Positions 1-64,000 of a stretch of 64,000 nucleotides of DNA are shown piece after piece. This DNA comes from Tabrizicola soli (GTDB lineage Bacteria; Pseudomonadota; Alphaproteobacteria; Rhodobacterales; Rhodobacteraceae). The DNA lies in NCBI RefSeq assembly GCF_015999335.1, contig NZ_JAEACP010000002.1, positions 1 through 64,000 of the forward strand. Reading direction: 5' to 3'. The notes beneath the pieces were generated by a model, which was not told where the DNA came from, searched no databases, and worked only from the letters and a program-made list of their open reading frames with translations. Every line of letters starts with the position of its first letter. The first letter of the stretch is position 1. A program made the translations under genes and the position numbers.

Positions 1-1
1 C

Positions 2-127
2 TTCAGCAAGCTCAAGCAGTTCCGAAAGATCGCAACCAGATACGAAAAAACCGCGACCAACTACCTGGCCGCCGTCCTTCTCGTCTGCTCAAGACTATGG
101 ACCCGCGCTTATGAGTCCGCAGCCTAG
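2..127 (+). pseudogene. IS5-like transposase, C-terminal remnant
   Basis: The frame is open from the window edge and ends at TAG 125-127, giving 41 residues that begin FSKLKQFRKIATRYEKTA. This resembles the conserved C-terminal end of IS5-family DDE transposases. The window cuts off everything upstream, so the element could be intact outside it. Only the tail is seen, and family assignment rests on that tail motif. An inverted repeat starts inside its stop codon (124-131 with 153-160) and may be the element's end. Confidence 0.7.
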
Positions 128-160
128 TGCCGGGGTTTCTGGGCACTATCAGGGCACTAG
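124..160. repeat. Inverted repeat at the end of the IS5-like remnant
   Basis: CTAGTGCC at 124-131 is the exact inverse complement of GGCACTAG at 153-160, and another GGGCACT lies between them at 141-147. It begins in the stop codon of the transposase remnant. It could be the terminal inverted repeat of the insertion sequence or a hairpin terminator of the transposase. It was seen directly; the role is inferred. Confidence 0.45.
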
Positions 161-291
161 AAATTGGGTGGCTGTCAACGGACTTCGGTGGACGATAGTG
201 GACGATTGCCTAATAAAATCGCGCAAAAACAGCTTGTTGTTTGATTTGTCTTTCTTGTAGCTGGATTATGGCGGGCGCCAGTAGACAATAG

Positions 292-495
292 TTCGGCGGC
301 TCCTGGGCCCGCCACTGTCGCCGTAAAGCGGTGCAGGCGCATCTCGCCGACGTCATCGCAGCCTACAACTTCGCCCGCAGGCTCAGGACCCTCCGCGGTC
401 TCACTCCCCACGAATACATCTGCAAGGTCCGGACCTCGGAACCGGATCGATTCATCCTCAACCCGATCCGTCAGATGCCGGGACTGAACACCTAG
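292..495 (+). pseudogene. IS481-like transposase, C-terminal remnant
   Basis: The frame is open from just after an in-frame TAG (289-291) to TAG 493-495. It encodes a tail containing HCRRKAVQAHLADVIAAYNF, RGLTPHEYICK and QMPGLNT, typical of the extreme C-terminus of IS481-family integrases. The catalytic DDE core is absent, so this is a 5'-truncated dead fragment. The last bases overlap the stop codon of the convergent RTX gene (492-494), so the insertion boundary lies exactly at the end of that gene. Confidence 0.75.
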
Positions 496-2489
496 TCCAG
501 TCGCCGGGTCGCCCCGTCGCCGAACTCCAGGATCTCGACGCCCGCCAGGCGGGCCGAGCCAAGGGGCCCGGTCACGCGCCAGGCGTCGCCCTCGGGCGTG
601 ACCTCGTACTCCGCTTCCGGGCCGGGCAGGATATAGCGATCCTCGCCCGCGCCGCCGGAGATGCCGTCCGCGCCGGGGCTGGCGGGGAAGCTGTCGTTGC
701 CGCCGCGGCCGGCCAGGAAATCCTCCTCGTCGGTGCCCTCCATCCGGTCGTCGCCTTCGGTGCCGGCCATGGTCACGCCCTGCAGATACTGCGGCCCGCC
801 GCCCTCGCCCCACCAGGAGCCACCCTCCGCCTGGCGCGCAAGGACGAAATCCGCCCTTGCGGTATGGTCGCCGGGATAGGCCAGAAGGCCCCAGGAGCCC
901 CAGCGCGACGGCACGCCCATCTCGACATATTGCATGAACGGCCCCTGGCCGATCCCGCGCCAGCCGTCCCAGAGCTGGGCGTAAAGCGCGCCCATCTCGG
1001 GGCTGCGCACGAAATCCGCGAGAAAGGCGCTTTGCCGTCCGGCCTCCTCCTCGGTCAGGCCCTCGACGGCGAAGCTGTGGTGGACGTGCTGGCCGCCTTC
1101 GTAGAGCACCAGCCGCAGACCGTGGCTTGCGGCCAGGTCGCGCTGCTGGCCAAGCCAGTCGAGGACGCCGGGGATCGAATCCTCGACCGCGCCGGCCTGG
1201 GAGATGCCCTGAAAGGCCCAGGACCAGGCGCTGGCCCCCATCGTCTCGGCGCGGGTGATCAGTTCGGGGCGCAGCGCGGGATCGCTGACCAGGCCGCCGC
1301 CGAAATAGCTGGTCGCGGCCAGTTCCTCGAAGACCTCGTCCGGCGGCACGAAGGCCTGGGGTTCGCGCGCGGCCCATTCCGGCGCGGTCACGAGAATGTC
1401 GCTGAGCCAGGGGTTTGCGGCCTGGGTGGCCAGGACATTGACCAGCCGGTCCCCGGCCGTGTCGCCGAAGACCTCTTGCCAGATCAGGGCCACCTCCGTC
1501 GCGCGCCGGGCGTGGAAGCTGAAAATCGCGGGCCAGTCTTCGGCGACCTCCTCGCCCCAGGTGGCAATGGCCTGGTCGCGCAGCCAGTGGAACTGGGTGA
1601 AGGCCGCATTCCAGGTCTCGTTGGAATATTCGACATGCGCCTTGAGCCGCGGATCGAGATGGTCGCGCACATAGGTCGCGAAGGCCCGGACATAGGCGTC
1701 GTCGGCGGCATGGGGCATGGTGAACCAGGGGTCGGCGCCGGCCTCGTTGGCCAGGCGCACCATCACCTCGACGGGCGCACCCCGTTCGGTCCAGCTGGCC
1801 TCGTCGGGCCGGGGGCGGGTCTCCCAGGTCAGGGCGGCAGCGCCGGAGTTGACCGAGATCCAGTCCGAAAACCGCAATTCGCGCCCGTCGGCGATGACCG
1901 CAAGCCAGTCGGGATCGAACATCGCCCCGGCGTCGAGGAGACCGGCCCTGTCCGCCCGGACGATCGACAGGGCGCGGACCGGATCGCCGGTATCGAGCGC
2001 GGTGATGTCCAGCCAGACCTCGGCCCCGGTCCTGTTCTCGAAGACGATCCGGCCGGGGCCCGCATTGACCACCCGCGCCGAGCCGCCAAGCTGGATCGTG
2101 CCATGCCCCTGATAGGTCAGGATATAAAGACCCTTGCGCCCCTCTGTCCCGTAGGTGTCGTCCCAGGCCCAGATCGTGCGGATCCCGGCCATTCCGGGGG
2201 GAATCCGCAGCGGATAGCCCTGTGGGTCGAGATAGCCGCCGGAGACCAGCGCCTCATGCGGCATGCTTTCCCATTCGTCGGGCGCGAAGGCGAAGAACGG
2301 CCGCATCAGGCGGGCGAGATCGAGAAAGGGCCTGGCGGTGCCCCAGTCGGTCAGCGCGTCCAGCCCCCAGGCCACGACCGGATCGGCAACGCCCCGCGCC
2401 TCGGCAAGAGCCGGGACCGGGGCAAGACCGAGGGCAGCCGAGACCAGAGCGCAGCCAGCAGAACTGCAGGCGATGCCGACGTGACGCAT
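492..2489 (-). CDS. Secreted RTX-type protein with clan GH-A-like glycoside hydrolase domain
   Basis: This 665-residue protein has a likely signal peptide (about 1-29, ending ALA). A long central domain carries YSNETWN (Asn290-Glu291) and LVLYEGG (Glu464). That pair matches the acid/base (Asn-Glu) and nucleophile layout of retaining clan GH-A hydrolases, though no GH family was recognised. Residues about 575-620 contain glycine/aspartate-rich repeats (GTEGDDRMEG, AGRGGNDS, SGGAGEDRY) of the RTX calcium-binding type, which usually direct type I secretion. The start at 2489 is chosen for an AAAGGTGGAAG ribosome-binding site five bases upstream. It is divergent from the EPS initiating transferase, so it may cut or remodel the polymer made here. 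The stop codon overlaps the IS481 remnant, so the natural C-terminus may be altered. Confidence 0.75.
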   Translation of the reverse strand: MRHVGIACSSAGCALVSAALGLAPVPALAEARGVADPVVAWGLDALTDWGTARPFLDLARLMRPFFAFAPDEWESMPHEALVSGGYLDPQGYPLRIPPGMAGIRTIWAWDDTYGTEGRKGLYILTYQGHGTIQLGGSARVVNAGPGRIVFENRTGAEVWLDITALDTGDPVRALSIVRADRAGLLDAGAMFDPDWLAVIADGRELRFSDWISVNSGAAALTWETRPRPDEASWTERGAPVEVMVRLANEAGADPWFTMPHAADDAYVRAFATYVRDHLDPRLKAHVEYSNETWNAAFTQFHWLRDQAIATWGEEVAEDWPAIFSFHARRATEVALIWQEVFGDTAGDRLVNVLATQAANPWLSDILVTAPEWAAREPQAFVPPDEVFEELAATSYFGGGLVSDPALRPELITRAETMGASAWSWAFQGISQAGAVEDSIPGVLDWLGQQRDLAASHGLRLVLYEGGQHVHHSFAVEGLTEEEAGRQSAFLADFVRSPEMGALYAQLWDGWRGIGQGPFMQYVEMGVPSRWGSWGLLAYPGDHTARADFVLARQAEGGSWWGEGGGPQYLQGVTMAGTEGDDRMEGTDEEDFLAGRGGNDSFPASPGADGISGGAGEDRYILPGPEAEYEVTPEGDAWRVTGPLGSARLAGVEILEFGDGATRRLD

Positions 2490-3048
2490 GGCGCTTCCAC
2501 CTTTCATCGGACCCTTGCCGCAGGCTACTCCGCCAAGGGGATTCGGGTCCAGTCGGAGCTGAAATCCGGTTCCCCGGAGGGAACCGAATCGGTTTTGCGG
2601 AAGAATGCGATTCGTTCCGGGGGTTTGCCGCGGAGTCACCCCATCGGGATGGGGGTTAATGAAGGATTTACCGTTTCCGCAACACGGACAGTCGGGGCCA
2701 CCGCCCGCCGGGCCGGACCCGTTGAAGAATATGGAGGAAATGTGTTCGGAATCCGGCAAATCGCGCGATTGCGGCGGTCCCGGCGAGGCGTCCGGCAAGC
2801 CGGCGGCGGGGCCAGCCAGCACAACCATAGGATGTAAGTCCCTAAAAAGAAACCATTTTTACGCGCGGTCCGGGCACAAGGTAGGATTCTCCTGATTGCC
2901 GGCCCGCCGATCCCGATGGTAGGGTCACATACGAAAGTCGGTCCCCTATATGTCCTTACGGCGGCTCCGCTTTGAAAAAAGATAATCGTTCGCGTTTTTT
3001 GGTCGTTCGGAGAGTTGGTGGAATAACACCGCGTGGGAGTGTCAGAAG
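2490..3048. other. Divergent intergenic region, 559 bp
   Basis: No gene is recognised here. The part from about 2835 to 3010 is clearly richer in A/T than the surroundings, with runs of A and T such as those near 2978-3000. It separates the RTX gene (minus) from the sugar transferase (plus), so it should hold the promoters for both. No specific operator could be identified. Confidence 0.5.
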
Positions 3049-3741
3049 ATGAATGTGCCCAGACCCGGCAGAGAAGTTGATTTTGGACGTTCCGGCTCGG
3101 TTCACCACAGCCTGATCGGGGAGGCCTCCCCCGAGGGATTTTATCGCCGTTTCGGCAAGCGCCTGTTCGACATCTGCGTCGTCCTGCTGATGGTGCCCTT
3201 CGTCGTTCCGGTCCTTCTCGTCCTGATGCTGCTGGTCGCGCGGGATTTCCACTCGCCGCTCTATCGCCAGGACCGCGTGGGGCGCGGGGGGCGGGTCTTC
3301 ACCTTCTGGAAACTGCGGACGATGGTGCCGGACGCCAAGTCGCATCTGGAAAGCTACCTGTCGCAGAACGAGGAGGCCCGCAACGAGTGGGAGGAATACC
3401 AGAAGCTGACCTGCGATCCGCGGGTCACGCCGATCGGGAACCTCCTGCGGAAAAGCTCGCTGGACGAGTTGCCGCAGCTGTGGAACGTGCTGAAGGGCGA
3501 CATGAGCCTGGTCGGACCGCGCCCGATGATGCCCGAGCAGCGCCCGCTTTATCCGGGCCATGCCTATTACTCGCTGCTTCCGGGGGTGACGGGCCTGTGG
3601 CAGGTCTCGGACCGCAACGGCTCGACCTTCGCGCAACGGGCCGAGTTCGACGCGGCCTACGACATGGACGTCTCGCTGGCGACGGATGTGCGGGTGCTGT
3701 TCGCTACCGTGGGCGTTGTCCTGCGCGGAACCGGGAAGTGA
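3049..3741 (+). CDS. Initiating sugar-phosphate transferase (ExoY/WbaP C-terminal type)
   Basis: This 230-residue bacterial sugar transferase would attach the first sugar-1-phosphate to undecaprenyl phosphate at the inner membrane, priming repeat-unit assembly. A single N-terminal hydrophobic helix lies at about 41-63 (LFDICVVLLMVPFVVPVLLV). It is followed by the family hallmarks FTFWKLRTMVPDA, RKSSLDELPQLWNVLKGDMS, VGPRP and LLPGVTGLWQVS. The length matches the short ExoY-like form without the extra N-terminal membrane domain. The start is preceded by GGGAG. Its 3' end overlaps the convergent small membrane protein gene by 38 bases. Which sugar it transfers cannot be read from sequence. Confidence 0.93.
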   Translation: MNVPRPGREVDFGRSGSVHHSLIGEASPEGFYRRFGKRLFDICVVLLMVPFVVPVLLVLMLLVARDFHSPLYRQDRVGRGGRVFTFWKLRTMVPDAKSHLESYLSQNEEARNEWEEYQKLTCDPRVTPIGNLLRKSSLDELPQLWNVLKGDMSLVGPRPMMPEQRPLYPGHAYYSLLPGVTGLWQVSDRNGSTFAQRAEFDAAYDMDVSLATDVRVLFATVGVVLRGTGK

Positions 3742-3943
3742 CGCGGGCCAGGAATTTGCGCTCGTCCCCCCGAGACCGGCGCCTGTCGCGGACCTCCAGC
3801 AGGGCAAGGCCCGCAAAGACCGCCAAGGCCCCGGTCAGCGGATAGGCAAGCAGCGCGATCCAGAGCGGGGCGGACAGCAGGAACAGCGTGACGGCCACAC
3901 CCAGGGCTGCAACCATCGCGATCAGAAGTATTCCCAGGACCAT
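3704..3943 (-). CDS. Small two-helix membrane protein, paralogue 1
   Basis: This 79-residue protein has two predicted transmembrane helices (about 3-22 and 25-48) and a basic C-terminal tail (RDRRRSRGDERKF). It is similar along its length to the next small protein at 4130-4354, for example LAYPLTGALAVFAG against LLYSLSGALALLVG, so the two look like a duplication. The start at 3943 is chosen because AGGGGAG precedes it; a longer frame to 3985 lacks such a site. The function is unknown. Its place between the initiating transferase and the polymerase-like gene suggests a role in EPS assembly or its regulation. Confidence 0.65.
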   Translation of the reverse strand: MVLGILLIAMVAALGVAVTLFLLSAPLWIALLAYPLTGALAVFAGLALLEVRDRRRSRGDERKFLARVTSRFRAGQRPR

Positions 3944-4129
3944 CCGTCTTTTGCTCCCCTGAGCAGCCGTACCTCGGCGCCGCATGCGATGGGCCGATGG
4001 GTCGCTGGTATGGGACCAAATGCTACGTCAGTGCCAGAGGTTTCACATCACGCATCCGTGGGGCTTGGCGGGTCTCCGCCGAGCGGGGGGTGCCGGACGG
4101 CGGATGATGACCGGCCGGGCGGCGCCGCG

Positions 4130-4354
4130 CTAGTGGCGGACGGGGACGGGCTTGACCTGCGCCTCGGCATAGGTGGGAACGGCCGGACGATCCTGGCCTG
4201 CCACCGCGGCGATGGCGCCGCCGACCAGAAGCGCAAGCGCGCCGGACAGGGAGTAGAGCAGGAAGAGGACCCAGACTGGCAGCCCCAGCGCCATCCCCGC
4301 CATCACCGCAACCGTGGCCGAAACCAGTGCAAGGATCAGCATTCTGGCGAGCAT
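4130..4354 (-). CDS. Small two-helix membrane protein, paralogue 2
   Basis: This 74-residue protein has two hydrophobic helices (about 4-23 and 27-49) and a short polar tail ending in VKPVPVRH. A GGGGGA ribosome-binding site lies about ten bases before the ATG. It is a paralogue of the protein encoded at 3704-3943. No characterised family was recognised. It lies on the same strand as the polymerase-like gene ending at 4472, so the three may be cotranscribed. Confidence 0.65.
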   Translation of the reverse strand: MLARMLILALVSATVAVMAGMALGLPVWVLFLLYSLSGALALLVGGAIAAVAGQDRPAVPTYAEAQVKPVPVRH

Positions 4355-4471
4355 TTTCCGGTATCCCCCGTGTTGTCTCGACCCCGTTTTGCAGAAATGT
4401 GTTACCGACTCGTGGCGAAAATGAGGCAGGAAACACCGCTATTGTGAAGTGCGTCGCGGGTTGCACATAAA

Positions 4472-5962
4472 TCACAGGTTGCGCGCCCGACGGCCGGCTC
4501 CGCCGCCCGGGGCAGGCCTGTCGCGGCTGGCGGCGAGGTCCGTGACCAGGCCCCAGCTGCGCCGGGGCGGAGGCGCGGAGCGCGCCGCATCCCCTTCTGC
4601 GCGCGGCACATGCGCATGGCGCCCCAGAAGCGCCCCGCCGATCAGCCAGGTGACGGGCGTCAGCGTGGCATTGGACAACAGGTCCAAGAGGTTCGCCGCC
4701 ATCATCAGCGCCAGTCCCGCGGTCGCCGGACTCAGCCCGAGTTTCCGGCCATCGCGCGCCAGCAGCAGGATCGGCAGCGTCAGCAACCCGAAGCTGGCGA
4801 TATAGCCCAGCCAGCCGAAGCTGCCGATCGAGATGATCCAGGCCCCGTCGGTGACGCTGGTGCTCTGGCCGGATTCGGGATCGTGGATCAGCGGCCTGCC
4901 CCAGGTGCCCCAACCCGCCAGGGGCCGCAGCGCCGCACGTTCCATGAGCGCCTCTTCGTTCGCCACGCGGAATTCGAACGAGGCGGCCCGATCGCCGCTG
5001 ATGCTCCGTGCAAGGGCAACCACCCGGTCCACCGGCACCACCTGTGTCGCGCGCAGCATCGGGTAAAGCAGCACCGATCCCGCGACGAGGGCCGCCAGAA
5101 TGAGCTGCCCCCGCACGCCCAGGAGGAGGATCGCAGGCAGGAAGGCGAGGACGATGAGCACGGCGCCGAGGCTTTTGCACAGAACCAGGATCACCAGAAG
5201 GTAGATCGCCGCGAGCAGCCACTGGCCCGCGCGGGCGCCCTCGGCCAGCCGCTGCCGCCAGAGCGCAAGCGCGGCCAGGACCGACATCGCCACTAGGATC
5301 GCCAGCCACAGGCCATGGTGCAGGAAGACCACCGGCCGGAACCCGCCCGCCCGGATGTGCTGCAGGAATTCATGCGGGAAGAAGCCGTAGAGCATGTTGT
5401 TCAGCTGCGGGCTCATCCGCACCTCGAAGAGGATCGGCAGCGAATAGCAGAGCAGGGCCAGGGCCAGCATCTTCAGCAGCGCCACATGGCTTTCGGGCGA
5501 GGCGAAGAGACGTTGCGCCAGCAGGAAGGGCAAGACCGAGATCGCCAGGGCTCCGACGATCGAGCCCGCATCGTAGATCCGCAGGCCGGGAATGACGAAC
5601 GAGCCGACGATGACCGGATCCGCATTGGTGAGCACCGTCAGGAGCGGCGAGGCCAGGAGCAGGACCAGAAGCGCGTTGGCAAGCCAGTGCCGCGGCGCCG
5701 GACCCGCCATCTCGCGGGCGCGCCTGCCAGTCCGCGCCGCCCCGACGCCCAGCAAGAGCATCAATCCCGCGCTGAGGACCGGCACCCCATCCTTGTCCAC
5801 CACGGGCACGCCCGGCAGGTCCAGGCCCGCCTGCGTCGGCAGGAGCAGGTAGCCCGCGAGCATGGACCAGCCGAAGGCCTGGGCGGCGGGAAGCAGGCGA
5901 AAGAGGGCAAGGACCACGATCGGCCAGCCGAAAAGGACGACATAGGCAAGGGTGTTGGGCAT
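4472..5962 (-). CDS. O-antigen ligase/polymerase-like membrane protein (Wzy-like)
   Basis: This 496-residue polytopic membrane protein has roughly eleven hydrophobic helices and a large periplasm-sized loop around residues 320-385. That loop contains RVANEEALMERAALRPLAGWGTWG, an arrangement like the big loop of O-antigen ligase and Wzy polymerases, which often keeps a 'R..W......P..GWG'-type element. The likely role is polymerising or ligating EPS repeat units on the periplasmic face. The start is taken at the ATG for MPNTLAYVVLFGW, with only a weak GAG upstream; in-frame extensions to 6148 look non-coding. It is divergent from the glycosyltransferase at 6209. Confidence 0.7.
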   Translation of the reverse strand: MPNTLAYVVLFGWPIVVLALFRLLPAAQAFGWSMLAGYLLLPTQAGLDLPGVPVVDKDGVPVLSAGLMLLLGVGAARTGRRAREMAGPAPRHWLANALLVLLLASPLLTVLTNADPVIVGSFVIPGLRIYDAGSIVGALAISVLPFLLAQRLFASPESHVALLKMLALALLCYSLPILFEVRMSPQLNNMLYGFFPHEFLQHIRAGGFRPVVFLHHGLWLAILVAMSVLAALALWRQRLAEGARAGQWLLAAIYLLVILVLCKSLGAVLIVLAFLPAILLLGVRGQLILAALVAGSVLLYPMLRATQVVPVDRVVALARSISGDRAASFEFRVANEEALMERAALRPLAGWGTWGRPLIHDPESGQSTSVTDGAWIISIGSFGWLGYIASFGLLTLPILLLARDGRKLGLSPATAGLALMMAANLLDLLSNATLTPVTWLIGGALLGRHAHVPRAEGDAARSAPPPRRSWGLVTDLAASRDRPAPGGGAGRRARNL

Positions 5963-6208
5963 CGTCTCACAGTCGGCGGGTCTGGTAGTTCCGTAGTCTC
6001 GCACCAAATCCCGGCCTGCGTCCACCCCGACCCTGCCCCACCCTCCCCAGCCGCGAATCCAGGCCATTGCGTTGCCGCAGCCTGGGATTGTTTCCGGGTC
6101 TGCGGGGGAAATCAGGAAGCGTTTGCAGGTACCTGCTTCCAGCGGCATGCTTCGCGGGTATCCGGTCCGGCGTGAGTCGGGGCTTCACCGGGGAAAGGGT
6201 ATTTCGCG

Positions 6209-7198
6209 ATGCCGACCGACGTCGCAGTCATCATTGTCAATTACGGCACGCCCCGGATGGCGATCGCGGCGGCGGACAGTGTCTTGCAGCGCGCGCCCGA
6301 CGGGTTGTCGGTCGAGATCCATATCGTCGACAACGCCTCGCCGGGTGATGACCGCGAGGTCCTGTCCGAGGCGGCCATCCGCTGGGGCGACGGCGTCACG
6401 CTGCATCTCGAGGCGGTCAACCACGGCTTCGGTCGCGGCAACAACCTGGTGCTGCGCCAGCTGGCCGCCCGTCCCGCGCCGCCGGACAAGGTCTACCTGC
6501 TGAACCCGGACGCGCGTCTCGTCACCAATGCGGTGGCCGAACTGGCGGCCTTTCTGGACGCCCATCCCAGGGCCGGGGTGGCGGGCAGCGGCATCGTGGA
6601 CGCGACGACGCTGAAGCCCGTGGTCTGCGCCTTCCGCTTTCCCGGCCTGGTCTCCGAGTTCAGCACCGCGCTGAATGTAGGCCCGCTCTACCGAATGCTG
6701 AAACGCTGGCAGGTGGCCTTTCCGCCGGGCATTCCGCGGCAGGAGGTCGACTGGGTCTCGGGCGCGTCGATGATGGCGCGGCTTTCGGCGCTGGCCGAGG
6801 TGGGATTCTTCGACCCCGACTACTTCCTGTACTACGAGGAGGTGGACCTGATGCACAGGATGAAGCGGCGCGGCTGGGAGGTCTGGCACCTGCCCGAGGC
6901 CAAGGTCGCCCATATCGCCGGTGCGGCCACCGGCGTCACCAGCGCCAATCCCGAACGCCGGCCCCTGCCCGGCTACTGGTTCGACAGCTGGCGCTTCTAC
7001 TTCGAGAAGACGCATGGCCGGGCCGGCGCCCGTGTCGCGGCCCTGGGGCGCTGGATCGGGACGGTGCTGGGCGATCTGCAATGCAGACTGCGGCGCAAGC
7101 CGGTGCAGAACCCGCAGAACTTTGCCGCGGATTTCCGCCAGCGGGTGCTGCGGCCGCTGTTCGGCGCGGCTCCGCCCAGCCGCCCGTTGACCAGGTGA
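6209..7198 (+). CDS. Glycosyltransferase family 2, rhamnosyltransferase-like
   Basis: This 329-residue cytoplasmic GT-A fold enzyme has the N-terminal nucleotide-sugar-binding segment VAVIIVNYGTP and VDNASPGDD, the metal-binding DxD-like NPDARL, and the acceptor-side YYEEVDLMHRMKRRGWEV typical of WbbL-like GT2 proteins. It would add one sugar to the lipid-linked repeat unit. It starts an apparent two-gene operon; its stop overlaps the GTG start of the next glycosyltransferase. The donor sugar is not predictable. Confidence 0.88.
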   Translation: MPTDVAVIIVNYGTPRMAIAAADSVLQRAPDGLSVEIHIVDNASPGDDREVLSEAAIRWGDGVTLHLEAVNHGFGRGNNLVLRQLAARPAPPDKVYLLNPDARLVTNAVAELAAFLDAHPRAGVAGSGIVDATTLKPVVCAFRFPGLVSEFSTALNVGPLYRMLKRWQVAFPPGIPRQEVDWVSGASMMARLSALAEVGFFDPDYFLYYEEVDLMHRMKRRGWEVWHLPEAKVAHIAGAATGVTSANPERRPLPGYWFDSWRFYFEKTHGRAGARVAALGRWIGTVLGDLQCRLRRKPVQNPQNFAADFRQRVLRPLFGAAPPSRPLTR

Positions 7199-8154
7199 CT
7201 GCGCCCCCGAAGGTCGCCGCCGTCCTGATCGGACGCAACGAGGGCGCGCGGCTGCTGGCGGCGCTGGCCTCGATCCCCGGCGATGTGGCGCCGGTGGTCT
7301 ATGTCGATTCCGGCTCGACCGACGGATCGGTCGCGGCGGCCGAGGCGGCGGGGGCGCGGGTGGTCCGGCTGGACCTGTCGCGCCCCTTCACCGCGGCCCG
7401 TGCCCGGAACGAGGGTTTTGCCGCGCTGGGGGCCGACGTGCCGGATTACGTGCAGTTCATGGATGGCGACTGCACGCTGGACCCCGGCTGGATCGGCGTC
7501 GCGCGCAGCTTTCTTGACGGCCATCTGCAGGTCGCGGTGGCCTGCGGGCGGCGGCGCGAGCGGTTTCCCGAGGCCTCGGTCTACAACCGGCTTTGCGATG
7601 CCGAATGGAACACGCCTCCGGGCCGGACCCGCGCCTGTGGCGGCGATGCCTTGATGCGCAGCGCGGCCTTCGCGGCGGCGGGCGGGTACGATCCCGGCCT
7701 GATCGCGGGCGAGGAGCCCGAGCTTTGCGTGCGCTTGCGCGCCGCAGGCTGGGAGATCTGGCGGCTGGATGCCGAGATGACGCGGCATGACGCCGCAATG
7801 ACCCGCTTCGCGCAATGGTGGCGGCGGACACGCCGGGCCGGCTATGCCTTTGCCGAGGGTGCCGCGCGGCATGGCGCCCCGCCCGAGCGGCATTTCCGGC
7901 GCGAGACCCGGAGTGCGTTGGCCTGGGGGCTGGGCCTGCCGGCGGTGACCCTCTTGGGCGCGGCGCTGGTCAGCCCCTGGGCGCTCGTTCTGCTGCTGGC
8001 CTGGCCTGCGCAATTTCTGCGGCTGGCGCCCCGGCTGGGCCCGACGCGGGCGGCCTTCCTGATCCTGGGCAAACTACCCGAGGCCCTGGGCGCCGTGGAA
8101 TACTGGTGGGGCCGCGTGACCCGCACCCGGCGCGGGCTGATCGAATACAAGTAG
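7195..8154 (+). CDS. Glycosyltransferase family 2 with C-terminal membrane segment
   Basis: This 319-residue GT2 protein has VAAVLIGRNEGARLL, VDSGSTDGS, the DxD motif FMDGDC and a downstream GGDALMRSAAF...EEPELCVRLR acceptor region. The C-terminus has a hydrophobic hairpin (about 246-275) that would anchor it to the membrane. The GTG start at 7195 overlaps the stop of the preceding gene (GTGA), indicating translational coupling. Longer frames upstream lie inside the preceding gene and are discarded. It converges two bases from the flippase gene. Confidence 0.87.
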   Translation: MTAPPKVAAVLIGRNEGARLLAALASIPGDVAPVVYVDSGSTDGSVAAAEAAGARVVRLDLSRPFTAARARNEGFAALGADVPDYVQFMDGDCTLDPGWIGVARSFLDGHLQVAVACGRRRERFPEASVYNRLCDAEWNTPPGRTRACGGDALMRSAAFAAAGGYDPGLIAGEEPELCVRLRAAGWEIWRLDAEMTRHDAAMTRFAQWWRRTRRAGYAFAEGAARHGAPPERHFRRETRSALAWGLGLPAVTLLGAALVSPWALVLLLAWPAQFLRLAPRLGPTRAAFLILGKLPEALGAVEYWWGRVTRTRRGLIEYK

Positions 8155-8156
8155 GG

Positions 8157-9521
8157 TCAGCCCACCAGGGCCAGGATCGCGGCCCAGTTCCACCACAGAG
8201 CCAGCGCCATGCAGACCGCCCCGAGAACGGCGAAGGCCAGGTCGTGCAGCGGATCCCAGGCTCCGTGCCACGCCACCAGCCAGACCAGCGCCGGATAGGC
8301 TGCGACCAGTGCGAGGAACTGGCCGACCAGCGCCCAGAAAAGCCCGCCCGCCTGCACCCCGAGAAGAAGTCCGGCCCCGACCAGCGTCGCCTTCAGCGCC
8401 GTGACGATGAAGAATTTCTGCGAATCCCCCGCCGCCAGCGCGGCATGGTCATAGGTCAGGCCTATGATCACCGGGACCTGGATGCAGGCGACCAGCACCA
8501 CGACCGCACCCGCATCTTGGTAGCGCGCATCGTAGAGCAATCCGACCAGCCAGGGGCCAAGCAGGGCCGCAAGCGTCGTCATCGCGATCAGTCCGCCGCT
8601 GACCAGGACCCGCATCCGGCGCAGCTTCAGGAAATTGTCGCGCGACTGGCCGGGGGGGCGTTCGCGGTAGATCGGGATGAGCATCCGCACGATCGCGACG
8701 CCGCCCAGCATGGCCGGGAAGCTGCCCAGGAAGAAGCCGATGTTGTAGATGCCGAAGGCATCCAGCGGCAGGAACTTGCCCAGAACGAGCTTGTCGCCCT
8801 GGGCCAGGAAGAAACCGAAGATCGAGCTGACGAAGATCCACTTGCCGAAATGCACCAACTCGCGGACGGCGGGCCCCTCCCAGCGCAGACGGTTGCGCTG
8901 GCCCGGCAGATAGAGCGCCGCCAGCAGCACCTGCAGCGCCGCCCCCGCCAGGCTGCCCAGCACCAGCGCCCAGACCGAGCGCAGCCAGGCCGCAAGGGCG
9001 ACCATCACCACCAGCGACAGGACCTGCGCCGCCAGATCCAGAAGCATCAGCCGCCCCAGCCGCAGATGCCGGCTCGCGGTATCGCGCCGGGTCGGCATCA
9101 GGCCCAGGACCAGGAACTGCACCGAAGCCAAAGCCAGCATCCCGGCCAGAAGCGGCTCTTCATAGAAGGAGGCGACGGGCCGGGCCAGCGCGCAGCAGGC
9201 AAGGAACAGCAGGAGACCGCGCAGGATCTGCAGCGTCCAGGCCGTGTCCAGGAAGTCGGGCTCGTCGCCGCGCGGGCTGCGGGCGATGGCCGGTCCGGTG
9301 CCGAGGTCAGAGAACATCGACAGGCCGACCAGGAAGACGGTGACCAGCGCCATCAGGCCGAAGGCCTCGGGGAACAGAAGCCGGGTGAGGATGAGGTTCG
9401 ACAACAGCCGCAAGAGCTGCGACAGGCCGAAGCTGCCGACCGACAGAACCGCTCCGCGCAGGACCTTGGCCGTGAGGCTGGCGCCGCTGAAGAGGCCGCT
9501 GATCCGCACGCCCGGGGTCAC
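8157..9521 (-). CDS. Polysaccharide flippase, MOP/Wzx-like
   Basis: This 454-residue protein has about 12-14 hydrophobic helices and the polysaccharide-biosynthesis (MOP superfamily) organisation. It begins with an RGAVLSVGSFGLSQLLRLLSNLILTRLLFP-type N-terminus, as in lipopolysaccharide biosynthesis WzxC-like exporters. It would move the undecaprenyl-linked repeat unit across the inner membrane. The length is normal for the family. It is transcribed in the same direction as the SGNH hydrolase upstream (gap about 200 bases). Confidence 0.87.
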   Translation of the reverse strand: MTPGVRISGLFSGASLTAKVLRGAVLSVGSFGLSQLLRLLSNLILTRLLFPEAFGLMALVTVFLVGLSMFSDLGTGPAIARSPRGDEPDFLDTAWTLQILRGLLLFLACCALARPVASFYEEPLLAGMLALASVQFLVLGLMPTRRDTASRHLRLGRLMLLDLAAQVLSLVVMVALAAWLRSVWALVLGSLAGAALQVLLAALYLPGQRNRLRWEGPAVRELVHFGKWIFVSSIFGFFLAQGDKLVLGKFLPLDAFGIYNIGFFLGSFPAMLGGVAIVRMLIPIYRERPPGQSRDNFLKLRRMRVLVSGGLIAMTTLAALLGPWLVGLLYDARYQDAGAVVVLVACIQVPVIIGLTYDHAALAAGDSQKFFIVTALKATLVGAGLLLGVQAGGLFWALVGQFLALVAAYPALVWLVAWHGAWDPLHDLAFAVLGAVCMALALWWNWAAILALVG

Positions 9522-9725
9522 GCCGCGCCCGTCACGGTTCCGGCGCAGCGGGCAGAGGGCTTGGGCAACGCGTCATACTCGCCAGGGCTGCGCATTCTCA
9601 CCGCGTTCATCGCAGGACCCCGCCCCGCACGGCGGTCCGATCGCCGGCACGATACGCCTGCGCCGCGCTTGGCCGCAAGGCCCCGGCGGCCGGCGAGGGC
9701 GGCAGCCCTGCGGATCGCCTGACGC

Positions 9726-10631
9726 TCATCCGGCCGGAACGCCGCTGCGGTGGTAGGTTCGGGCGACCTCCCAGGCGATCCGCTTGAAATAGCGGGCCTG
9801 TTCGCGGCTGAGCGTGTCGCCGGGAACGGCCAGCCGGTCGGGCAGTTCGGCCGGATCGCGCTGGTAGATGACCGCATAGACAAGGCAGGTGACCGCATAG
9901 CGTCCCAGGTCGTTCAGGTGGATGTCGTCCTCGAAGACATCCTCGATCGAGGCAAGGCCGGGGGCCGCGCCCGCTGCGATGTCGTCGTAAAGCCGCAGCA
10001 TCATGCGATGGCCGGGGATCATGTAGACCGGCGGCATCCCCTGCGGGCGGTTGGCGTTGGCATCGTCCTGCATCCGTTCCCAGCGCGCGCCGTCCTGCTC
10101 CAGCCGCTCGCGGAAGGGAATCCCTGCCTGGTCCTGGCCGGGGCCGGGGTCCTGCAGCCCGGTCCAGGTCGAATAGAGCATGACCTCTGCGCCCCTGCCG
10201 CCATTGCCGCGCGTCCAGGCATGATCGACCCAGAGGCCCAGGTAATGCAGCGTGTCGTCGCGGAAATAGTCCTCGTTCGTCGTCAGCGGCACCGCCTCGG
10301 TGATCACCAGAAGCTCGAACTCGTCGATGTTCAGCCGGGCGTCGGGATAGTCGGTGGCATGATCCCAGCGCCAGCGCATCGGCGAGCCGGGGATGGTGCG
10401 GGCGTGGATCGTCTCGTAGGGGTTCGTTCCCGGCCGGGTTGCCGTGGCCAGGATCAACCGCCCTGGCCAGGGATGGGCGCCGTAGGTATCCGTGAGGCTG
10501 TGCCCGCTGTGGATCTGCCGCACCGTGAGCGGGCTGGCCTTTCGCGGCGGCAGGTCCTGCGCAACGGCCAGTCCCGTCAGGAGGAGAAGTCCCGCCAGCG
10601 CCTTGCCGGCCTGGATGAGATAGCTGTTCAT
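9726..10631 (-). CDS. Exported SGNH-type hydrolase/acyl esterase, paralogue 1
   Basis: This 301-residue protein has an N-terminal signal peptide (about 1-24, ending AVAQ). The block-I motif HSGHSLTD (Ser45) and the C-terminal FEDDIHLNDLGRYA supply a Ser and an Asp/His pair as in SGNH hydrolases, with GHSL in place of GDSL. It is probably periplasmic and could add or remove acyl groups on the polymer. The start is chosen for a GGGAGG site. A related protein is encoded at 22771-23697 in the PKS/NRPS operon, sharing GHSL and DQIHLNDLG. Confidence 0.75.
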   Translation of the reverse strand: MNSYLIQAGKALAGLLLLTGLAVAQDLPPRKASPLTVRQIHSGHSLTDTYGAHPWPGRLILATATRPGTNPYETIHARTIPGSPMRWRWDHATDYPDARLNIDEFELLVITEAVPLTTNEDYFRDDTLHYLGLWVDHAWTRGNGGRGAEVMLYSTWTGLQDPGPGQDQAGIPFRERLEQDGARWERMQDDANANRPQGMPPVYMIPGHRMMLRLYDDIAAGAAPGLASIEDVFEDDIHLNDLGRYAVTCLVYAVIYQRDPAELPDRLAVPGDTLSREQARYFKRIAWEVARTYHRSGVPAG

Positions 10632-10654
10632 TCGCGTTCCTCCCTTTGCCGACA

Positions 10655-11500
10655 TCATCGCCCCCGCGTCCAGTCCCCGGAATGGCGCTGCAGGCGCACG
10701 GCGACATGGACGGCGAGATAGGCCGCCAGACCCAGCGGATCCGAAAGCGCAAGCCTGGCGAGAAGGGCCGGCGTCACCGGAGCCTTGCCCTCATTCGCAA
10801 GCAGGCGCGGAAAGCGATCGGCAATCTGCGCCACCCCCGCATCCTGCCTGCGCCGGACCCGGACCAGTCTCGCAAAACCCTCGACCATGGGCCAGTGGTA
10901 GCTCACCGGCACCTCGTGACGCTCGTCGGGGCGAAACTGCAGCCGCGCGAAGGTATCGTCCGAGATGATCTCCGGCCAGTCACCCCAGCGCGACCGTCCC
11001 GGCCGGTTCAGCGCGAACAGGCCGGCCCCGACCGCACCCGACCGCACGAAGGGCAGGCGCGCCCAGATCCGGGCATAGGCTCGGGTGAAGCGGCTTTTTG
11101 CGGGCGCGATGGCGAGACGGCCGGTGGCATAGCGCGGAACCGGGGTGTCCAGCGCCTCGGCCAGCGCGGCAAGGAGGCCCTGGTCGCAGGTCACATCGGC
11201 GTCGAGATAGGCCAGCGCGCCGCCGCTCGCTGCGGTTTCGCCCGCCGCAAGGGCGCCAAGCTTGCCGCCTTGCTCCAGTTCCAGCACGACCAGCCGCCAG
11301 CCGCGCGCGGCGAAGGCGGGCGCAGAGGACCGGGCGCGACCCGCCGTGTCGTCGGTGCAGCCATTGGCCACCACGATCACCTCGACCGGGCCGGTCGCCG
11401 GTTCCGCCTGCCCCGCCAGCGCCGCCAGGCAGGGGCCGATCCAGGCCCCCTCGTTGCGCGCGGCGATCAGGACGGTCAACGCCGGAACAGGGGGAGTCAT
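10655..11500 (-). CDS. Glycosyltransferase family 2
   Basis: This 281-residue GT2 enzyme has the N-terminal LTVLIAARNEGAWIGPCL, VANGCTDDT and the metal-binding LDADVTCD. A later ISDDTFARLQF fits the acceptor/catalytic region. The start at 11500 follows an AGGA site; the frame continues upstream without coding character. It is transcribed toward the SGNH hydrolase with about 23 bases between them, so the two and the flippase may form one operon. Confidence 0.85.
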   Translation of the reverse strand: MTPPVPALTVLIAARNEGAWIGPCLAALAGQAEPATGPVEVIVVANGCTDDTAGRARSSAPAFAARGWRLVVLELEQGGKLGALAAGETAASGGALAYLDADVTCDQGLLAALAEALDTPVPRYATGRLAIAPAKSRFTRAYARIWARLPFVRSGAVGAGLFALNRPGRSRWGDWPEIISDDTFARLQFRPDERHEVPVSYHWPMVEGFARLVRVRRRQDAGVAQIADRFPRLLANEGKAPVTPALLARLALSDPLGLAAYLAVHVAVRLQRHSGDWTRGR

Positions 11501-11777
11501 CAGCGGTCCTGGCAGAAGGATTTGCCCTGCGAGCATATGCCCGGCCGGTCGAAAGGCAAGCGGGCCGGGCAAAGCGGAAACAATGCGCAAGATGGCGGGA
11601 GGCGACGCGGAAGAAAGGCGACAATGGCCGCGGCGCGACCGGAATCGCTTCAGACCGGCGGGATCCCGTGCTAGCGTCGGGCCGAATTGAGCCATGAGTC
11701 CATATATTTGGCGCAGGGCCCGGGGATGCGACGGCCGCCTGTCCCTGGCAGCGATCCTGCGCCGGACAGGAGTGATG

Positions 11778-12887
11778 ATGAGCCGGAAGATCAAGGTCGG
11801 CCTGGCCGGCCTCGGCAAGATGGGGCTGTCGCATTTTGCCCTGGTGAACGCCCATCCCGATACCGAGACGGTGGCCTGCGACGCGACCGGAATGCTGGTC
11901 GACATGCTGTCGCGCAATATCTCGAACCGGCTTTACCGCGATTACGACCGGATGCTGGCGAAAGAGCAGCTGGACGCGGTGGTGATCAGCACGCCATCGC
12001 GGCTGCATGGCGGCATGGTGCGCGCCGCACTGGATCGCGGGATCCATGTCTTCTGCGAGAAACCCTTCTGCCTGGACTGGCGCGAATCCGAGGCGCTGGC
12101 CGATCTGGCCGAGGCCCGGGGGCTGGTGGGCCAGGTCGGCTATCACTACCGCCATGTGGGCGCCATGCGCGAGATGAAGCGGGTCGTCGAGGCCGGGGCA
12201 CTGGGCCGGATCACCCATGTCCTGGCCGAAGCCTATGGCCCGGTCGTCCTGCGCCCGAAAAAGCAGACCTGGCGCAGCCGCAAGTCCGAGGGCGGCGGCT
12301 GCCTATACGACTATGCCGCCCACCCCCTCAATCTGCTCAACTGGCTGTTCGGCGCGCCCGAGCGCGTGTCGGGCAGCGTGCTGGGCAGCGTCTTCTCGGA
12401 CGAGATCGACGACGAGGTCTTCGCCACCCTCTCCTTCCCCGGCGGCACGACCGCGCAGCTTTCGGTCAACTGGAGCGACGAGAGCCACCGCAAGATGTCG
12501 ACGAAGCTGTCGCTGATCGGGACGAACGGGCGGATCAACGTCGACCGGCAGGAATGTCAGGTCTACCTGCGCGCGCCGGTCGCGGGCCTGCCGGGTTATG
12601 GCAAGGGCTGGACGGTGCGCTACACCACCGAGCTGACCGAGGACCCCTGGTTCTACCTGCGGGGCGAGGAATATTCGCACCAGATCGACGATTTCGTCCG
12701 CGCGGTCCGCGACGGGGCCGGGCGTGCCGGGGAAAACGACTTCCGCTCGGCCGCGTTGACCGACCGGACCATCGCGATGATCCTGGCCGATGCCGCCGGC
12801 GAGACGGCCGCCGCCCCGGCTGCCCTTCCGCAGCCCCCGGCCGCGCGCCGCGGGCTGGGCTGGTTCATGCGCGGGCGGGAAGGCTGA
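11778..12887 (+). CDS. Gfo/Idh/MocA family sugar oxidoreductase
   Basis: This 369-residue NAD(P)-dependent oxidoreductase has the Rossmann motif VGLAGLGKMGLSH at the N-terminus, the family motif CEKPF near residue 95, and the C-terminal alpha/beta domain with GGCLYDYAAHPLNLLNWLFG. It probably oxidises or epimerises a nucleotide-linked sugar for the EPS. Two adjacent ATGs exist (11775, 11778); the second has better spacing from AGGAG. It heads a three-gene plus-strand operon with the next protein and the WecG-type transferase. Confidence 0.87.
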   Translation: MSRKIKVGLAGLGKMGLSHFALVNAHPDTETVACDATGMLVDMLSRNISNRLYRDYDRMLAKEQLDAVVISTPSRLHGGMVRAALDRGIHVFCEKPFCLDWRESEALADLAEARGLVGQVGYHYRHVGAMREMKRVVEAGALGRITHVLAEAYGPVVLRPKKQTWRSRKSEGGGCLYDYAAHPLNLLNWLFGAPERVSGSVLGSVFSDEIDDEVFATLSFPGGTTAQLSVNWSDESHRKMSTKLSLIGTNGRINVDRQECQVYLRAPVAGLPGYGKGWTVRYTTELTEDPWFYLRGEEYSHQIDDFVRAVRDGAGRAGENDFRSAALTDRTIAMILADAAGETAAAPAALPQPPAARRGLGWFMRGREG

Positions 12888-12898
12888 GGAGGATGGGA

Positions 12899-13783
12899 AT
12901 GGACAGGCTGCTTTTCGGCGACAACCAGTTCTTCGGCATCAACCACATGTCCGAGGAAAAGGCCCGCGCCCAGGCCATGCGTTTCCAGGATACGGACGCG
13001 ATCATGGCGGTCCTCGATGCGGCCTATGACGCGGGCATCCGCACCTTCATGTGCACCACCCACGACCGCATCGCCGAGGTCTGCGACCGGGTCCGGGCCA
13101 ATCCTGCCCGCTATGCCGATTTCCAATTCTATCCCTGCATGCCCTATGCCCACAAATACGCCAATGCGGTGACCGAGCACGGGATGTTCGGCGCGCTGAG
13201 CCAGTTCATGCCGGAAGAGGGCCTGTTCCGCACCGCACTGCGCGGCGGGGCGGCGCTGGCGGCGAAGGATGTCGAGGGCATCGCGAAGCTGCTGATCGAC
13301 GTCGAGATGAAGATGTTCGCCGGGCTGAAGACTCCGGTGGTGCTGATCCAGAACGTCTTCACCGACCTCCTTCTCGGCATGGGCTACACCCGCGCCTTCC
13401 GGGTCTTCCACGACCATGTGCGCGACCGCTACGGCGCCGAGGCCGGGTTCATCACCATGAACCTGCCGATGCTGCACCGGGCGCTCGAGGCCGAGGGGAT
13501 CGAGAATCCGATCATCTGCAGCAATATCAACAAGATCGGTTTCCGCATGTGCGGCGGGCCCGAGCTGTATGCCGAGGTGCTGCGCAGTGGGCGGGTCCGG
13601 GCCATCGCCATGTCGGTCCTCGCCTCGGGCGCGATCCCGGCCGAGGAAGCGATCGAATGGGTCGCGAACCTTCCCGGCGTTCAGTCGATCGTCTTCGGCG
13701 CCTCCGGCCGGGGCAATATCCTGAACACCCGCGACCTGGTGGCCCGCCACTTCCCGGCCGCGCCCGAGCCGGCGGAGGCCTGA
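12899..13783 (+). CDS. Conserved protein of unknown function, possible TIM-barrel/aldo-keto-reductase relative
   Basis: This 294-residue soluble protein starts MDRLLFGDNQFFGINHMS. It has repeating strand-helix spacing and ends with IAMSVLASGAIPAEEAIEWV and SIVFGASGRGNI, which recalls the C-terminal cofactor region of aldo/keto reductases. The usual catalytic Asp-Tyr-Lys-His set was not confidently located, so the enzyme activity is open. The start at 12899 is chosen because GAGGAGG lies six bases upstream; the ATG at 12893 abuts that site. It sits between a sugar oxidoreductase and a WecG-type transferase, with very short gaps, so a role in making or handling the EPS sugar is likely. Confidence 0.65.
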   Translation: MDRLLFGDNQFFGINHMSEEKARAQAMRFQDTDAIMAVLDAAYDAGIRTFMCTTHDRIAEVCDRVRANPARYADFQFYPCMPYAHKYANAVTEHGMFGALSQFMPEEGLFRTALRGGAALAAKDVEGIAKLLIDVEMKMFAGLKTPVVLIQNVFTDLLLGMGYTRAFRVFHDHVRDRYGAEAGFITMNLPMLHRALEAEGIENPIICSNINKIGFRMCGGPELYAEVLRSGRVRAIAMSVLASGAIPAEEAIEWVANLPGVQSIVFGASGRGNILNTRDLVARHFPAAPEPAEA

Positions 13784-13786
13784 GCC

Positions 13787-14599
13787 ATGGACAGCCGCAT
13801 GAATACCGACCTGCCCCTCACCGCCTCGCCCGTGCCCGCCCGGAAGCTGCGCCGGGTGCCGGTGCTGAACGCCTTCGTCCACGACGTGACGATGGACGAC
13901 GTGCTTGGCCTGCGCGAGGGGCTGTTGCTGACCCTGCATGTCGACATGCTGATGAAGCTGCAGAAGGACCGTGAGTTCCACGACATCCTCGACCAGTTCG
14001 ACATGGTGACCTGCGACAGCCAGATCCTGTATTTCGCGCTGAAGTTCCTGGGCACCCCGGTGCGCGAGCGGGTGTCGGGCTCGGACTATTTCCCGCTGTT
14101 CTACACCCGCTACCGCGACGATCCTTCGGTGACGGTGTTCCTGATGGGCGGCAAGCTGGGCATCGCGGACATCGCCGCGCGCAACATCAACGCTAAGGCC
14201 GGGCGCGACTTCGTGGTGGGCACCTCGGCGCCCCCCTTCGACTTCGACCGCGACCCGGCCGAGATCGACCGGATGATCGAGGCGGTGAACGCCTCGGGGG
14301 CGACGGTGCTGCTGGTCGGCCTCGGCGGCGGTAGGCAGGAGAAGTTCATCATCCGCTACCGCGACCGCTTTCCCAACGTGCGCCTGTTCCTGCCCCTGGG
14401 CGGGACGATCGACTATGAGGCCGGCACCTTCCGCCGCCCCCCGGCCTGGGTCACCAATGCGGGGCTGGAATGGCTCTACCGCCTGGTGAAGGAACCGCGG
14501 CAGCGCTGGCATCGCTATGTCGTGCACGAGCCCCCGGTGATCCCGCTTCTGATCCGGCAGAAACTGGGACGCTACCGGGACCCGTTCGGCAAGGATTAA
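13787..14599 (+). CDS. WecG/TagA/CpsF family glycosyltransferase (GT26)
   Basis: This 270-residue GT26 enzyme carries the family motifs LTLHVDMLMKLQKD, MVTCDSQILYFALKFLG, RVSGSDYF, and LLVGLGGGRQEKFIIRYRDRFPNVRLFLPLGG. Members transfer ManNAcA, ManNAc or glucose to lipid-linked acceptors. The start follows GGAGG with eight bases of spacing, three bases after the stop of the unknown protein, so the genes are coupled. It is convergent with the epimerase gene. Confidence 0.92.
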   Translation: MDSRMNTDLPLTASPVPARKLRRVPVLNAFVHDVTMDDVLGLREGLLLTLHVDMLMKLQKDREFHDILDQFDMVTCDSQILYFALKFLGTPVRERVSGSDYFPLFYTRYRDDPSVTVFLMGGKLGIADIAARNINAKAGRDFVVGTSAPPFDFDRDPAEIDRMIEAVNASGATVLLVGLGGGRQEKFIIRYRDRFPNVRLFLPLGGTIDYEAGTFRRPPAWVTNAGLEWLYRLVKEPRQRWHRYVVHEPPVIPLLIRQKLGRYRDPFGKD

Positions 14600-14608
14600 C
14601 CACCCGCC

Positions 14609-15526
14609 TCAGCGACCGTCGCGCAGGCGTGAAAGCCCCTCGTCGAGGCGCATCCCTGCGCTGACGCCTAGCGCGGCCTCGGCGCGGGCGGGGTCGCCGA
14701 GGGAATGGCGGATGTCGCCCAGGCGTGGGGCGGCATGCAGGATCTCGGGCGTGCGGCCATGCAGCCGGGCCAGGGTTCCGACCAGATCCAAGAGGGTCGT
14801 CGGGCGGCCGGTGCAGACGTTGAACACCTGGCCCGCCAGCCCCGGCGCGCGCTCCATCGCCGCCAGAAGGAAGCGGATCACGTCCTCGACGAAGACGAAG
14901 TCGCGCGTCTGCTGCCCGTCGCCGAAGATCGTCACCGGCAGGCCGCGCGCCAGCCGGTCGTGGAAGATCGAGATCACCCCGGAATAGGCCGAGGCCGGGT
15001 CCTGCCGGGGTCCGTAGATGTTGAACGGCCGCAGACCCACGGTGGGTACGCCATGCACGCTCCAGGCAATCCGGCCATGCAGTTCCGAGCCGTACTTGTC
15101 CGCGCCATAGGCGGTCAGGGGCCGGGCCGCGCGGCCCTCGTCGACCCGGCCCTCGCCCGCATCGCCATAGATCGCGGCCGAGGAGATGTAGACGACGGGA
15201 AGCCGCCCGGCGCGGGCCGCGGTCTCGAGCAGGATCACCGTGCCGGTCTGGTTGGTCAGGTGCCCGGCATGCCAGTTCTCGTTGCACCAGGCGACCGAGG
15301 CCGCACCCGCCAGGTGGTAGACGCCGGCGCAGCCCCGGATCGCCTGGGCCACCGCCTCGGGATCGGCGACGTCGCCCTCGACCAAGCGGGCCCCCGGCGG
15401 CAGGTTCTCGCGCTTGCCGGAGGACAGGTTGTCCAGCACCACCACGCGGTCCCCACCGGCGATCAGCGCCTCGGCCAGATGCGAGCCGACGAAGCCGCAG
15501 CCGCCGGTGACCAGATACTCCGCCAT
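14609..15526 (-). CDS. NAD-dependent nucleotide-sugar epimerase/dehydratase
   Basis: This 305-residue extended SDR protein has the NAD-binding LVTGGCGFVGSHLAEAL, the active-site YGADKY (Tyr-x3-Lys) with preceding ISSAAIYGD, and RPFNIYGPRQDP. These are typical of UDP-glucose/UDP-GlcNAc 4-epimerases and related dehydratases. It likely supplies a nucleotide sugar for the EPS. The start is supported by GAGAGGG. It is upstream-coupled (11-base gap) to the deacetylase gene on the same strand. Confidence 0.88.
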   Translation of the reverse strand: MAEYLVTGGCGFVGSHLAEALIAGGDRVVVLDNLSSGKRENLPPGARLVEGDVADPEAVAQAIRGCAGVYHLAGAASVAWCNENWHAGHLTNQTGTVILLETAARAGRLPVVYISSAAIYGDAGEGRVDEGRAARPLTAYGADKYGSELHGRIAWSVHGVPTVGLRPFNIYGPRQDPASAYSGVISIFHDRLARGLPVTIFGDGQQTRDFVFVEDVIRFLLAAMERAPGLAGQVFNVCTGRPTTLLDLVGTLARLHGRTPEILHAAPRLGDIRHSLGDPARAEAALGVSAGMRLDEGLSRLRDGR

Positions 15527-15537
15527 CGCACCCTCTC

Positions 15538-16518
15538 TCAGATTCCGACCAGACGCAGGGCAAGCCGTGCGGCATCGTCGTAACGCCCGACCGGCACCCG
15601 TGGCAAGGCATGCAAGTCCGCCCCCGCCCGCCACAGCCCGCCATCCAGCGCCGTCGATGTGAGGAACCCCACCTCTGCCGCGGCACGTCCCAGCGCCGCA
15701 TTGCGGTTGCCGTTCGGCCAGGCGAGATGCGCGATCTCCTGCCCGGTCCAGTCCTGCAGCAACCGGCGCGACCGGCGCAGGCTTTCGGACGCCTCGGCCA
15801 GGGAGATCTGGTCCAGGAGGTTGTGGCAATGGCTATGCGCGCCGATGGTCACCCAGGGGCTTGCGGCCAGCGCGGCAAGCTCCTCCCGCGTCAGGGGGGC
15901 GAGCGGCGGGCGCCCGGCGGGCAGCGGATGGTCGGCCAGGATCCGGTCGGCCAGATCCTCGCGCCGGTGGCGATCCACGCGTTTCAGCGTCTCGAGCAGG
16001 CCGCCCAGCACCGCCCAGCGCCCCGCCCCCGGCGCGGCCGGAAGCCGCCAGTGCCCGAGGCCCGGCAGATCGACCTCATGCGCGCCCGACCCGAGCGCGC
16101 CCATGACCCGGTCGAACCAGTAGGGCCGCCCGGTCTCGATCTGGCCGGTGGCGACATAGATCGTGACCGGCAGGCAGAGCGCGTCCAACAGCGGCAGGAG
16201 GTGATGGAACAGGCCCGCCTCGCCATCGTCGAAGGTCAGCACCGCGCGCGGCCGCCCGGCCCGGCTCCGGCCCGGTCCGGCCGCCAATGCCGCGTCGAGG
16301 GTGACGATCTCGTAATGGCGCGCCAGCCAGGCGACCTGGGTGCGGAAGTCGGACAGCCGCAGCACGGTCCAGGCATCCGGCCCGCCCCGGTCGGGCCCCA
16401 GCGTGTGGTAGCACAGGACACTGACCGGATCCTCGCGCAAGGCGCGGGCGCGCAGCATCGCCTGCACCGGCGCGAGGCCGAGCGCCGCGCGCAGCGTCCG
16501 CTTCACGCCGGCCTTCAC
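15538..16518 (-). CDS. Polysaccharide deacetylase (NodB homology domain)
   Basis: This 326-residue protein has the metal and catalytic motif LTFDDGE (Asp97-Asp98), the metal-binding TIGAHSHCHN (His228, His232 region) and LAWPNGNRN near the C-terminus. These are the standard NodB signatures of carbohydrate esterase family 4. It removes acetyl groups from N-acetylated sugars. No clear signal peptide is seen; it may act in the cytoplasm or be exported by another route. Its start overlaps the stop of the GT4 gene by four bases (ATGA). Confidence 0.88.
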   Translation of the reverse strand: MKAGVKRTLRAALGLAPVQAMLRARALREDPVSVLCYHTLGPDRGGPDAWTVLRLSDFRTQVAWLARHYEIVTLDAALAAGPGRSRAGRPRAVLTFDDGEAGLFHHLLPLLDALCLPVTIYVATGQIETGRPYWFDRVMGALGSGAHEVDLPGLGHWRLPAAPGAGRWAVLGGLLETLKRVDRHRREDLADRILADHPLPAGRPPLAPLTREELAALAASPWVTIGAHSHCHNLLDQISLAEASESLRRSRRLLQDWTGQEIAHLAWPNGNRNAALGRAAAEVGFLTSTALDGGLWRAGADLHALPRVPVGRYDDAARLALRLVGI

Positions 16519-17765
16519 GCCCCGTCTCCGGCGAAAAGTCGGCGCAGGCGGGCAGCCTCGGTATCGGCAAGATGCTGTTCGCGCACCCGCGCGATCCCGA
16601 TGCGGCCCATCTCCTCCAGACGTGCGGCCGGGGTATCCAGCGCCTCGGCCAGGGTGCGGGCCAGGCCCTCCGTGTCGCCCGCCGGGACCAGCCAGCCGGT
16701 CCGGCCGTTCTCGATCAGCTCCGGGATCCCCGCGATATAGGTCGAGACCGCCGGGCGGCCCTGGGCAAGCGATTCCATCAGGACCACCGGCAGCCCCTCC
16801 ATCAGGCTGGGCTGGACGATGATCGTGGCCGCGCCGATCAGGCGGCGCACCTCGTCACTGCCGATCCAGCCGGTGATCCGCACCCGATCCTGCAGGCCGC
16901 TTTCGCGGATCCGACCCTCGATCAGGGCGCGCAACTCGCCGTCCCCCGCCAGGACCAGCCGCAGGTCGGGCCGGTCCAGCGCGGCGAAAGCCTCCAGCAG
17001 GACCAGATGGCCCTTCTCGGCGCTGAGCCGGCCGATGCAAAGGAGTGTCGGCCGGTCCGGCGGGGGCGGCGGCGCGCTGGCGAAGAAGCCCTCGTCCAGG
17101 CCGCAATGCACCAGGGCCAGCTTCGGCCAGTCCTGCGGCGGCAGCCAGCGCATCAGCTGCCCGCGGATATAATGCGACACCGTGACCACGAAACGCGCCG
17201 CCGCGACCTTGCGCGGCAGCGACCAGCCCAGGACATTGTCGATTTCGTCCGCGCCGTGCACGGTAAAGCTGTAGGGCGGCCCGCCCAGAAGGCGGGTCAG
17301 ATAGGCGATATCGGTGGAGTTGGTGCCGAAATGCGCATGCAGATGGGTGGCCGCCGACTTCTCCAGCCAGAGGCTCAGCCGACAGGCGAAGGCGAACCAG
17401 ACCAGATGGTGCGGCAGCGAGCGGACCGAATGGCGCGACATCGCCACCGCAGCCGCCAGCGCCCGGAAGGCCGCGCCGGGGCGTCGGAGGCAGGTCCGCA
17501 CCACCGGGGCAAGCAGCGCCCGAAGCCCGCCCTGCAACAGATAGCGCGTGCGGGCGCGCTCGGCCTCGTCCGTGGGATCCGCCACTTCGGCATCCCAGCC
17601 CCGGATCGAGAAGCGCAGGACAGTCACCCCCTGCCGCTCCAGCGCAAGGATCTCGCGCCGGATGAAGGTGTGGCTGACCTTGGGATACTGGTTCACCAGA
17701 TAGGCGACTGTCCCTCCGGCGGGCGGCATGTCGGTGGCCGGTCTCGCCCTGAAATGCGCTTCCAT
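16515..17765 (-). CDS. Glycosyltransferase family 4
   Basis: This 416-residue GT-B enzyme has an acceptor-binding N-terminal domain (VAYLVNQYPKVSHTFIRREI) and the C-terminal donor-site motifs LLCIGRLSAEKG, LVLAGDGELR, VQPSLMEGLPVVLMESLA and STYIAGIPELI. The E-x7-E pair in the penultimate block is intact. The start is chosen at the ATG preceded by CAGGAG; the frame extends to 18221 without coding support. It is divergent from the GT4 gene at 17947. Confidence 0.92.
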   Translation of the reverse strand: MEAHFRARPATDMPPAGGTVAYLVNQYPKVSHTFIRREILALERQGVTVLRFSIRGWDAEVADPTDEAERARTRYLLQGGLRALLAPVVRTCLRRPGAAFRALAAAVAMSRHSVRSLPHHLVWFAFACRLSLWLEKSAATHLHAHFGTNSTDIAYLTRLLGGPPYSFTVHGADEIDNVLGWSLPRKVAAARFVVTVSHYIRGQLMRWLPPQDWPKLALVHCGLDEGFFASAPPPPPDRPTLLCIGRLSAEKGHLVLLEAFAALDRPDLRLVLAGDGELRALIEGRIRESGLQDRVRITGWIGSDEVRRLIGAATIIVQPSLMEGLPVVLMESLAQGRPAVSTYIAGIPELIENGRTGWLVPAGDTEGLARTLAEALDTPAARLEEMGRIGIARVREQHLADTEAARLRRLFAGDGA

Positions 17766-17946
17766 CTGAAACTCCTGCACAATCATCTGCATCTTTGATC
17801 CGGCCCCGCGACAGTCAATCCGGGATTTCTGGAAATTCTGTGGCACAATCGCCTTAACCATCGGACCTTGCTGCACAACCCGCGAGGACCACCTTCCCAA
17901 CCGACCGGCAAGTGTGCAGCATTGCGCATCTTTGAAAGGGAACACC

Positions 17947-19140
17947 ATGACCAGGCTTCTGGTGATCTCGCCTGCGCCGGTGATCGTCAGGGAAACCACC
18001 GTGATCCTTGACGTCAAGTTCGCCGAAGGCATGGCGGCACAGGCCACGGCCTGGGACGGCCCGCTGGACAACCTCCTGTGGGAGGGGGCCGGACAGATCG
18101 CCTTTCCGGTCGAGGTCGAGCGTGCCGCGCTGCCTTGGGGACTTTCCACCCTGCCGCAAGGCGCGCCGCTGCCGCACGGGACGGGGCGCGACCATGATCT
18201 GGTCGTCGCCTCGGCCGACATGTCCGGGACGCTGGCGCTGGCCGGCCCCGGACGGACGCCGGTGGTCTATACCATCGAATACACCCACCGCACCCGGCTG
18301 GACATCCTGGCGCTGGAAAGCGGGATCGCCCCCCTGCGCCGCCTGCGCCGCCGCCTCTGGCTCGAGCATCAGGAACGCCGGCGCCGGGCCGCCTTCCGCG
18401 CCGCCGCCGCGCTGCAGGCGAACGGCTATCCCGCGCAGCTGGCCTATGGCGGACTGACCACCGACCTGCATCTCTATCTCGACAACCGGATGACCTCCGA
18501 CCGTTTCGTGCAAGAGGACGAACAGCGCGCCCGGCTGGAGCGGCTGGGAGGCGACGGGCCCCTGCGGCTGGTCCATTCCGGGCGGCTGGACCCGATGAAG
18601 GGCGCGCAGGACCTGGTGCCGCTGGCCGCGGCGCTGGCCGAACGGGGCCTGCGGTTCGAGTTCGACATCTTCGGCGACGGTTCCCTGCGGGACGGGATCC
18701 AACGCGGGATCGCCGCACGCGGCCTTGGCGACCGGGTACGCCTGCATGGCAACGTCGACTTCGCCTCGGTGCTGGTCCCCTGGCAACGCCGCAATGCCGA
18801 CCTTTTCGTCAGTTGCCACCGGCAGGGCGATCCCTCCTGCACCTATATCGAGAGCATGGGCTGCGGCCTTCCCATTGCCGGTTACGCCAACGAGATGTGG
18901 GGCCCGCTTTGCCGCGAAAGCCGCGCGGGCTGGGCCGAGCCCCTGGGCAATGTCGCCGCACTCGCCGCGCGGATCGCAGGTACGCCCCGGGCCGGGATCG
19001 CGCAGGCCTCCGGCGCGGCGGCCGATTTCGCGCGGCGGCATGATTTCGACACCGTCTTCCATGGCCGGATGGAGCATCTGGCCCGTGTCGCAGCACGTCT
19101 GGGCCGGGCGAAGGACGCGCAGCTTCAGTATTCGTCGTAG
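17947..19140 (+). CDS. Glycosyltransferase family 4
   Basis: This 397-residue GT-B protein has RLVHSGRLDPMKGAQDLVPL, FDIFGDGSLRDGI, and the donor-site block SCTYIESMGCGLPIAGYANEMW. It differs from classic GT4 in that the usual E-x7-E is partly replaced, but the fold and motif order are clear. The start at 17947 follows AAAGGGAA. The 3' end overlaps the convergent kinase gene by 16 bases. Confidence 0.85.
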   Translation: MTRLLVISPAPVIVRETTVILDVKFAEGMAAQATAWDGPLDNLLWEGAGQIAFPVEVERAALPWGLSTLPQGAPLPHGTGRDHDLVVASADMSGTLALAGPGRTPVVYTIEYTHRTRLDILALESGIAPLRRLRRRLWLEHQERRRRAAFRAAAALQANGYPAQLAYGGLTTDLHLYLDNRMTSDRFVQEDEQRARLERLGGDGPLRLVHSGRLDPMKGAQDLVPLAAALAERGLRFEFDIFGDGSLRDGIQRGIAARGLGDRVRLHGNVDFASVLVPWQRRNADLFVSCHRQGDPSCTYIESMGCGLPIAGYANEMWGPLCRESRAGWAEPLGNVAALAARIAGTPRAGIAQASGAAADFARRHDFDTVFHGRMEHLARVAARLGRAKDAQLQYSS

Positions 19141-19940
19141 CCATAGCCTTCCGTGCGGTCCAGGAACCGGCACTTGTTCAGCACCACGCCCAGCACCTTG
19201 GTGTATTCCGCCAGTTCCCGCCCCGCACGGTCGATCTCGGCCACGGTGCTTTCCTCGGCGGCGGCGATCAGAAGCGCGCAGTCGACCTGGTCCATGAAGG
19301 CCAGCGTGTCGTCTATGACCAGGACCGGGGGCAGGTCGAACAGGATCACATCCGGCTTGAAGCGCGCCTCGATCGCGTCGATCGCCGCTGCGGCCTGGGC
19401 CGAGGACAGAAGCTCGGCCGGGTTGGCGACCGGGTCGGCATTCGCGCCCACGGCAAGGTTCGCCGAGAGCCGCAGCAGACCATTCTCGGGGTCTTCCCGG
19501 CCCGACAGGACATCGGCAAGCCGGGGCTTTCCCTGCAGCCCGAGCATCCGCACGATTGCCGGGCGGCGCAGGTCCATCTCCAGCACCAGGATGCGCAGCT
19601 CGGACTGGCGCGCCAGGCTGAAGGCCAGGTTGAGGCCCACGGTCGTCTTGCCGCAGCCGCTGCTGGGAGAGGTGATCGCCACCCGTTTCCAGCTCTGCTC
19701 GCGCAGATGCTTCATCAGGTTGGTGCGCATCAGGTCGAAGGGCGTGGCCCCGGTGCCGGGATGGTGCGAGATGATCCGCGAGGCCTCGAGCCTGGCTGGA
19801 TCAAGGCGCACCTCGCGGAGTGCCGTCCAGACCGCCTCCCGCCCCGGATCGGCTGCGGGTTTCGGCTGTCCGGCCTCGGTCGGGGCTCTGCCCTGCCGGG
19901 TGGCGCGGGCCTTGGCGATGGCTTGCTGGATGCGTTCCAC
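19125..19940 (-). CDS. EPS tyrosine autokinase, CpsD/BY-kinase type
   Basis: This 271-residue ATPase has Walker A (SPSSGCGKT, 91-99), Walker A' (LVLEMDLRRP, 118-127) and Walker B (VILFDLPPV, 198-206) of bacterial tyrosine kinases. The extreme C-terminus carries a tyrosine cluster, GYGYDEY, like the autophosphorylated tails of CpsD, CapB and XrtA-associated autokinases. It would work with the Wzz-like protein encoded just upstream to control chain length and export. The GTG at 19940 is preferred because it begins five bases after the Wzz stop; an ATG at 19982 would overlap that gene by 37 bases. Confidence 0.88.
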   Translation of the reverse strand: MERIQQAIAKARATRQGRAPTEAGQPKPAADPGREAVWTALREVRLDPARLEASRIISHHPGTGATPFDLMRTNLMKHLREQSWKRVAITSPSSGCGKTTVGLNLAFSLARQSELRILVLEMDLRRPAIVRMLGLQGKPRLADVLSGREDPENGLLRLSANLAVGANADPVANPAELLSSAQAAAAIDAIEARFKPDVILFDLPPVLVIDDTLAFMDQVDCALLIAAAEESTVAEIDRAGRELAEYTKVLGVVLNKCRFLDRTEGYGYDEY

Positions 19941-19945
19941 GGATC

Positions 19946-21514
19946 TTATCCCAGGGTTCCGGGCCGCAGACGCTCGGCCCATGAGGTCAGGCCGACCTTC
20001 TCGGCGGCGATGGCGAGAAGCTCGCTCAGCGGGATCAGATAGAGATCCACCAGATAGAGGGCGAGCGGCAGGCCCAGCAGGATCACGGCGATGCCGGCGC
20101 CGATCCGCATCCGTTCCTGCACGGCATCGGCCCGGGTCTCCATGTAGGGGACCGTCCCGAAGGGCTTGATGTCCAGCGCCGCGACCAGTTCGGCCGGGCG
20201 CCGCACCGTCGCGTTCAGCAGCTCCAGAAGGAAGACCAGCGCCCCGGCCAGCACGACCCCCGCGCCGAAGCCCGCGGCCGCGATCAGCTTGCGGTTCGGG
20301 GCCGCAGGGCCGGACGGCGCGGCGGCATTCTCCAGCACGGTGATCCGCTGGCCGCGGGCAGTCTCCTCGATCCGGTCGCCCATCCGCGCATCGGCCAGGC
20401 TTTGCGTCGCCTGGTCATATTGCAGGCGCAGGTTGTCATAGTCGCTGCGCAACTGGCCCAGCACGATGGCATTGGCCGGGGTCGCGTCGATCGAGGCGGC
20501 GATCTCGGCCAGTTCATGCTCCAGAAGGGCCTTCTGCTCGGCCAGAAAGGCGATCTGGCCGTCGATATCGGCGACCTGCAGGTCGAAGGCGCTCATCTTG
20601 TCCGCGCCGGTGCCTCCGCCCAGCTGTTGACGGACGGCCTCCTCCAGGGCCTCGACCTGAACCTGCAGGGCGCGCACCCGCGGATTCTCGGGCGAGAACA
20701 GGACCAGCGCCGAAGCCAGTTCCTGGCGCAGCTGCTCAAGCCGCGCCTGCTCCGGGGTCAGGGTGCCCAGCGACGGCCCGATCCGCCCGGTGCGGTCATA
20801 GACCTCGGCCAGCCGCTGCCGCCGGTCGCGCAACCCGGCAAGCTCGCGGTCGACTTGCAGCAGACGCTCCTGCTGTGCGGACTGGCGGGTGCGGCGGTAT
20901 TCCAGGCTTTCGGGCAGCGCAGCACGGTTCTGCGACTCGAATTCCAGGATGCGGGCGTTCTGTTGCGCCATCTCCTCGCTCAGCCGTTTCACCTCCTGCT
21001 GGAAGAAGTCCAGCGTCCCGCCCGAGGCCGCGGTCCGCATCTCCACGTTCTGCTCGAGGATCTGGGCGACCAGGGCCTGCGTCACTTCCGCCGAATCCTC
21101 GGGGTTCGCCGCGTCGAACGAGACGGTCACCAGCCCGGTGCTCTGCTGGAACGGCGGCATCTCGATGCGGATCCGCCGGCGCATGTCCTCGACCATGACG
21201 TCGGCCGGCATGGCGGAGGACTCGGCGTAGATCCCGAAACGCTGCGCCAGATCCAGCAGGTTCTCGCGCGTGAGCAGATGCTGCTGGATCGCGCCCAGGA
21301 TCTCCTCGGCCGAGGAGCGCACGGTCGAGGCGGCGAGTTCGTCGGGGATCTGCGGGCTTTCCGCCAGAAGCCGCGCCTCGGCGCGATAGACCGGCGGCAG
21401 CGAGAAGGCCACGACGATCCCCGCCCCGGTTGCCGCGACGATGATCGCCAGGACCTGCGGCAGACGCCGGAGCAAAAGCGAAAACTGGAAGCGAATATCA
21501 AATCCCATCGTCAC
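19946..21514 (-). CDS. Polysaccharide chain-length determinant (Wzz/GNVR type)
   Basis: This inner-membrane protein of 522 residues has a first transmembrane segment at about 19-38, a long periplasmic part with extensive coiled coil (about 165-235 and 260-390), a second hydrophobic helix at about 408-432 and a third at about 470-495. The layout matches Wzz/BcsA-type co-polymerases, particularly those in exosortase-associated EPS loci. It sets polymer length and recruits the kinase encoded next. The GTG at 21514 overlaps the stop of the ATPase gene and has GAGG seven bases upstream; an ATG at 21508 is possible. Confidence 0.9.
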   Translation of the reverse strand: MTMGFDIRFQFSLLLRRLPQVLAIIVAATGAGIVVAFSLPPVYRAEARLLAESPQIPDELAASTVRSSAEEILGAIQQHLLTRENLLDLAQRFGIYAESSAMPADVMVEDMRRRIRIEMPPFQQSTGLVTVSFDAANPEDSAEVTQALVAQILEQNVEMRTAASGGTLDFFQQEVKRLSEEMAQQNARILEFESQNRAALPESLEYRRTRQSAQQERLLQVDRELAGLRDRRQRLAEVYDRTGRIGPSLGTLTPEQARLEQLRQELASALVLFSPENPRVRALQVQVEALEEAVRQQLGGGTGADKMSAFDLQVADIDGQIAFLAEQKALLEHELAEIAASIDATPANAIVLGQLRSDYDNLRLQYDQATQSLADARMGDRIEETARGQRITVLENAAAPSGPAAPNRKLIAAAGFGAGVVLAGALVFLLELLNATVRRPAELVAALDIKPFGTVPYMETRADAVQERMRIGAGIAVILLGLPLALYLVDLYLIPLSELLAIAAEKVGLTSWAERLRPGTLG

Positions 21515-22497
21515 GGATCACCCTCAATGCCTTGAAGATCTACGGCGAAGAAAGTGCCGTCGTCCAGAACCTGCCGGACATGCGCCTCGGTCACCCGCTT
21601 GCGCCCGCAGGAGAATGCATAGACCATCGCCAGGTCGCAAAGCTGGTTGACCAGCCGCGGCACCCCGCCCGTCACCTGATGCACCAGGGTCACGGCCGCC
21701 TCGTCGAAGATCCGCCGCTTCATCCCGACAATCCGCAGCCGGTGGTCGATATAGCCGCGCACGGTGGCCCGGTCCATCATGCCCAGATGAAAGCTCGACG
21801 CGACGCGCTGCGCGAACTGGCGCATGTCGGGGCGATGCACGATCTCGCGCAGCTCGGGCTGGCCGACCAGGATCAGCTGCAGAAGCACGTCCTTGCCCGA
21901 GTTGATGTTGGTGAACATCCGCAACTCCTCCAGCGCCTTGCGGCCAAGGTTCTGCGCCTCGTCGAAGATCAGCGCGACCCGGCGGCCGGCGGCATATTCG
22001 GCGATCAGCAGGTCCTGGAAGCGCGAGAAGAGGTCGACATAGGTCTCGTCGGGGCCCGCGGGCTCGCCCAGCGACAGGAGCACCCAACGCAGAAGCTCGG
22101 CCCGCGAGCCGTTCGGGTTCGACACCAGGCCGACCCGCACCCCATCGTCCAGCGAGCGCAGGAGATGGTGCAGAAGCGTCGTCTTGCCCGAGCCGACCTC
22201 GCCGGTGATCAGCGTGATCGGCGCCTGGGTCATGAGGCCGTATTCCAGCATCGCATAGGCCCGGCGGTGGGCGGGGGTCCAGAACAGCGCATCGGGGTCC
22301 GGCGCCAGCGCGAAGGGCCGCGCGGTCAGGCCGAAATGCTGGTCATAGACGCCGGGCGTCCCGGCCTTGGCGGGGGGCGGCGCGGCCGGCGGCGGGGCGG
22401 GCTGGGGATCGGGCGCGCGCGTCTCGGCCCGGAGGGCGACTTCGCCATCCCGCCCTTGCGCGCCAGAAGATTTTCTCCGCCACATCGTCACGCCCAT
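21511..22497 (-). CDS. ExeA/XrtA-associated-type AAA ATPase
   Basis: This 328-residue P-loop ATPase opens with a proline-rich linker, then YDQHFGLTARPFALAPDPDALFW, Walker A ITGEVGSGKTTLL, Walker B VALIFDEAQNLG and the sensor region LILVGQPELR. This is the layout of GspA/ExeA-like ATPases that accompany EPS genes in exosortase A loci. It probably energises or organises assembly with the Wzz and kinase. The start is uncertain: MGVTMWRR (22497) or MWRR (22485). ATPase, Wzz and kinase form one tightly coupled operon. Confidence 0.85.
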   Translation of the reverse strand: MGVTMWRRKSSGAQGRDGEVALRAETRAPDPQPAPPPAAPPPAKAGTPGVYDQHFGLTARPFALAPDPDALFWTPAHRRAYAMLEYGLMTQAPITLITGEVGSGKTTLLHHLLRSLDDGVRVGLVSNPNGSRAELLRWVLLSLGEPAGPDETYVDLFSRFQDLLIAEYAAGRRVALIFDEAQNLGRKALEELRMFTNINSGKDVLLQLILVGQPELREIVHRPDMRQFAQRVASSFHLGMMDRATVRGYIDHRLRIVGMKRRIFDEAAVTLVHQVTGGVPRLVNQLCDLAMVYAFSCGRKRVTEAHVRQVLDDGTFFAVDLQGIEGDP

Positions 22498-22770
22498 ACC
22501 GGCCCGCCACCCCGGCCCATCACCGTCCTGCGACAGGAAAACGGCGGTTATGTGTCCGCCGCGACCGCGTCCCTGCCCCATTCCGGGCGACCTTGCCCGG
22601 CAGATCGGCCGGAGTCGAGAGCGGATCCGGGCGCCCCTCGCCCCCTGGTTGCGCACCCCGGAATTCCCGCATCTTCCGGTCGTTCCACCGGGTCGGACGG
22701 GCGGGATCTCCGGTGCCGCAGACCGGAGGTCCGGGCGCGAAGACCGTCACCGCAATCGGCACCTCGGCCC

Positions 22771-23697
22771 TCACGGCGCCACCCCCGTCAGCGGGGTGGA
22801 GCGCGCCACGGTCCAGGCCACCTCCTGCATCAGGCGGGCGAGCTCCGGATCGGGCGCGGCGGCGGGGCTGCCGTCGGCCCGCAGCAGCACATGCGGCAGG
22901 CCGACCGGGCTTTTGTGATAGAGGACCGCGTAATGCACCAGGGCGACGAACTGATTGCCGAGGTCGTTCAGGTGGATCTGGTCCGAGAAGAGGCCGTTGC
23001 GGTCCCGCAGGCCGCCCACGCCGCCCCGCGCCTCTACCTCGCGCATCAGCGCGGCCAGACCCTGCCCCACCGGGATCAGATGGATGCGCGCGCCCTTCGG
23101 CAGTCGCCCCAGCGCCGGGCGCAGGACACCATCCAGCCAGAAGCGGGAGAGGTCGGCGTCGATCCGGGCCAGCCAGCCTTCGGGATCGTCCAGCTCGTGC
23201 CAGGTCTCGTAGAGGTAGATCCGCGCACCCGGCCGCGCCGCCCAGGCGGCTTCGGCAAAGGCCGCCAGAAAGCGCGGGCTGTCGTGATAGCGGATCGCAT
23301 CGCGGATCTCGACCGACTCGGTCAGCACGATCGCATCGTAATCGCCACTTGCCACCGCCGCGCGCGCGTCGCGGTAGCGGGGATGGTCATTCTCGACCTC
23401 GAAGCCGTTGACCGGGATCTCGCCCCAATGCGAGCGAAGCTGCGCACCCCAGCCGAGCTGGCTGTCGTAGCGGTGGCCCTCGCCGGCCAGTTGCGCCAGC
23501 ATCGCAGGCATGTCGCGGTTCACCAGGCTGTGGCCGATGTGGAAGACGGCCAGAGGGGCCTGGGGCGGGGCGAGCGGTTCGCCGTAAAGCGCGGCCATCG
23601 CGGCGGCATCGGGGCCGGCGGGCGCGCTGCGCCACCAGAAGGCCGCCGCCCCGGCGAATGCCGCCAGCGCCAGTGCGATGACTCCCGCCTTCCTCAT
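22771..23697 (-). CDS. Exported SGNH-type hydrolase/acyltransferase, paralogue 2
   Basis: This 308-residue protein has an N-terminal membrane anchor or signal segment (about 4-21). The catalytic Ser57 lies in VFHIGHSLVN and an Asp/His pair in LFSDQIHLNDLGNQF. It resembles the SGNH protein at 9726-10631. Its ATG overlaps the phosphopantetheinyl transferase stop (ATGA), so it is the last gene of the PKS-NRPS operon. It may release, transfer or trim the acyl product in the periplasm; that is inference from its position. Confidence 0.75.
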   Translation of the reverse strand: MRKAGVIALALAAFAGAAAFWWRSAPAGPDAAAMAALYGEPLAPPQAPLAVFHIGHSLVNRDMPAMLAQLAGEGHRYDSQLGWGAQLRSHWGEIPVNGFEVENDHPRYRDARAAVASGDYDAIVLTESVEIRDAIRYHDSPRFLAAFAEAAWAARPGARIYLYETWHELDDPEGWLARIDADLSRFWLDGVLRPALGRLPKGARIHLIPVGQGLAALMREVEARGGVGGLRDRNGLFSDQIHLNDLGNQFVALVHYAVLYHKSPVGLPHVLLRADGSPAAAPDPELARLMQEVAWTVARSTPLTGVAP

Positions 23698-24341
23698 GTC
23701 GCCACTCCGGCCAGGACCAGCCCGCCCGCCCGCAGGATCCGGCCGCGCAGCCGGTGTCCTTCCGGCAGCGGCCCGACCCCCTGCCGCAGCCGGGCGACAA
23801 AGCCGTCCTCCTCCAGCGTGACCCGGACCGCATCGAAGCCGATCAGCCGGCCGGTCAGCGGATATTGCGCCTTGTAGACCGCCTCCTTCGCCGCAAAGAC
23901 CAGCCGCACCGCGCGGCCCCGGTCGCCTTGGGGCAGCGCCGCCAGTTCCTGCGGATCGCAGATCAGCGGCCAGAGGTCGGGCTCCAGGCCCGCATCCGCC
24001 TCGACGTCCAGACCAAGCGAGGCACCCCGGCGCACCGCCGCGACCGCGACGCCTGCGGCATGGGCGATGGACCCGGCCATCCCCTCGGGCCAGCAGGGCG
24101 CGCGGTCCGGGCCGGCGGGGATCGCCGCCGCCGGATGCCCCAGCGCCGCCAGCGCCCGCCGCGCCGCCAGGCGGCCCGCCGTGAATTCGGCGACCCGCGC
24201 GGGCACCGCCCCCGCCACCGCCGCCGCCTCGCCCGGCAACAGCTCTCCGGCCCCGATCCCGACCAGCGCGACCGCAACGCCCGGCGGAAACAGCCGCGCC
24301 AGCGCAGCCTCGGCCGCCGCCTGCCGGAGCACGGCTGTCAC
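23694..24341 (-). CDS. 4'-phosphopantetheinyl transferase (Sfp/EntD type)
   Basis: This 215-residue enzyme transfers phosphopantetheine from CoA to carrier-domain serines. The motifs are GSIAHA, the magnesium-binding GLDVEAD, and FAAKEAVYKAQYPLTG, in the usual order and spacing. Its start overlaps the NRPS stop and its stop overlaps the SGNH gene start, so it is made with the assembly line. It should activate the NRPS (Ser1430) and PKS (Ser1769) carrier domains. The length matches EntD-like members. Confidence 0.92.
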   Translation of the reverse strand: MTAVLRQAAAEAALARLFPPGVAVALVGIGAGELLPGEAAAVAGAVPARVAEFTAGRLAARRALAALGHPAAAIPAGPDRAPCWPEGMAGSIAHAAGVAVAAVRRGASLGLDVEADAGLEPDLWPLICDPQELAALPQGDRGRAVRLVFAAKEAVYKAQYPLTGRLIGFDAVRVTLEEDGFVARLRQGVGPLPEGHRLRGRILRAGGLVLAGVAT

Positions 24342-27300
24342 TGCGCCTGCGCCCGCTCGCGCACCGCGCGCATGGCGCGGCGGCGGGCCATGGCATCGCC
24401 ACGGTCGGGACCCTCGGCCGGGGGGGGCGCCGCAGCACGCGCGGCTGTCACGCCGCCGCCCAGATGCGCGGCCAGGGCCGAGAGGACCGGGAAGCGGAAG
24501 ATGTCGGTGATCGCCAGCGTCTCGGCCTTCAACTTCGCGCGCAGCTCGCGGTGGGCCTGCACGGCCAGCAGCGAATGGCCGCCAAGGCTGAAGAAATTGT
24601 CCGACCGGCCGACGCTGGGGACGCCCAGAACCCGGCTCCAGACCGCCGCGATCTCGGCCTCCAGATCATCCGCCGGGGGGGTCTCGGCCGCCGCCGCCGC
24701 CACCCGCGCCGAGGGCGCAGGCAGCGCCTTGCGGTCGATCTTGCCGTTCGGCGTCAGCGGAAAGGCATCCAGCGCCACGACATGCGCGGGCACCATCACC
24801 TCGGGCAGATGCGCCGCCAGACGGGCGCGCAGCGCCGCCTCGTCCACCGGGCCGTCGTGGGTGACATAGGCCACCAGCCGCACGTCGCCTGGCTGATCCT
24901 CACGCGGCAAGGCCACCGCCTGCCGGATGCCCGGCGCGGCCTCCAGCGCCGCCTCGATCTCGCTCAGCTCGATCCGGTGGCCGCGGATCTTGACCTGATG
25001 GTCGGCCCGGCCCAGAAAGTCGAGCCGCCCGTCCGGCCGCCGCCGCACCAGATCGCCGGTGCGATACATCCGGCCCCGCCCTGCGAAAGGATCGGGAAGG
25101 AAGCGTTCGGCGGTCAGGTCCTCGCGGCCGAAATAGCCCGCCGCGACCCCCTCGCCGCCGATCCAGAGTTCCCCCTCCGTCCCGTCCGGCAAGGGCCGGG
25201 CTTCGGCGTCCAGCACGTAAAGCGCGGTATTGGCGATCGGCTGGCCGACGTTCACCGTGCCCTCCTCGCCCGTCGTCGCCTCGACCGAGGACCAGATCGT
25301 CGTCTCGGTCGGGCCGTACATGTTCAGGACCGGCCCGCCGATCACCCCGGCCAGATCCGCCGCCAGACGCCCCGGCAGGGCCTCGCCGCCGACCAGCATC
25401 CGCCGCAGCCCCGACAGCGCGATGCGCGCGCCCTCGTCCTCGGCCAGCACCCGTGCCAGAGAGGGGGTGCATTGCAGATGCGTGACGCCATGCGCGCGGA
25501 TCAGCCCGGCAAGCGAACCGTCTTCCGCCTGCCCGTTCGCCCGCGCCCGCACCTCGGCCAGATGCGTGAGGCCGGACATCACCTGCGCATAGGGGATGCC
25601 ATAGTCGATCAGGCAGGCGATCTCGTCGATGCCCAGCGCCTCGACTTCGGCCACCCGGGCCAGCGCGTCGCCGACCGTGCCGAACAGACCCGAGTCCTCG
25701 AAATAACGCTGGAAGGCGAAGTCCAGGATCGCCTCCAGCTCCTCCGGCTCCAGCGCGCCCAGGTCGATCTGCGCCGGGTTCGCCACGCCCTGCGGTTTCT
25801 TGAAGGCGGGGAAGGCCCAGGCATATTGCCGGATCAGCGCCGCAGCCGAACGCAGGTAATCCTTCATCGGCTCGCGCGCCACCTCGCGCGCCGTCTCGCG
25901 GTCGGCGGCAAGGAAAGTATGCAGCATCAGCGTGACCTTGAAGGCCGAGGGGTCGTGGCCCGCCTCGGCCAGGGCCGCGCGGTAGATCGCCACCTTCTCG
26001 CCGACCTCGGCCAGCGACTGGCCCAGAAGATGCGTCAGCACATGCGCCCCAAGCCGGCCCGCGTCGCGCCAGGTCTCGGGGTTGCCGGCGGTCGTGATCC
26101 AGATCGGCAGCTCTTTCGAGACCGGCCGGGGCTGCGTCACCACGGCAAAGGGGGTGCCGTCGGCCTTGGGGAACTCCACCGCCTCGCCGCGCCACAGCCG
26201 GCGCAGCACCATGATCGCGTCCAGCATCGCCTGCCGGTTGGCGGGCGGCGCGTTTTCCGGGCGCAGGACGAAATCGTCCGGTTGCCAGCCCGAGGCGATG
26301 GCAAGCCCCGCCTTCCCGTGCGTCAGGTTGTCGATCACCGCCCATTCCTCGGCGATCCGCGCCGGATGGTGCAGCGGCGCGACGCAGGACCCGGCGCGGA
26401 CGGCGGTGTTCCGCGTCACCGCCGCCACCGCCGCGCCGGTGACCGAGGGGTTGGGATAGGGGCCGCCGAAGGCGTGGAAGTGGCGCTCGGGCGTCCATAC
26501 CGCCGCGAAGCCGTTGGCATCGGCGAATTTCGCGCCTTCCAGCAAGAGGTCATATTTGCTTGGCCCGGCGCTGTCGTCGTTGCCCCAGTAGAACAGGCTG
26601 AACTCCATCCTCCGGCCGGAACGGACCGCCCCGCCGCCCGAGGGGCTGAGCCGTGCCGCATCATCGGCTACCACCACCGAGAAGCCGCGCGCGAGGGTCC
26701 AGAACAGCTCCAGCACCGAAATGTCGAAGGACATCGAGGTGACGGCGAGCCAGGTGCCGGGGTCGGTGCCTATCACCTCGTCCATGCCGGCGAAGAAGTT
26801 CAGCACGTTGCGGTGGGTGACCATCACCCCCTTCGGCCGCCCGGTGGAACCCGAGGTATAGATCAGATAGGCCAGATCCTCCGGCCCCGGCCCGTCTTCC
26901 GGCGGCGTCTCGGGCGCGTTCGCCAGCCGCGTGTCGGCGTCCAGCACGAGCCGCTCCGGCCCCGCAGGCAGAAGGTCGGCCACCGCCGCCTCGGTCACGA
27001 TCACCGGACAGCCGGAATCCTCGGCGTAAAGCGCCAGCCTGTCGGATGGATAGGCGGGGTCCATCGGCACATAGGCACCCCCGGCCATCTGGATCCCCAG
27101 GGCCCCGGCCACCATCTCCGCCCCCCGGCGGCAGGCAAGGCCGACCGGCGTGCCGCGCCCCACGCCCATCCCGCGCAGGACATGGGCGATGCGGGCGGCG
27201 CGTTCGGCCAGGGCGGCATAGGTCAGGCGCTGGTTCCCGGCGATCACCGCGGGGTGGTCGGGACGGGCCGCCGCCATGGCCAGGACCGCGGCCGGGATCG

Positions 27301-28861
27301 TGCCCGCGCGGTCATAGTCCCGCGCCGTGGCCGCCAGCGCGCCCTGCAGCCGCGCCTCCTCCTCGGGCGTCAGGGCGGTCAGCCGGTCGAGGTCGGCCCC
27401 CGCCGCCATCGCCTGCACTAGGCGCGCGATGCGCCCGGCCAGCGCCTCCGCCGCCCCGGCCGGAAGCCGCGCCGCATCGTACCAGAGCGCGCCACCGCCC
27501 AGCGCCAGCGTCACCGCCGATCCTTCGACCGGCGCGTCGCCCTCCGACAGCGCCAGCGGCGGCGGGGTCAGCGCCGCAAGGCCGGGCTCGCGCAGTGCCA
27601 GGTCGGCGGCAAGGCCCCCCGCCGCCCGCGCGAGGGCAAGGTCCGCCTCGACCGCCGCCAGCGCCGCGTCGAGCGGTCCGGAGGCCGCCAGCCGCAGCGG
27701 AACCCAGGGCAGGACATAGCCCGGCGCGGGGGAGGGACCGGCGGAAAAGGCGATGTCGCCCGCCACCCGCCCCACCGCCCGCAGCGCCGCCAGCGCCACC
27801 CGCGCCGCTTCCGCCCCGCCGGGGGCGACCGGCAGCGACCGCCAGTCGGCGGAAGCCTCGCCCGGCCCGCCCAGCGCCACCGGATCGGCCCCGAGCAGCA
27901 GGGGCCGGAACCGCGCCTCGGCCTCGGCCACCCGGCCCAGCGTCGCCGTCAGCTGTGCGGCCTCTTCGGCAGAGGGCGTGTCCAGATGCGCCACGCCCAG
28001 CGATTTCGGGCAGACCGGGGCGCCATCCATCCCGGAAAGCCCGGCGAGACGCAGCGCGCCGGTGCCGCAGGCCACCACCAGCCCGGATTCATCCGCCGCC
28101 AGTACCGCCCCCGGCAGACCAAAGCCCGGCACCACCTCGGCCCGGCCCACCGCCAGCACCCGCCCCCCGGCCAGGATCTTCGGCACCGCCAGCGGATTGC
28201 GATAGCCGCCATGGTCCAGCCCATGCACCAGCCGCGCCACCGCCTCGGCCGGCCGGGTGAAATCCAGCCGCCCCGCCGCCGCCGGGCGATCCGCCCGCCG
28301 ATAGAGATGACGCGGCCCCGCGCCCTGCGGCTGGCGCGGCCGGCCGCCGTTCTCCAGTGCGGCGATCACCTGCGGAAAGCTCTCCAGCGCCGCGGCAAAG
28401 CAGCGGGTGTTCAGGGTCAGGGCGGTCTCGTCCGGGGCAATCGCGATGCTGCGCGCGACCAGGACCTCGCCCTCGTCGATGTCCTGGGTCATCAGGTGCC
28501 AGGTGACGGCGTGCCCGGTCTCGCCGTTCAGGATTGCCCAGACCGGGGCATTCAGCCCCGCATAGCCCGGCAGCGGCCCGTCGTGGAAGTTGACCCCGCC
28601 CATCCGCGCCCGCGCCAGCACCGGCTGCGGCACCAGCGACAGGTTCGCGATCGACAGCACCCAGTCCACGGCCAGATCGGCCAGCCGCGCCGCCAGCCCC
28701 ACCCCCGGCGCCACGACGCGCAGGCCGCGCGACGCCGCCCAGTCGGCCACCCTTTGCTCACGCGTGACGACGGCGGCAAGCGCATGTCCACGCGCGAGCC
28801 AGAGGTTGCCGCATTCCGCGGTCAGGCTTTCATTGCCGATCAGGATTGCCGAAAGCGTCAT
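24338..28861 (-). CDS. NRPS: formyltransferase - C-remnant - adenylation (with inserted luciferase-like monooxygenase) - PCP
   Basis: This 1507-residue multidomain enzyme starts with a formyltransferase-like domain (1 to about 280) with Asn91 and His93 in NFHDGPLPGY and Asp129 in DIDEG. Residues about 375-500 resemble the C-terminal lobe of a condensation domain but have no HHxxxDG. The adenylation domain begins about 520 (A3 LIYTSGSTGRPKG, 667-678; A4 SFDISVLELF, 711-720). It is then interrupted at about 752-1108 by a flavin-dependent luciferase-like monooxygenase (FYWGNDDSAGPSKYDLLLEG, VWTPERHFHAFGG, THGKAGLAIASGW). It resumes with QCTPSLARVL, MYGPTETTIWSS, YRTGDLVR and A10 NGKIDRK (Lys1374). 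The carrier domain has GGHS (Ser1430). The specificity residues read D-I-L-Q-L-G-M-I-W-K, close to the glycine code. It follows the PKS by 13 bases with GGAGTTGG upstream. Confidence 0.9.
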   Translation of the reverse strand: MTLSAILIGNESLTAECGNLWLARGHALAAVVTREQRVADWAASRGLRVVAPGVGLAARLADLAVDWVLSIANLSLVPQPVLARARMGGVNFHDGPLPGYAGLNAPVWAILNGETGHAVTWHLMTQDIDEGEVLVARSIAIAPDETALTLNTRCFAAALESFPQVIAALENGGRPRQPQGAGPRHLYRRADRPAAAGRLDFTRPAEAVARLVHGLDHGGYRNPLAVPKILAGGRVLAVGRAEVVPGFGLPGAVLAADESGLVVACGTGALRLAGLSGMDGAPVCPKSLGVAHLDTPSAEEAAQLTATLGRVAEAEARFRPLLLGADPVALGGPGEASADWRSLPVAPGGAEAARVALAALRAVGRVAGDIAFSAGPSPAPGYVLPWVPLRLAASGPLDAALAAVEADLALARAAGGLAADLALREPGLAALTPPPLALSEGDAPVEGSAVTLALGGGALWYDAARLPAGAAEALAGRIARLVQAMAAGADLDRLTALTPEEEARLQGALAATARDYDRAGTIPAAVLAMAAARPDHPAVIAGNQRLTYAALAERAARIAHVLRGMGVGRGTPVGLACRRGAEMVAGALGIQMAGGAYVPMDPAYPSDRLALYAEDSGCPVIVTEAAVADLLPAGPERLVLDADTRLANAPETPPEDGPGPEDLAYLIYTSGSTGRPKGVMVTHRNVLNFFAGMDEVIGTDPGTWLAVTSMSFDISVLELFWTLARGFSVVVADDAARLSPSGGGAVRSGRRMEFSLFYWGNDDSAGPSKYDLLLEGAKFADANGFAAVWTPERHFHAFGGPYPNPSVTGAAVAAVTRNTAVRAGSCVAPLHHPARIAEEWAVIDNLTHGKAGLAIASGWQPDDFVLRPENAPPANRQAMLDAIMVLRRLWRGEAVEFPKADGTPFAVVTQPRPVSKELPIWITTAGNPETWRDAGRLGAHVLTHLLGQSLAEVGEKVAIYRAALAEAGHDPSAFKVTLMLHTFLAADRETAREVAREPMKDYLRSAAALIRQYAWAFPAFKKPQGVANPAQIDLGALEPEELEAILDFAFQRYFEDSGLFGTVGDALARVAEVEALGIDEIACLIDYGIPYAQVMSGLTHLAEVRARANGQAEDGSLAGLIRAHGVTHLQCTPSLARVLAEDEGARIALSGLRRMLVGGEALPGRLAADLAGVIGGPVLNMYGPTETTIWSSVEATTGEEGTVNVGQPIANTALYVLDAEARPLPDGTEGELWIGGEGVAAGYFGREDLTAERFLPDPFAGRGRMYRTGDLVRRRPDGRLDFLGRADHQVKIRGHRIELSEIEAALEAAPGIRQAVALPREDQPGDVRLVAYVTHDGPVDEAALRARLAAHLPEVMVPAHVVALDAFPLTPNGKIDRKALPAPSARVAAAAAETPPADDLEAEIAAVWSRVLGVPSVGRSDNFFSLGGHSLLAVQAHRELRAKLKAETLAITDIFRFPVLSALAAHLGGGVTAARAAAPPPAEGPDRGDAMARRRAMRAVRERAQAQ

Positions 28862-28874
28862 GGTCCAACTCCAG

Positions 28875-31800
28875 TCATTCAGCGGCTAGCTTGTGGCCGC
28901 CTTCAATCGGCCGTGTGGCCTCGGCCCGGGCCAGGGCCTCGCGCATCCGGTTGGCCAACACCCGGACATTCGGCTCCAGCACCATGGAATCGTGGTCGCC
29001 CGGCACCTCGACCACCTCGAGGCCGGGGGCAAAGCGGGTCCACTGGTTGTCGGCGAAGACATATTCCTTCGCAGTGCTGATCCAGTTCCCGCCGCTGACC
29101 TTCCAGCGCCGGTCGAGAGGCGGGCGATAGAGGACGACGCGGCCATCGGCCCAGGGCTCCAGCCGGTAGACGCCCACCGCGCGGCGGAAGGCGGCCTCGA
29201 TCGCCGCATTGTGGAACGAGGGCACCGTCGGGTCGGGCTCGCCCGCCGCCAGCGCCTTCTGCGCGCGTTGCCATTCCCTGCGCCTACGCAGCCAGTCCAG
29301 CAGGAAGCGCGGCCCGTGCTGGCGCAGTTCGGCCAGCTTGATCGCGGCCCGGTCGGCCCGGCTGGGCACCGGCGGCACCGGCATCGGCGTGTCCAGGAGC
29401 GCGACCAGCGCCACCTCCTCGCCCGCCGCACGCAGCTGGCGGCCCATCTCCCAGGCGGTCAGTCCGCCGCCGGAGAAGCCGCCCAGCAGATAGGGTCCCG
29501 AGGGCTGGATCTGCCGGAGTTCGGCGATGCAGTCGGCCGCCGCCGCCTCCAGCGTCTCATGCGGGGCGGTGTCGCCGAACAGCCCGCGCGCCTGCAGCCC
29601 GTAGAACGGCCGCTCCTTGCCCAGAAGATGCGCCAGGTGCCGCAGGTTCAGCACATTGCCGAACATGCCCGCGACCAGGAAGAACGGCGTGCGCGATCCC
29701 GCCTCGCCGCCGTGCATGGCGACCAGATGGGTGAAGTCCGGCCCGGCGGGGTCGGCCTTTGCCGCCGGATCCGCCGGCTTGTCCGCCTCGGGGCCGATGC
29801 GTTCCGAGATCAGCGCCGCGACGCGGGCAATGGTCGGCGCCTCGAACAGGACCGAGATCGGGAAGTCCAGCTGCCACTCCTTGCGGATCCTGGCAAACAG
29901 CCGCACCGCGATCAGCGAATGGCCCCCCAGCGCGAAGAAGTCGTCCTCGACCCCCACCTCCTCGACGCCCAGCAGCCCCGACCAGAATCCGGCCAGGGTG
30001 CGCTCGACCTCGGTCCGGGGAGCGACATAGGCGGTTTCCAGCGTCGGCCGGGCAAAGCCAGGCCCCTCGTCGCCGGGACCCTGGTCCCCGGCCTCGGCCT
30101 GGCGCACCAGCGCCGGCAGGTCCAGCGACGAGACCAGCACCTGCGGCGCATCCAGCGCCAGGGCGCGCAGGAAGGCCTTGGCCCCCTCGGCCGGGCGGAT
30201 GCCGTCCTCCAGCGCCTGCTTCAGCCGGGCCTCGGCGGGCGAGAGCGCGCGCGCCTCCTCCTCATCCGCGACCACCTCGCCGGGGGTGGCGGGGGCGGGC
30301 CGGGCCAGAACCTCGGCCGCCGCGACCGCGCGGAAGCTGATCCCGCGGACCTCGACCAGCACCCGGCCGGCCGGGTCGGTCAGCGTCACGTCGAAGGCGG
30401 CGCTCCCCGCGCCGGGCGCGCCCTGCAGCCGCACCCAGCTGCGGATCTCGGCGGGCAAGGGCGCGAAGACCTGTACCGTGCCCGAGGTCACCGGGACCCA
30501 GATCTCGCCCTTCGCCACCTCGGGCAGCAGCGCCAGCCCCCAGCCGGTGCCGATGTCGTAAAGTGCGGGATGCAGCGCCGTGGTCGCGGTGTCGCCCGTC
30601 GCATGGGCGGCAAGCGCCAGCGTCGCCAGCCCCTCGCCCCGCCCCAGCGCCGTCTGCCGCAGCACCTGCCAGCGCGGCCCGAAGGCCAGCCGGTCCTCCT
30701 GCGCGCTTGGCAGGGCGCCGCCGTCCCGCGCCTGCCGCCGGTCGGGGCAGCGCGCGGCGATGGCGGCCAGATCCAGCCTCTCCGGCGAGACCGCCGCCAA
30801 CGGCGCAAGCTCGGCCTCGACCGCCAGCGCCCAGCCGGCGGTCTCGCGCGTCCGGGCCTCCAGCCGCCAGGAGCCCCTGGCGCGCGTCAGCGTCACGCGC
30901 AGGTCGCGCGGGGCGTCGCCCTCCAGCCGGATCGGGCGGAACACGGTCAGCCCCGACAGGGTGAAGGCCGGGCCCTGCCCCAACGCGGACAGCGCCTCGG
31001 CCGCGATCTCGGGCCAGGCGGCGCCCGGCAGGATCGCGGTGCCGTCCTTCAGCCGGTGGTCGTCCATCACCCATTGCGCATTGGACAGCGTGGTGGAGAA
31101 CCGGCTCCCCTCGTCCTCGCGCGCCATGCGTTGCAGGATGGGCAGACCGGGCAAAGGCGCCTCGCTGGCCCGGCCCTCGCTGCGCCGGGCGGCGGCGTCG
31201 GCGGCCATGCCGATCCCCGACCAGATCCCCCAGTCGATCGCCGTCACCTTCGTCCGCCCGCCCGAGCGCGACCTGGCATAGGCGTTCAGATATTCGTTCG
31301 CCGCCACGTAATCGGCCTGCCCCGCCGGGGCGATCACGGTGGAGGTCGAGGAGAACAGCACCAGCCGCGCGATGCTGCCATCGGGCACGAGGCTGTCCAG
31401 CAGCCTCGTGCCATGCACCTTCGGCGACAGCACCGCCTCGGCCGCGCCGGGATCCTTGCCCAGAAGCGGCGCATCGTCGACCGTGCCCGCAGCATGGACG
31501 ACCCCGTGGATCGGCCCCAGTTCGGCCCACACCCGGTCCAGCGCCGCACGCATCTCCTCGGGGTTGCAGACATCGGCCGCCAGCGGCAGGACCGTCCCCA
31601 GCCGCGACAGACGCTCCAGCACCCCCGCGCGCTGGCTTTCCGGGCCCGGCAGGCTGCGCCCGATCAGCGCGACCTTCGCCCCATGCTCGCGCATCAGCCG
31701 TTCGGCCAGCGTGATCCCGATCCCGCCGAACCCGCCGACCAGCACCCAGACCGAGCCTTCGGGCACCTCGGCCCGCCCGGCCAGCGGCGCGGGGGCGAGA

Positions 31801-34800
31801 CGCTGCTCGTAGCGCCGCGCGCCGCGCAGCGCCGCGACCGCGTTCGCCGGGGTGGCAAGCATCTCCTCCAGCACCAGTCCCAGCGTCTCGGACGGGAGGG
31901 GGCGGCGGCCCTCGGGCAGCGTCAGATCGACCAGCGCGGCGGTCAGCCCCGGCAGCTCGCGCGGCATCACCCGCACCGGGCCCGCGACCGCGGCCTTTTC
32001 CGGCCAGGACAGCGCCTCGTCGCGGACCTGCGCCGCGCCCGAGGTGAAGACCGTCAGATGCGGCAGGGGGGAAAGCCCGATCTCGCCCATCGCCTGGCCA
32101 AGGAAGAACAGGCTCCAGAAGCCCTGTTCCAGGTTGCGGTGAAAGAAACTCGACCCCGGCCGGAAGCTCTCGGACTCGGTGACCAGCCAGAAATGCGCGA
32201 TCCGCTGCGGGGCAAGGCCGCGCTGCACCAGATCGGCAAGCAATGCGTCATAGCCCTCGCGGCCGTGTTCGGGGGCGAGGGTATAGGTGTCCTCGCCGGT
32301 CCGGGCAAAGGCATCGCCGGCATGGGCGGTGATCACCCGATGCCCGCCCCTGCGCAGACGCTGCACCGCCGCCCGCGCCAGCCCCGCCTCGTCGGAAAAG
32401 ACCAGCCAGGTGAGCGGCGGGCCAAGCTCGGCCTCGACATCGACCGGACAATCGGCCGGCACCGGGCGCCAGGCCAGGCGATAGCCGAAGGCCTCGACGC
32501 TGCCGTGCCGTTCCGCCACGGTCTCGGCCTCGGGCAGTTGGGCGGGCTTGCCCGGCTCGACGAAATAGCGCGCGCGCTGGAAGGGATAGGTCGGCAGCGG
32601 CACGCGCCGGCGCCGCGCCTCTCCCCACAGCTGCGACCAGTCCGGCGCGGCCCCCGCCGCCCAGAGACGGCCCAGGGTGGCGATGAAATGGCGGTCGTCC
32701 GAGACCCTGTCGTCGGGATGGCGCAGGCTGGCTGGGACCGGCTGGCCGCCCATCACCCCGTTGGCCTGCGCCAGCGTGGCAAGCGCCCGGCCGGGGCCGA
32801 CCTCCAGATAGACCCGGTCCGCCTTTTCGCGCAGGGTCCGGATCCCGTCGGCAAAGCGCACCGTCCCGCGCAGATGCGCGACCCAGTAGTCGGGACTCGT
32901 CGCCTCGGCATCGGTCAGGACCTTGCCCGAGCGGTTCGAGATGATGGGGATGCGGGGCGAGGAAAGCACCATGCCCCGCAGATGCGCCCGGAACCGCTCC
33001 AGGATCGGCTCCAGCATCTTCGAATGCGCGGCGATGTCGATGGCGATGCGCGTGGTCTCGATCTCGGCCGCCTTCAGCCGCGCCGCCAGATCCTCCAGCG
33101 CCGCATCCGGGCCGGAAACCACCGTCAGCTCCGGCGCGTTGATCGAGGCGATGTCCAGATCGCCCAGCCAGGGCATGAGGTCCGCCTCGGACAGCGGCAC
33201 CGACAGCATGCCCCCCGCAGGCACCGTGTCGAAAAGCCGGCCGCGCAGGTGCACGAGGCCGATCACCCCCTCCAGCGTCATCACGCCGGCGATATGGGCG
33301 GCGGCATTCTCGCCCATCGAATGGCCGATCAGCACCGAGGGCCGCACCCCCCAGCTTTCCCACAGCCGCGCCAGCGCGATCTCGACGATCAGGATCAGCG
33401 GCAGCTGCAACGAGGGCCGGCGCAATGCCTCGGCCGCGGCGGCCTCCTCGCCCGGCCCGGGCAGCCAGAGCGCGCGGATGTCGCGGTCGGTCAACCCGGC
33501 CAGCACGGCGAGGCCGCGGTCCATCCATTCGGCGAAGACCGGCTCGGTCTCGTAGAGGTCGCGCGCCATGTTCGGGTATTGCGCGCCGCCGCCGGGGAAC
33601 ATGAAGACCACGTCCGGCGCCTCGCCCACCCGGCGCTGGCTGAAGACCCGGCGCGGATCGCCCGTTTCCAGCTGCGCCGCTGCCTCCTCATGGCTTGCGG
33701 CCACCAGCACCCGGCGATGCTCGAAGGCGCGGCGACCCTCCTTCAGGGTAAAGGCCACGTCGGCAAGGGGCTGCTCGGGATGGGCGCGCAGATGCGCCGC
33801 CAGCCGGGCCGAGGCCTCGTTCAGCGCGGCCGGAGAGCGGGCCGAAAGCGCGAGCAGCTGGAAGGGCCAGTCGCTCTCGCCGCTAGCGGCCGCTTCGGGT
33901 GCCTCCTCCAGCACCACATGCGCATTGGTGCCGCCCACTCCCAGCGAGTTCACCCCCGCGCGGCGCGGCCCCTTGCGGCGCGGCCAGTCCGCCAGACGGT
34001 CGTTGACCCGGAACGGGCTGGCCTCGAAGTCGATCGCGGGGTTCGGCACCTCGAAGTTCAGGCTGGGCGGCATCTGCCCGTGCTGCAGCGCCAGCGTGGT
34101 CTTGATCAGGCTGGCCACACCCGCGGCGGTATCCAGGTGGCCGATGTTGGTCTTGACGCTGCCGATCCGGGCGAAATCCCGGTCTTCCGTCGTGCGGCGG
34201 AAGGCCTGGGTCAGCGCCGCGACCTCGATCGGATCGCCCAGATAGGTGCCGGTGCCATGGCACTCGACATAGTCGATCGTGTCGGCAGGCACATCCGCCA
34301 CCGCCAGAGCCTCGGCCACGCAGGCGGCCTGGCCCTCGACCGAGGGCGCCAGATAACCCGCCTTGGCCGCGCCGTCGTTGTTGACCGCGCTGCCCCGGAT
34401 CACCGCCCGGATGTGGTCGCCATCCGCCAGCGCATCCGCAAGCCGCCGCAGCACCACCGTCCCCGCGCCCGAGCCGAAGACCGTGCCCTGCCCGCGCCGG
34501 TCGAAGGCATGGCAGGCCCCGTCCGGCGACAGGACCTCGCCCTCCTTGTAGAGATAGCCGCGCTTCTGCGGCAGCTCGATCGTCACGCCGCCCGCCAGCG
34601 CCATGTCGCATTCGCCGCCCAAGAGCGATTGCACCGCCGTATGGACCGCCACCAGCGAGGTGGAACAGGCGGTCTGGATCGACAGCGAGGGCCCCTTCAG
34701 GTCAAGGACATGGCTGACCCGGGTGGACAGGAAGTCCTTGTCATTGCCGGTATGGCGCAGAAGGAACATCCCCGTGCTCTCCACCAGGCCGGGGTTCGAG

Positions 34801-35222
34801 CAGAGGTTGAAGTAGAAATAGCTGCCCATCCCGCAGCCGGCAAAGACGCCGATCCGGCCCCGGAAAGCCTCGGGCGGGTGTCCGGCATCCTCCAGCGCCT
34901 CCCAGGCCACTTCCAGGAACTGCCGGTGCTGCGGATCCAGGATCGCGGCTTCCTTTGGCGAGAAACCGAAGAACTCGGCGTCGAAATGGTCGAATCCCTC
35001 CAGCGGAGCGGCGAAGGGGACATAGGACGGGTTCTTCAGCAGGGCCGGGCTTTCCCCGGCGGCGGTCAGTTCCTCCGGCGTCAGCCGGCGCACGGCAGAC
35101 CGGCCCTCGCGCAGCATCTCCCAGTACTGCCCGATGTCCGCCGCCCCCGGCAGGTGCGCAGCCATTCCCACGATGGCGATCAGGTTCTCGCCAGCGCCAC
35201 CCTCGTTTCCGACCCATTCCAT
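28875..35222 (-). CDS. Type I polyketide synthase: KS-AT-KR-DH-ACP-TE
   Basis: This 2115-residue single-module synthase has, in order: KS (about 12-440; Cys186 in TACSTSL, His322 in CHGTGT, His362 in NIGHLD); AT (about 535-830; GHSMGE with Ser635, and AAHS at 731-734 where extender specificity is usually read, not a clean malonyl or methylmalonyl signature). The KR (about 1155-1345) has GGFGGIG, the VDD motif suggesting a B-type reductase, Tyr1305 and Asn1309. A dehydratase-like hotdog domain (about 1376-1635) has His1389, GTAILPG and Asp1556. The carrier domain has GGHSL (Ser1769), and the thioesterase (about 1845-2100) has GGFSGGG (Ser1917) and GDHDSM (His2077). The DH lies after the KR, not before it. 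The start is the ATG of MEWVGNEGG. It is the first gene of the operon. Confidence 0.92.
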   Translation of the reverse strand: MEWVGNEGGAGENLIAIVGMAAHLPGAADIGQYWEMLREGRSAVRRLTPEELTAAGESPALLKNPSYVPFAAPLEGFDHFDAEFFGFSPKEAAILDPQHRQFLEVAWEALEDAGHPPEAFRGRIGVFAGCGMGSYFYFNLCSNPGLVESTGMFLLRHTGNDKDFLSTRVSHVLDLKGPSLSIQTACSTSLVAVHTAVQSLLGGECDMALAGGVTIELPQKRGYLYKEGEVLSPDGACHAFDRRGQGTVFGSGAGTVVLRRLADALADGDHIRAVIRGSAVNNDGAAKAGYLAPSVEGQAACVAEALAVADVPADTIDYVECHGTGTYLGDPIEVAALTQAFRRTTEDRDFARIGSVKTNIGHLDTAAGVASLIKTTLALQHGQMPPSLNFEVPNPAIDFEASPFRVNDRLADWPRRKGPRRAGVNSLGVGGTNAHVVLEEAPEAAASGESDWPFQLLALSARSPAALNEASARLAAHLRAHPEQPLADVAFTLKEGRRAFEHRRVLVAASHEEAAAQLETGDPRRVFSQRRVGEAPDVVFMFPGGGAQYPNMARDLYETEPVFAEWMDRGLAVLAGLTDRDIRALWLPGPGEEAAAAEALRRPSLQLPLILIVEIALARLWESWGVRPSVLIGHSMGENAAAHIAGVMTLEGVIGLVHLRGRLFDTVPAGGMLSVPLSEADLMPWLGDLDIASINAPELTVVSGPDAALEDLAARLKAAEIETTRIAIDIAAHSKMLEPILERFRAHLRGMVLSSPRIPIISNRSGKVLTDAEATSPDYWVAHLRGTVRFADGIRTLREKADRVYLEVGPGRALATLAQANGVMGGQPVPASLRHPDDRVSDDRHFIATLGRLWAAGAAPDWSQLWGEARRRRVPLPTYPFQRARYFVEPGKPAQLPEAETVAERHGSVEAFGYRLAWRPVPADCPVDVEAELGPPLTWLVFSDEAGLARAAVQRLRRGGHRVITAHAGDAFARTGEDTYTLAPEHGREGYDALLADLVQRGLAPQRIAHFWLVTESESFRPGSSFFHRNLEQGFWSLFFLGQAMGEIGLSPLPHLTVFTSGAAQVRDEALSWPEKAAVAGPVRVMPRELPGLTAALVDLTLPEGRRPLPSETLGLVLEEMLATPANAVAALRGARRYEQRLAPAPLAGRAEVPEGSVWVLVGGFGGIGITLAERLMREHGAKVALIGRSLPGPESQRAGVLERLSRLGTVLPLAADVCNPEEMRAALDRVWAELGPIHGVVHAAGTVDDAPLLGKDPGAAEAVLSPKVHGTRLLDSLVPDGSIARLVLFSSTSTVIAPAGQADYVAANEYLNAYARSRSGGRTKVTAIDWGIWSGIGMAADAAARRSEGRASEAPLPGLPILQRMAREDEGSRFSTTLSNAQWVMDDHRLKDGTAILPGAAWPEIAAEALSALGQGPAFTLSGLTVFRPIRLEGDAPRDLRVTLTRARGSWRLEARTRETAGWALAVEAELAPLAAVSPERLDLAAIAARCPDRRQARDGGALPSAQEDRLAFGPRWQVLRQTALGRGEGLATLALAAHATGDTATTALHPALYDIGTGWGLALLPEVAKGEIWVPVTSGTVQVFAPLPAEIRSWVRLQGAPGAGSAAFDVTLTDPAGRVLVEVRGISFRAVAAAEVLARPAPATPGEVVADEEEARALSPAEARLKQALEDGIRPAEGAKAFLRALALDAPQVLVSSLDLPALVRQAEAGDQGPGDEGPGFARPTLETAYVAPRTEVERTLAGFWSGLLGVEEVGVEDDFFALGGHSLIAVRLFARIRKEWQLDFPISVLFEAPTIARVAALISERIGPEADKPADPAAKADPAGPDFTHLVAMHGGEAGSRTPFFLVAGMFGNVLNLRHLAHLLGKERPFYGLQARGLFGDTAPHETLEAAAADCIAELRQIQPSGPYLLGGFSGGGLTAWEMGRQLRAAGEEVALVALLDTPMPVPPVPSRADRAAIKLAELRQHGPRFLLDWLRRRREWQRAQKALAAGEPDPTVPSFHNAAIEAAFRRAVGVYRLEPWADGRVVLYRPPLDRRWKVSGGNWISTAKEYVFADNQWTRFAPGLEVVEVPGDHDSMVLEPNVRVLANRMREALARAEATRPIEGGHKLAAE

Positions 35223-35585
35223 ACTCAAGACCGCCCGACGCAAACAGGGACTATTGAAAATTCTTGTCCTGCAAAGCCTTGCACCCTTCGCCCCCTTCCT
35301 TCCCCGCCATCGGGCGGCGCTTGCCGGGAGAATGTGACTGGCGCCAACCTCGCGCAGGTTCTGTAAGGCCTACCCTAAGTCCTGCGATGCCTCCGGGGCA
35401 AGCCGGGCAGGGCCGCCCATCGGGAATCCCCACCCCGGAAGGAAACAAAAAGGGCCAAAGGATCGCATTTGGCCCCGAGTTCCGAAAAATCTCCATTCAC
35501 CCTTTGCGACGCTTGCACGAATCCGTATGGTTCCCACCATCCAATCGCGTGCCCGGCACGACTCACCGACGAAGGATTAGGCAAG
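35223..35585. other. Divergent intergenic region between PKS and exporter genes, 363 bp
   Basis: It holds no gene and must contain the promoters of the PKS-NRPS operon (minus) and the export operon (plus). A strong hairpin with a U-tract on the minus strand lies at 35447-35475, in the leader region of the PKS. No -35/-10 pair was convincing on either strand. Confidence 0.5.
35447..35475 (-). terminator. Intrinsic-terminator-like hairpin in the PKS operon leader
   Basis: GGGCCAAA (35452-35459) pairs perfectly with TTTGGCCC (35468-35475) around an eight-base loop. Read on the minus strand the hairpin is followed directly by five T (35447-35451) and then GTTT. It points toward the PKS start about 225 bases downstream. 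With a promoter further upstream it would act as a leader attenuator; otherwise it stops antisense transcripts from the exporter gene. The structure is seen; the role is inferred. Confidence 0.5.
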
Positions 35586-36179
35586 ATGAGATTTGTGCTG
35601 GCGCTGATTGCGGCCCTTCTGGTCATCCCGTTCTTGGCCGACCCCGGCCTGGCCCAGGATTATCGCCTGCGCCCCGGCGACACCGTCCAGGTCGAGGTGC
35701 TTGAGGACACCACCCTCAACCGCTCTGCCATGGTCCTGCCGGACGGCCAGATCTCGCTGCCGCTGACCGGCTCGGTCCGCGCCGCAGGGCGTACGCTGGC
35801 GCAGATCCAGGCCGATCTCGCCACCCGCCTTGCCCCGAACTTCGCCGAACCGCCCACCGTCTTCGTGACCCTCGCCAGCCTGGCCGAGCGGGTAACCGCC
35901 CCGGCGCGCACCATCGACATCTTCATCCTTGGTGCCGCGAACACGCCCGGCCGCGTCGAAGTCCCCCCGGGCACCACGGTCCTTCAGGCCATTGCCGCCG
36001 CCGGCGGGCTCTCGCCCTTCGCCGCGACCAAGCGGCTGCAACTGCGCCGCATCGACAAGTCCGGCAGCGAAAATATCTACCGGATCGACTTCGACGCCAT
36101 CGAGCGCGGCGCCTCGAACACCACCCGCCTCGTCGATGGCGACGTGATCGTCGTCCCGCAACGCCGCCTGTTCGAGTAA
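35586..36179 (+). CDS. Polysaccharide export protein, short Wza-like (Poly_export + SLBB)
   Basis: This 197-residue outer-membrane-associated exporter component has a signal peptide (about 1-23, ending GLAQ) and the Poly_export N-terminal domain DYRLRPGDTVQVEVLED and LTGSVRAAGRTLAQIQADL. One SLBB domain (about 118-165: IFILGAANTPGRVEVPPGT, LQAIAAAGGLSPFA) and the closing DGDVIVVPQRR follow. It is shorter than Escherichia coli Wza (about 380 residues) and lacks its C-terminal amphipathic helix, as is common in alphaproteobacterial EPS loci. It lies nine bases before the outer-membrane beta-barrel gene. Confidence 0.9.
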   Translation: MRFVLALIAALLVIPFLADPGLAQDYRLRPGDTVQVEVLEDTTLNRSAMVLPDGQISLPLTGSVRAAGRTLAQIQADLATRLAPNFAEPPTVFVTLASLAERVTAPARTIDIFILGAANTPGRVEVPPGTTVLQAIAAAGGLSPFAATKRLQLRRIDKSGSENIYRIDFDAIERGASNTTRLVDGDVIVVPQRRLFE

Positions 36180-36187
36180 GCGCCCCC

Positions 36188-37414
36188 ATGCAACGAAGAT
36201 TTCCGCTTGGCGGCGCAATCGGTCTTGGCGCCGCCCTGATGGCATCGACCGCCACCGCACAGGATGCGGAGGGCGGATTGCGGCTGGTCTTCGGGATCGA
36301 GGAACGCCTTGAATACGGCCGCAATCTTGCGCTTGCGGTCCCGGCCGAAGGCTCGACCTCAAGTGCCGCGACCACGCTCAGCTTCGGCCTCTACTCCTCC
36401 ACGCCCCTCGACCGGCTGGAGTTCACCGCCTCGGCCGCGCTGCTGGTCGAGAATGCGCCGGACACCGACGGGACCGTGACCGAATTCGCCCGCCCCCGGC
36501 TGGGCTTCTCCTACACGCGCGAGGTTCCGAACGCGGTTTTCGGCATCGACCTCAGCTATATCCGCGATGACGTCGACAGCTTGGCAGAGGATCTGGATGA
36601 TGCCGATGCCACCGGAACCGAGACCGACTATGGCGTCGCCCTGCGATTCGAGACCGGCCGCACCACCCCGGCCAGCTTCTTCGTCACGGCGGCCCATGAG
36701 ATTACCGAATACGAGGACACCACAGATCCCGACCTGATCGACACGACGACGACCAGCCTGGAATCCGGCACCCGCCTGCGCTTCTCCGAGGTGCTGACCG
36801 GCACCGTCTCGCTGGAGTTTTCCCGCGAGGACGAGGACGGCGCGCCCGACACGACCGACACGCTGACCGCCGCTTTCGGGCTGGAGCACGCGCTGGCGAA
36901 CGGCAGCGCCTCGCTGGATTTCTCGCACAGCGCCGAGGACGGCGGCGAGGACCGCACCACGATCACCCTCGGCCGCGCGCTGGAGCTGCCCGCCGGCACG
37001 CTCGCGGCGCGGCTCGGGCTCAGCCGGTCCGACCTGGGCGGCACCGATCTCGTCGGCGGGCTCGACTGGAGCCAGCGGCTTCCGGACGGCGGGGTGACGG
37101 TCAGCCTGGAACGGTCCGCCAGCTATGATTCGGACATTGGCGAGACGACAGTCGAGACCGCCCTTTCCGTCGAGTGGACGCATGAGATCAACGCGCTTTC
37201 CTCTCTCGCCGCCGACGCCTCCTGGGCGCTCAGCGATGCCGCCTCCGAGCGGATCGAGGAAACCGAGCTTGGCGTCACCTACCGCACCGCGCTGACCCGG
37301 GACTGGCAGCTTGCCGGCGGCCTGCGCTACAGCTGGCGCGATGATGCCGACGGGCATGCCGAATCGCCGATGGTCTTCGTTTCGCTCGGCCGCAGCTTCA
37401 CCCTGCGCCCCTGA
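36188..37414 (+). CDS. Outer-membrane beta-barrel protein, EPS-locus type
   Basis: This 408-residue protein has a signal peptide (about 1-24, ending STATAQ). The remainder alternates polar and hydrophobic residues in short strands, as in an outer-membrane barrel, with acidic loops and a final strand rich in aromatics (VFVSLGRSFTLRP). Such proteins follow Wza-like exporters in exosortase-associated EPS loci and probably help the polymer cross the outer membrane. No enzymatic motif is seen. Confidence 0.78.
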   Translation: MQRRFPLGGAIGLGAALMASTATAQDAEGGLRLVFGIEERLEYGRNLALAVPAEGSTSSAATTLSFGLYSSTPLDRLEFTASAALLVENAPDTDGTVTEFARPRLGFSYTREVPNAVFGIDLSYIRDDVDSLAEDLDDADATGTETDYGVALRFETGRTTPASFFVTAAHEITEYEDTTDPDLIDTTTTSLESGTRLRFSEVLTGTVSLEFSREDEDGAPDTTDTLTAAFGLEHALANGSASLDFSHSAEDGGEDRTTITLGRALELPAGTLAARLGLSRSDLGGTDLVGGLDWSQRLPDGGVTVSLERSASYDSDIGETTVETALSVEWTHEINALSSLAADASWALSDAASERIEETELGVTYRTALTRDWQLAGGLRYSWRDDADGHAESPMVFVSLGRSFTLRP

Positions 37415-37480
37415 CGGGCCGGGGAACCAATCGGCCGCCTCTCTGGTTGACGGTGAACCCGCAACGAAAGAGGCACCGAA

Positions 37481-37879
37481 ATGCAAGACGCACCCTTCGC
37501 CGATCGCGCCACCGCCTCGGGCGGCGCACGCGACAGCATCCCTTCGTCCATGGTGTCCAGCGCCGATGTCAACGGCACCGAGGTCTACAGCCCCACCGGC
37601 GACCACCTGGGCCAGATCGACCACCTGATGATCGACAAGGTCTCGGGCCAGATCGCCTATGCGGTGATGAGCTTCGGCGGTTTCCTGGGTCTCGGCGCCG
37701 GCGAACACCCGGTGCCGTGGAAGAAGCTGACCTATGACACCAATCTCGGCGGTTTCGTCACCGACATCACGCAAGAGCAGCTGACCGGCGCGCCCCCCTG
37801 GACCAGGACCTGGTTCGACGACCCGGAGTACCACCGGCGCAGCTACGACTATTACGGCGTCCCGCCCTACTGGCTGTAA
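37481..37879 (+). CDS. PRC-barrel domain protein
   Basis: This 132-residue soluble protein has one PRC-barrel: TEVYSPTGDHLGQIDHLMIDKVSGQIAYAVMSFGG followed by PVPWKKLTYD. Stand-alone PRC-barrel proteins are frequent in Rhodobacterales and often stress-induced, but their partner is unknown. The start has GAGG eight bases upstream. A hairpin terminator follows the stop. It is probably the last gene before the housekeeping region and not part of the EPS system. Confidence 0.85.
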   Translation: MQDAPFADRATASGGARDSIPSSMVSSADVNGTEVYSPTGDHLGQIDHLMIDKVSGQIAYAVMSFGGFLGLGAGEHPVPWKKLTYDTNLGGFVTDITQEQLTGAPPWTRTWFDDPEYHRRSYDYYGVPPYWL

Positions 37880-37887
37880 CCTGCTGT

Positions 37888-37908
37888 CCCCGGCCCCTGG
37901 GGCCGGGG
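37888..37908. terminator. Bidirectional hairpin between PRC-barrel gene and rimO
   Basis: CCCCGGCC (37888-37895) pairs perfectly with GGCCGGGG (37901-37908) around a five-base loop. It lies between the converging stop codons at 37879 and 37910, the expected place for a shared terminator, although no long T tract follows. Confidence 0.6.
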
Positions 37909-37909
37909 A

Positions 37910-39289
37910 TTACAGCCGCCGCCCCCAGAGATCGTACTCCCCGGCCTCATCCACCTCGACCTTGACGATGTCGCCGGGCGCCAGTCCCTCGAAGCCCTCG
38001 TCGATGAAGAGATTACCGTCGATCTCGGGCGCGTCGGCCTTCGTGCGGCAGGTGGCGCCTTCCCCGTCCACTTCGTCGACGATCACCTCCAGCACTTTTC
38101 CAACCTTTTCGGCCAGTTTCGCCGCCGAAATCGCCTGGGCTTTTTCCATGAAGCGATCAAACCGCTCCTGCTTCACCTCTGGGGGCACATGGCCGGGCAG
38201 ATCGTTCGACCGCGCGCCGGCGACATTCTCGTACTGGAAGCAGCCGACCCGATCCAGTTGCGCCTCGTCCAGCCAGTCGAGCAGCGTCTGGAACTCCGCC
38301 TCGGTCTCGCCGGGATAGCCCACGATGAAGGTCGAGCGCAGCGTCAGCTCCGGGCAGACCGCGCGCCAGGCGGCGATCTCGTCCAGCGTCCTCGCCGCCG
38401 CCGCAGGCCGTGCCATGCGTTTCAGCGTGTCGGGATGGGCGTGCTGGAAGGGAATGTCGAGATAGGGCAGCACCAGCCCCTCCGCCATCAGCGGGATCAG
38501 CTCGCGCACATGCGGATAGGGATAGACGTAGTGCAGCCGCACCCAGGCGCCGAGTTTCCCCAACTCGCGCGCCAGATCGGTGATATGCGCCCGAACCTCG
38601 CCGCCTTTCCAGGGCGAGAGGTCATGCTTGCGGTCCACCCCATAGGCCGAGGTGTCCTGGCTGATCACCAGCAGTTCCTTCACCCCGGCCCCGACCAGCT
38701 TCTCCGCCTCGCGCAGGATGGCATGGGCCGGGCGGCTGACCAGGCGGCCGCGCATGTCGGGGATGATGCAGAACTTGCACTTGTGGTTGCAACCCTCGGA
38801 GATCTTTAGATAAGAATAGTGCCGAGGGGTCAGGCTCACGCCCGTCGTGGGCAGAAGGTCGATGAACGGATCCGGCGAGGGCGGCACCGCGCCATGCACC
38901 GCGTCCAGCACCGCCTCGTATTGATGCGGGCCGGTCACCGCCAGCACCTTGGGATGCGCGCCGGTGATATATTCCGGCTCGGCCCCAAGGCAGCCGGTCA
39001 CGATCACCCTGCCGTTTTCCTGCAAGGCCTCGCCGATCGCCTCCAGGCTTTCCGCCTTGGCCGAATCCAGAAACCCGCAGGTGTTCACGATCACCGCATC
39101 CGCGCCCTTGTAGTCCGGGCTGATCGCATAGCCCTCGGCCCTGAGGCGCGTCAGGATGCGCTCGCTGTCGACCAGCGCCTTGGGGCAGCCAAGGCTGACC
39201 ATGCCGATGGTCGGCTGGCCGTCGCGGCGGGTGTCGGGGACGAGCGCGCGGGCAAGGTCGGGACGGAGGATCGGCGGGTTCTGGGACAT
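37910..39289 (-). CDS. rimO: Ribosomal protein S12 methylthiotransferase RimO
   Basis: This 459-residue radical-SAM methylthiotransferase modifies an aspartate of ribosomal protein S12. It has an N-terminal UPF0004 domain with three cluster cysteines ([32 protein letters not shown]) and the radical-SAM motif [15 protein letters not shown] (CxxxCxxC). A C-terminal TRAM domain ends [20 protein letters not shown]. Length and motif order are those of RimO rather than MiaB. The start is the ATG for [11 protein letters not shown]. Confidence 0.95.
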
Positions 39290-39389
39290 GCGCCGCCTAT
39301 ACCCCGGGCGCATGCCCGAGAAAAGCCCGCCCTCTGGCATCCGGGTCCCGCCCCGGCTAGCCTGCACGCAACCGTGAGAAGGATCCCAG

Positions 39390-39968
39390 ATGCCCGCCCG
39401 CAACGACGCCGCCCTCGCCTTCCTGTCCGCCCGCCGCTCGCGCCCGGCGAAGCTGTTCACCCTGCCGGTCCCCGACCGCGACCAGCTGGTCGAGATCCTG
39501 ACCGCCGCCACCCGCGTCCCCGACCATGGCAAGCTGCAACCCTGGCGGCTGGTCGTCCTGCGCGGCGCGGCCTTCGCCCGGCTCGCCGACCTGGCCGAGA
39601 CCCGCGCGCGCGAGCTTGGCGGCGATGACGAGAAGATCGCCAAGGGGCGTGGGCAATATGACCTCGGCAAGCTTGCGGTGGTGGTGATCGCCTCGCCGAA
39701 ACCCCTGCCCAAGATCCCGCCGGTCGAGCAGCTTCTGTCCGCCGGCGCGCTCTGCATGGGCATCCTCAACGCGGCGGAGGCTGCGGGCTGGGGGGCGAAC
39801 TGGCTGACCGGCTGGCCCGCGCATGACCCGGAGTTCGCCGCCCGCGCCTTCGGCTGCCAGGGGGGCGAGACGGTGGCCGGGATCGTCCATATCGGCACCC
39901 CGCCCGCCGATGGCCCCGACCGCCCGCGCCCCGAGCCTGCAAGCCTGGTGACCTGGGTGGAGGCGTGA
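39390..39968 (+). CDS. Nitroreductase family protein (YdjA-like)
   Basis: This 192-residue FMN enzyme has [29 protein letters not shown] and a central [25 protein letters not shown], the flavin-binding layout of compact YdjA-type nitroreductases. It probably reduces nitro or quinone compounds with NAD(P)H. Its stop overlaps the GTG start of the EI24 gene, so the two are coupled. Confidence 0.87.
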
Positions 39969-40660
39969 TCCTCGGCGCCTTCCTCCGCGCCCTGGGCCAG
40001 ATCGGCGACCGACGCTTCCGCCGGGTGCTGCTGCTCGGCGTCCTGCTGGCGCTGGCGCTTCTGGTCGCGGCCTATGCGGGCTTCCTGCAACTGGTCTGGT
40101 GGCTGTCCCCCGACAGCATCGAGATCCCCTTCGTCGGTCCCGTCACCGGGATCGACACACTCCTCGGCTGGGCCTCGATCCTGGTGATGCTGGGACTTTC
40201 GGTCTTCCTGATGGTTCCGGTCGCCTCGGCCTTCACCGGGCTATTCCTGGAAGACGTGGCCGACGCGGTCGAGGACCGGCACTATCCGAATCTCCCCCCC
40301 GCCACCGCCTTGCCCTGGGCCGAGGGCCTGCGCCAGTCGGTCAACTTCCTGGGCGTGGTCATCGCGGTGAACCTGCTGGCCCTCTTCCTCTACCCCCTCG
40401 CCGGCCCCGCGATCCCGCTGGTCTTCTGGGCGATCAACGGCTTCCTTCTCGGCCGCGAATACTTCACCCTGGTGGCCCTCCGCCGCCTGCCCCCGGCCGA
40501 GGCGAAGGCGATGCGGCGGCGCAACGGGCTCCGGCTCTGGCTGGCGGGAACGCTGATGGCCGCGCCGCTGTCGGTGCCGGTGCTGAACCTGGTGATCCCG
40601 GTGCTCGGCGTCGCCACCTTCACCCATCTCTTCCACCGCCTCGCCGCCGCCGGGCGCTGA
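39965..40660 (+). CDS. EI24 domain membrane protein (CysZ-like)
   Basis: This 231-residue inner-membrane protein has four main hydrophobic regions (about 20-45, 65-92, 125-155, 185-222). It carries the EI24/CysZ-family features [24 protein letters not shown] and [18 protein letters not shown]. CysZ members move sulfate; the role here is not established. The GTG start at 39965 overlaps the nitroreductase stop. Confidence 0.82.
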
Positions 40661-40667
40661 CGCGGGC

Positions 40668-40696
40668 TTGACTTGGCCGCCCGGTCAAGGTGTATC
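40668..40696 (+). promoter_or_regulatory. Candidate sigma-70-type promoter of aspS
   Basis: TTGACT (40668-40673) and TGTATC (40691-40696) are separated by 17 bases and lie about 40 bases before the aspS ATG. The -35 is near consensus and the -10 matches weakly. It begins just after the stop of the EI24 gene. Confidence 0.5.
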
Positions 40697-40734
40697 GGCG
40701 CGATGGAATTCTGCCCCTTGGAAAGGGATCGACT

Positions 40735-42531
40735 ATGCACGCCTATCGCAGCCACACCTGCGCCGCGCTGAACAAGGCCCATGTGGGCGAAACCGTCCGC
40801 CTGTCCGGCTGGGTCCACCGGGTGCGCGACCATGGCGGCGTGCTCTTCATCGACCTGCGCGACCATTACGGGATCACGCAGCTGCTTTGCGACGGCGACA
40901 GCCCCGCCTTCGCCGCGCTGGAGAAGGTGCGCGCCGAATGGGTGATCCGCGTCGACGGCCGGGTCAAGGCGCGGGATGCCAGCCTGGTCAATGCCAAGAT
41001 CCCGACCGGCGAGATCGAGCTTTACGTTACCGAGGTCGAAGTCCTTGGCGCCTCGGACGAGCTGCCGCTGCCGGTCTTCGGCGACACCGAATATCCCGAG
41101 GAAACCCGCCTGACCTACCGTTTCCTCGACCTGCGCCGCGACACGATGCACCAGAACATGATGCTGCGCTCGAACGTGGTGCGCTGGCTGCGCAATGCGA
41201 TGTGGGACCAGGGCTTCACCGAGTTCCAGACCCCGATCATCACCGCCTCCTCGCCCGAGGGCGCGCGCGACTTCCTGGTGCCTTCGCGGCTGCATCCCGG
41301 CAAGTTCTACGCCCTGCCGCAGGCGCCGCAGCAGTTCAAGCAGCTGATCCAGGTCGCGGGCTTCGACCGCTATTTCCAGATCGCGCCCTGCTTCCGCGAC
41401 GAGGACCCGCGGGCGGACCGTTCGCCCACCGACTTCTACCAGCTCGACATCGAGATGAGCTTCGTGACGCAGGACGACATCTTCGCCGCCGTCCAGCCCG
41501 TGCTGCAGGGCCTGTTCGAGGCCTTCGGCAAGGGCCGCAAGGTCCATGCCGACTGGCCGCGCATCGCCTATCGCGACTCGCTCAAGTGGTATGGCTCCGA
41601 CAAGCCCGACCTGCGCAACCCGATCCGGATGCAGGACGTCAGCACGCATTTCCGCGGCTCGGGCTTCGCGATCTTCGCGAAACTGCTGGAGCAGGAGGGC
41701 AACGAGGTCCGCGCCATTCCCGCGCCCAAGGGTCCGTCGGGCGAGCCGGTGGGGCGGAAGTTCTGCGACCGGATGAACGCCTTCGCGCAGCAGCAGGGCC
41801 TGCCCGGCATGGGCTACATCTTCTGGCGCGAGGCCGAGGATGGCTCGGGCATGGAGGCGGCCGGCCCGCTCGCCAAGAACATCGGGCCCGAGCGGACCGA
41901 GGCGATCCGGCAGCAGCTGGGGCTGGAAAAGGGCGACGCGGCCTTCTTCCTGGGCGGCAAGCCGGAGACCTTCGAAGGCATCGCCGGCCGCGCGCGCAAC
42001 GTCATCGGCGAGGAGCTGGGCCTGACCGACCGCGACAGCTTCCGCTTCGTCTGGATCGTCGATTTCCCGATGTACGAGAAGACCGAGGAGGGGAGGATCG
42101 ACTTCTCGCACAACCCCTTCTCCATGCCGCAGGGCGGGCTGGAGGCGCTGATGGGCGACCCGCTGAAGGTGCATGCCTACCAGTACGACCTGGCCTGCAA
42201 CGGCTATGAGGTGATCTCGGGCGGCATCCGCAACCACAAGCCCGAGATCATGTACAAGGCCTTCGAACTCGCGGGCTACCCGAATTCCGAGGTCGACAAG
42301 CGGTTTGGCGGCATGGTGAAGGCGTTCAAGTACGGCGCCCCGCCGCACGGCGGCTGTGCCGCCGGGATCGACCGGCTGGTCATGCTGCTGGCCGACACCC
42401 AGAACATCCGCGAGGTCATCATGTTCCCGATGAACCAGCGCGCCGAGGATCTCCTGATGGGCGCGCCGTCCGAGCCGACGAACGAACAGCTGCGCGAACT
42501 GCGGCTGCGCGTCCTGCCGAAAGAGGCCTGA
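40735..42531 (+). CDS. aspS: Aspartyl-tRNA synthetase
   Basis: This 598-residue class IIb synthetase charges tRNA with aspartate. It has an N-terminal OB-fold anticodon domain ([23 protein letters not shown]), then class II motif 2 ([16 protein letters not shown]), the bacterial GAD insertion (about 300-420) and motif 3 ([11 protein letters not shown]). The length is normal for the bacterial type. The start at 40735 is preceded by AAGGGA; a longer frame to 40690 overlaps the promoter. It is possibly the non-discriminating form that also charges tRNA-Asn, as is common in alphaproteobacteria; this cannot be decided here. Confidence 0.97.
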
Positions 42532-42594
42532 ACGCCCCTTGCCCCGCCCCGCGCCGCGTCCTAGCCTTCGCGGGCAGATGCGTCGGGGGGTGGC

Positions 42595-43320
42595 ATGACG
42601 GAACGGAAACTGGGACCCGTGGTTCAGGACTGGTCCCCGCCCCGCCGACCCGACCACGCCCCGATGCAGGGGCGGCTGGTCCGGCTGGAGCCCCTGGACG
42701 CCGATGCCCATGCCGAGGGCCTGCACGCGGGCTTCGCCGGGCATGATCCGCTTTGGGACTATCTCGGCTACGGCCCCTTCGCCTCGGCCGCCGAATACCA
42801 CCAATGGGCGCGTGCGCGCGAGGATGGCGAGGATCCGCGCTTCTTCGTGCTCTGCGACGCGCAGACCGGCCGGCCCGGCGGCATCGCCGCCTATCTGCGG
42901 ATCACGCCCGAGGCCGGCGGGATCGAGGTCGGCCATATCTGCATCGCTCCCCATCTCCAGCGCAGCGCCGCGGTGACCGAGGCGATGTTCCTGATGATGC
43001 AATGGGCCTTCGACGCGGGCTACCGGCGCTATGAGTGGAAATGCGACGCGCTGAACCTGCCCTCGCGCCGGGCGGCCGGGCGGCTGGGCTTCAGCTTCGA
43101 GGGCGTCTTCCGCCAGCACCTGATCGTCAAGGGCCGCAACCGCGATACCGCCTGGTTCTCGGTGATCGACAGCGAATGGCCCGCCCTCTCGCGCGCCTTC
43201 GCGACCTGGCTTGCGCCAGGGAATTTCGACGCCGGGGGGCGCCAGCGCAGCAGCCTTTCCGACCTCACCCGTCCGCTGCGTGCGAATAACGACCCCGCAT
43301 TGCGCGCTCAGACCGGCTGA
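42595..43320 (+). CDS. GNAT acetyltransferase, RimJ/RimL-like
   Basis: This 241-residue N-acetyltransferase has MQGRLVRLEPLDADAHAEGL, the acetyl-CoA-binding region VGHICIAPHLQRSAAVTEAM and the NLPSRRAAGRLGFSFEGVFRQ motif that is diagnostic of the RimJ/RimL type. The substrate is unknown. The last 13 bases overlap the convergent receiver-domain gene. Confidence 0.88.
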   Translation: MTERKLGPVVQDWSPPRRPDHAPMQGRLVRLEPLDADAHAEGLHAGFAGHDPLWDYLGYGPFASAAEYHQWARAREDGEDPRFFVLCDAQTGRPGGIAAYLRITPEAGGIEVGHICIAPHLQRSAAVTEAMFLMMQWAFDAGYRRYEWKCDALNLPSRRAAGRLGFSFEGVFRQHLIVKGRNRDTAWFSVIDSEWPALSRAFATWLAPGNFDAGGRQRSSLSDLTRPLRANNDPALRAQTG

Positions 43321-43973
43321 AGCGCCATCAGCCGCTCAGCCAGGAGCCGCGACAGCGCCTGCCGCCCGTCCTCGGCCCCGGCGCGGACCGCCGCCGCCTC
43401 CAGCGGCGCGTCGCCGATCGTGCGGGCAAGCCCACGGACGAAGCCGGTCACATAGCCCGCGTCGCCCGCCCCCGCGACCAGCGCCGCCGCCCGGGCGAGA
43501 TCGTCGCGCAGCGCCATCGGATCGGCGGGCGGGGCCTCCACCGCCCCGGCCTCGACATCCGGCCCGGTGCCGGTGAGAAGCTGCCGCACCAACCGCAGGA
43601 AGCCCGCGACGGAAGCAAAGGGCTTGTCGAAGAAGGCCACCGCCCCGGCATCCAGCGCCGGGGCCCGGCCTTCGGGATCGCCGCTGATCGCCAGGACCGG
43701 GATCCCCCGCGCCGCGGCCGCGGCGATCAGCTCCTCCCCCCTTCCATCGGGCAGGCCGAGGTCGGCGATCAGCAGGTCCGGCCGGTAGCTGGCCAGGTGC
43801 AGCCGCGCCGTCGCCAAAGTCTCGACCCGGCGCAGGCGGGCCCCGGCGCGGGTCAGGATCAGGCGCAGCGCGTCGCTGGCGAAACGGCTGTCCTCGACCG
43901 CAAGCACGGTCACGCCGCGCAGGGGCAGCGGTGATTCGGACGGCGGCAGCGGGCCGTCGGGCAGGAAGGGCAT
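43308..43973 (-). CDS. Response-regulator receiver-domain protein with unrecognised C-terminus
   Basis: This 221-residue protein has a CheY-like receiver domain (about 20-135): acidic pair Glu27-Asp28, phospho-acceptor Asp71 in LLIADLGLPDG, and Lys in FFDKPF. The C-terminal 80 residues are alanine-rich helices with no DNA-binding or output motif I can name; a degenerate Hpt-like bundle is possible. GGAGG lies seven bases before the ATG. No histidine kinase is adjacent, so it is an orphan regulator. Confidence 0.82.
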   Translation of the reverse strand: MPFLPDGPLPPSESPLPLRGVTVLAVEDSRFASDALRLILTRAGARLRRVETLATARLHLASYRPDLLIADLGLPDGRGEELIAAAAARGIPVLAISGDPEGRAPALDAGAVAFFDKPFASVAGFLRLVRQLLTGTGPDVEAGAVEAPPADPMALRDDLARAAALVAGAGDAGYVTGFVRGLARTIGDAPLEAAAVRAGAEDGRQALSRLLAERLMALQPV

Positions 43974-44094
43974 GGCGGGCCTCCGTCTGGAACGGAGCCA
44001 GATTGCGCCCGCGCCGGTAAACAGCCGGTAAACAGGATTGCGACCACCTCCCGCTTGGCCTAATCCCATGGCCGAAACCCTGCGCGAGGACCAG

Positions 44095-44499
44095 ATGATC
44101 GGACGCCTGAACCATGTCGCCATCGCCGTGCCGGACCTGACCGCCGCGGCCGAGCAGTATCGCACCGCCCTTGGCGCCAGGGTCGGCGCGCCGCAGCCCG
44201 AACCCGACCATGGCGTCACCGTCATCTTCATCGAACTGCCGAACACCAAGATCGAGCTTCTGCACCCCCTGGGCGAGAATTCCCCGATCACCGGCTTTCT
44301 GGAAAAGAACCCCTCCGGCGGCATCCACCACATCTGCTACGAGGTCGACGACATCCTCGCCGCCCGCGACCATCTGAAGGCAACGGGCGCGCGCGTCCTG
44401 GGCTCGGGCGAGCCGAAGATCGGCGCGCATGGCAAGCCGGTGCTGTTCCTGCATCCCAAGGACTTCAACGGCTGCCTGGTGGAGCTTGAACAGGCATGA
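44095..44499 (+). CDS. mce: Methylmalonyl-CoA epimerase
   Basis: This 134-residue VOC-fold enzyme interconverts the (R) and (S) forms of methylmalonyl-CoA in propionate metabolism. Motifs are LNHVAIAVPDL (metal His), FIELPNTKIELLHPLGENSPI, GGIHHICYEVDD (metal His) and HPKDFNGCLVELEQ (metal Glu). The start at 44095 follows GAGGA and gives the usual family length. The stop overlaps the DUF1467 start (ATGA). Confidence 0.93.
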   Translation: MIGRLNHVAIAVPDLTAAAEQYRTALGARVGAPQPEPDHGVTVIFIELPNTKIELLHPLGENSPITGFLEKNPSGGIHHICYEVDDILAARDHLKATGARVLGSGEPKIGAHGKPVLFLHPKDFNGCLVELEQA

Positions 44500-44765
44500 C
44501 CATCACCGGGGCCGTCGTCCTTTACGCGATCGTCTGGTTCGTGACCCTCTTCGTCGTGATGCCGCTGCGCACCCGCACCCAGGAGGAGGAGAACCATGTC
44601 GTGCCCGGCACCCCCCCCGGCGCCCCGGCGCATGAGGAGCTCGGCCGCATCGCCTGGATCACCACGCTTTTCGCCACGCCGGTCTGGGCCTTGATCGTGG
44701 CGGTCATCCTCTCGGGCTGGATCGGCATTGCCGACCTGGATTTCTTCGGCCGGTTGAACCGCTAG
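44496..44765 (+). CDS. DUF1467 family membrane protein
   Basis: This 89-residue protein has two membrane helices (about 3-24 and 54-74) flanking the conserved VMPLRTRTQEEENHVVPGTPPGAPAHEEL loop of the alphaproteobacterial DUF1467 family. Its position directly after methylmalonyl-CoA epimerase is a conserved pairing in the group; the function is unknown. Confidence 0.9.
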   Translation: MTITGAVVLYAIVWFVTLFVVMPLRTRTQEEENHVVPGTPPGAPAHEELGRIAWITTLFATPVWALIVAVILSGWIGIADLDFFGRLNR

Positions 44766-45327
44766 CCCGCCCAGACCGCCGGGATCAGCCCGCGCAGGGC
44801 ATTGCCGACCCAAAGCCGGACCTTCGGCAGATCGGCGGCCCGCAGCACCTCCTCCGGGCAGGCCAGTTCGGCCCGAAGCACCCCCGGCAAGAGGCCGCAG
44901 GACAAGGGCGGCGTGCGCATCCCCTGCCCCCGGTCGAAGAAGACCGTGGTGATCGAGCCGTCGCAGACCTCGTCCTGTTCGTTCAGGAACACCAGCTCGT
45001 CCAGCCCCTCGGGCAGTTCAGCCCGCGCCCGGTCATAGACCGCGCGCCGGGTCGATTTCACCCGCAGCCAGGGATCGGCCGAGCGCAGCCTTTCCCCCGC
45101 ACGGCCCAGCCGCCACAGGGATTTCGCGGGCGGTAAGGCGGCGACCTGCCATTCCACCCGGCCCGCGCCGTCCAGCGTCAGCCGCAGCCGCGCCGGATGC
45201 TCCGGACCGGACACCTCGATCGGCGGACAATCCCAGCCCAGAAGTGCCGCCGAGTGCCGCAGCCGCGCCAGGTGCAGCGCCCAGCGCGGGGCCGCCGCCC
45301 CGTCCCAGAGCGCCGTCTCGATCAGCT

Positions 45328-46476
<1,149 letters not shown>

Positions 46477-46572
46477 CGTCCCTGCCCCCGAGATAGGCCG
46501 ATCCCGCCCCCCGCGCCAGAGCCTTTCCCGACCCCGCCCCCCGCCTTTGCGACCGGCCTCCCGCCCCGCGCC

Positions 46573-46617
46573 GCAAATCTTTTCGAAAAGATTTGCAAAA
46601 TCCCTCGAAGGATTTTG
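46573..46617. repeat. REP-like double hairpin upstream of carB
   Basis: The 24-base segment 46573-46596 is a perfect palindrome (GCAAATCTTTTC and its complement). It is followed immediately by CAAAATCC (46596-46603) and GGATTTTG (46610-46617), a second stem with a six-base loop. The A/T-rich repeat stands out in this high-GC DNA and looks like a short interspersed repeat of the genus. It lies about 90 bases before carB and on the 5' side of pabB. Confidence 0.7.
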
Positions 46618-46706
46618 GCCTGCCCCGCCGCCGCCGTTTGCCCCTTGCGCCCCCCCGGCCTCTCGCTATAACCCGCCCAATTTTGCGCACATCGATGGGG
46701 GCTGAC

Positions 46707-50036
<3,330 letters not shown>

Positions 50037-50042
50037 TGCCGA

Positions 50043-50078
50043 CCGGCGGGGGTCGGGGTTCCCTCGGCCCCACGCCGG
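50043..50078. terminator. Candidate carB terminator hairpin
   Basis: CCGGCG (50043-50048) pairs with CGCCGG (50073-50078), with further G/C pairing inside, just after the carB stop. No T tract follows, so it is only a candidate. Confidence 0.35.
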
Positions 50079-50158
50079 CGCATCCCCTAACAATCCCTTA
50101 ACGCCCGCGGCCAAGGCATTGGAATTGCATGCGGTCTCTAACTGCCACGCGTGGACAG

Positions 50159-51034
50159 TCACAGCCCGTCGATCGGCACCTTGAGGAACCGCTTCCCGCT
50201 GTCATCCGGCGGCGGCAGCTCTCCCGCCCGCATATTGACCTGCAGCGAGGGGATGATCAGCCGGGGCATCGCCAGGGTCGCATCCCTGGCGGTGCGGAGC
50301 GCGATGAACTCCTCCCGGGTCTTGCCGGCGATGTGGATGTTGTGGGCCCGCTCCTCGCCCACCGTCGTCTCCCAGCGGATGTCGCGCCCGTTCGGGCCGT
50401 AATCGTGGCACATGAAAAGCCGGGTCTCGTCAGGCAGGGCCAGCACCTTCTGGATGCTGTCCCAAAGCTGTCCCGCGTCCCCGCCCGGAAAATCCGCCCG
50501 CGCCGAGCCGCCGTCCGGCATGAACAGCGTGTCGCCCACGAAGGCCGCGTCGCCCATCACATGGGTCATGCAGGCCGGCGTATGCCCCGGCGTGTGGATC
50601 GCACGGCAGGCCAACCGCCCGACCCGGTAGCTGTCGCCGTCCTCGAACAGCCGGTCGAACTGCGAGCCATCGCGCTGGAACTCGGTCCCCTCGTTGAAGA
50701 TCTTGCCGAAGGTGTCCTGGACCAGGGTGATGTTGCGGCCGATCCCGATCCTGCCGCCCAGGGCGCGCTGGATATAGGGTGCGGCCGAAAGGTGGTCGGC
50801 GTGGACATGGGTCTCGATCAGCCAGTCCAGCATCAGCCCCCGCGCCCGGATATGGGCGATGATCTCGTCGGCATGGTCATAGGTGATCCGCCCGGCGGCA
50901 TAGTCGATGTCCATCACGCTGTCGACCACCGCGCAGGCATCCGAGTCGGGGTCCTTCACCACATGGCTGATCGTGTTGGTGGCCGGGTCGAAGAAGCTGG
51001 TGACCTCGGGTTTGACGGATAGATCGACCTGCAT
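50159..51034 (-). CDS. MBL-fold protein, persulfide dioxygenase (ETHE1/Blh)-like
   Basis: This 291-residue metallo-beta-lactamase-fold protein has the metal motif ETHVHADHLSAAPYI (HxHxDH), TPGHTPACMTHVMGDAAFVGDTLF, and a C-terminal SLQVNMRAGELPPPDDSGKRFLKVPID that is typical of the persulfide dioxygenase/BigR-operon group. It probably oxidises glutathione persulfide to sulfite with a mononuclear iron. It is downstream of two YeeE/YedE genes on the same strand, fitting sulfide detoxification. Confidence 0.85.
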   Translation of the reverse strand: MQVDLSVKPEVTSFFDPATNTISHVVKDPDSDACAVVDSVMDIDYAAGRITYDHADEIIAHIRARGLMLDWLIETHVHADHLSAAPYIQRALGGRIGIGRNITLVQDTFGKIFNEGTEFQRDGSQFDRLFEDGDSYRVGRLACRAIHTPGHTPACMTHVMGDAAFVGDTLFMPDGGSARADFPGGDAGQLWDSIQKVLALPDETRLFMCHDYGPNGRDIRWETTVGEERAHNIHIAGKTREEFIALRTARDATLAMPRLIIPSLQVNMRAGELPPPDDSGKRFLKVPIDGL

Positions 51035-51049
51035 CGGGTCCTCCTGCGA

Positions 51050-51484
51050 TCAGAGCGGCCGGGTCGCGACCAGGGTGCGCGAGCGCAGCCAGCGCGCGAT
51101 GAACATGCCCGCGACCAGCGCGGCGACGAAGACATGGACGTCGAAGGCCCCGGTTCCCAGCGCGGGCAGCGCGCCGCCGGGACAGAAGCCCGCGATCCCC
51201 CAGCCCAGCCCGAAGGTCGCCGAGCCGAGGACAAGCCTGCGGTCGATCACCCGCATGTCCGGCAACTGGAAACGGTCCTCCATCCGGGGCGCGGGGCTGC
51301 GCAGCACCATCCGGTAGCCGGGAATCGCCACCGCCAGGGCGCCGGCCATCACGAAGGCGAGGCTCGGGTCCCAGGTCCCGGCGATGTCGAAGAAGTTCAG
51401 CACCTTGGCGGGGTTGATCATCCCCGAGACCGTGATGCCCAGCCCGAAGACGAGGCCGATGGCGAAGGCGGAGAGAAGGCGCAT
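51050..51484 (-). CDS. YeeE/YedE half-transporter (DUF6691-like)
   Basis: This 144-residue membrane protein has about four helices and the conserved cysteine motif GIAGFCPGGALPALGTG. Such half-size proteins pair with a second half (the preceding gene) to form a thiosulfate/sulfur-compound uptake channel. It starts one base after the other half gene ends and 15 bases before the dioxygenase gene, so the three form an operon. Confidence 0.87.
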   Translation of the reverse strand: MRLLSAFAIGLVFGLGITVSGMINPAKVLNFFDIAGTWDPSLAFVMAGALAVAIPGYRMVLRSPAPRMEDRFQLPDMRVIDRRLVLGSATFGLGWGIAGFCPGGALPALGTGAFDVHVFVAALVAGMFIARWLRSRTLVATRPL

Positions 51485-51485
51485 C

Positions 51486-51911
51486 TTAGACCCCGTGCCG
51501 GATGAGGAAGACGGTCAGCACCGCCGAGGCCATGAAGCTGGCGGTGGCCACCATCGACCGGCGCGACAGGCGCGCGAGGCCGCAGACCCCGTGACCCGAG
51601 GTGCAGCCGCCGCCATAGCTCACGCCGACGCCCACGATCAGCCCGCCCAGGGCCACCGCCCAGGTCGGCACCGGCTGGTCCAGCACCGGCCGCTCGCCGG
51701 TGGCCAGAAGATGGACGAGCGGCCCTGTCGCCATCCCCGCGATCACCGCCGCGCGCAGGGTCCAGTCTGCCGCGTCCCCAAGGCGGAACAGCCCGCCCAG
51801 AATCCCCGTGGCTCCAAGGATACGGCCATGCACCGCCAGCAGCAGCACCGCGGCTGATCCGATCAGTGCGCCGCCCGCAAGCGCGGTCCAGGGCGTGAAC
51901 TCAGTCTCCAT
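51486..51911 (-). CDS. YeeE/YedE half-transporter
   Basis: This 141-residue membrane protein has four helices and the motif YGGGCTSGHGVCGLARLSRRS, whose cysteines are used for sulfur relay in YeeE. The start at 51911 gives the usual length; the frame extends upstream to 52277 without coding support. It is the first gene of the sulfur operon. A BigR/ArsR-type regulator, common next to this set, is not seen. Confidence 0.85.
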   Translation of the reverse strand: METEFTPWTALAGGALIGSAAVLLLAVHGRILGATGILGGLFRLGDAADWTLRAAVIAGMATGPLVHLLATGERPVLDQPVPTWAVALGGLIVGVGVSYGGGCTSGHGVCGLARLSRRSMVATASFMASAVLTVFLIRHGV

Positions 51912-52089
51912 AGGCTTGGTCCCGCAGATTTCGGCCGCCGCCCGGGCGGCATTCGCCCCCATGATGCCACCAACCCGGTCCGCTGGACAGACCGGAACCG
52001 GAGAATCCTCGTGGCCGCGGCGGAACGATGCGCTGCAGTTGCGGCGGGCACGTTGACGGCCCTCAAACCGGGCACGACTGGGGCAGATC

Positions 52090-52488
52090 GTGCGTGACCG
52101 GGTGCCGACCGAAACGCCCGAACTGGCCGGCAGCCTGCGGTTTGGCCGCCCCGACAAGGTGAACGAGGCCCTTGCCGATCTCCTCGCGCATTCCAGGGAC
52201 ATTGCCGCCCTGGCACTCACGGTGCCCCCGGATGACGGAGCGTGCGCGCAGCGCGCTGACGTCGGCGCGGTCGCCACGCGCTGGACGCCGGAGCCGCTGG
52301 AGCAGCGGCTGCACGAGCAGGAGTTTCAGGCGATCCCGATCTCGGTCGCGGCATTCCTGCTGGCCGTCCTCGCCTTCCGGCGCGGCGGCCAAGGCTGCGC
52401 GAGCTTGCCGAGGCGCTGGGGGGAGCGGACTGCCCCGGATCCCCTGCATGAGGCGGGGAAGGTCGACCACCGCGATGCGGGGTTCTGA
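52090..52488 (+). CDS. Unrecognised coding stretch, possibly decayed
   Basis: A GTG-initiated frame of 132 residues (MRDRVPTETPELAGSLRFGR...) has strongly G/C-biased third positions, as expected of real coding DNA here. No family was recognised. A different frame near the end also looks coding (about 52385-52452, reading LRELAEALGGADCPG), so a frameshift may have broken the gene. It occupies most of the 669-base gap between the sulfur operon and the ABC transporter; nothing else is seen in that gap. Confidence 0.3.
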   Translation: MRDRVPTETPELAGSLRFGRPDKVNEALADLLAHSRDIAALALTVPPDDGACAQRADVGAVATRWTPEPLEQRLHEQEFQAIPISVAAFLLAVLAFRRGGQGCASLPRRWGERTAPDPLHEAGKVDHRDAGF

Positions 52489-52580
52489 TGCGGCGGAGGG
52501 TGGCAAGGACGGCAGGTCAGTCCGGTTCACCGGAGATTCACCCTGCCCAAAGCCCCCTCCTGCGGTTGCAAACGGGCGGG

Positions 52581-53648
52581 TCAGTTGGCTCCGCCCTGGA
52601 GCCGGTGCCCCGTTGCGTCGTCGAAAAGATGTGCCTTCCCCTCGGGCCAGATCAGGTGGATCGTCTGGCCGGGGCGGAAATCGTGGCGCTCGGTGAAGAC
52701 GGCGCAGAGCGGCATCCCGGCGACCCGGGCATAGACCTGGATGTTGGCGCCGGTCGGCTCGACCACCTCGACCTCGGCGGCAAGGCCGGTGCCGTCGGTC
52801 GCCAGTGCCAGATGCTCGGGCCGGATGCCGAAGACCACCGCCTGCCCCGCCGCGCCCTGCCCGGATGCCGCCAGACGGCTGCCGTCGGGCAGGACCACCG
52901 CGCCCTGCTCCAGCTTGCCGCGCAGGAAGTTCATCGAGGGCGACCCGATGAAGTCGGCCACGAAGAGATTTGCAGGGGTGTCGTACAACTCCAGCGGGGT
53001 GCCGATCTGCTCGATCTTCCCGGCGTTCATCACCACGATCCGGTCGGCCATGGTCATCGCCTCGATCTGGTCATGCGTGACATAGACCGAGGTGGTCTGG
53101 AGCCGCTGGTGCAGGGCCTTGATCTCGGTCCGCATCACCACGCGCAGCTTGGCGTCGAGGTTCGACAAGGGCTCGTCGAACAGGAACACCTGCGCGTCGC
53201 GCACCAGCGCCCGGCCCATCGCCACCCGCTGCCGCTGGCCGCCCGACAACTGCCGGGGCGAGCGTTCGAGGAACTTGGACAGGTTCAGGATCTCGGCCGC
53301 CTCGCGCACCTTGCGGTCGATCATGTCCTTGGCCATCCGCTTCAGGCGCAGGCTGAAGCTCATGTTCTCGTAGACCGACATATGCGGGTAAAGCGCGTAG
53401 TTCTGGAACACCATGGCGATGTCGCGCGCCTTGGCGGGCACGTCGTTGACCACCCGGTTGCCGATCAGGATGTCGCCGCCCGAGATCGTCTCCAGCCCCG
53501 CGATCATGCGGAGGAGCGTCGACTTCCCGCAGCCGGAGGGGCCGACCAGCACGACGAATTCCCGGTCGCGGATCTGGAGGTCGATCCCGTGCAGCACGTC
53601 CATTGCGCCGTATTTCTTCTTGACCCCGCGGATGGTGACAGAGGACAT
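52581..53648 (-). CDS. Sugar ABC transporter ATPase (MalK/UgpC type)
   Basis: This 355-residue ATPase drives a CUT1-family importer. It has Walker A VGPSGCGKSTLLRM, Q-loop FQNYALYPHMSVYEN, signature LSGGQRQRVAMGRAL, Walker B VFLFDEPLSNLD, H-loop VTHDQIEAM, and a C-terminal TOBE/OB regulatory domain (FGIRPEHL). It is the last gene of the operon and lies 44 bases after the second permease. Confidence 0.94.
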   Translation of the reverse strand: MSSVTIRGVKKKYGAMDVLHGIDLQIRDREFVVLVGPSGCGKSTLLRMIAGLETISGGDILIGNRVVNDVPAKARDIAMVFQNYALYPHMSVYENMSFSLRLKRMAKDMIDRKVREAAEILNLSKFLERSPRQLSGGQRQRVAMGRALVRDAQVFLFDEPLSNLDAKLRVVMRTEIKALHQRLQTTSVYVTHDQIEAMTMADRIVVMNAGKIEQIGTPLELYDTPANLFVADFIGSPSMNFLRGKLEQGAVVLPDGSRLAASGQGAAGQAVVFGIRPEHLALATDGTGLAAEVEVVEPTGANIQVYARVAGMPLCAVFTERHDFRPGQTIHLIWPEGKAHLFDDATGHRLQGGAN

Positions 53649-53692
53649 CGTTCAATCCTTATTAGGCAGCAGGGCCTTGTGAAGCAGTCTGG

Positions 53693-54523
53693 TCATTTGA
53701 CGGCGCCCAGCGCCATGCCCCGGATGAGGTAACGCTGAAGCCAGGAGAAGACGATGGCGACCGGAACGGTGGCCAGCACGGTCGCGGCCATGACGTGATG
53801 CCATTCGACCTGATAGCGCCCGGCGACCTGGGCATAGATCTGCACCGGCAGGGTGAAGTCTTCGGAGGACCGCATCATCGTCAGCGCCAGGACGAATTCG
53901 TTCCAGCTGTTGATGAAGGTGAAGATCGCCGTCACCACCATGGCGGGCACGGCCAGCGGCAGGAAGATGCGGACCAGGCTGGTCAGGTGGCTGGCCCCGT
54001 CCATCCAGGCGGCCTCTTCCAGGTCGCGCGGGATCGAGTTGAAGTAGCTTTGCAGCATCCAGATGGTGAAGGCCATGTTGAAGGCGGCATAGGTCAGCAC
54101 CAGCGAGTTCAGGTCGTTGACGAGGCCGAGGCTCATCATCAGCCGGAAAAGGCCCAGCACCAGCACGATGGGCGACATCATCTGCGTCATTAGAAGGAAG
54201 GTGCGGTAGGCCCCCTTCCCCGCGAAACGGTAGCGCGACATCGCATAGGCCGCGGGGATCGACAGCAGGAGCGCCACGGCGGTGGCCGCGACGCTGACGT
54301 AGAGGCTGTTCAGGAGCGCCCCGCCGAAGTTGGTCTTGACCCACATCTCCGAGAAGTTCTCCCAGCGGAATTCGCTGAACCCCCAGGTGGGCGGATAGGT
54401 GAAGAGCTCGGCCCGGGGGCGGACGGCGGTGACGAACATCACGCCGAAGGGGAACAGGATCACCACCATCAGCGGCGACAGGATCGCCCAGTAGATCAGG
54501 CTGCGTTTCAGCTTGCCGGTCAC
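53693..54523 (-). CDS. Sugar ABC transporter permease (MalG type)
   Basis: This 276-residue inner-membrane protein has six helices and the permease EAA loop [27 protein letters not shown] that docks on the ATPase. The GTG at 54523 overlaps the stop of the upstream permease (GTGA). Confidence 0.93.
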
Positions 54524-55428
54524 GCCTTGATCTCCTCTTCCGGGGCGGCGTCGTCGCGGTCGTTGCGGCTGACCAGGGCGACGTAAAGCATGGTGAAGGC
54601 CAGGAGGACGAAGAACATCACCAGCGAGATCGCCGCCGCCTTGCCGAGCTGCCCGAAGCGGAAGGCCAGCTTGTAGAGGTAGGTGACCAGGATATCGGTC
54701 CCGTTGGCCGGCCCGCCCTCGGTCATCACCCAGATGATCGGCAAGGAGTTGAAGACGTAGATCACGTTCAGCACGATGGCGATGTTGATGAAGGGCTTCA
54801 TCAGCGGCAGCGTGATGTGCCGGAACTGGTCCCAGCCCGAGGCGCCGTCCACCACCGCGGCCTCGTAGGCGTCCTGCGGCATCGAGGAGAGGCCGCCCAG
54901 GAGGATCGTCGTCGTGAAGGGGATCGAGACCAGGATGCCGACCAGGATCTCGACCACGAAGGCGGTCGAGGCGGTGGCGAGCCATTCGACCGGCTGGTCG
55001 ATGATGCCCGCGTTCATCAACGTGGCGTTCAGAAGGCCCGCACGCCCGTTCAGCGCCCAGCGCCAGACCACCGCCGTCATCGTCAGCGAGATCGCCCAGG
55101 GCAGCATGATGATCACCCGCGCCAGGCCCCGGCCATGGAAATCGTCGTTCAGGATCATCGCCACCGGCATCGAGATCGCCAGCGTCCCGCCCACGACCGC
55201 AAAGGTCCAGATCCCAGTGCGCCAGAGCGATTCCCAGAACAGGGGGTCGGCAAAGACCTCGTGGTAGTTCTCGCCGCCGTTGAAACCCGTCAGCTTGCCG
55301 AAGCGGCTGACGTCCTGCATCGAGGTCCAGGCCAGGTCGAAGATCGGATAGCCGATGATCGCAAGCGCGAGCGCCAGGCCCGGCAGGATCATCATCAGCG
55401 GCACGGATTTCTGGAAGCGGTTCGCCAT
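54520..55428 (-). CDS. Sugar ABC transporter permease (MalF/UgpA type)
   Basis: This 302-residue inner-membrane protein has six helices and the EAA loop [27 protein letters not shown]. It pairs with the MalG-type permease. The length is typical of the short MalF/UgpA form. Confidence 0.93.
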
Positions 55429-55513
55429 GGTTCCCCCGGCCCCGCATCTTGCGGGGCGCCTCGTCGTTCGGGCGGGAGAGAGCGGCGCGGGGCCGCTCTC
55501 TCCCTGGTCAGGA

Positions 55514-56737
55514 TCAGAGACCGCGGATCTTGTTGATCTCGGACGCGGCGGCCTTCAGCCCGTCTTCCGGGGTGACTTCGCCAAGGTAGATCTGCTGCAT
55601 GGTGCGCACGGTCACATCGGCGATCTCCTCCCAGTTCGCGATGGTCGGCGCGAACTTGGCATAGGGCAGGCCCGCCGCGAAGCCGGCCACGTCCGGGTCC
55701 TCGGTGAAGTAGGGCAGCGCCGCCACGTTCTTCGTCACCGGCAGGAAGCCCTCCCCCATGTCGAACTTCTCGCGCCATTCGTCCTTGTAGGCGAATTCGA
55801 TGAACTTCCACGCCGCTTCCTTCGCGTCCGAGTCGGCAAACACCATCAGCGTGTCGGTCACGCCATAGGTCGCCTTGGCCTTGCCTTCCGGGAAGGGCAG
55901 GATCTGGTACTTCAGGTCCGGCGCCTCGGCCTTGATCTGCGGGATCAGCATCGGGAAGGTGAAGATGGTGCCGACCTTGCCCTGCTTGAACAGGTTGAAC
56001 ACATCCTCGCGGGTGTAGTTCGTGGGCGAGGGCTGGGTCAGGCCCTCGTCGATCATCTTCTTGTAGAGGTTCGCCGCCTCAAGCGCCTCGGGCGTGTCGA
56101 GGCCGCTGGTGCCGTCCGCCTTCAGGATGTCGCCACCATGGGTCCAGAGCGAGTAGTAGTAATAGGCGTCGGTCTCGATCTCCTTGCCTTGCAGGCCGAA
56201 CGCGAAGGTTTCCGGCAGGGCCGCGATCTTCTTGGAGGCCTCGTAAAGCTCGTCCCACGTCTTGGGCGGGGTTGCCCCGGCCTTCTCGTAGAGGTCCATG
56301 TTGACCATCATCGCCCGGGCCGAGGCCGCGACCGGCAGGCCCATGGTCTGACCCTCGATCACGCCCGGCGCCATGAAGGTGTCGATGAAGGTGCCCTTGA
56401 ACTCGGGCGTGAGGTAACCGTCGATCGGTTCGGCCACGCCCTGCGATGCGAAATCCAGCAGCCAGCGGGTGCCGATGATCGAGATGTCGGGCGCGCTGCC
56501 GCCGGCCACGTCGGTGGTCAGGCGCTGCAGGAGCGTGTCCCACGGCACGACCTCGATGTTGATCTTGATGTCGGGATTCTCGGCCTGGAAGGCGTCGGCG
56601 ACTTCCTGGAAGTACGGGCCGGTCTTCGAGCTGTATTCGGCGACGGTGAAGTCGACCACGGTCTCGGCCGAGGCGAGCCCAGCCATGCCAAGGCTGAGGG
56701 CCAGGACCGCCGTCGACGTCCGGAAGGGATGGGTCAT
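55514..56737 (-). CDS. Sugar ABC transporter substrate-binding protein
   Basis: This 407-residue periplasmic protein has a signal peptide (about 1-24, ending GLASA), then [24 protein letters not shown] and the CUT1 binding-protein core with [26 protein letters not shown]. The ligand is not predictable; sugars, polyols or glycosides are usual. AGGAG lies about ten bases upstream. It leads the transporter genes. Confidence 0.93.
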
Positions 56738-56984
56738 GTGGAGTTGTCTCCTGTTGGTGTTACGGGATTCGCGATGCTTTTTCCGAAGCGGCTTCTGCTG
56801 GCCGTTCTTGATGGGCCCACTGTGAAGTCCGAAGCCCGGCAATAGAAATTGATTTAACGCATGGGGGTATGTTGGCCCTGCATAGGATTGAAAAGCAGAG
56901 GAAATCATGGTTCCCTGGAGCAGAATGGGGCGCCCGGCCTTGCGGCGGGGCGCCCCGAATCCGGCATCGCGCGACGGCGGCGGG

Positions 56985-57866
56985 TCAGCCGTTCGGGCCG
57001 GACCAGTCATGCTCGGGCGCATAGCCCAGCACGCGGCGCGCCTTGGCGATCGATAGAAGCGTCTCGCGCCCCTTCACCGTGCCGCGCAGCTCGACCCCTG
57101 GAAAGATCTCGGCCATCAGCCCGGCGCTGTCGCGAGTCATCACCGTGTTGGAGTTGGCGATTATGAAATGATCCGCGCCTTCCATGTCGACATGCAGCGA
57201 CCGGCGCACCGCCTGGGCAGCGTCGCGGGCGTCGATATAGCCCCAGAGGTTCCATTCCCGGAAGCGCGGCGTGTCCTGCCAGCCGGCGAAGCGGGCATAG
57301 TCCTGCGGCTCCATCACGTTCGACAGGCGCAGGCCGATGAAGGTGGTGCCGGGGTTCCAGCGCGCCATCTGGCGGGCCATCTCCTCGGACAGATCCTTGG
57401 ACAGCGAATAGGCGCTTTCCGGCCGCATCGGGTGGTCCTCGTCGATCGGCGCGTAGGCGGGGGGATTTGCCGCGCTGAGGGGCAGGCCCAGCGTGGTCTC
57501 GGACGAGGCCCAGACGATGCGCCGCACGCCCGCCCGCAGGGCCGCGTCGAAGACGTTGTAGGTCGAGACGATGTTGGTGCGGAAGGTCAGTTCCTCGGGA
57601 TTGGTGTCCGGCACCGGGATCGCCGCGAGATGCACCACGGCGTCCGGCGTGCGGAACTGGCGGAACGGATGGTCCTTGCCGCCGGTCCACTGCATCGCGT
57701 CCATCACCTGGCCGAAGTCGGTCAGGTCGACGCGCAGCATCGGGCAGACCGGATCGGACGAGGGCGCCATGTCCACGTTCAGCACGGTATAGCCGCGCTC
57801 GACCAGATGGCGGCAGACCGCCCGGCCCGCCTTGCCGCTGCCCCCGGTGACGACAATGTTCTTCAT
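56985..57866 (-). CDS. NAD-dependent epimerase/uronate-dehydrogenase-like protein
   Basis: This 293-residue extended SDR has NIVVTGGSGKAGRAVCRHL, the active-site Tyr-x3-Lys in YSLSKDLSEEMA with preceding ASSETTLG, and IGLRLSNVMEP. It resembles uronate dehydrogenases and nucleotide-sugar epimerases of catabolic clusters. The start at 57866 has GGGAGAG upstream. It is upstream of and codirectional with the sugar ABC genes (247-base gap), suggesting it acts on the imported sugar. Confidence 0.8.
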   Translation of the reverse strand: MKNIVVTGGSGKAGRAVCRHLVERGYTVLNVDMAPSSDPVCPMLRVDLTDFGQVMDAMQWTGGKDHPFRQFRTPDAVVHLAAIPVPDTNPEELTFRTNIVSTYNVFDAALRAGVRRIVWASSETTLGLPLSAANPPAYAPIDEDHPMRPESAYSLSKDLSEEMARQMARWNPGTTFIGLRLSNVMEPQDYARFAGWQDTPRFREWNLWGYIDARDAAQAVRRSLHVDMEGADHFIIANSNTVMTRDSAGLMAEIFPGVELRGTVKGRETLLSIAKARRVLGYAPEHDWSGPNG

Positions 57867-58128
57867 CTGCGGCTCTCCCTTCAATGAATTGCACATCGCT
57901 CAAGCCAGCCCCTGCCGGGCGTTCCCCAGCCGTCCGGCTCCAGCGGCGAACGATGCGCCAGACTTCCTTAGACCGTCCTCCGCCCGCAAGCGAATGCGTT
58001 TCCCGAATGCCGCCATGCCGGCATGGCATTGGCCGTCCCGTTGCCCCGGCGATAGCGTCAGGGCAGGAAACGGGGCGCCCTGCCCCTGCGGTCGGCTGAC
58101 GCGCAACGGCGCGCGATGGAGGCAAGCG

Positions 58129-59268
58129 TTGCTGCGCGGCATGTTCGTCTATCCCTGGGACCTGCAGGACGAGGGCACCGCCGAGGTCGCCGCCCGGCTG
58201 ACCGGGGCCGGGCTGGACCGGGTCTCGCTGGCCACCGCCTATCACGCCGGCAAGTTCCTGCGCCCGCACGCGCCGCGCGGGCGGGTGTATTTCCCCGAGG
58301 ACGGCACCGTCTATTTCCGCCCCGATCCCTCGCGCTATGGCCGGCTGCAGCCGCAGGCGGCACGGATGGTCCGCGACCACGACGCGCTGGCCGAACTCGC
58401 GCGCCATGCGCCAGGGTTGCAGGTCACGGCCTGGACCGTGGGCCTGCACAACTCGCGCCTTGGCGCGATGCATCCCGACCTGGCCTGCCAGACCCCGTTC
58501 GGCGACGTGCTGGTCAACGCGCTTTGCCCCTCGCAGCCCGAGGTCCGGCGCTATCTGACCGCGCTCTGCCTCGACACCGCCGCCCAGCCGGGCGTGCGCG
58601 AGGTGGCGATCGAGACGCCGGGCTTCCAGACCTATCGCCACGGCCACCACCATGAGTTCGAGCTGGTGGGCCTGCCCCCGGCGGCCGAGACGCTGCTGGG
58701 CACCTGCTTCTGCCCCGCCTGCCTGACCCGCGCCCGCGAGGCCGGGCTGGACGGCGAGGCCCTGGCGGCGGAGGCGCATCGCGCGCTCGACGCCTTCTTC
58801 GCCGATGGCAGCGCCCCCCTGCCCGATCCGCAAAACGATCCCGGCTGGGCCGCCTTGCAAGATCTGCGGGCGGAGACCGTGACCAGCCTCGTCCGCGAAA
58901 TCCGCGAGGCCCTGCCGCGCGAGACCGGGCTGTCGATCATCCCCTCGGTCCAGACCCCGAACAGCCTGTGCTGGCGCGAAGGCAGCGACCTGGCCGCTCT
59001 GGCCCGCGTGGCCGACCGGCTGGAGGTGACCGCCTACCAGCGCGGGCCGGAGGCCATCGCCGCCGACATCGCCGAGGTGCGCGCCACAGCGGGACCAGAG
59101 GCCAGCCTTGGCTTCATCCTGCGCCCGACCTGGCCGCATGTGACCGGCGCCGAGGAGCTTGCCGCCTGTGTCGCCGCCACCCGGGCCGCAGGGGCGGACC
59201 GGATCTCCTTCTACAACTACGGGCACATGCGGCTTCAGTCCCTGGACTGGATCGCGCGCGCCCTGTGA
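58129..59268 (+). CDS. Uncharacterised protein, possible TIM-barrel enzyme
   Basis: This 379-residue soluble protein of no family I can name begins (M)LRGMFVYPWDLQDEG. It has AIETPGFQTYRHGHHHEFE (Glu162 and a histidine cluster) and a CFCPACL cysteine cluster (about 193-198). The overall alternation suggests an alpha/beta barrel, perhaps a glycosidase- or isomerase-like enzyme with a metal. The TTG at 58129 has GGAGG seven bases upstream; an ATG at 58141 lacks a site. It heads an operon with the SDR and cyclodeaminase genes. Confidence 0.7.
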   Translation: MLRGMFVYPWDLQDEGTAEVAARLTGAGLDRVSLATAYHAGKFLRPHAPRGRVYFPEDGTVYFRPDPSRYGRLQPQAARMVRDHDALAELARHAPGLQVTAWTVGLHNSRLGAMHPDLACQTPFGDVLVNALCPSQPEVRRYLTALCLDTAAQPGVREVAIETPGFQTYRHGHHHEFELVGLPPAAETLLGTCFCPACLTRAREAGLDGEALAAEAHRALDAFFADGSAPLPDPQNDPGWAALQDLRAETVTSLVREIREALPRETGLSIIPSVQTPNSLCWREGSDLAALARVADRLEVTAYQRGPEAIAADIAEVRATAGPEASLGFILRPTWPHVTGAEELAACVAATRAAGADRISFYNYGHMRLQSLDWIARAL

Positions 59269-59289
59269 CAGACCCGACCGGAGGACGCC

Positions 59290-60087
59290 TTGCCCAGACA
59301 TGACACCACCACCGCCCTCGTGACCGGCGCCGCCCATGGCATCGGCCGTGCCATCGCCCGGCATCTTGCGCGCGAAGGCGCGGCCGTGGCCGTGATCGAC
59401 CTCGACGCCGAGGGCGCGGCCGAGACCGCGCGCCTGATCCAGTCCGAGGGTGGCATCGCCTTTTCGACGGGTGCGGATATCACCGACATGGCGGCCGTGA
59501 CCGCCGCCGTGGACACCTGCGAGGCGGCAATCGGGCCGCTGACGCTTCTGGTCAACAACGCCGGCTTCACCGATGCGGGCGACCTGGCCGGGATCGGGCT
59601 TGAAGCCTGGCACAAGGAAGTCGACGTCAACCTGAACGGAACCTACCACTGCCTGCGCGCCCTCCTGCCCCGGATGCAGGCGCGCGGCGGCGGGGCGGTG
59701 GTCAACATCACCTCCGTCAACGGGGTGCGCTACTTCGGCAACCCGGCCTACAGCGCGGCGAAGGCCGGGCTGATCAACCTGACGCAATCGGTCGCCTCGG
59801 AATACGGCCGCCACGGCATCCGCTGCAACGCGGTCCTGCCCGGCTCGGTCCGCACCGACAACATCACCTGGAGGATCCGGCAGGAGAAGGATCCGCAGGT
59901 GTTCCAAAAGCTTGCCCGCTGGTATCCGATGGGCCGGGTGGCCGAGCCCGAGGACATCGCCAAGGCGGTCTCGTTCCTCGGCTCGGAGGATGCCGGCTAC
60001 ATCACCGGCGTCGCGCTGCCCGTGGATGGCGGGCTCTTGGCCGGGATGAACGTGATGATCGGCGAATTCATCCTGGAATCGCAGTAA
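59290..60087 (+). CDS. SDR family NAD(P)-dependent oxidoreductase
   Basis: This 265-residue classical short-chain dehydrogenase has TALVTGAAHGIGRAIA (cofactor), LVNNAGFTD, the catalytic Ser-Tyr-Lys in NITSVNGVRYFGNPAYSAAK, and the C-terminal VALPVDGGLLAG. It probably oxidises a sugar or polyol intermediate. The TTG start has GGAGG six bases upstream. Confidence 0.92.
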   Translation: MPRHDTTTALVTGAAHGIGRAIARHLAREGAAVAVIDLDAEGAAETARLIQSEGGIAFSTGADITDMAAVTAAVDTCEAAIGPLTLLVNNAGFTDAGDLAGIGLEAWHKEVDVNLNGTYHCLRALLPRMQARGGGAVVNITSVNGVRYFGNPAYSAAKAGLINLTQSVASEYGRHGIRCNAVLPGSVRTDNITWRIRQEKDPQVFQKLARWYPMGRVAEPEDIAKAVSFLGSEDAGYITGVALPVDGGLLAGMNVMIGEFILESQ

Positions 60088-60099
60088 GGAGCGGCCGTC

Positions 60100-61068
60100 A
60101 TGCTGATCATTTCCGAACCCCTCGCGCAGAAGCTGGTCAGTGTCGAGGATGCGATCGAGGCGGTCGCCAGCACCTTCGCCGCCATGGCGCGGGGCGAGGC
60201 GCGCAACTACCCCGTGGTGCGCGAGGTCGTGGGCCATGCCGATGCGGTCTATGGCGTGAAGGCGGGCGGCGATGTCTCGGCCCCCTTCCTGGGGCTGAAG
60301 GCCGGGGGCTACTGGCCGCACAACCTGGGCCGGGGGCTGAGCAACCATCAGTCCTCGACGCTGTTGTTCGACCCCGACACCGGCCGCGCCTCGGCGCTGG
60401 TCAGCGCGAACTACCTGACCGGAATCCGCACCGGCGCAGCCTCGGCGCTGGCGACGCGGGCGCTGTCGCGCGAGGATGCCTCGGTCCTGGGCATCATCGG
60501 CACCGGCGGGCAGTCGCTGCACCAGTTGCGCGCAACGATGGCGGTACGGCGGATCACGAAGGTCCATGCCTGGGACATGAATCCCGAGATGAGCGCCCGC
60601 TTTGCCCGGACTCTGAGCGAGATGGGCATCGATTGCGCGGCGGAACCCACGGCCGAGGCGGTGGCCCGCGCGGCCGGGATCATCGTGACCGTCACCCCCT
60701 CGCAGCAGCCGATCCTGATGCGCGACTGGATCCGCCCCGGCACCCATATCAGCGCCATGGGCGCCGACACCAAGGGCAAGCAGGAGCTGGACCCCGCCCT
60801 GGTCGCCGCCGCCCGCGTCTTCGTGGACGAGGCGGCGCAGGCCGTCAGTATCGGCGACTGCCAGCACGCTTTCTCAGCCGGCCTGATCGCGCAAGCGCAA
60901 CTGACCCCGCTGGGCGCGGTGCTGGCGGGCATGGCCAAGGGACGGCAGTCGGAGACGGAGATCACGCTTTTCGACGGCACAGGCGTCGCGCTTCAGGATC
61001 TGGTGGTGGCCGATCTGGCCGTGCGTCGCGCGCGCGACAGCGGGCTGGGCGTCGAGGTCGAGTACTGA
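60100..61068 (+). CDS. Ornithine cyclodeaminase/mu-crystallin family protein
   Basis: This 322-residue NAD(P)-binding protein has GLKAGGYWPHNLGRGLSNHQSS, LTGIRTGAASALATRAL, the Rossmann GIIGTGGQSLHQL and ISAMGADTKGKQELDP. The family includes ornithine cyclodeaminases, ketimine reductases and alanine dehydrogenases; which activity applies here is not clear. It is the third gene of the plus-strand catabolic operon and is followed by a terminator. Confidence 0.88.
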   Translation: MLIISEPLAQKLVSVEDAIEAVASTFAAMARGEARNYPVVREVVGHADAVYGVKAGGDVSAPFLGLKAGGYWPHNLGRGLSNHQSSTLLFDPDTGRASALVSANYLTGIRTGAASALATRALSREDASVLGIIGTGGQSLHQLRATMAVRRITKVHAWDMNPEMSARFARTLSEMGIDCAAEPTAEAVARAAGIIVTVTPSQQPILMRDWIRPGTHISAMGADTKGKQELDPALVAAARVFVDEAAQAVSIGDCQHAFSAGLIAQAQLTPLGAVLAGMAKGRQSETEITLFDGTGVALQDLVVADLAVRRARDSGLGVEVEY

Positions 61069-61112
61069 TCCTTCCAGTCCCGGCGCGTTCTCCCGGACGT
61101 TGGGACGGAAAG

Positions 61113-61138
61113 GCCCCGTCTCCTTACGGAGGCGGGGC
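61113..61138. terminator. Bidirectional hairpin terminator
   Basis: An eleven-base stem (61113-61123 with 61128-61138, one G-T wobble) with a TTAC loop is followed by TT. It lies between the converging cyclodeaminase and M81 genes and can serve both. Confidence 0.7.
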
Positions 61139-61151
61139 TTCCTCCAGTCCG

Positions 61152-62684
61152 TCAATCCTGCGGCGGGGTCCAGTACACCTCTTCGTCGATCGGGAATACC
61201 GGACGCGGCATCGAGCGGAAGTCGAACCGCGTCAGCACCGGCGAGGTCAGGCCGGGCACATCGACCTCGATCACCTGCGAGGGCGAGAAGAACTCGTCGA
61301 AGCCGGCCCGGAAATGCCCGCGCGACTTGACGACCACGGCCCGCGCCTTGCCGATGTCGAGACCCATCATCTCCAGGAAGATCGGATCAGCGCATTGGGT
61401 GCGAATAGAGATCACGACCACCTGGATGCCGCCCAGATCGAGAAGAACCGACAGCCCCAGATTCATCCGCCGCCCGGCGTAGAAGCCCCGGCGGCCGACG
61501 CAATCGCCGTCGCGGATCGCCATGACGCGGGCATCCGCCTCGAACCGGCCCGAGAAATCGTCGGGGGGCACCCGGTTGAACACCGCCCGGAACCGCGCAC
61601 CCTGCCCCAGTGTCGCGGCCTCTTGCGCCAGCGCCGGATCGTTGATCACCCCGACGATCACCCCGGTCGTGCGCGCCTTGTGCAGCGCCTCCAGGATCCA
61701 CATCGTGTTGCCGTTGCCGCCGCCGCCTGGATTATCCGACACATCGGCCAGGATCACCGGCGGAAGGGACGGATCGGCCCCCACCTCCAGCACCCGCTTC
61801 ACCGTGTCTTCCAGCCCGGTCAGCTTCGGGACGAAGCGCTTGTGCTGGTTCCAGGCGAAGCGGGCGATCCGGTTCGCGGCCCGCCGCGCGCTGCCGTCGC
61901 GCATCCGCGAGGTCACGATGATCGCCAGCCCGTTCTTCGGCGTGTCGCTATAGGCGAACCCGCCCAGGATCGAGACGTTGATCACCTTGTCGTCCAGTTG
62001 CGACTGGCCGAAATTCATGATGTCGGCATAGGGGCCGGCCTCGGTCAGCAGGGTGACGGTCGGTGGCACCACCGGCAGGCGCAGGAAGGCGACCTCGGGC
62101 TTCATGCCGGCGAAAAGCTCATGCAGGATCGAGGCCGCATCGCGCCCGCGCTCCAGCATGTCGACATGCGGGTTGGTCTGATAGGCAACGATGGCATCCG
62201 CACTGGAGACCATCCGTTCCGAGACGTTGCCGTGCAGGTCCAGCGTCGCCACCACCGGCACCTCCGGCCCGACGATCGCCCGCACCGCCGCGAAGATCTC
62301 GCCGTCGGGATCGGTGCTGGCCGTGGTGATCATCGCCCCGTGGTTCGAGATGTAGACCGCATCCAGCGGCAGTGCGGCCGTCAGCCGGTCGCGGATCTCC
62401 CGCATCGCGGTTTCGAAGAAGGCGTGGTCCAGCGGCCCGCCCGCCTCGACCAGGCCGACGAGGATCGGCACCGGGATCCAGTCGTCGCGGCTGTCCATCT
62501 CGGCGCGGAAGCCCCGGATCTCGGTCGGCAGCTTGGGATCCGGGCCGTAGAGGTCCTCGAGGATCTCGTCCCCGGCAAGATAGACCCGCTTGAGATAGTC
62601 CTCTTCGGTGACGACGGGAGCGAAGCGGTTGCTCTCGAGCATCAGGCCAAGGATCGCAACGCGGCGGGGGGCGTTCGTGGGCAT
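61152..62684 (-). CDS. M81 family metallopeptidase-like protein (MlrC type)
   Basis: This 510-residue protein starts VAILGLMLESNRFAP. It has YISNHGAMITTASTDPDGEIFAAVRAIVG, VVATLDLHGNVSERM (candidate metal His/Asp) and ILADVSDNPGGGGNGNT, the hallmarks of the MlrC/M81 family named after microcystinase C. Many members sit in catabolic operons and probably act on small amides or sugar acids, not microcystin. It is divergent from the aldehyde dehydrogenase. Confidence 0.88.
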   Translation of the reverse strand: MPTNAPRRVAILGLMLESNRFAPVVTEEDYLKRVYLAGDEILEDLYGPDPKLPTEIRGFRAEMDSRDDWIPVPILVGLVEAGGPLDHAFFETAMREIRDRLTAALPLDAVYISNHGAMITTASTDPDGEIFAAVRAIVGPEVPVVATLDLHGNVSERMVSSADAIVAYQTNPHVDMLERGRDAASILHELFAGMKPEVAFLRLPVVPPTVTLLTEAGPYADIMNFGQSQLDDKVINVSILGGFAYSDTPKNGLAIIVTSRMRDGSARRAANRIARFAWNQHKRFVPKLTGLEDTVKRVLEVGADPSLPPVILADVSDNPGGGGNGNTMWILEALHKARTTGVIVGVINDPALAQEAATLGQGARFRAVFNRVPPDDFSGRFEADARVMAIRDGDCVGRRGFYAGRRMNLGLSVLLDLGGIQVVVISIRTQCADPIFLEMMGLDIGKARAVVVKSRGHFRAGFDEFFSPSQVIEVDVPGLTSPVLTRFDFRSMPRPVFPIDEEVYWTPPQD

Positions 62685-62885
62685 TCCTGTATTCCCGGTC
62701 CAGGTGTCTGACCCGACGATAGGCCGCGCCAGCGTCGGGCCGCCAATGCAAGGTCGGTCTAGCCCGATGCGCCTGCGGCATGGTCGCCGGGGACATGCGT
62801 TTCCCGCATGGCGGTATCGGCATTCGGCATTCGCCACGCCTTGCACCCGTGAATACCTTGCGCCAGACGGCGAAGGTGGAGCAGA

Positions 62886-64000
62886 TGACAGAGACGGTGC
62901 GGCCCTACTGGCAGAACTACATCGACGGCGCCTGGGCCGATGGCGGCGATGGGACGCGGATCACCGTGACCGACCCCGCGCTGGACGAGCCCATCGCCGA
63001 GGTCGCGCGCGGGACCGCCGCCGACATCGACCGCGCCGTGGCCGCCGCAAGGCGCTGCTTCGACAGCCGCGCGTTGCGCGACCTGCGCCCGCATCGCCGG
63101 GGCGACCTGATGCTCGAGGTCTCGCGCCACCTGGGCGACCTGGCCGACGAGATCGCGCTGGTCGAATGCCGCGACAACGGCAAGACGCTGGCGGCTGGCC
63201 GGGCCGAGGTGGCGCTGACCCGGCGCTACCTGCAGTATTACGCGGGACTTGCCGACAAGCTGGAGGGCCGCCAGATCCCGCTTGGCGCGGATTACCTGGA
63301 CTATACGCTGCACGAACCCTACGGCGTTTCCGCCCAGATCGTGCCCTGGAACGGTCCCTTGCCGGTGGGCGCGCGCTCGGTCGCCTGCGCCATCGTCACC
63401 GGCAATACCGTCGTGCTGAAATCGCCCGAGGATTCGCCGCTCAGCCTGTTCCTGCTGGCCGAAGCCTGCCACCGCGCGGGCGTCCCGGCGGGTGCGGTGA
63501 ACATCGTCTGCGGCTATGGCTATGAGGCCGGGGCGGCGCTGGTTTCCCACCCGGACATCGACCACATCGTCTTCACCGGCTCGGTCGAGACCGGGAAAAG
63601 CGTGCTGCGCGCCGCGGCCGAACGGGTCATCCCCTGCGTGATGGAGCTTGGCGGCAAGTCCGGCGCCATCGTCTATCCCGATGCCGACCTTGAACGGACC
63701 GCCGCCTCGGCCACGCGGGGCATCTTCCACCACTCCGGGCAGATCTGCTCGGCCGGGTCGCGGCTGATCGTGCATCGCTCGGTGCATGACGAGTTGGTCG
63801 GGCGCATCAAGGCGCTGGCCGAACAGCGCAGCGTCGGGCCGGGAGTCGAAGGCTGCGACATGGGCCCGCTGATCAACGCCCGCCAGCTGGACCGGGTCGA
63901 GGCGCTGTGCCGCGCCGGCATCGAGGAGGGTGCGACCCTGGTGATGGGCGGCGCGCGCGTGGCGCAGCGCAGGGGGCATTTCATGGCCCCCACGATCTTC
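62886..64000 (+). CDS. NAD(P)-dependent aldehyde dehydrogenase, 3' end cut by window
   Basis: At least 371 residues of an aldehyde dehydrogenase are visible, out of roughly 480-500 in the family. It has IVPWNGPL, the cofactor TGSVETGKSV, the catalytic Glu in VMELGGKSGAIVY and the catalytic Cys in HSGQICSAGSRLI. It oxidises an aldehyde, probably the last step of the pathway encoded around it. The ATG follows GGTGGAG. The frame is still open at the window edge. Confidence 0.93.

Follow-up and report, generated by a model that had tools for sequence, protein, structure and literature searches.

A predicted glycine-malonate NRPS-PKS line set within a polysaccharide locus of Tabrizicola soli and recurring beside EPS genes in Rhodobacteraceae

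A compact block of PKS, NRPS-like, phosphopantetheinyl transferase (PPTase) and SGNH genes was found in the middle of a polysaccharide locus of Tabrizicola soli, and most related NRPS genes that we sampled in the same family are likewise flanked by EPS genes. The reading that we favor, at a rough probability of 60%, is that the block encodes a polymer-dedicated line using glycine and malonate that would supply a formamido-acyl part of the polymer. The DNA analyzed, referred to here as the window, is the stretch of 64,000 nucleotides at positions 1 to 64,000 of contig NZ_JAEACP010000002.1.

A four-gene block in a polysaccharide locus

ORF and Pfam analysis placed the PKS (28875..35222), NRPS-like (24338..28861), PPTase (23694..24341) and SGNH (22771..23697) genes on the minus strand, amid polysaccharide genes. 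The tight run of four minus-strand genes described by the sequence-only reading was confirmed, with one 13-base gap and two 4-base overlaps as junctions. Its position between chain-length/ATPase genes and exporter genes held as well: an EPS-locus AAA ATPase (21511..22656, minus; PF13401) lies on one side and a Wza-type polysaccharide export protein (35469..36179, plus; PF02563) on the other, the divergent Wza ORF being separated from the PKS start codon by 246 bases. A Pfam-type protein scan identified a Wzz/GNVR chain-length protein (19946..21514) and a ParA/BY-kinase-like ATPase (19125..19982) on the minus strand. A putative outer-membrane beta-barrel protein (putative porin; 36188..37414, plus) follows Wza, its BBP2_2 match being weak and below the cut-off. 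Other polysaccharide genes of the window encode a sugar transferase (3049, plus), GT2 proteins (7081, plus; 10655, minus), a flippase (8157, minus), WecG (13787, plus), an epimerase and a deacetylase. A polytopic protein at 4472-6148, without a Pfam match, was taken for Wzy by eye. The minus ORF at 17854-19173 was rejected as Wzy: it had no Pfam match, and the plus ORF at 17914-19140 encodes a GT4. Promoter and terminator scans of positions 22600-22800 and 35180-35520 gave one terminator-like site against 0.6 expected. A phage origin was rejected, the phage collection having yielded no match.

Predicted chemistry of the line

The NRPS-like protein (1507 aa; Pfam, NCBIfam TIGR04020) has the domain order FT-deltaC-A(MOX)-PCP. 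Its formyltransferase (FT) domain (aa 1-294; 27980..28861, minus) has an FT fold with catalytic residues N91, H93 and D129 and precedes the A-PCP part, which fits a formylating initiation module of the LgrA type. A PDB search with the whole NRPS gave as its best match LgrA of linear gramicidin (F-A-T), which likewise carries an N-terminal formyltransferase ahead of adenylation and carrier domains. The present protein differs from LgrA in having an FT nearest to ArnA (in a structure search with the FT model whose coverage was mainly residues 1-295), an extra C-lobe remnant and a monooxygenase, a glycine code, and a PKS as the next partner. The condensation-domain C-lobe remnant (aa ~298-520; 27302..27970, minus) was recognized by eye from its C-domain-like ending and was without a match in the Pfam scan. 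With HHxxxD present in 0/81 sequences, the NRPS has no upstream working C domain; by Pfam it also has no TE. The peptidyl carrier domain (PP-binding) is at 24461..24655 (minus).

The adenylation code, DILQLGMIW, is of glycine type. Among 80 sequences, D, I, L, Q, G and W are found in 80/80, M in 79 and I in 78, with position 299 variable. The DhbF module (PDB 5u89), whose specificity we take to be Gly, aligns alike at the later code positions. Inserted in the A domain is a MupA/Atu3671-type FMN luciferase-like monooxygenase (MOX; 25547..26602, minus; TIGR04020 476 bits), located between A4 and A5 in 80/80 loci, with these two motifs 463-476 residues apart; all of these loci had been picked by TIGR04020. 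The A-MOX proteins of the myxothiazol and melithiazol lines are named MtaG and MelG; unlike in those lines, the module here seems to start the line, a formyltransferase replaces the working C domain and the NRPS is without a TE. What is shared with them, as a passage of PMC10204066 describes, is a Gly-activating A domain with the monooxygenase inserted between A4 and A5, the glycyl unit being alpha-hydroxylated in those systems. In the relevant part of one survey (PMC12283262), all four Gly-A-MOX domains carry DILQLGMIWK and inserted domains of this kind are placed between A8 and A9, unlike the A4-A5 position seen here. The luciferase-like domain also matches PuwE (PDB 6ket, E 2e-100), the puwainaphycin monooxygenase that a section of PMC4219810 predicts to yield a 2-hydroxy acyl chain; unlike the MOX discussed here, the PuwE domain lies between PKS and NRPS modules and not inside an A domain. 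Altogether, the NRPS is predicted to activate glycine, N-formylate it and hydroxylate it at the alpha position.

The type I PKS (2115 aa; Pfam) reads KS-AT-(probable structural KR half)-KR-DH-ACP-TE. The KS, AT, KR, ACP and TE domains retain their catalytic residues in 75-78 of the 79 sequences aligned. Pfam gave no match to an ER domain in the module, which is predicted to add a single malonate-type unit and then to carry out reduction and dehydration. The Sfp-type 4'-phosphopantetheinyl transferase matches PF17837 and PF01648. The SGNH protein belongs to the SGNH hydrolase superfamily, as its Ser, Gly, Asn and His blocks and SGNH fold are present, and an N-terminal hydrophobic stretch, assessed by eye, suggests that it is exported or membrane-anchored.

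Polysaccharide genes around related NRPS genes

TIGR04020 scored over the cut-off in 105/295 same-family genomes, a set with about one genome per genus. We examined 80 loci from 78 of these 105 genomes, taken mostly by score order and leaving out matches near contig ends and most of the lowest-scoring ones. At least one flanking EPS family was found in 75/80 loci and at least two in 70/80. Ordinary co-location was tested with 20 control stretches, placed by hand at round coordinates of 20 of these genomes; none carried an EPS family under any recount. Some of the EPS queries had been taken out of the block loci; restricting the count to queries from the window gave 75/80 and 67/80. Three of the families counted as EPS (4472-6148, 492-2828 and 36188-37414) have a weak Pfam name or none, and the strictest recount, again restricted to window queries and without these three, left 70/80 loci with at least one family and 61/80 with at least two. 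A second set of 80 named loci gave 71 and 50, respectively, the 9 loci without an EPS family all being on stretches shorter than 16 kb; it is not an independent count because genomes are partly repeated and the picking was motif-based.

Ten of the 80 loci had fewer than two families. Two are clearly outside an EPS locus, L055 next to TerC and cobalamin genes and L102 next to glutamine synthetase and lipoyl synthase, and L041 was judged from its ORFs to be a different hybrid cluster. L058 carries Wzy_C and GT2, L111 has a GT4 match and a DegT sugar aminotransferase, the sole EPS family of L054, L057, L077 and L090 is a relative of window 4472-6148, and L107 makes up the ten. In a quick tree of 156 NRPS sequences with a midpoint root, L055, L102 and L111 fall in a single clade that branches from within the EPS-linked sequences, and leaving the EPS locus therefore looks derived. 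In other families, the PKS-NRPS pair of genome G604 lies beside an epimerase, GT4, DegT, UDP-glucose dehydrogenase and Wzy_C, and that of G662 beside ZnuA, an ABC transporter, a TPP enzyme and a GST, a non-EPS setting. The proposal that such blocks go with EPS loci was thus borne out for most loci (70/80, strictest 61/80, versus 0/20 controls) and failed for L055, L102 and G662.

Class-wide, an FT-remnant profile at E 1e-60 matched 10/385 genomes: five, counting that of the window, belong to the same family and five to other families, two of the latter matching in the FT part only. Among the named relatives are Rhodobacter, Tabrizicola, Gemmobacter, Salipiger, Roseovarius, Hydrogenophaga and a Verrucomicrobiales MAG, which may be a binning error. 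The Hydrogenophaga block, mapped in the present analysis, is among polysaccharide genes. Plasmid blocks of Ruegeria, Paracoccus, Parasedimentitalea, Shinella and Aminobacter lie amid annotated polysaccharide genes, as seen in a survey in which 12 of 44 matching records were inspected, 2 of the 12 being without annotation. In Shinella and Aminobacter, the PKS is oppositely oriented and the GT2 is absent between PKS and NRPS. Proteins of Rhizobium jaguaris and Bradyrhizobium are ~35% alike over the FT part and sit in NRPS clusters.

Partner genes, co-inheritance and natural variants

At 73/80 loci, the PKS and NRPS genes are separated by a co-oriented glycosyltransferase (GT2) gene. Its diverged counterpart in the window is at 6209..7198 (plus; profile E 4e-81) and was matched by 61/61 GT2 proteins of relatives, with a median of 38%. 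A PPTase was seen at 67/80 loci and an SGNH gene at 31/80; at the other 49/80, there was no SGNH match above 80 bits within 20 kb. The window holds a second SGNH-like protein (9726..10658, minus), a paralogue of that at 22771-23697 (overlapping matches, 26-38% identity); an SGNH domain like it opens the long SGNH-hyp492 proteins of relatives.

Among 32 genomes of the window's genus, the NRPS and the EPS ATPase were both present in 18 (in one of them, G310, with the block split over two contigs), both missing in 10 and discordant in four (Fisher p 4e-5). The discordant cases are G307, with the block near a contig start; G301, where the contig ends inside the PKS; G304, where it ends before presence can be decided; and G313, where another hybrid of 3374 aa (A-PCP-KS-AT-ACP-aminotransferase-C-A-PCP-TE) stands beside the same EPS genes. 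The SGNH protein was found at E 1e-40 in 54/295 genomes, and all 54 have the NRPS domain (52 over the cut-off, 2 as split matches), one of them, G023, having an SGNH match at paralogue level only (E 5e-48). In several genomes (e.g., G175, G026 and G037) the SGNH gene is far from the NRPS gene or on another contig; the tie is therefore not one of mere neighbourhood. A strong GT2 occurs in 98/295 genomes, 95 of which have the NRPS domain. All GT2 matches at E 1e-70 add up to 107 genomes, 100 with the NRPS domain (2 as split matches) and seven without (3 strong, 4 weak); the strong and weak classes were divided post hoc at a gap (at least 478 versus at most 290 bits), and the window's own GT2 falls in the weak class. 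These co-inheritance tests take genera as independent, which overstates their significance.

The three strong-GT2 genomes lacking the domain each have some form of the block. In G155, a contig end truncates it. The block of G097, in an EPS locus, is decayed, its FT motif and carrier serine being lost and its PKS lying in two open frames. The version in G085, also in an EPS locus, has neither MOX nor DH, but its FT motif, carrier and Gly code are preserved; the line can therefore presumably run on formylglycine, and this single case suggests that the MOX acts as a tailoring step.

Proposed function and alternatives

Joint function does not follow from co-location alone. Coat-making machinery is likelier than a stray antibiotic cluster because many genera have related lines in polysaccharide clusters. 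In the proposed polymer-dedicated line, the PPTase would charge the carrier domains of both NRPS and PKS, a chemistry known for its family. Judging from the code, the domain positions and precedent, the NRPS would activate glycine, the N-terminal formyltransferase would formylate it and the inserted monooxygenase would hydroxylate its alpha carbon. The PKS would then add one malonate-type unit, followed by reduction and dehydration, and the thioesterase may release or transfer a C4 formamido-acyl unit. Their co-occurrence suggests that GT2 and SGNH could place this unit on the polysaccharide or adjust it there. The tie between product and polymer, ventured by the sequence-only reading, is favored by the EPS context and the genus co-occurrence and weakened by related genes off EPS loci. 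Counting against it are the contexts of L055, L102, L041 and G662, the loci with SGNH unmatched nearby and the seven GT2 genomes without the NRPS domain. An alpha-hydroxylated formylglycyl unit could also break down to formamide and glyoxyl.

The main rival has a free small molecule as the product, be it a signal, a siderophore or a defence compound, with the block merely co-located or co-regulated with EPS genes. Such molecules are a common product type of NRPS-PKS clusters, the PKS has a TE and L055, L102 and G662 are found outside EPS loci; however, EPS linkage in 70-75 of 80 loci versus 0/20 controls, the GT2 inside the block, the nesting of the L055/L102/L111 clade and a four-gene block with no transporter or receptor gene in it make this explanation rather unlikely. 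We put forward only tentatively, and with little confidence, the broader idea that NRPS-PKS lines are exchangeable, polymer-dedicated EPS cassettes, in which the glycine and malonate unit would pass through MOX and DH to a masked 4-oxocrotonate or a hydroxypyrrolinone on the polymer, a reactive group that might cross-link the matrix. The different hybrid of G313 in the same locus and the G085 version without MOX and DH are consistent with it.

In a variant of the polymer reading, the monooxygenase step would cleave N-formyl-hydroxyglycine, and glyoxyl, not formylglycine, would be the PKS starter. The precedent, in the part of PMC10204066 on myxothiazol and melithiazol, is an A4-A5 monooxygenase whose action leads to carbinolamide cleavage and leaves a glyoxyl thioester; on the other hand, a passage of the same source has hydroxyglycine retained in solanimycin B, and G085 keeps the FT motif, Gly code and carrier with no monooxygenase or DH, which renders the variant doubtful. 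Finally, the product of the block could be a lipid-like or acyl moiety that anchors or primes the polymer, the role of capsule PKSs of the RkpA/WcbR kind; this is quite improbable, as the glycine-coded loading module, the formyltransferase and the lack of an ER match predict a short polar acid and not a lipid. In its favor, wcb and rkp capsule loci contain type I PKS genes, according to a part of PMC3908369.

Relation to known systems and significance

The polymer-dedicated line that we favor would resemble a much elaborated carrier-protein-based decoration system. In the Dlt D-alanylation of teichoic acids, an adenylation enzyme, a carrier protein and an SGNH-type protein act on a surface polymer, and the block shares these three components. 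It differs from Dlt in having a two-module line instead of a single aminoacyl transfer, and no MBOAT protein (DltB) was found among the window proteins scanned (492 to 51034). With RkpA/WcbR, it shares a type I PKS within a surface-polysaccharide locus, and it is set apart from them by the NRPS, PPTase, GT2 and SGNH alongside and by the glycine starter. It had been claimed that no characterized EPS system has this gene set; our searches of the open-access literature found none either, although the wcbR/rkpA capsule PKS genes, as treated in a part of PMC3908369, are a precedent for the PKS. Glycine A-MOX domains, FT initiation modules, PKSs of capsule loci and SGNH proteins on surface glycans are known parts; the open-access literature searched gave no instance of their combination or of its widespread link with EPS loci in Rhodobacteraceae.

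The PKS, GT2, NRPS, PPTase and SGNH proteins form a defined, testable set of partners, together with a natural variant lacking the monooxygenase. If the proposed function is true, nonribosomal glycine-polyketide chemistry joins the natural substituents of glycans, and many clusters counted as secondary-metabolite potential in Rhodobacteraceae, marine roseobacters included, would belong to polysaccharide synthesis. If the lines are indeed exchangeable cassettes, many "orphan" NRPS-PKS clusters of this family would be glycan-tailoring systems.

Variants of the block and its replacement

In genome G085, the block (L251:4198-13831, a locus of that genome) lies inside an exopolysaccharide (EPS) locus and has neither the monooxygenase nor the DH domain of the PKS, while the Gly code, the FT motif and the carrier of the NRPS-like protein are all kept. 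The block is also found in an EPS locus of genome G097 (L250:6190-16512), where it has decayed: the FT motif and the carrier serine are gone, and the PKS is split into two open frames. Genome G313, from the same genus as the window, has an EPS locus of the same type with a different NRPS-PKS hybrid at the expected place of the block (L240:4432-14556, with L227; domains A-PCP-KS-AT-ACP-aminotransferase-C-A-PCP-TE).

Neighboring genes

On a Paracoccus liaowanqingii plasmid, an additional NRPS gene (L202:1-1605) adjoins WecG in the block's own EPS locus, and on a Ruegeria conchae plasmid the VPLPA-CTERM exosortase XrtD (L237:152-1804) is encoded a few genes away from the block. In the window, positions 4472-6148 encode a polytopic membrane protein with no Pfam match that is probably the Wzy polymerase; in many loci, a relative of this protein is encoded immediately upstream of the PKS. 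A second SGNH-like protein is encoded at 9726-10658, by a gene separate from that at 492-2828, whose product has no Pfam match and an end that, judged by eye, is RTX-like. Related loci such as L094 and L053 encode long proteins that have an SGNH-like part at the start and that also match the 492-2828 protein.
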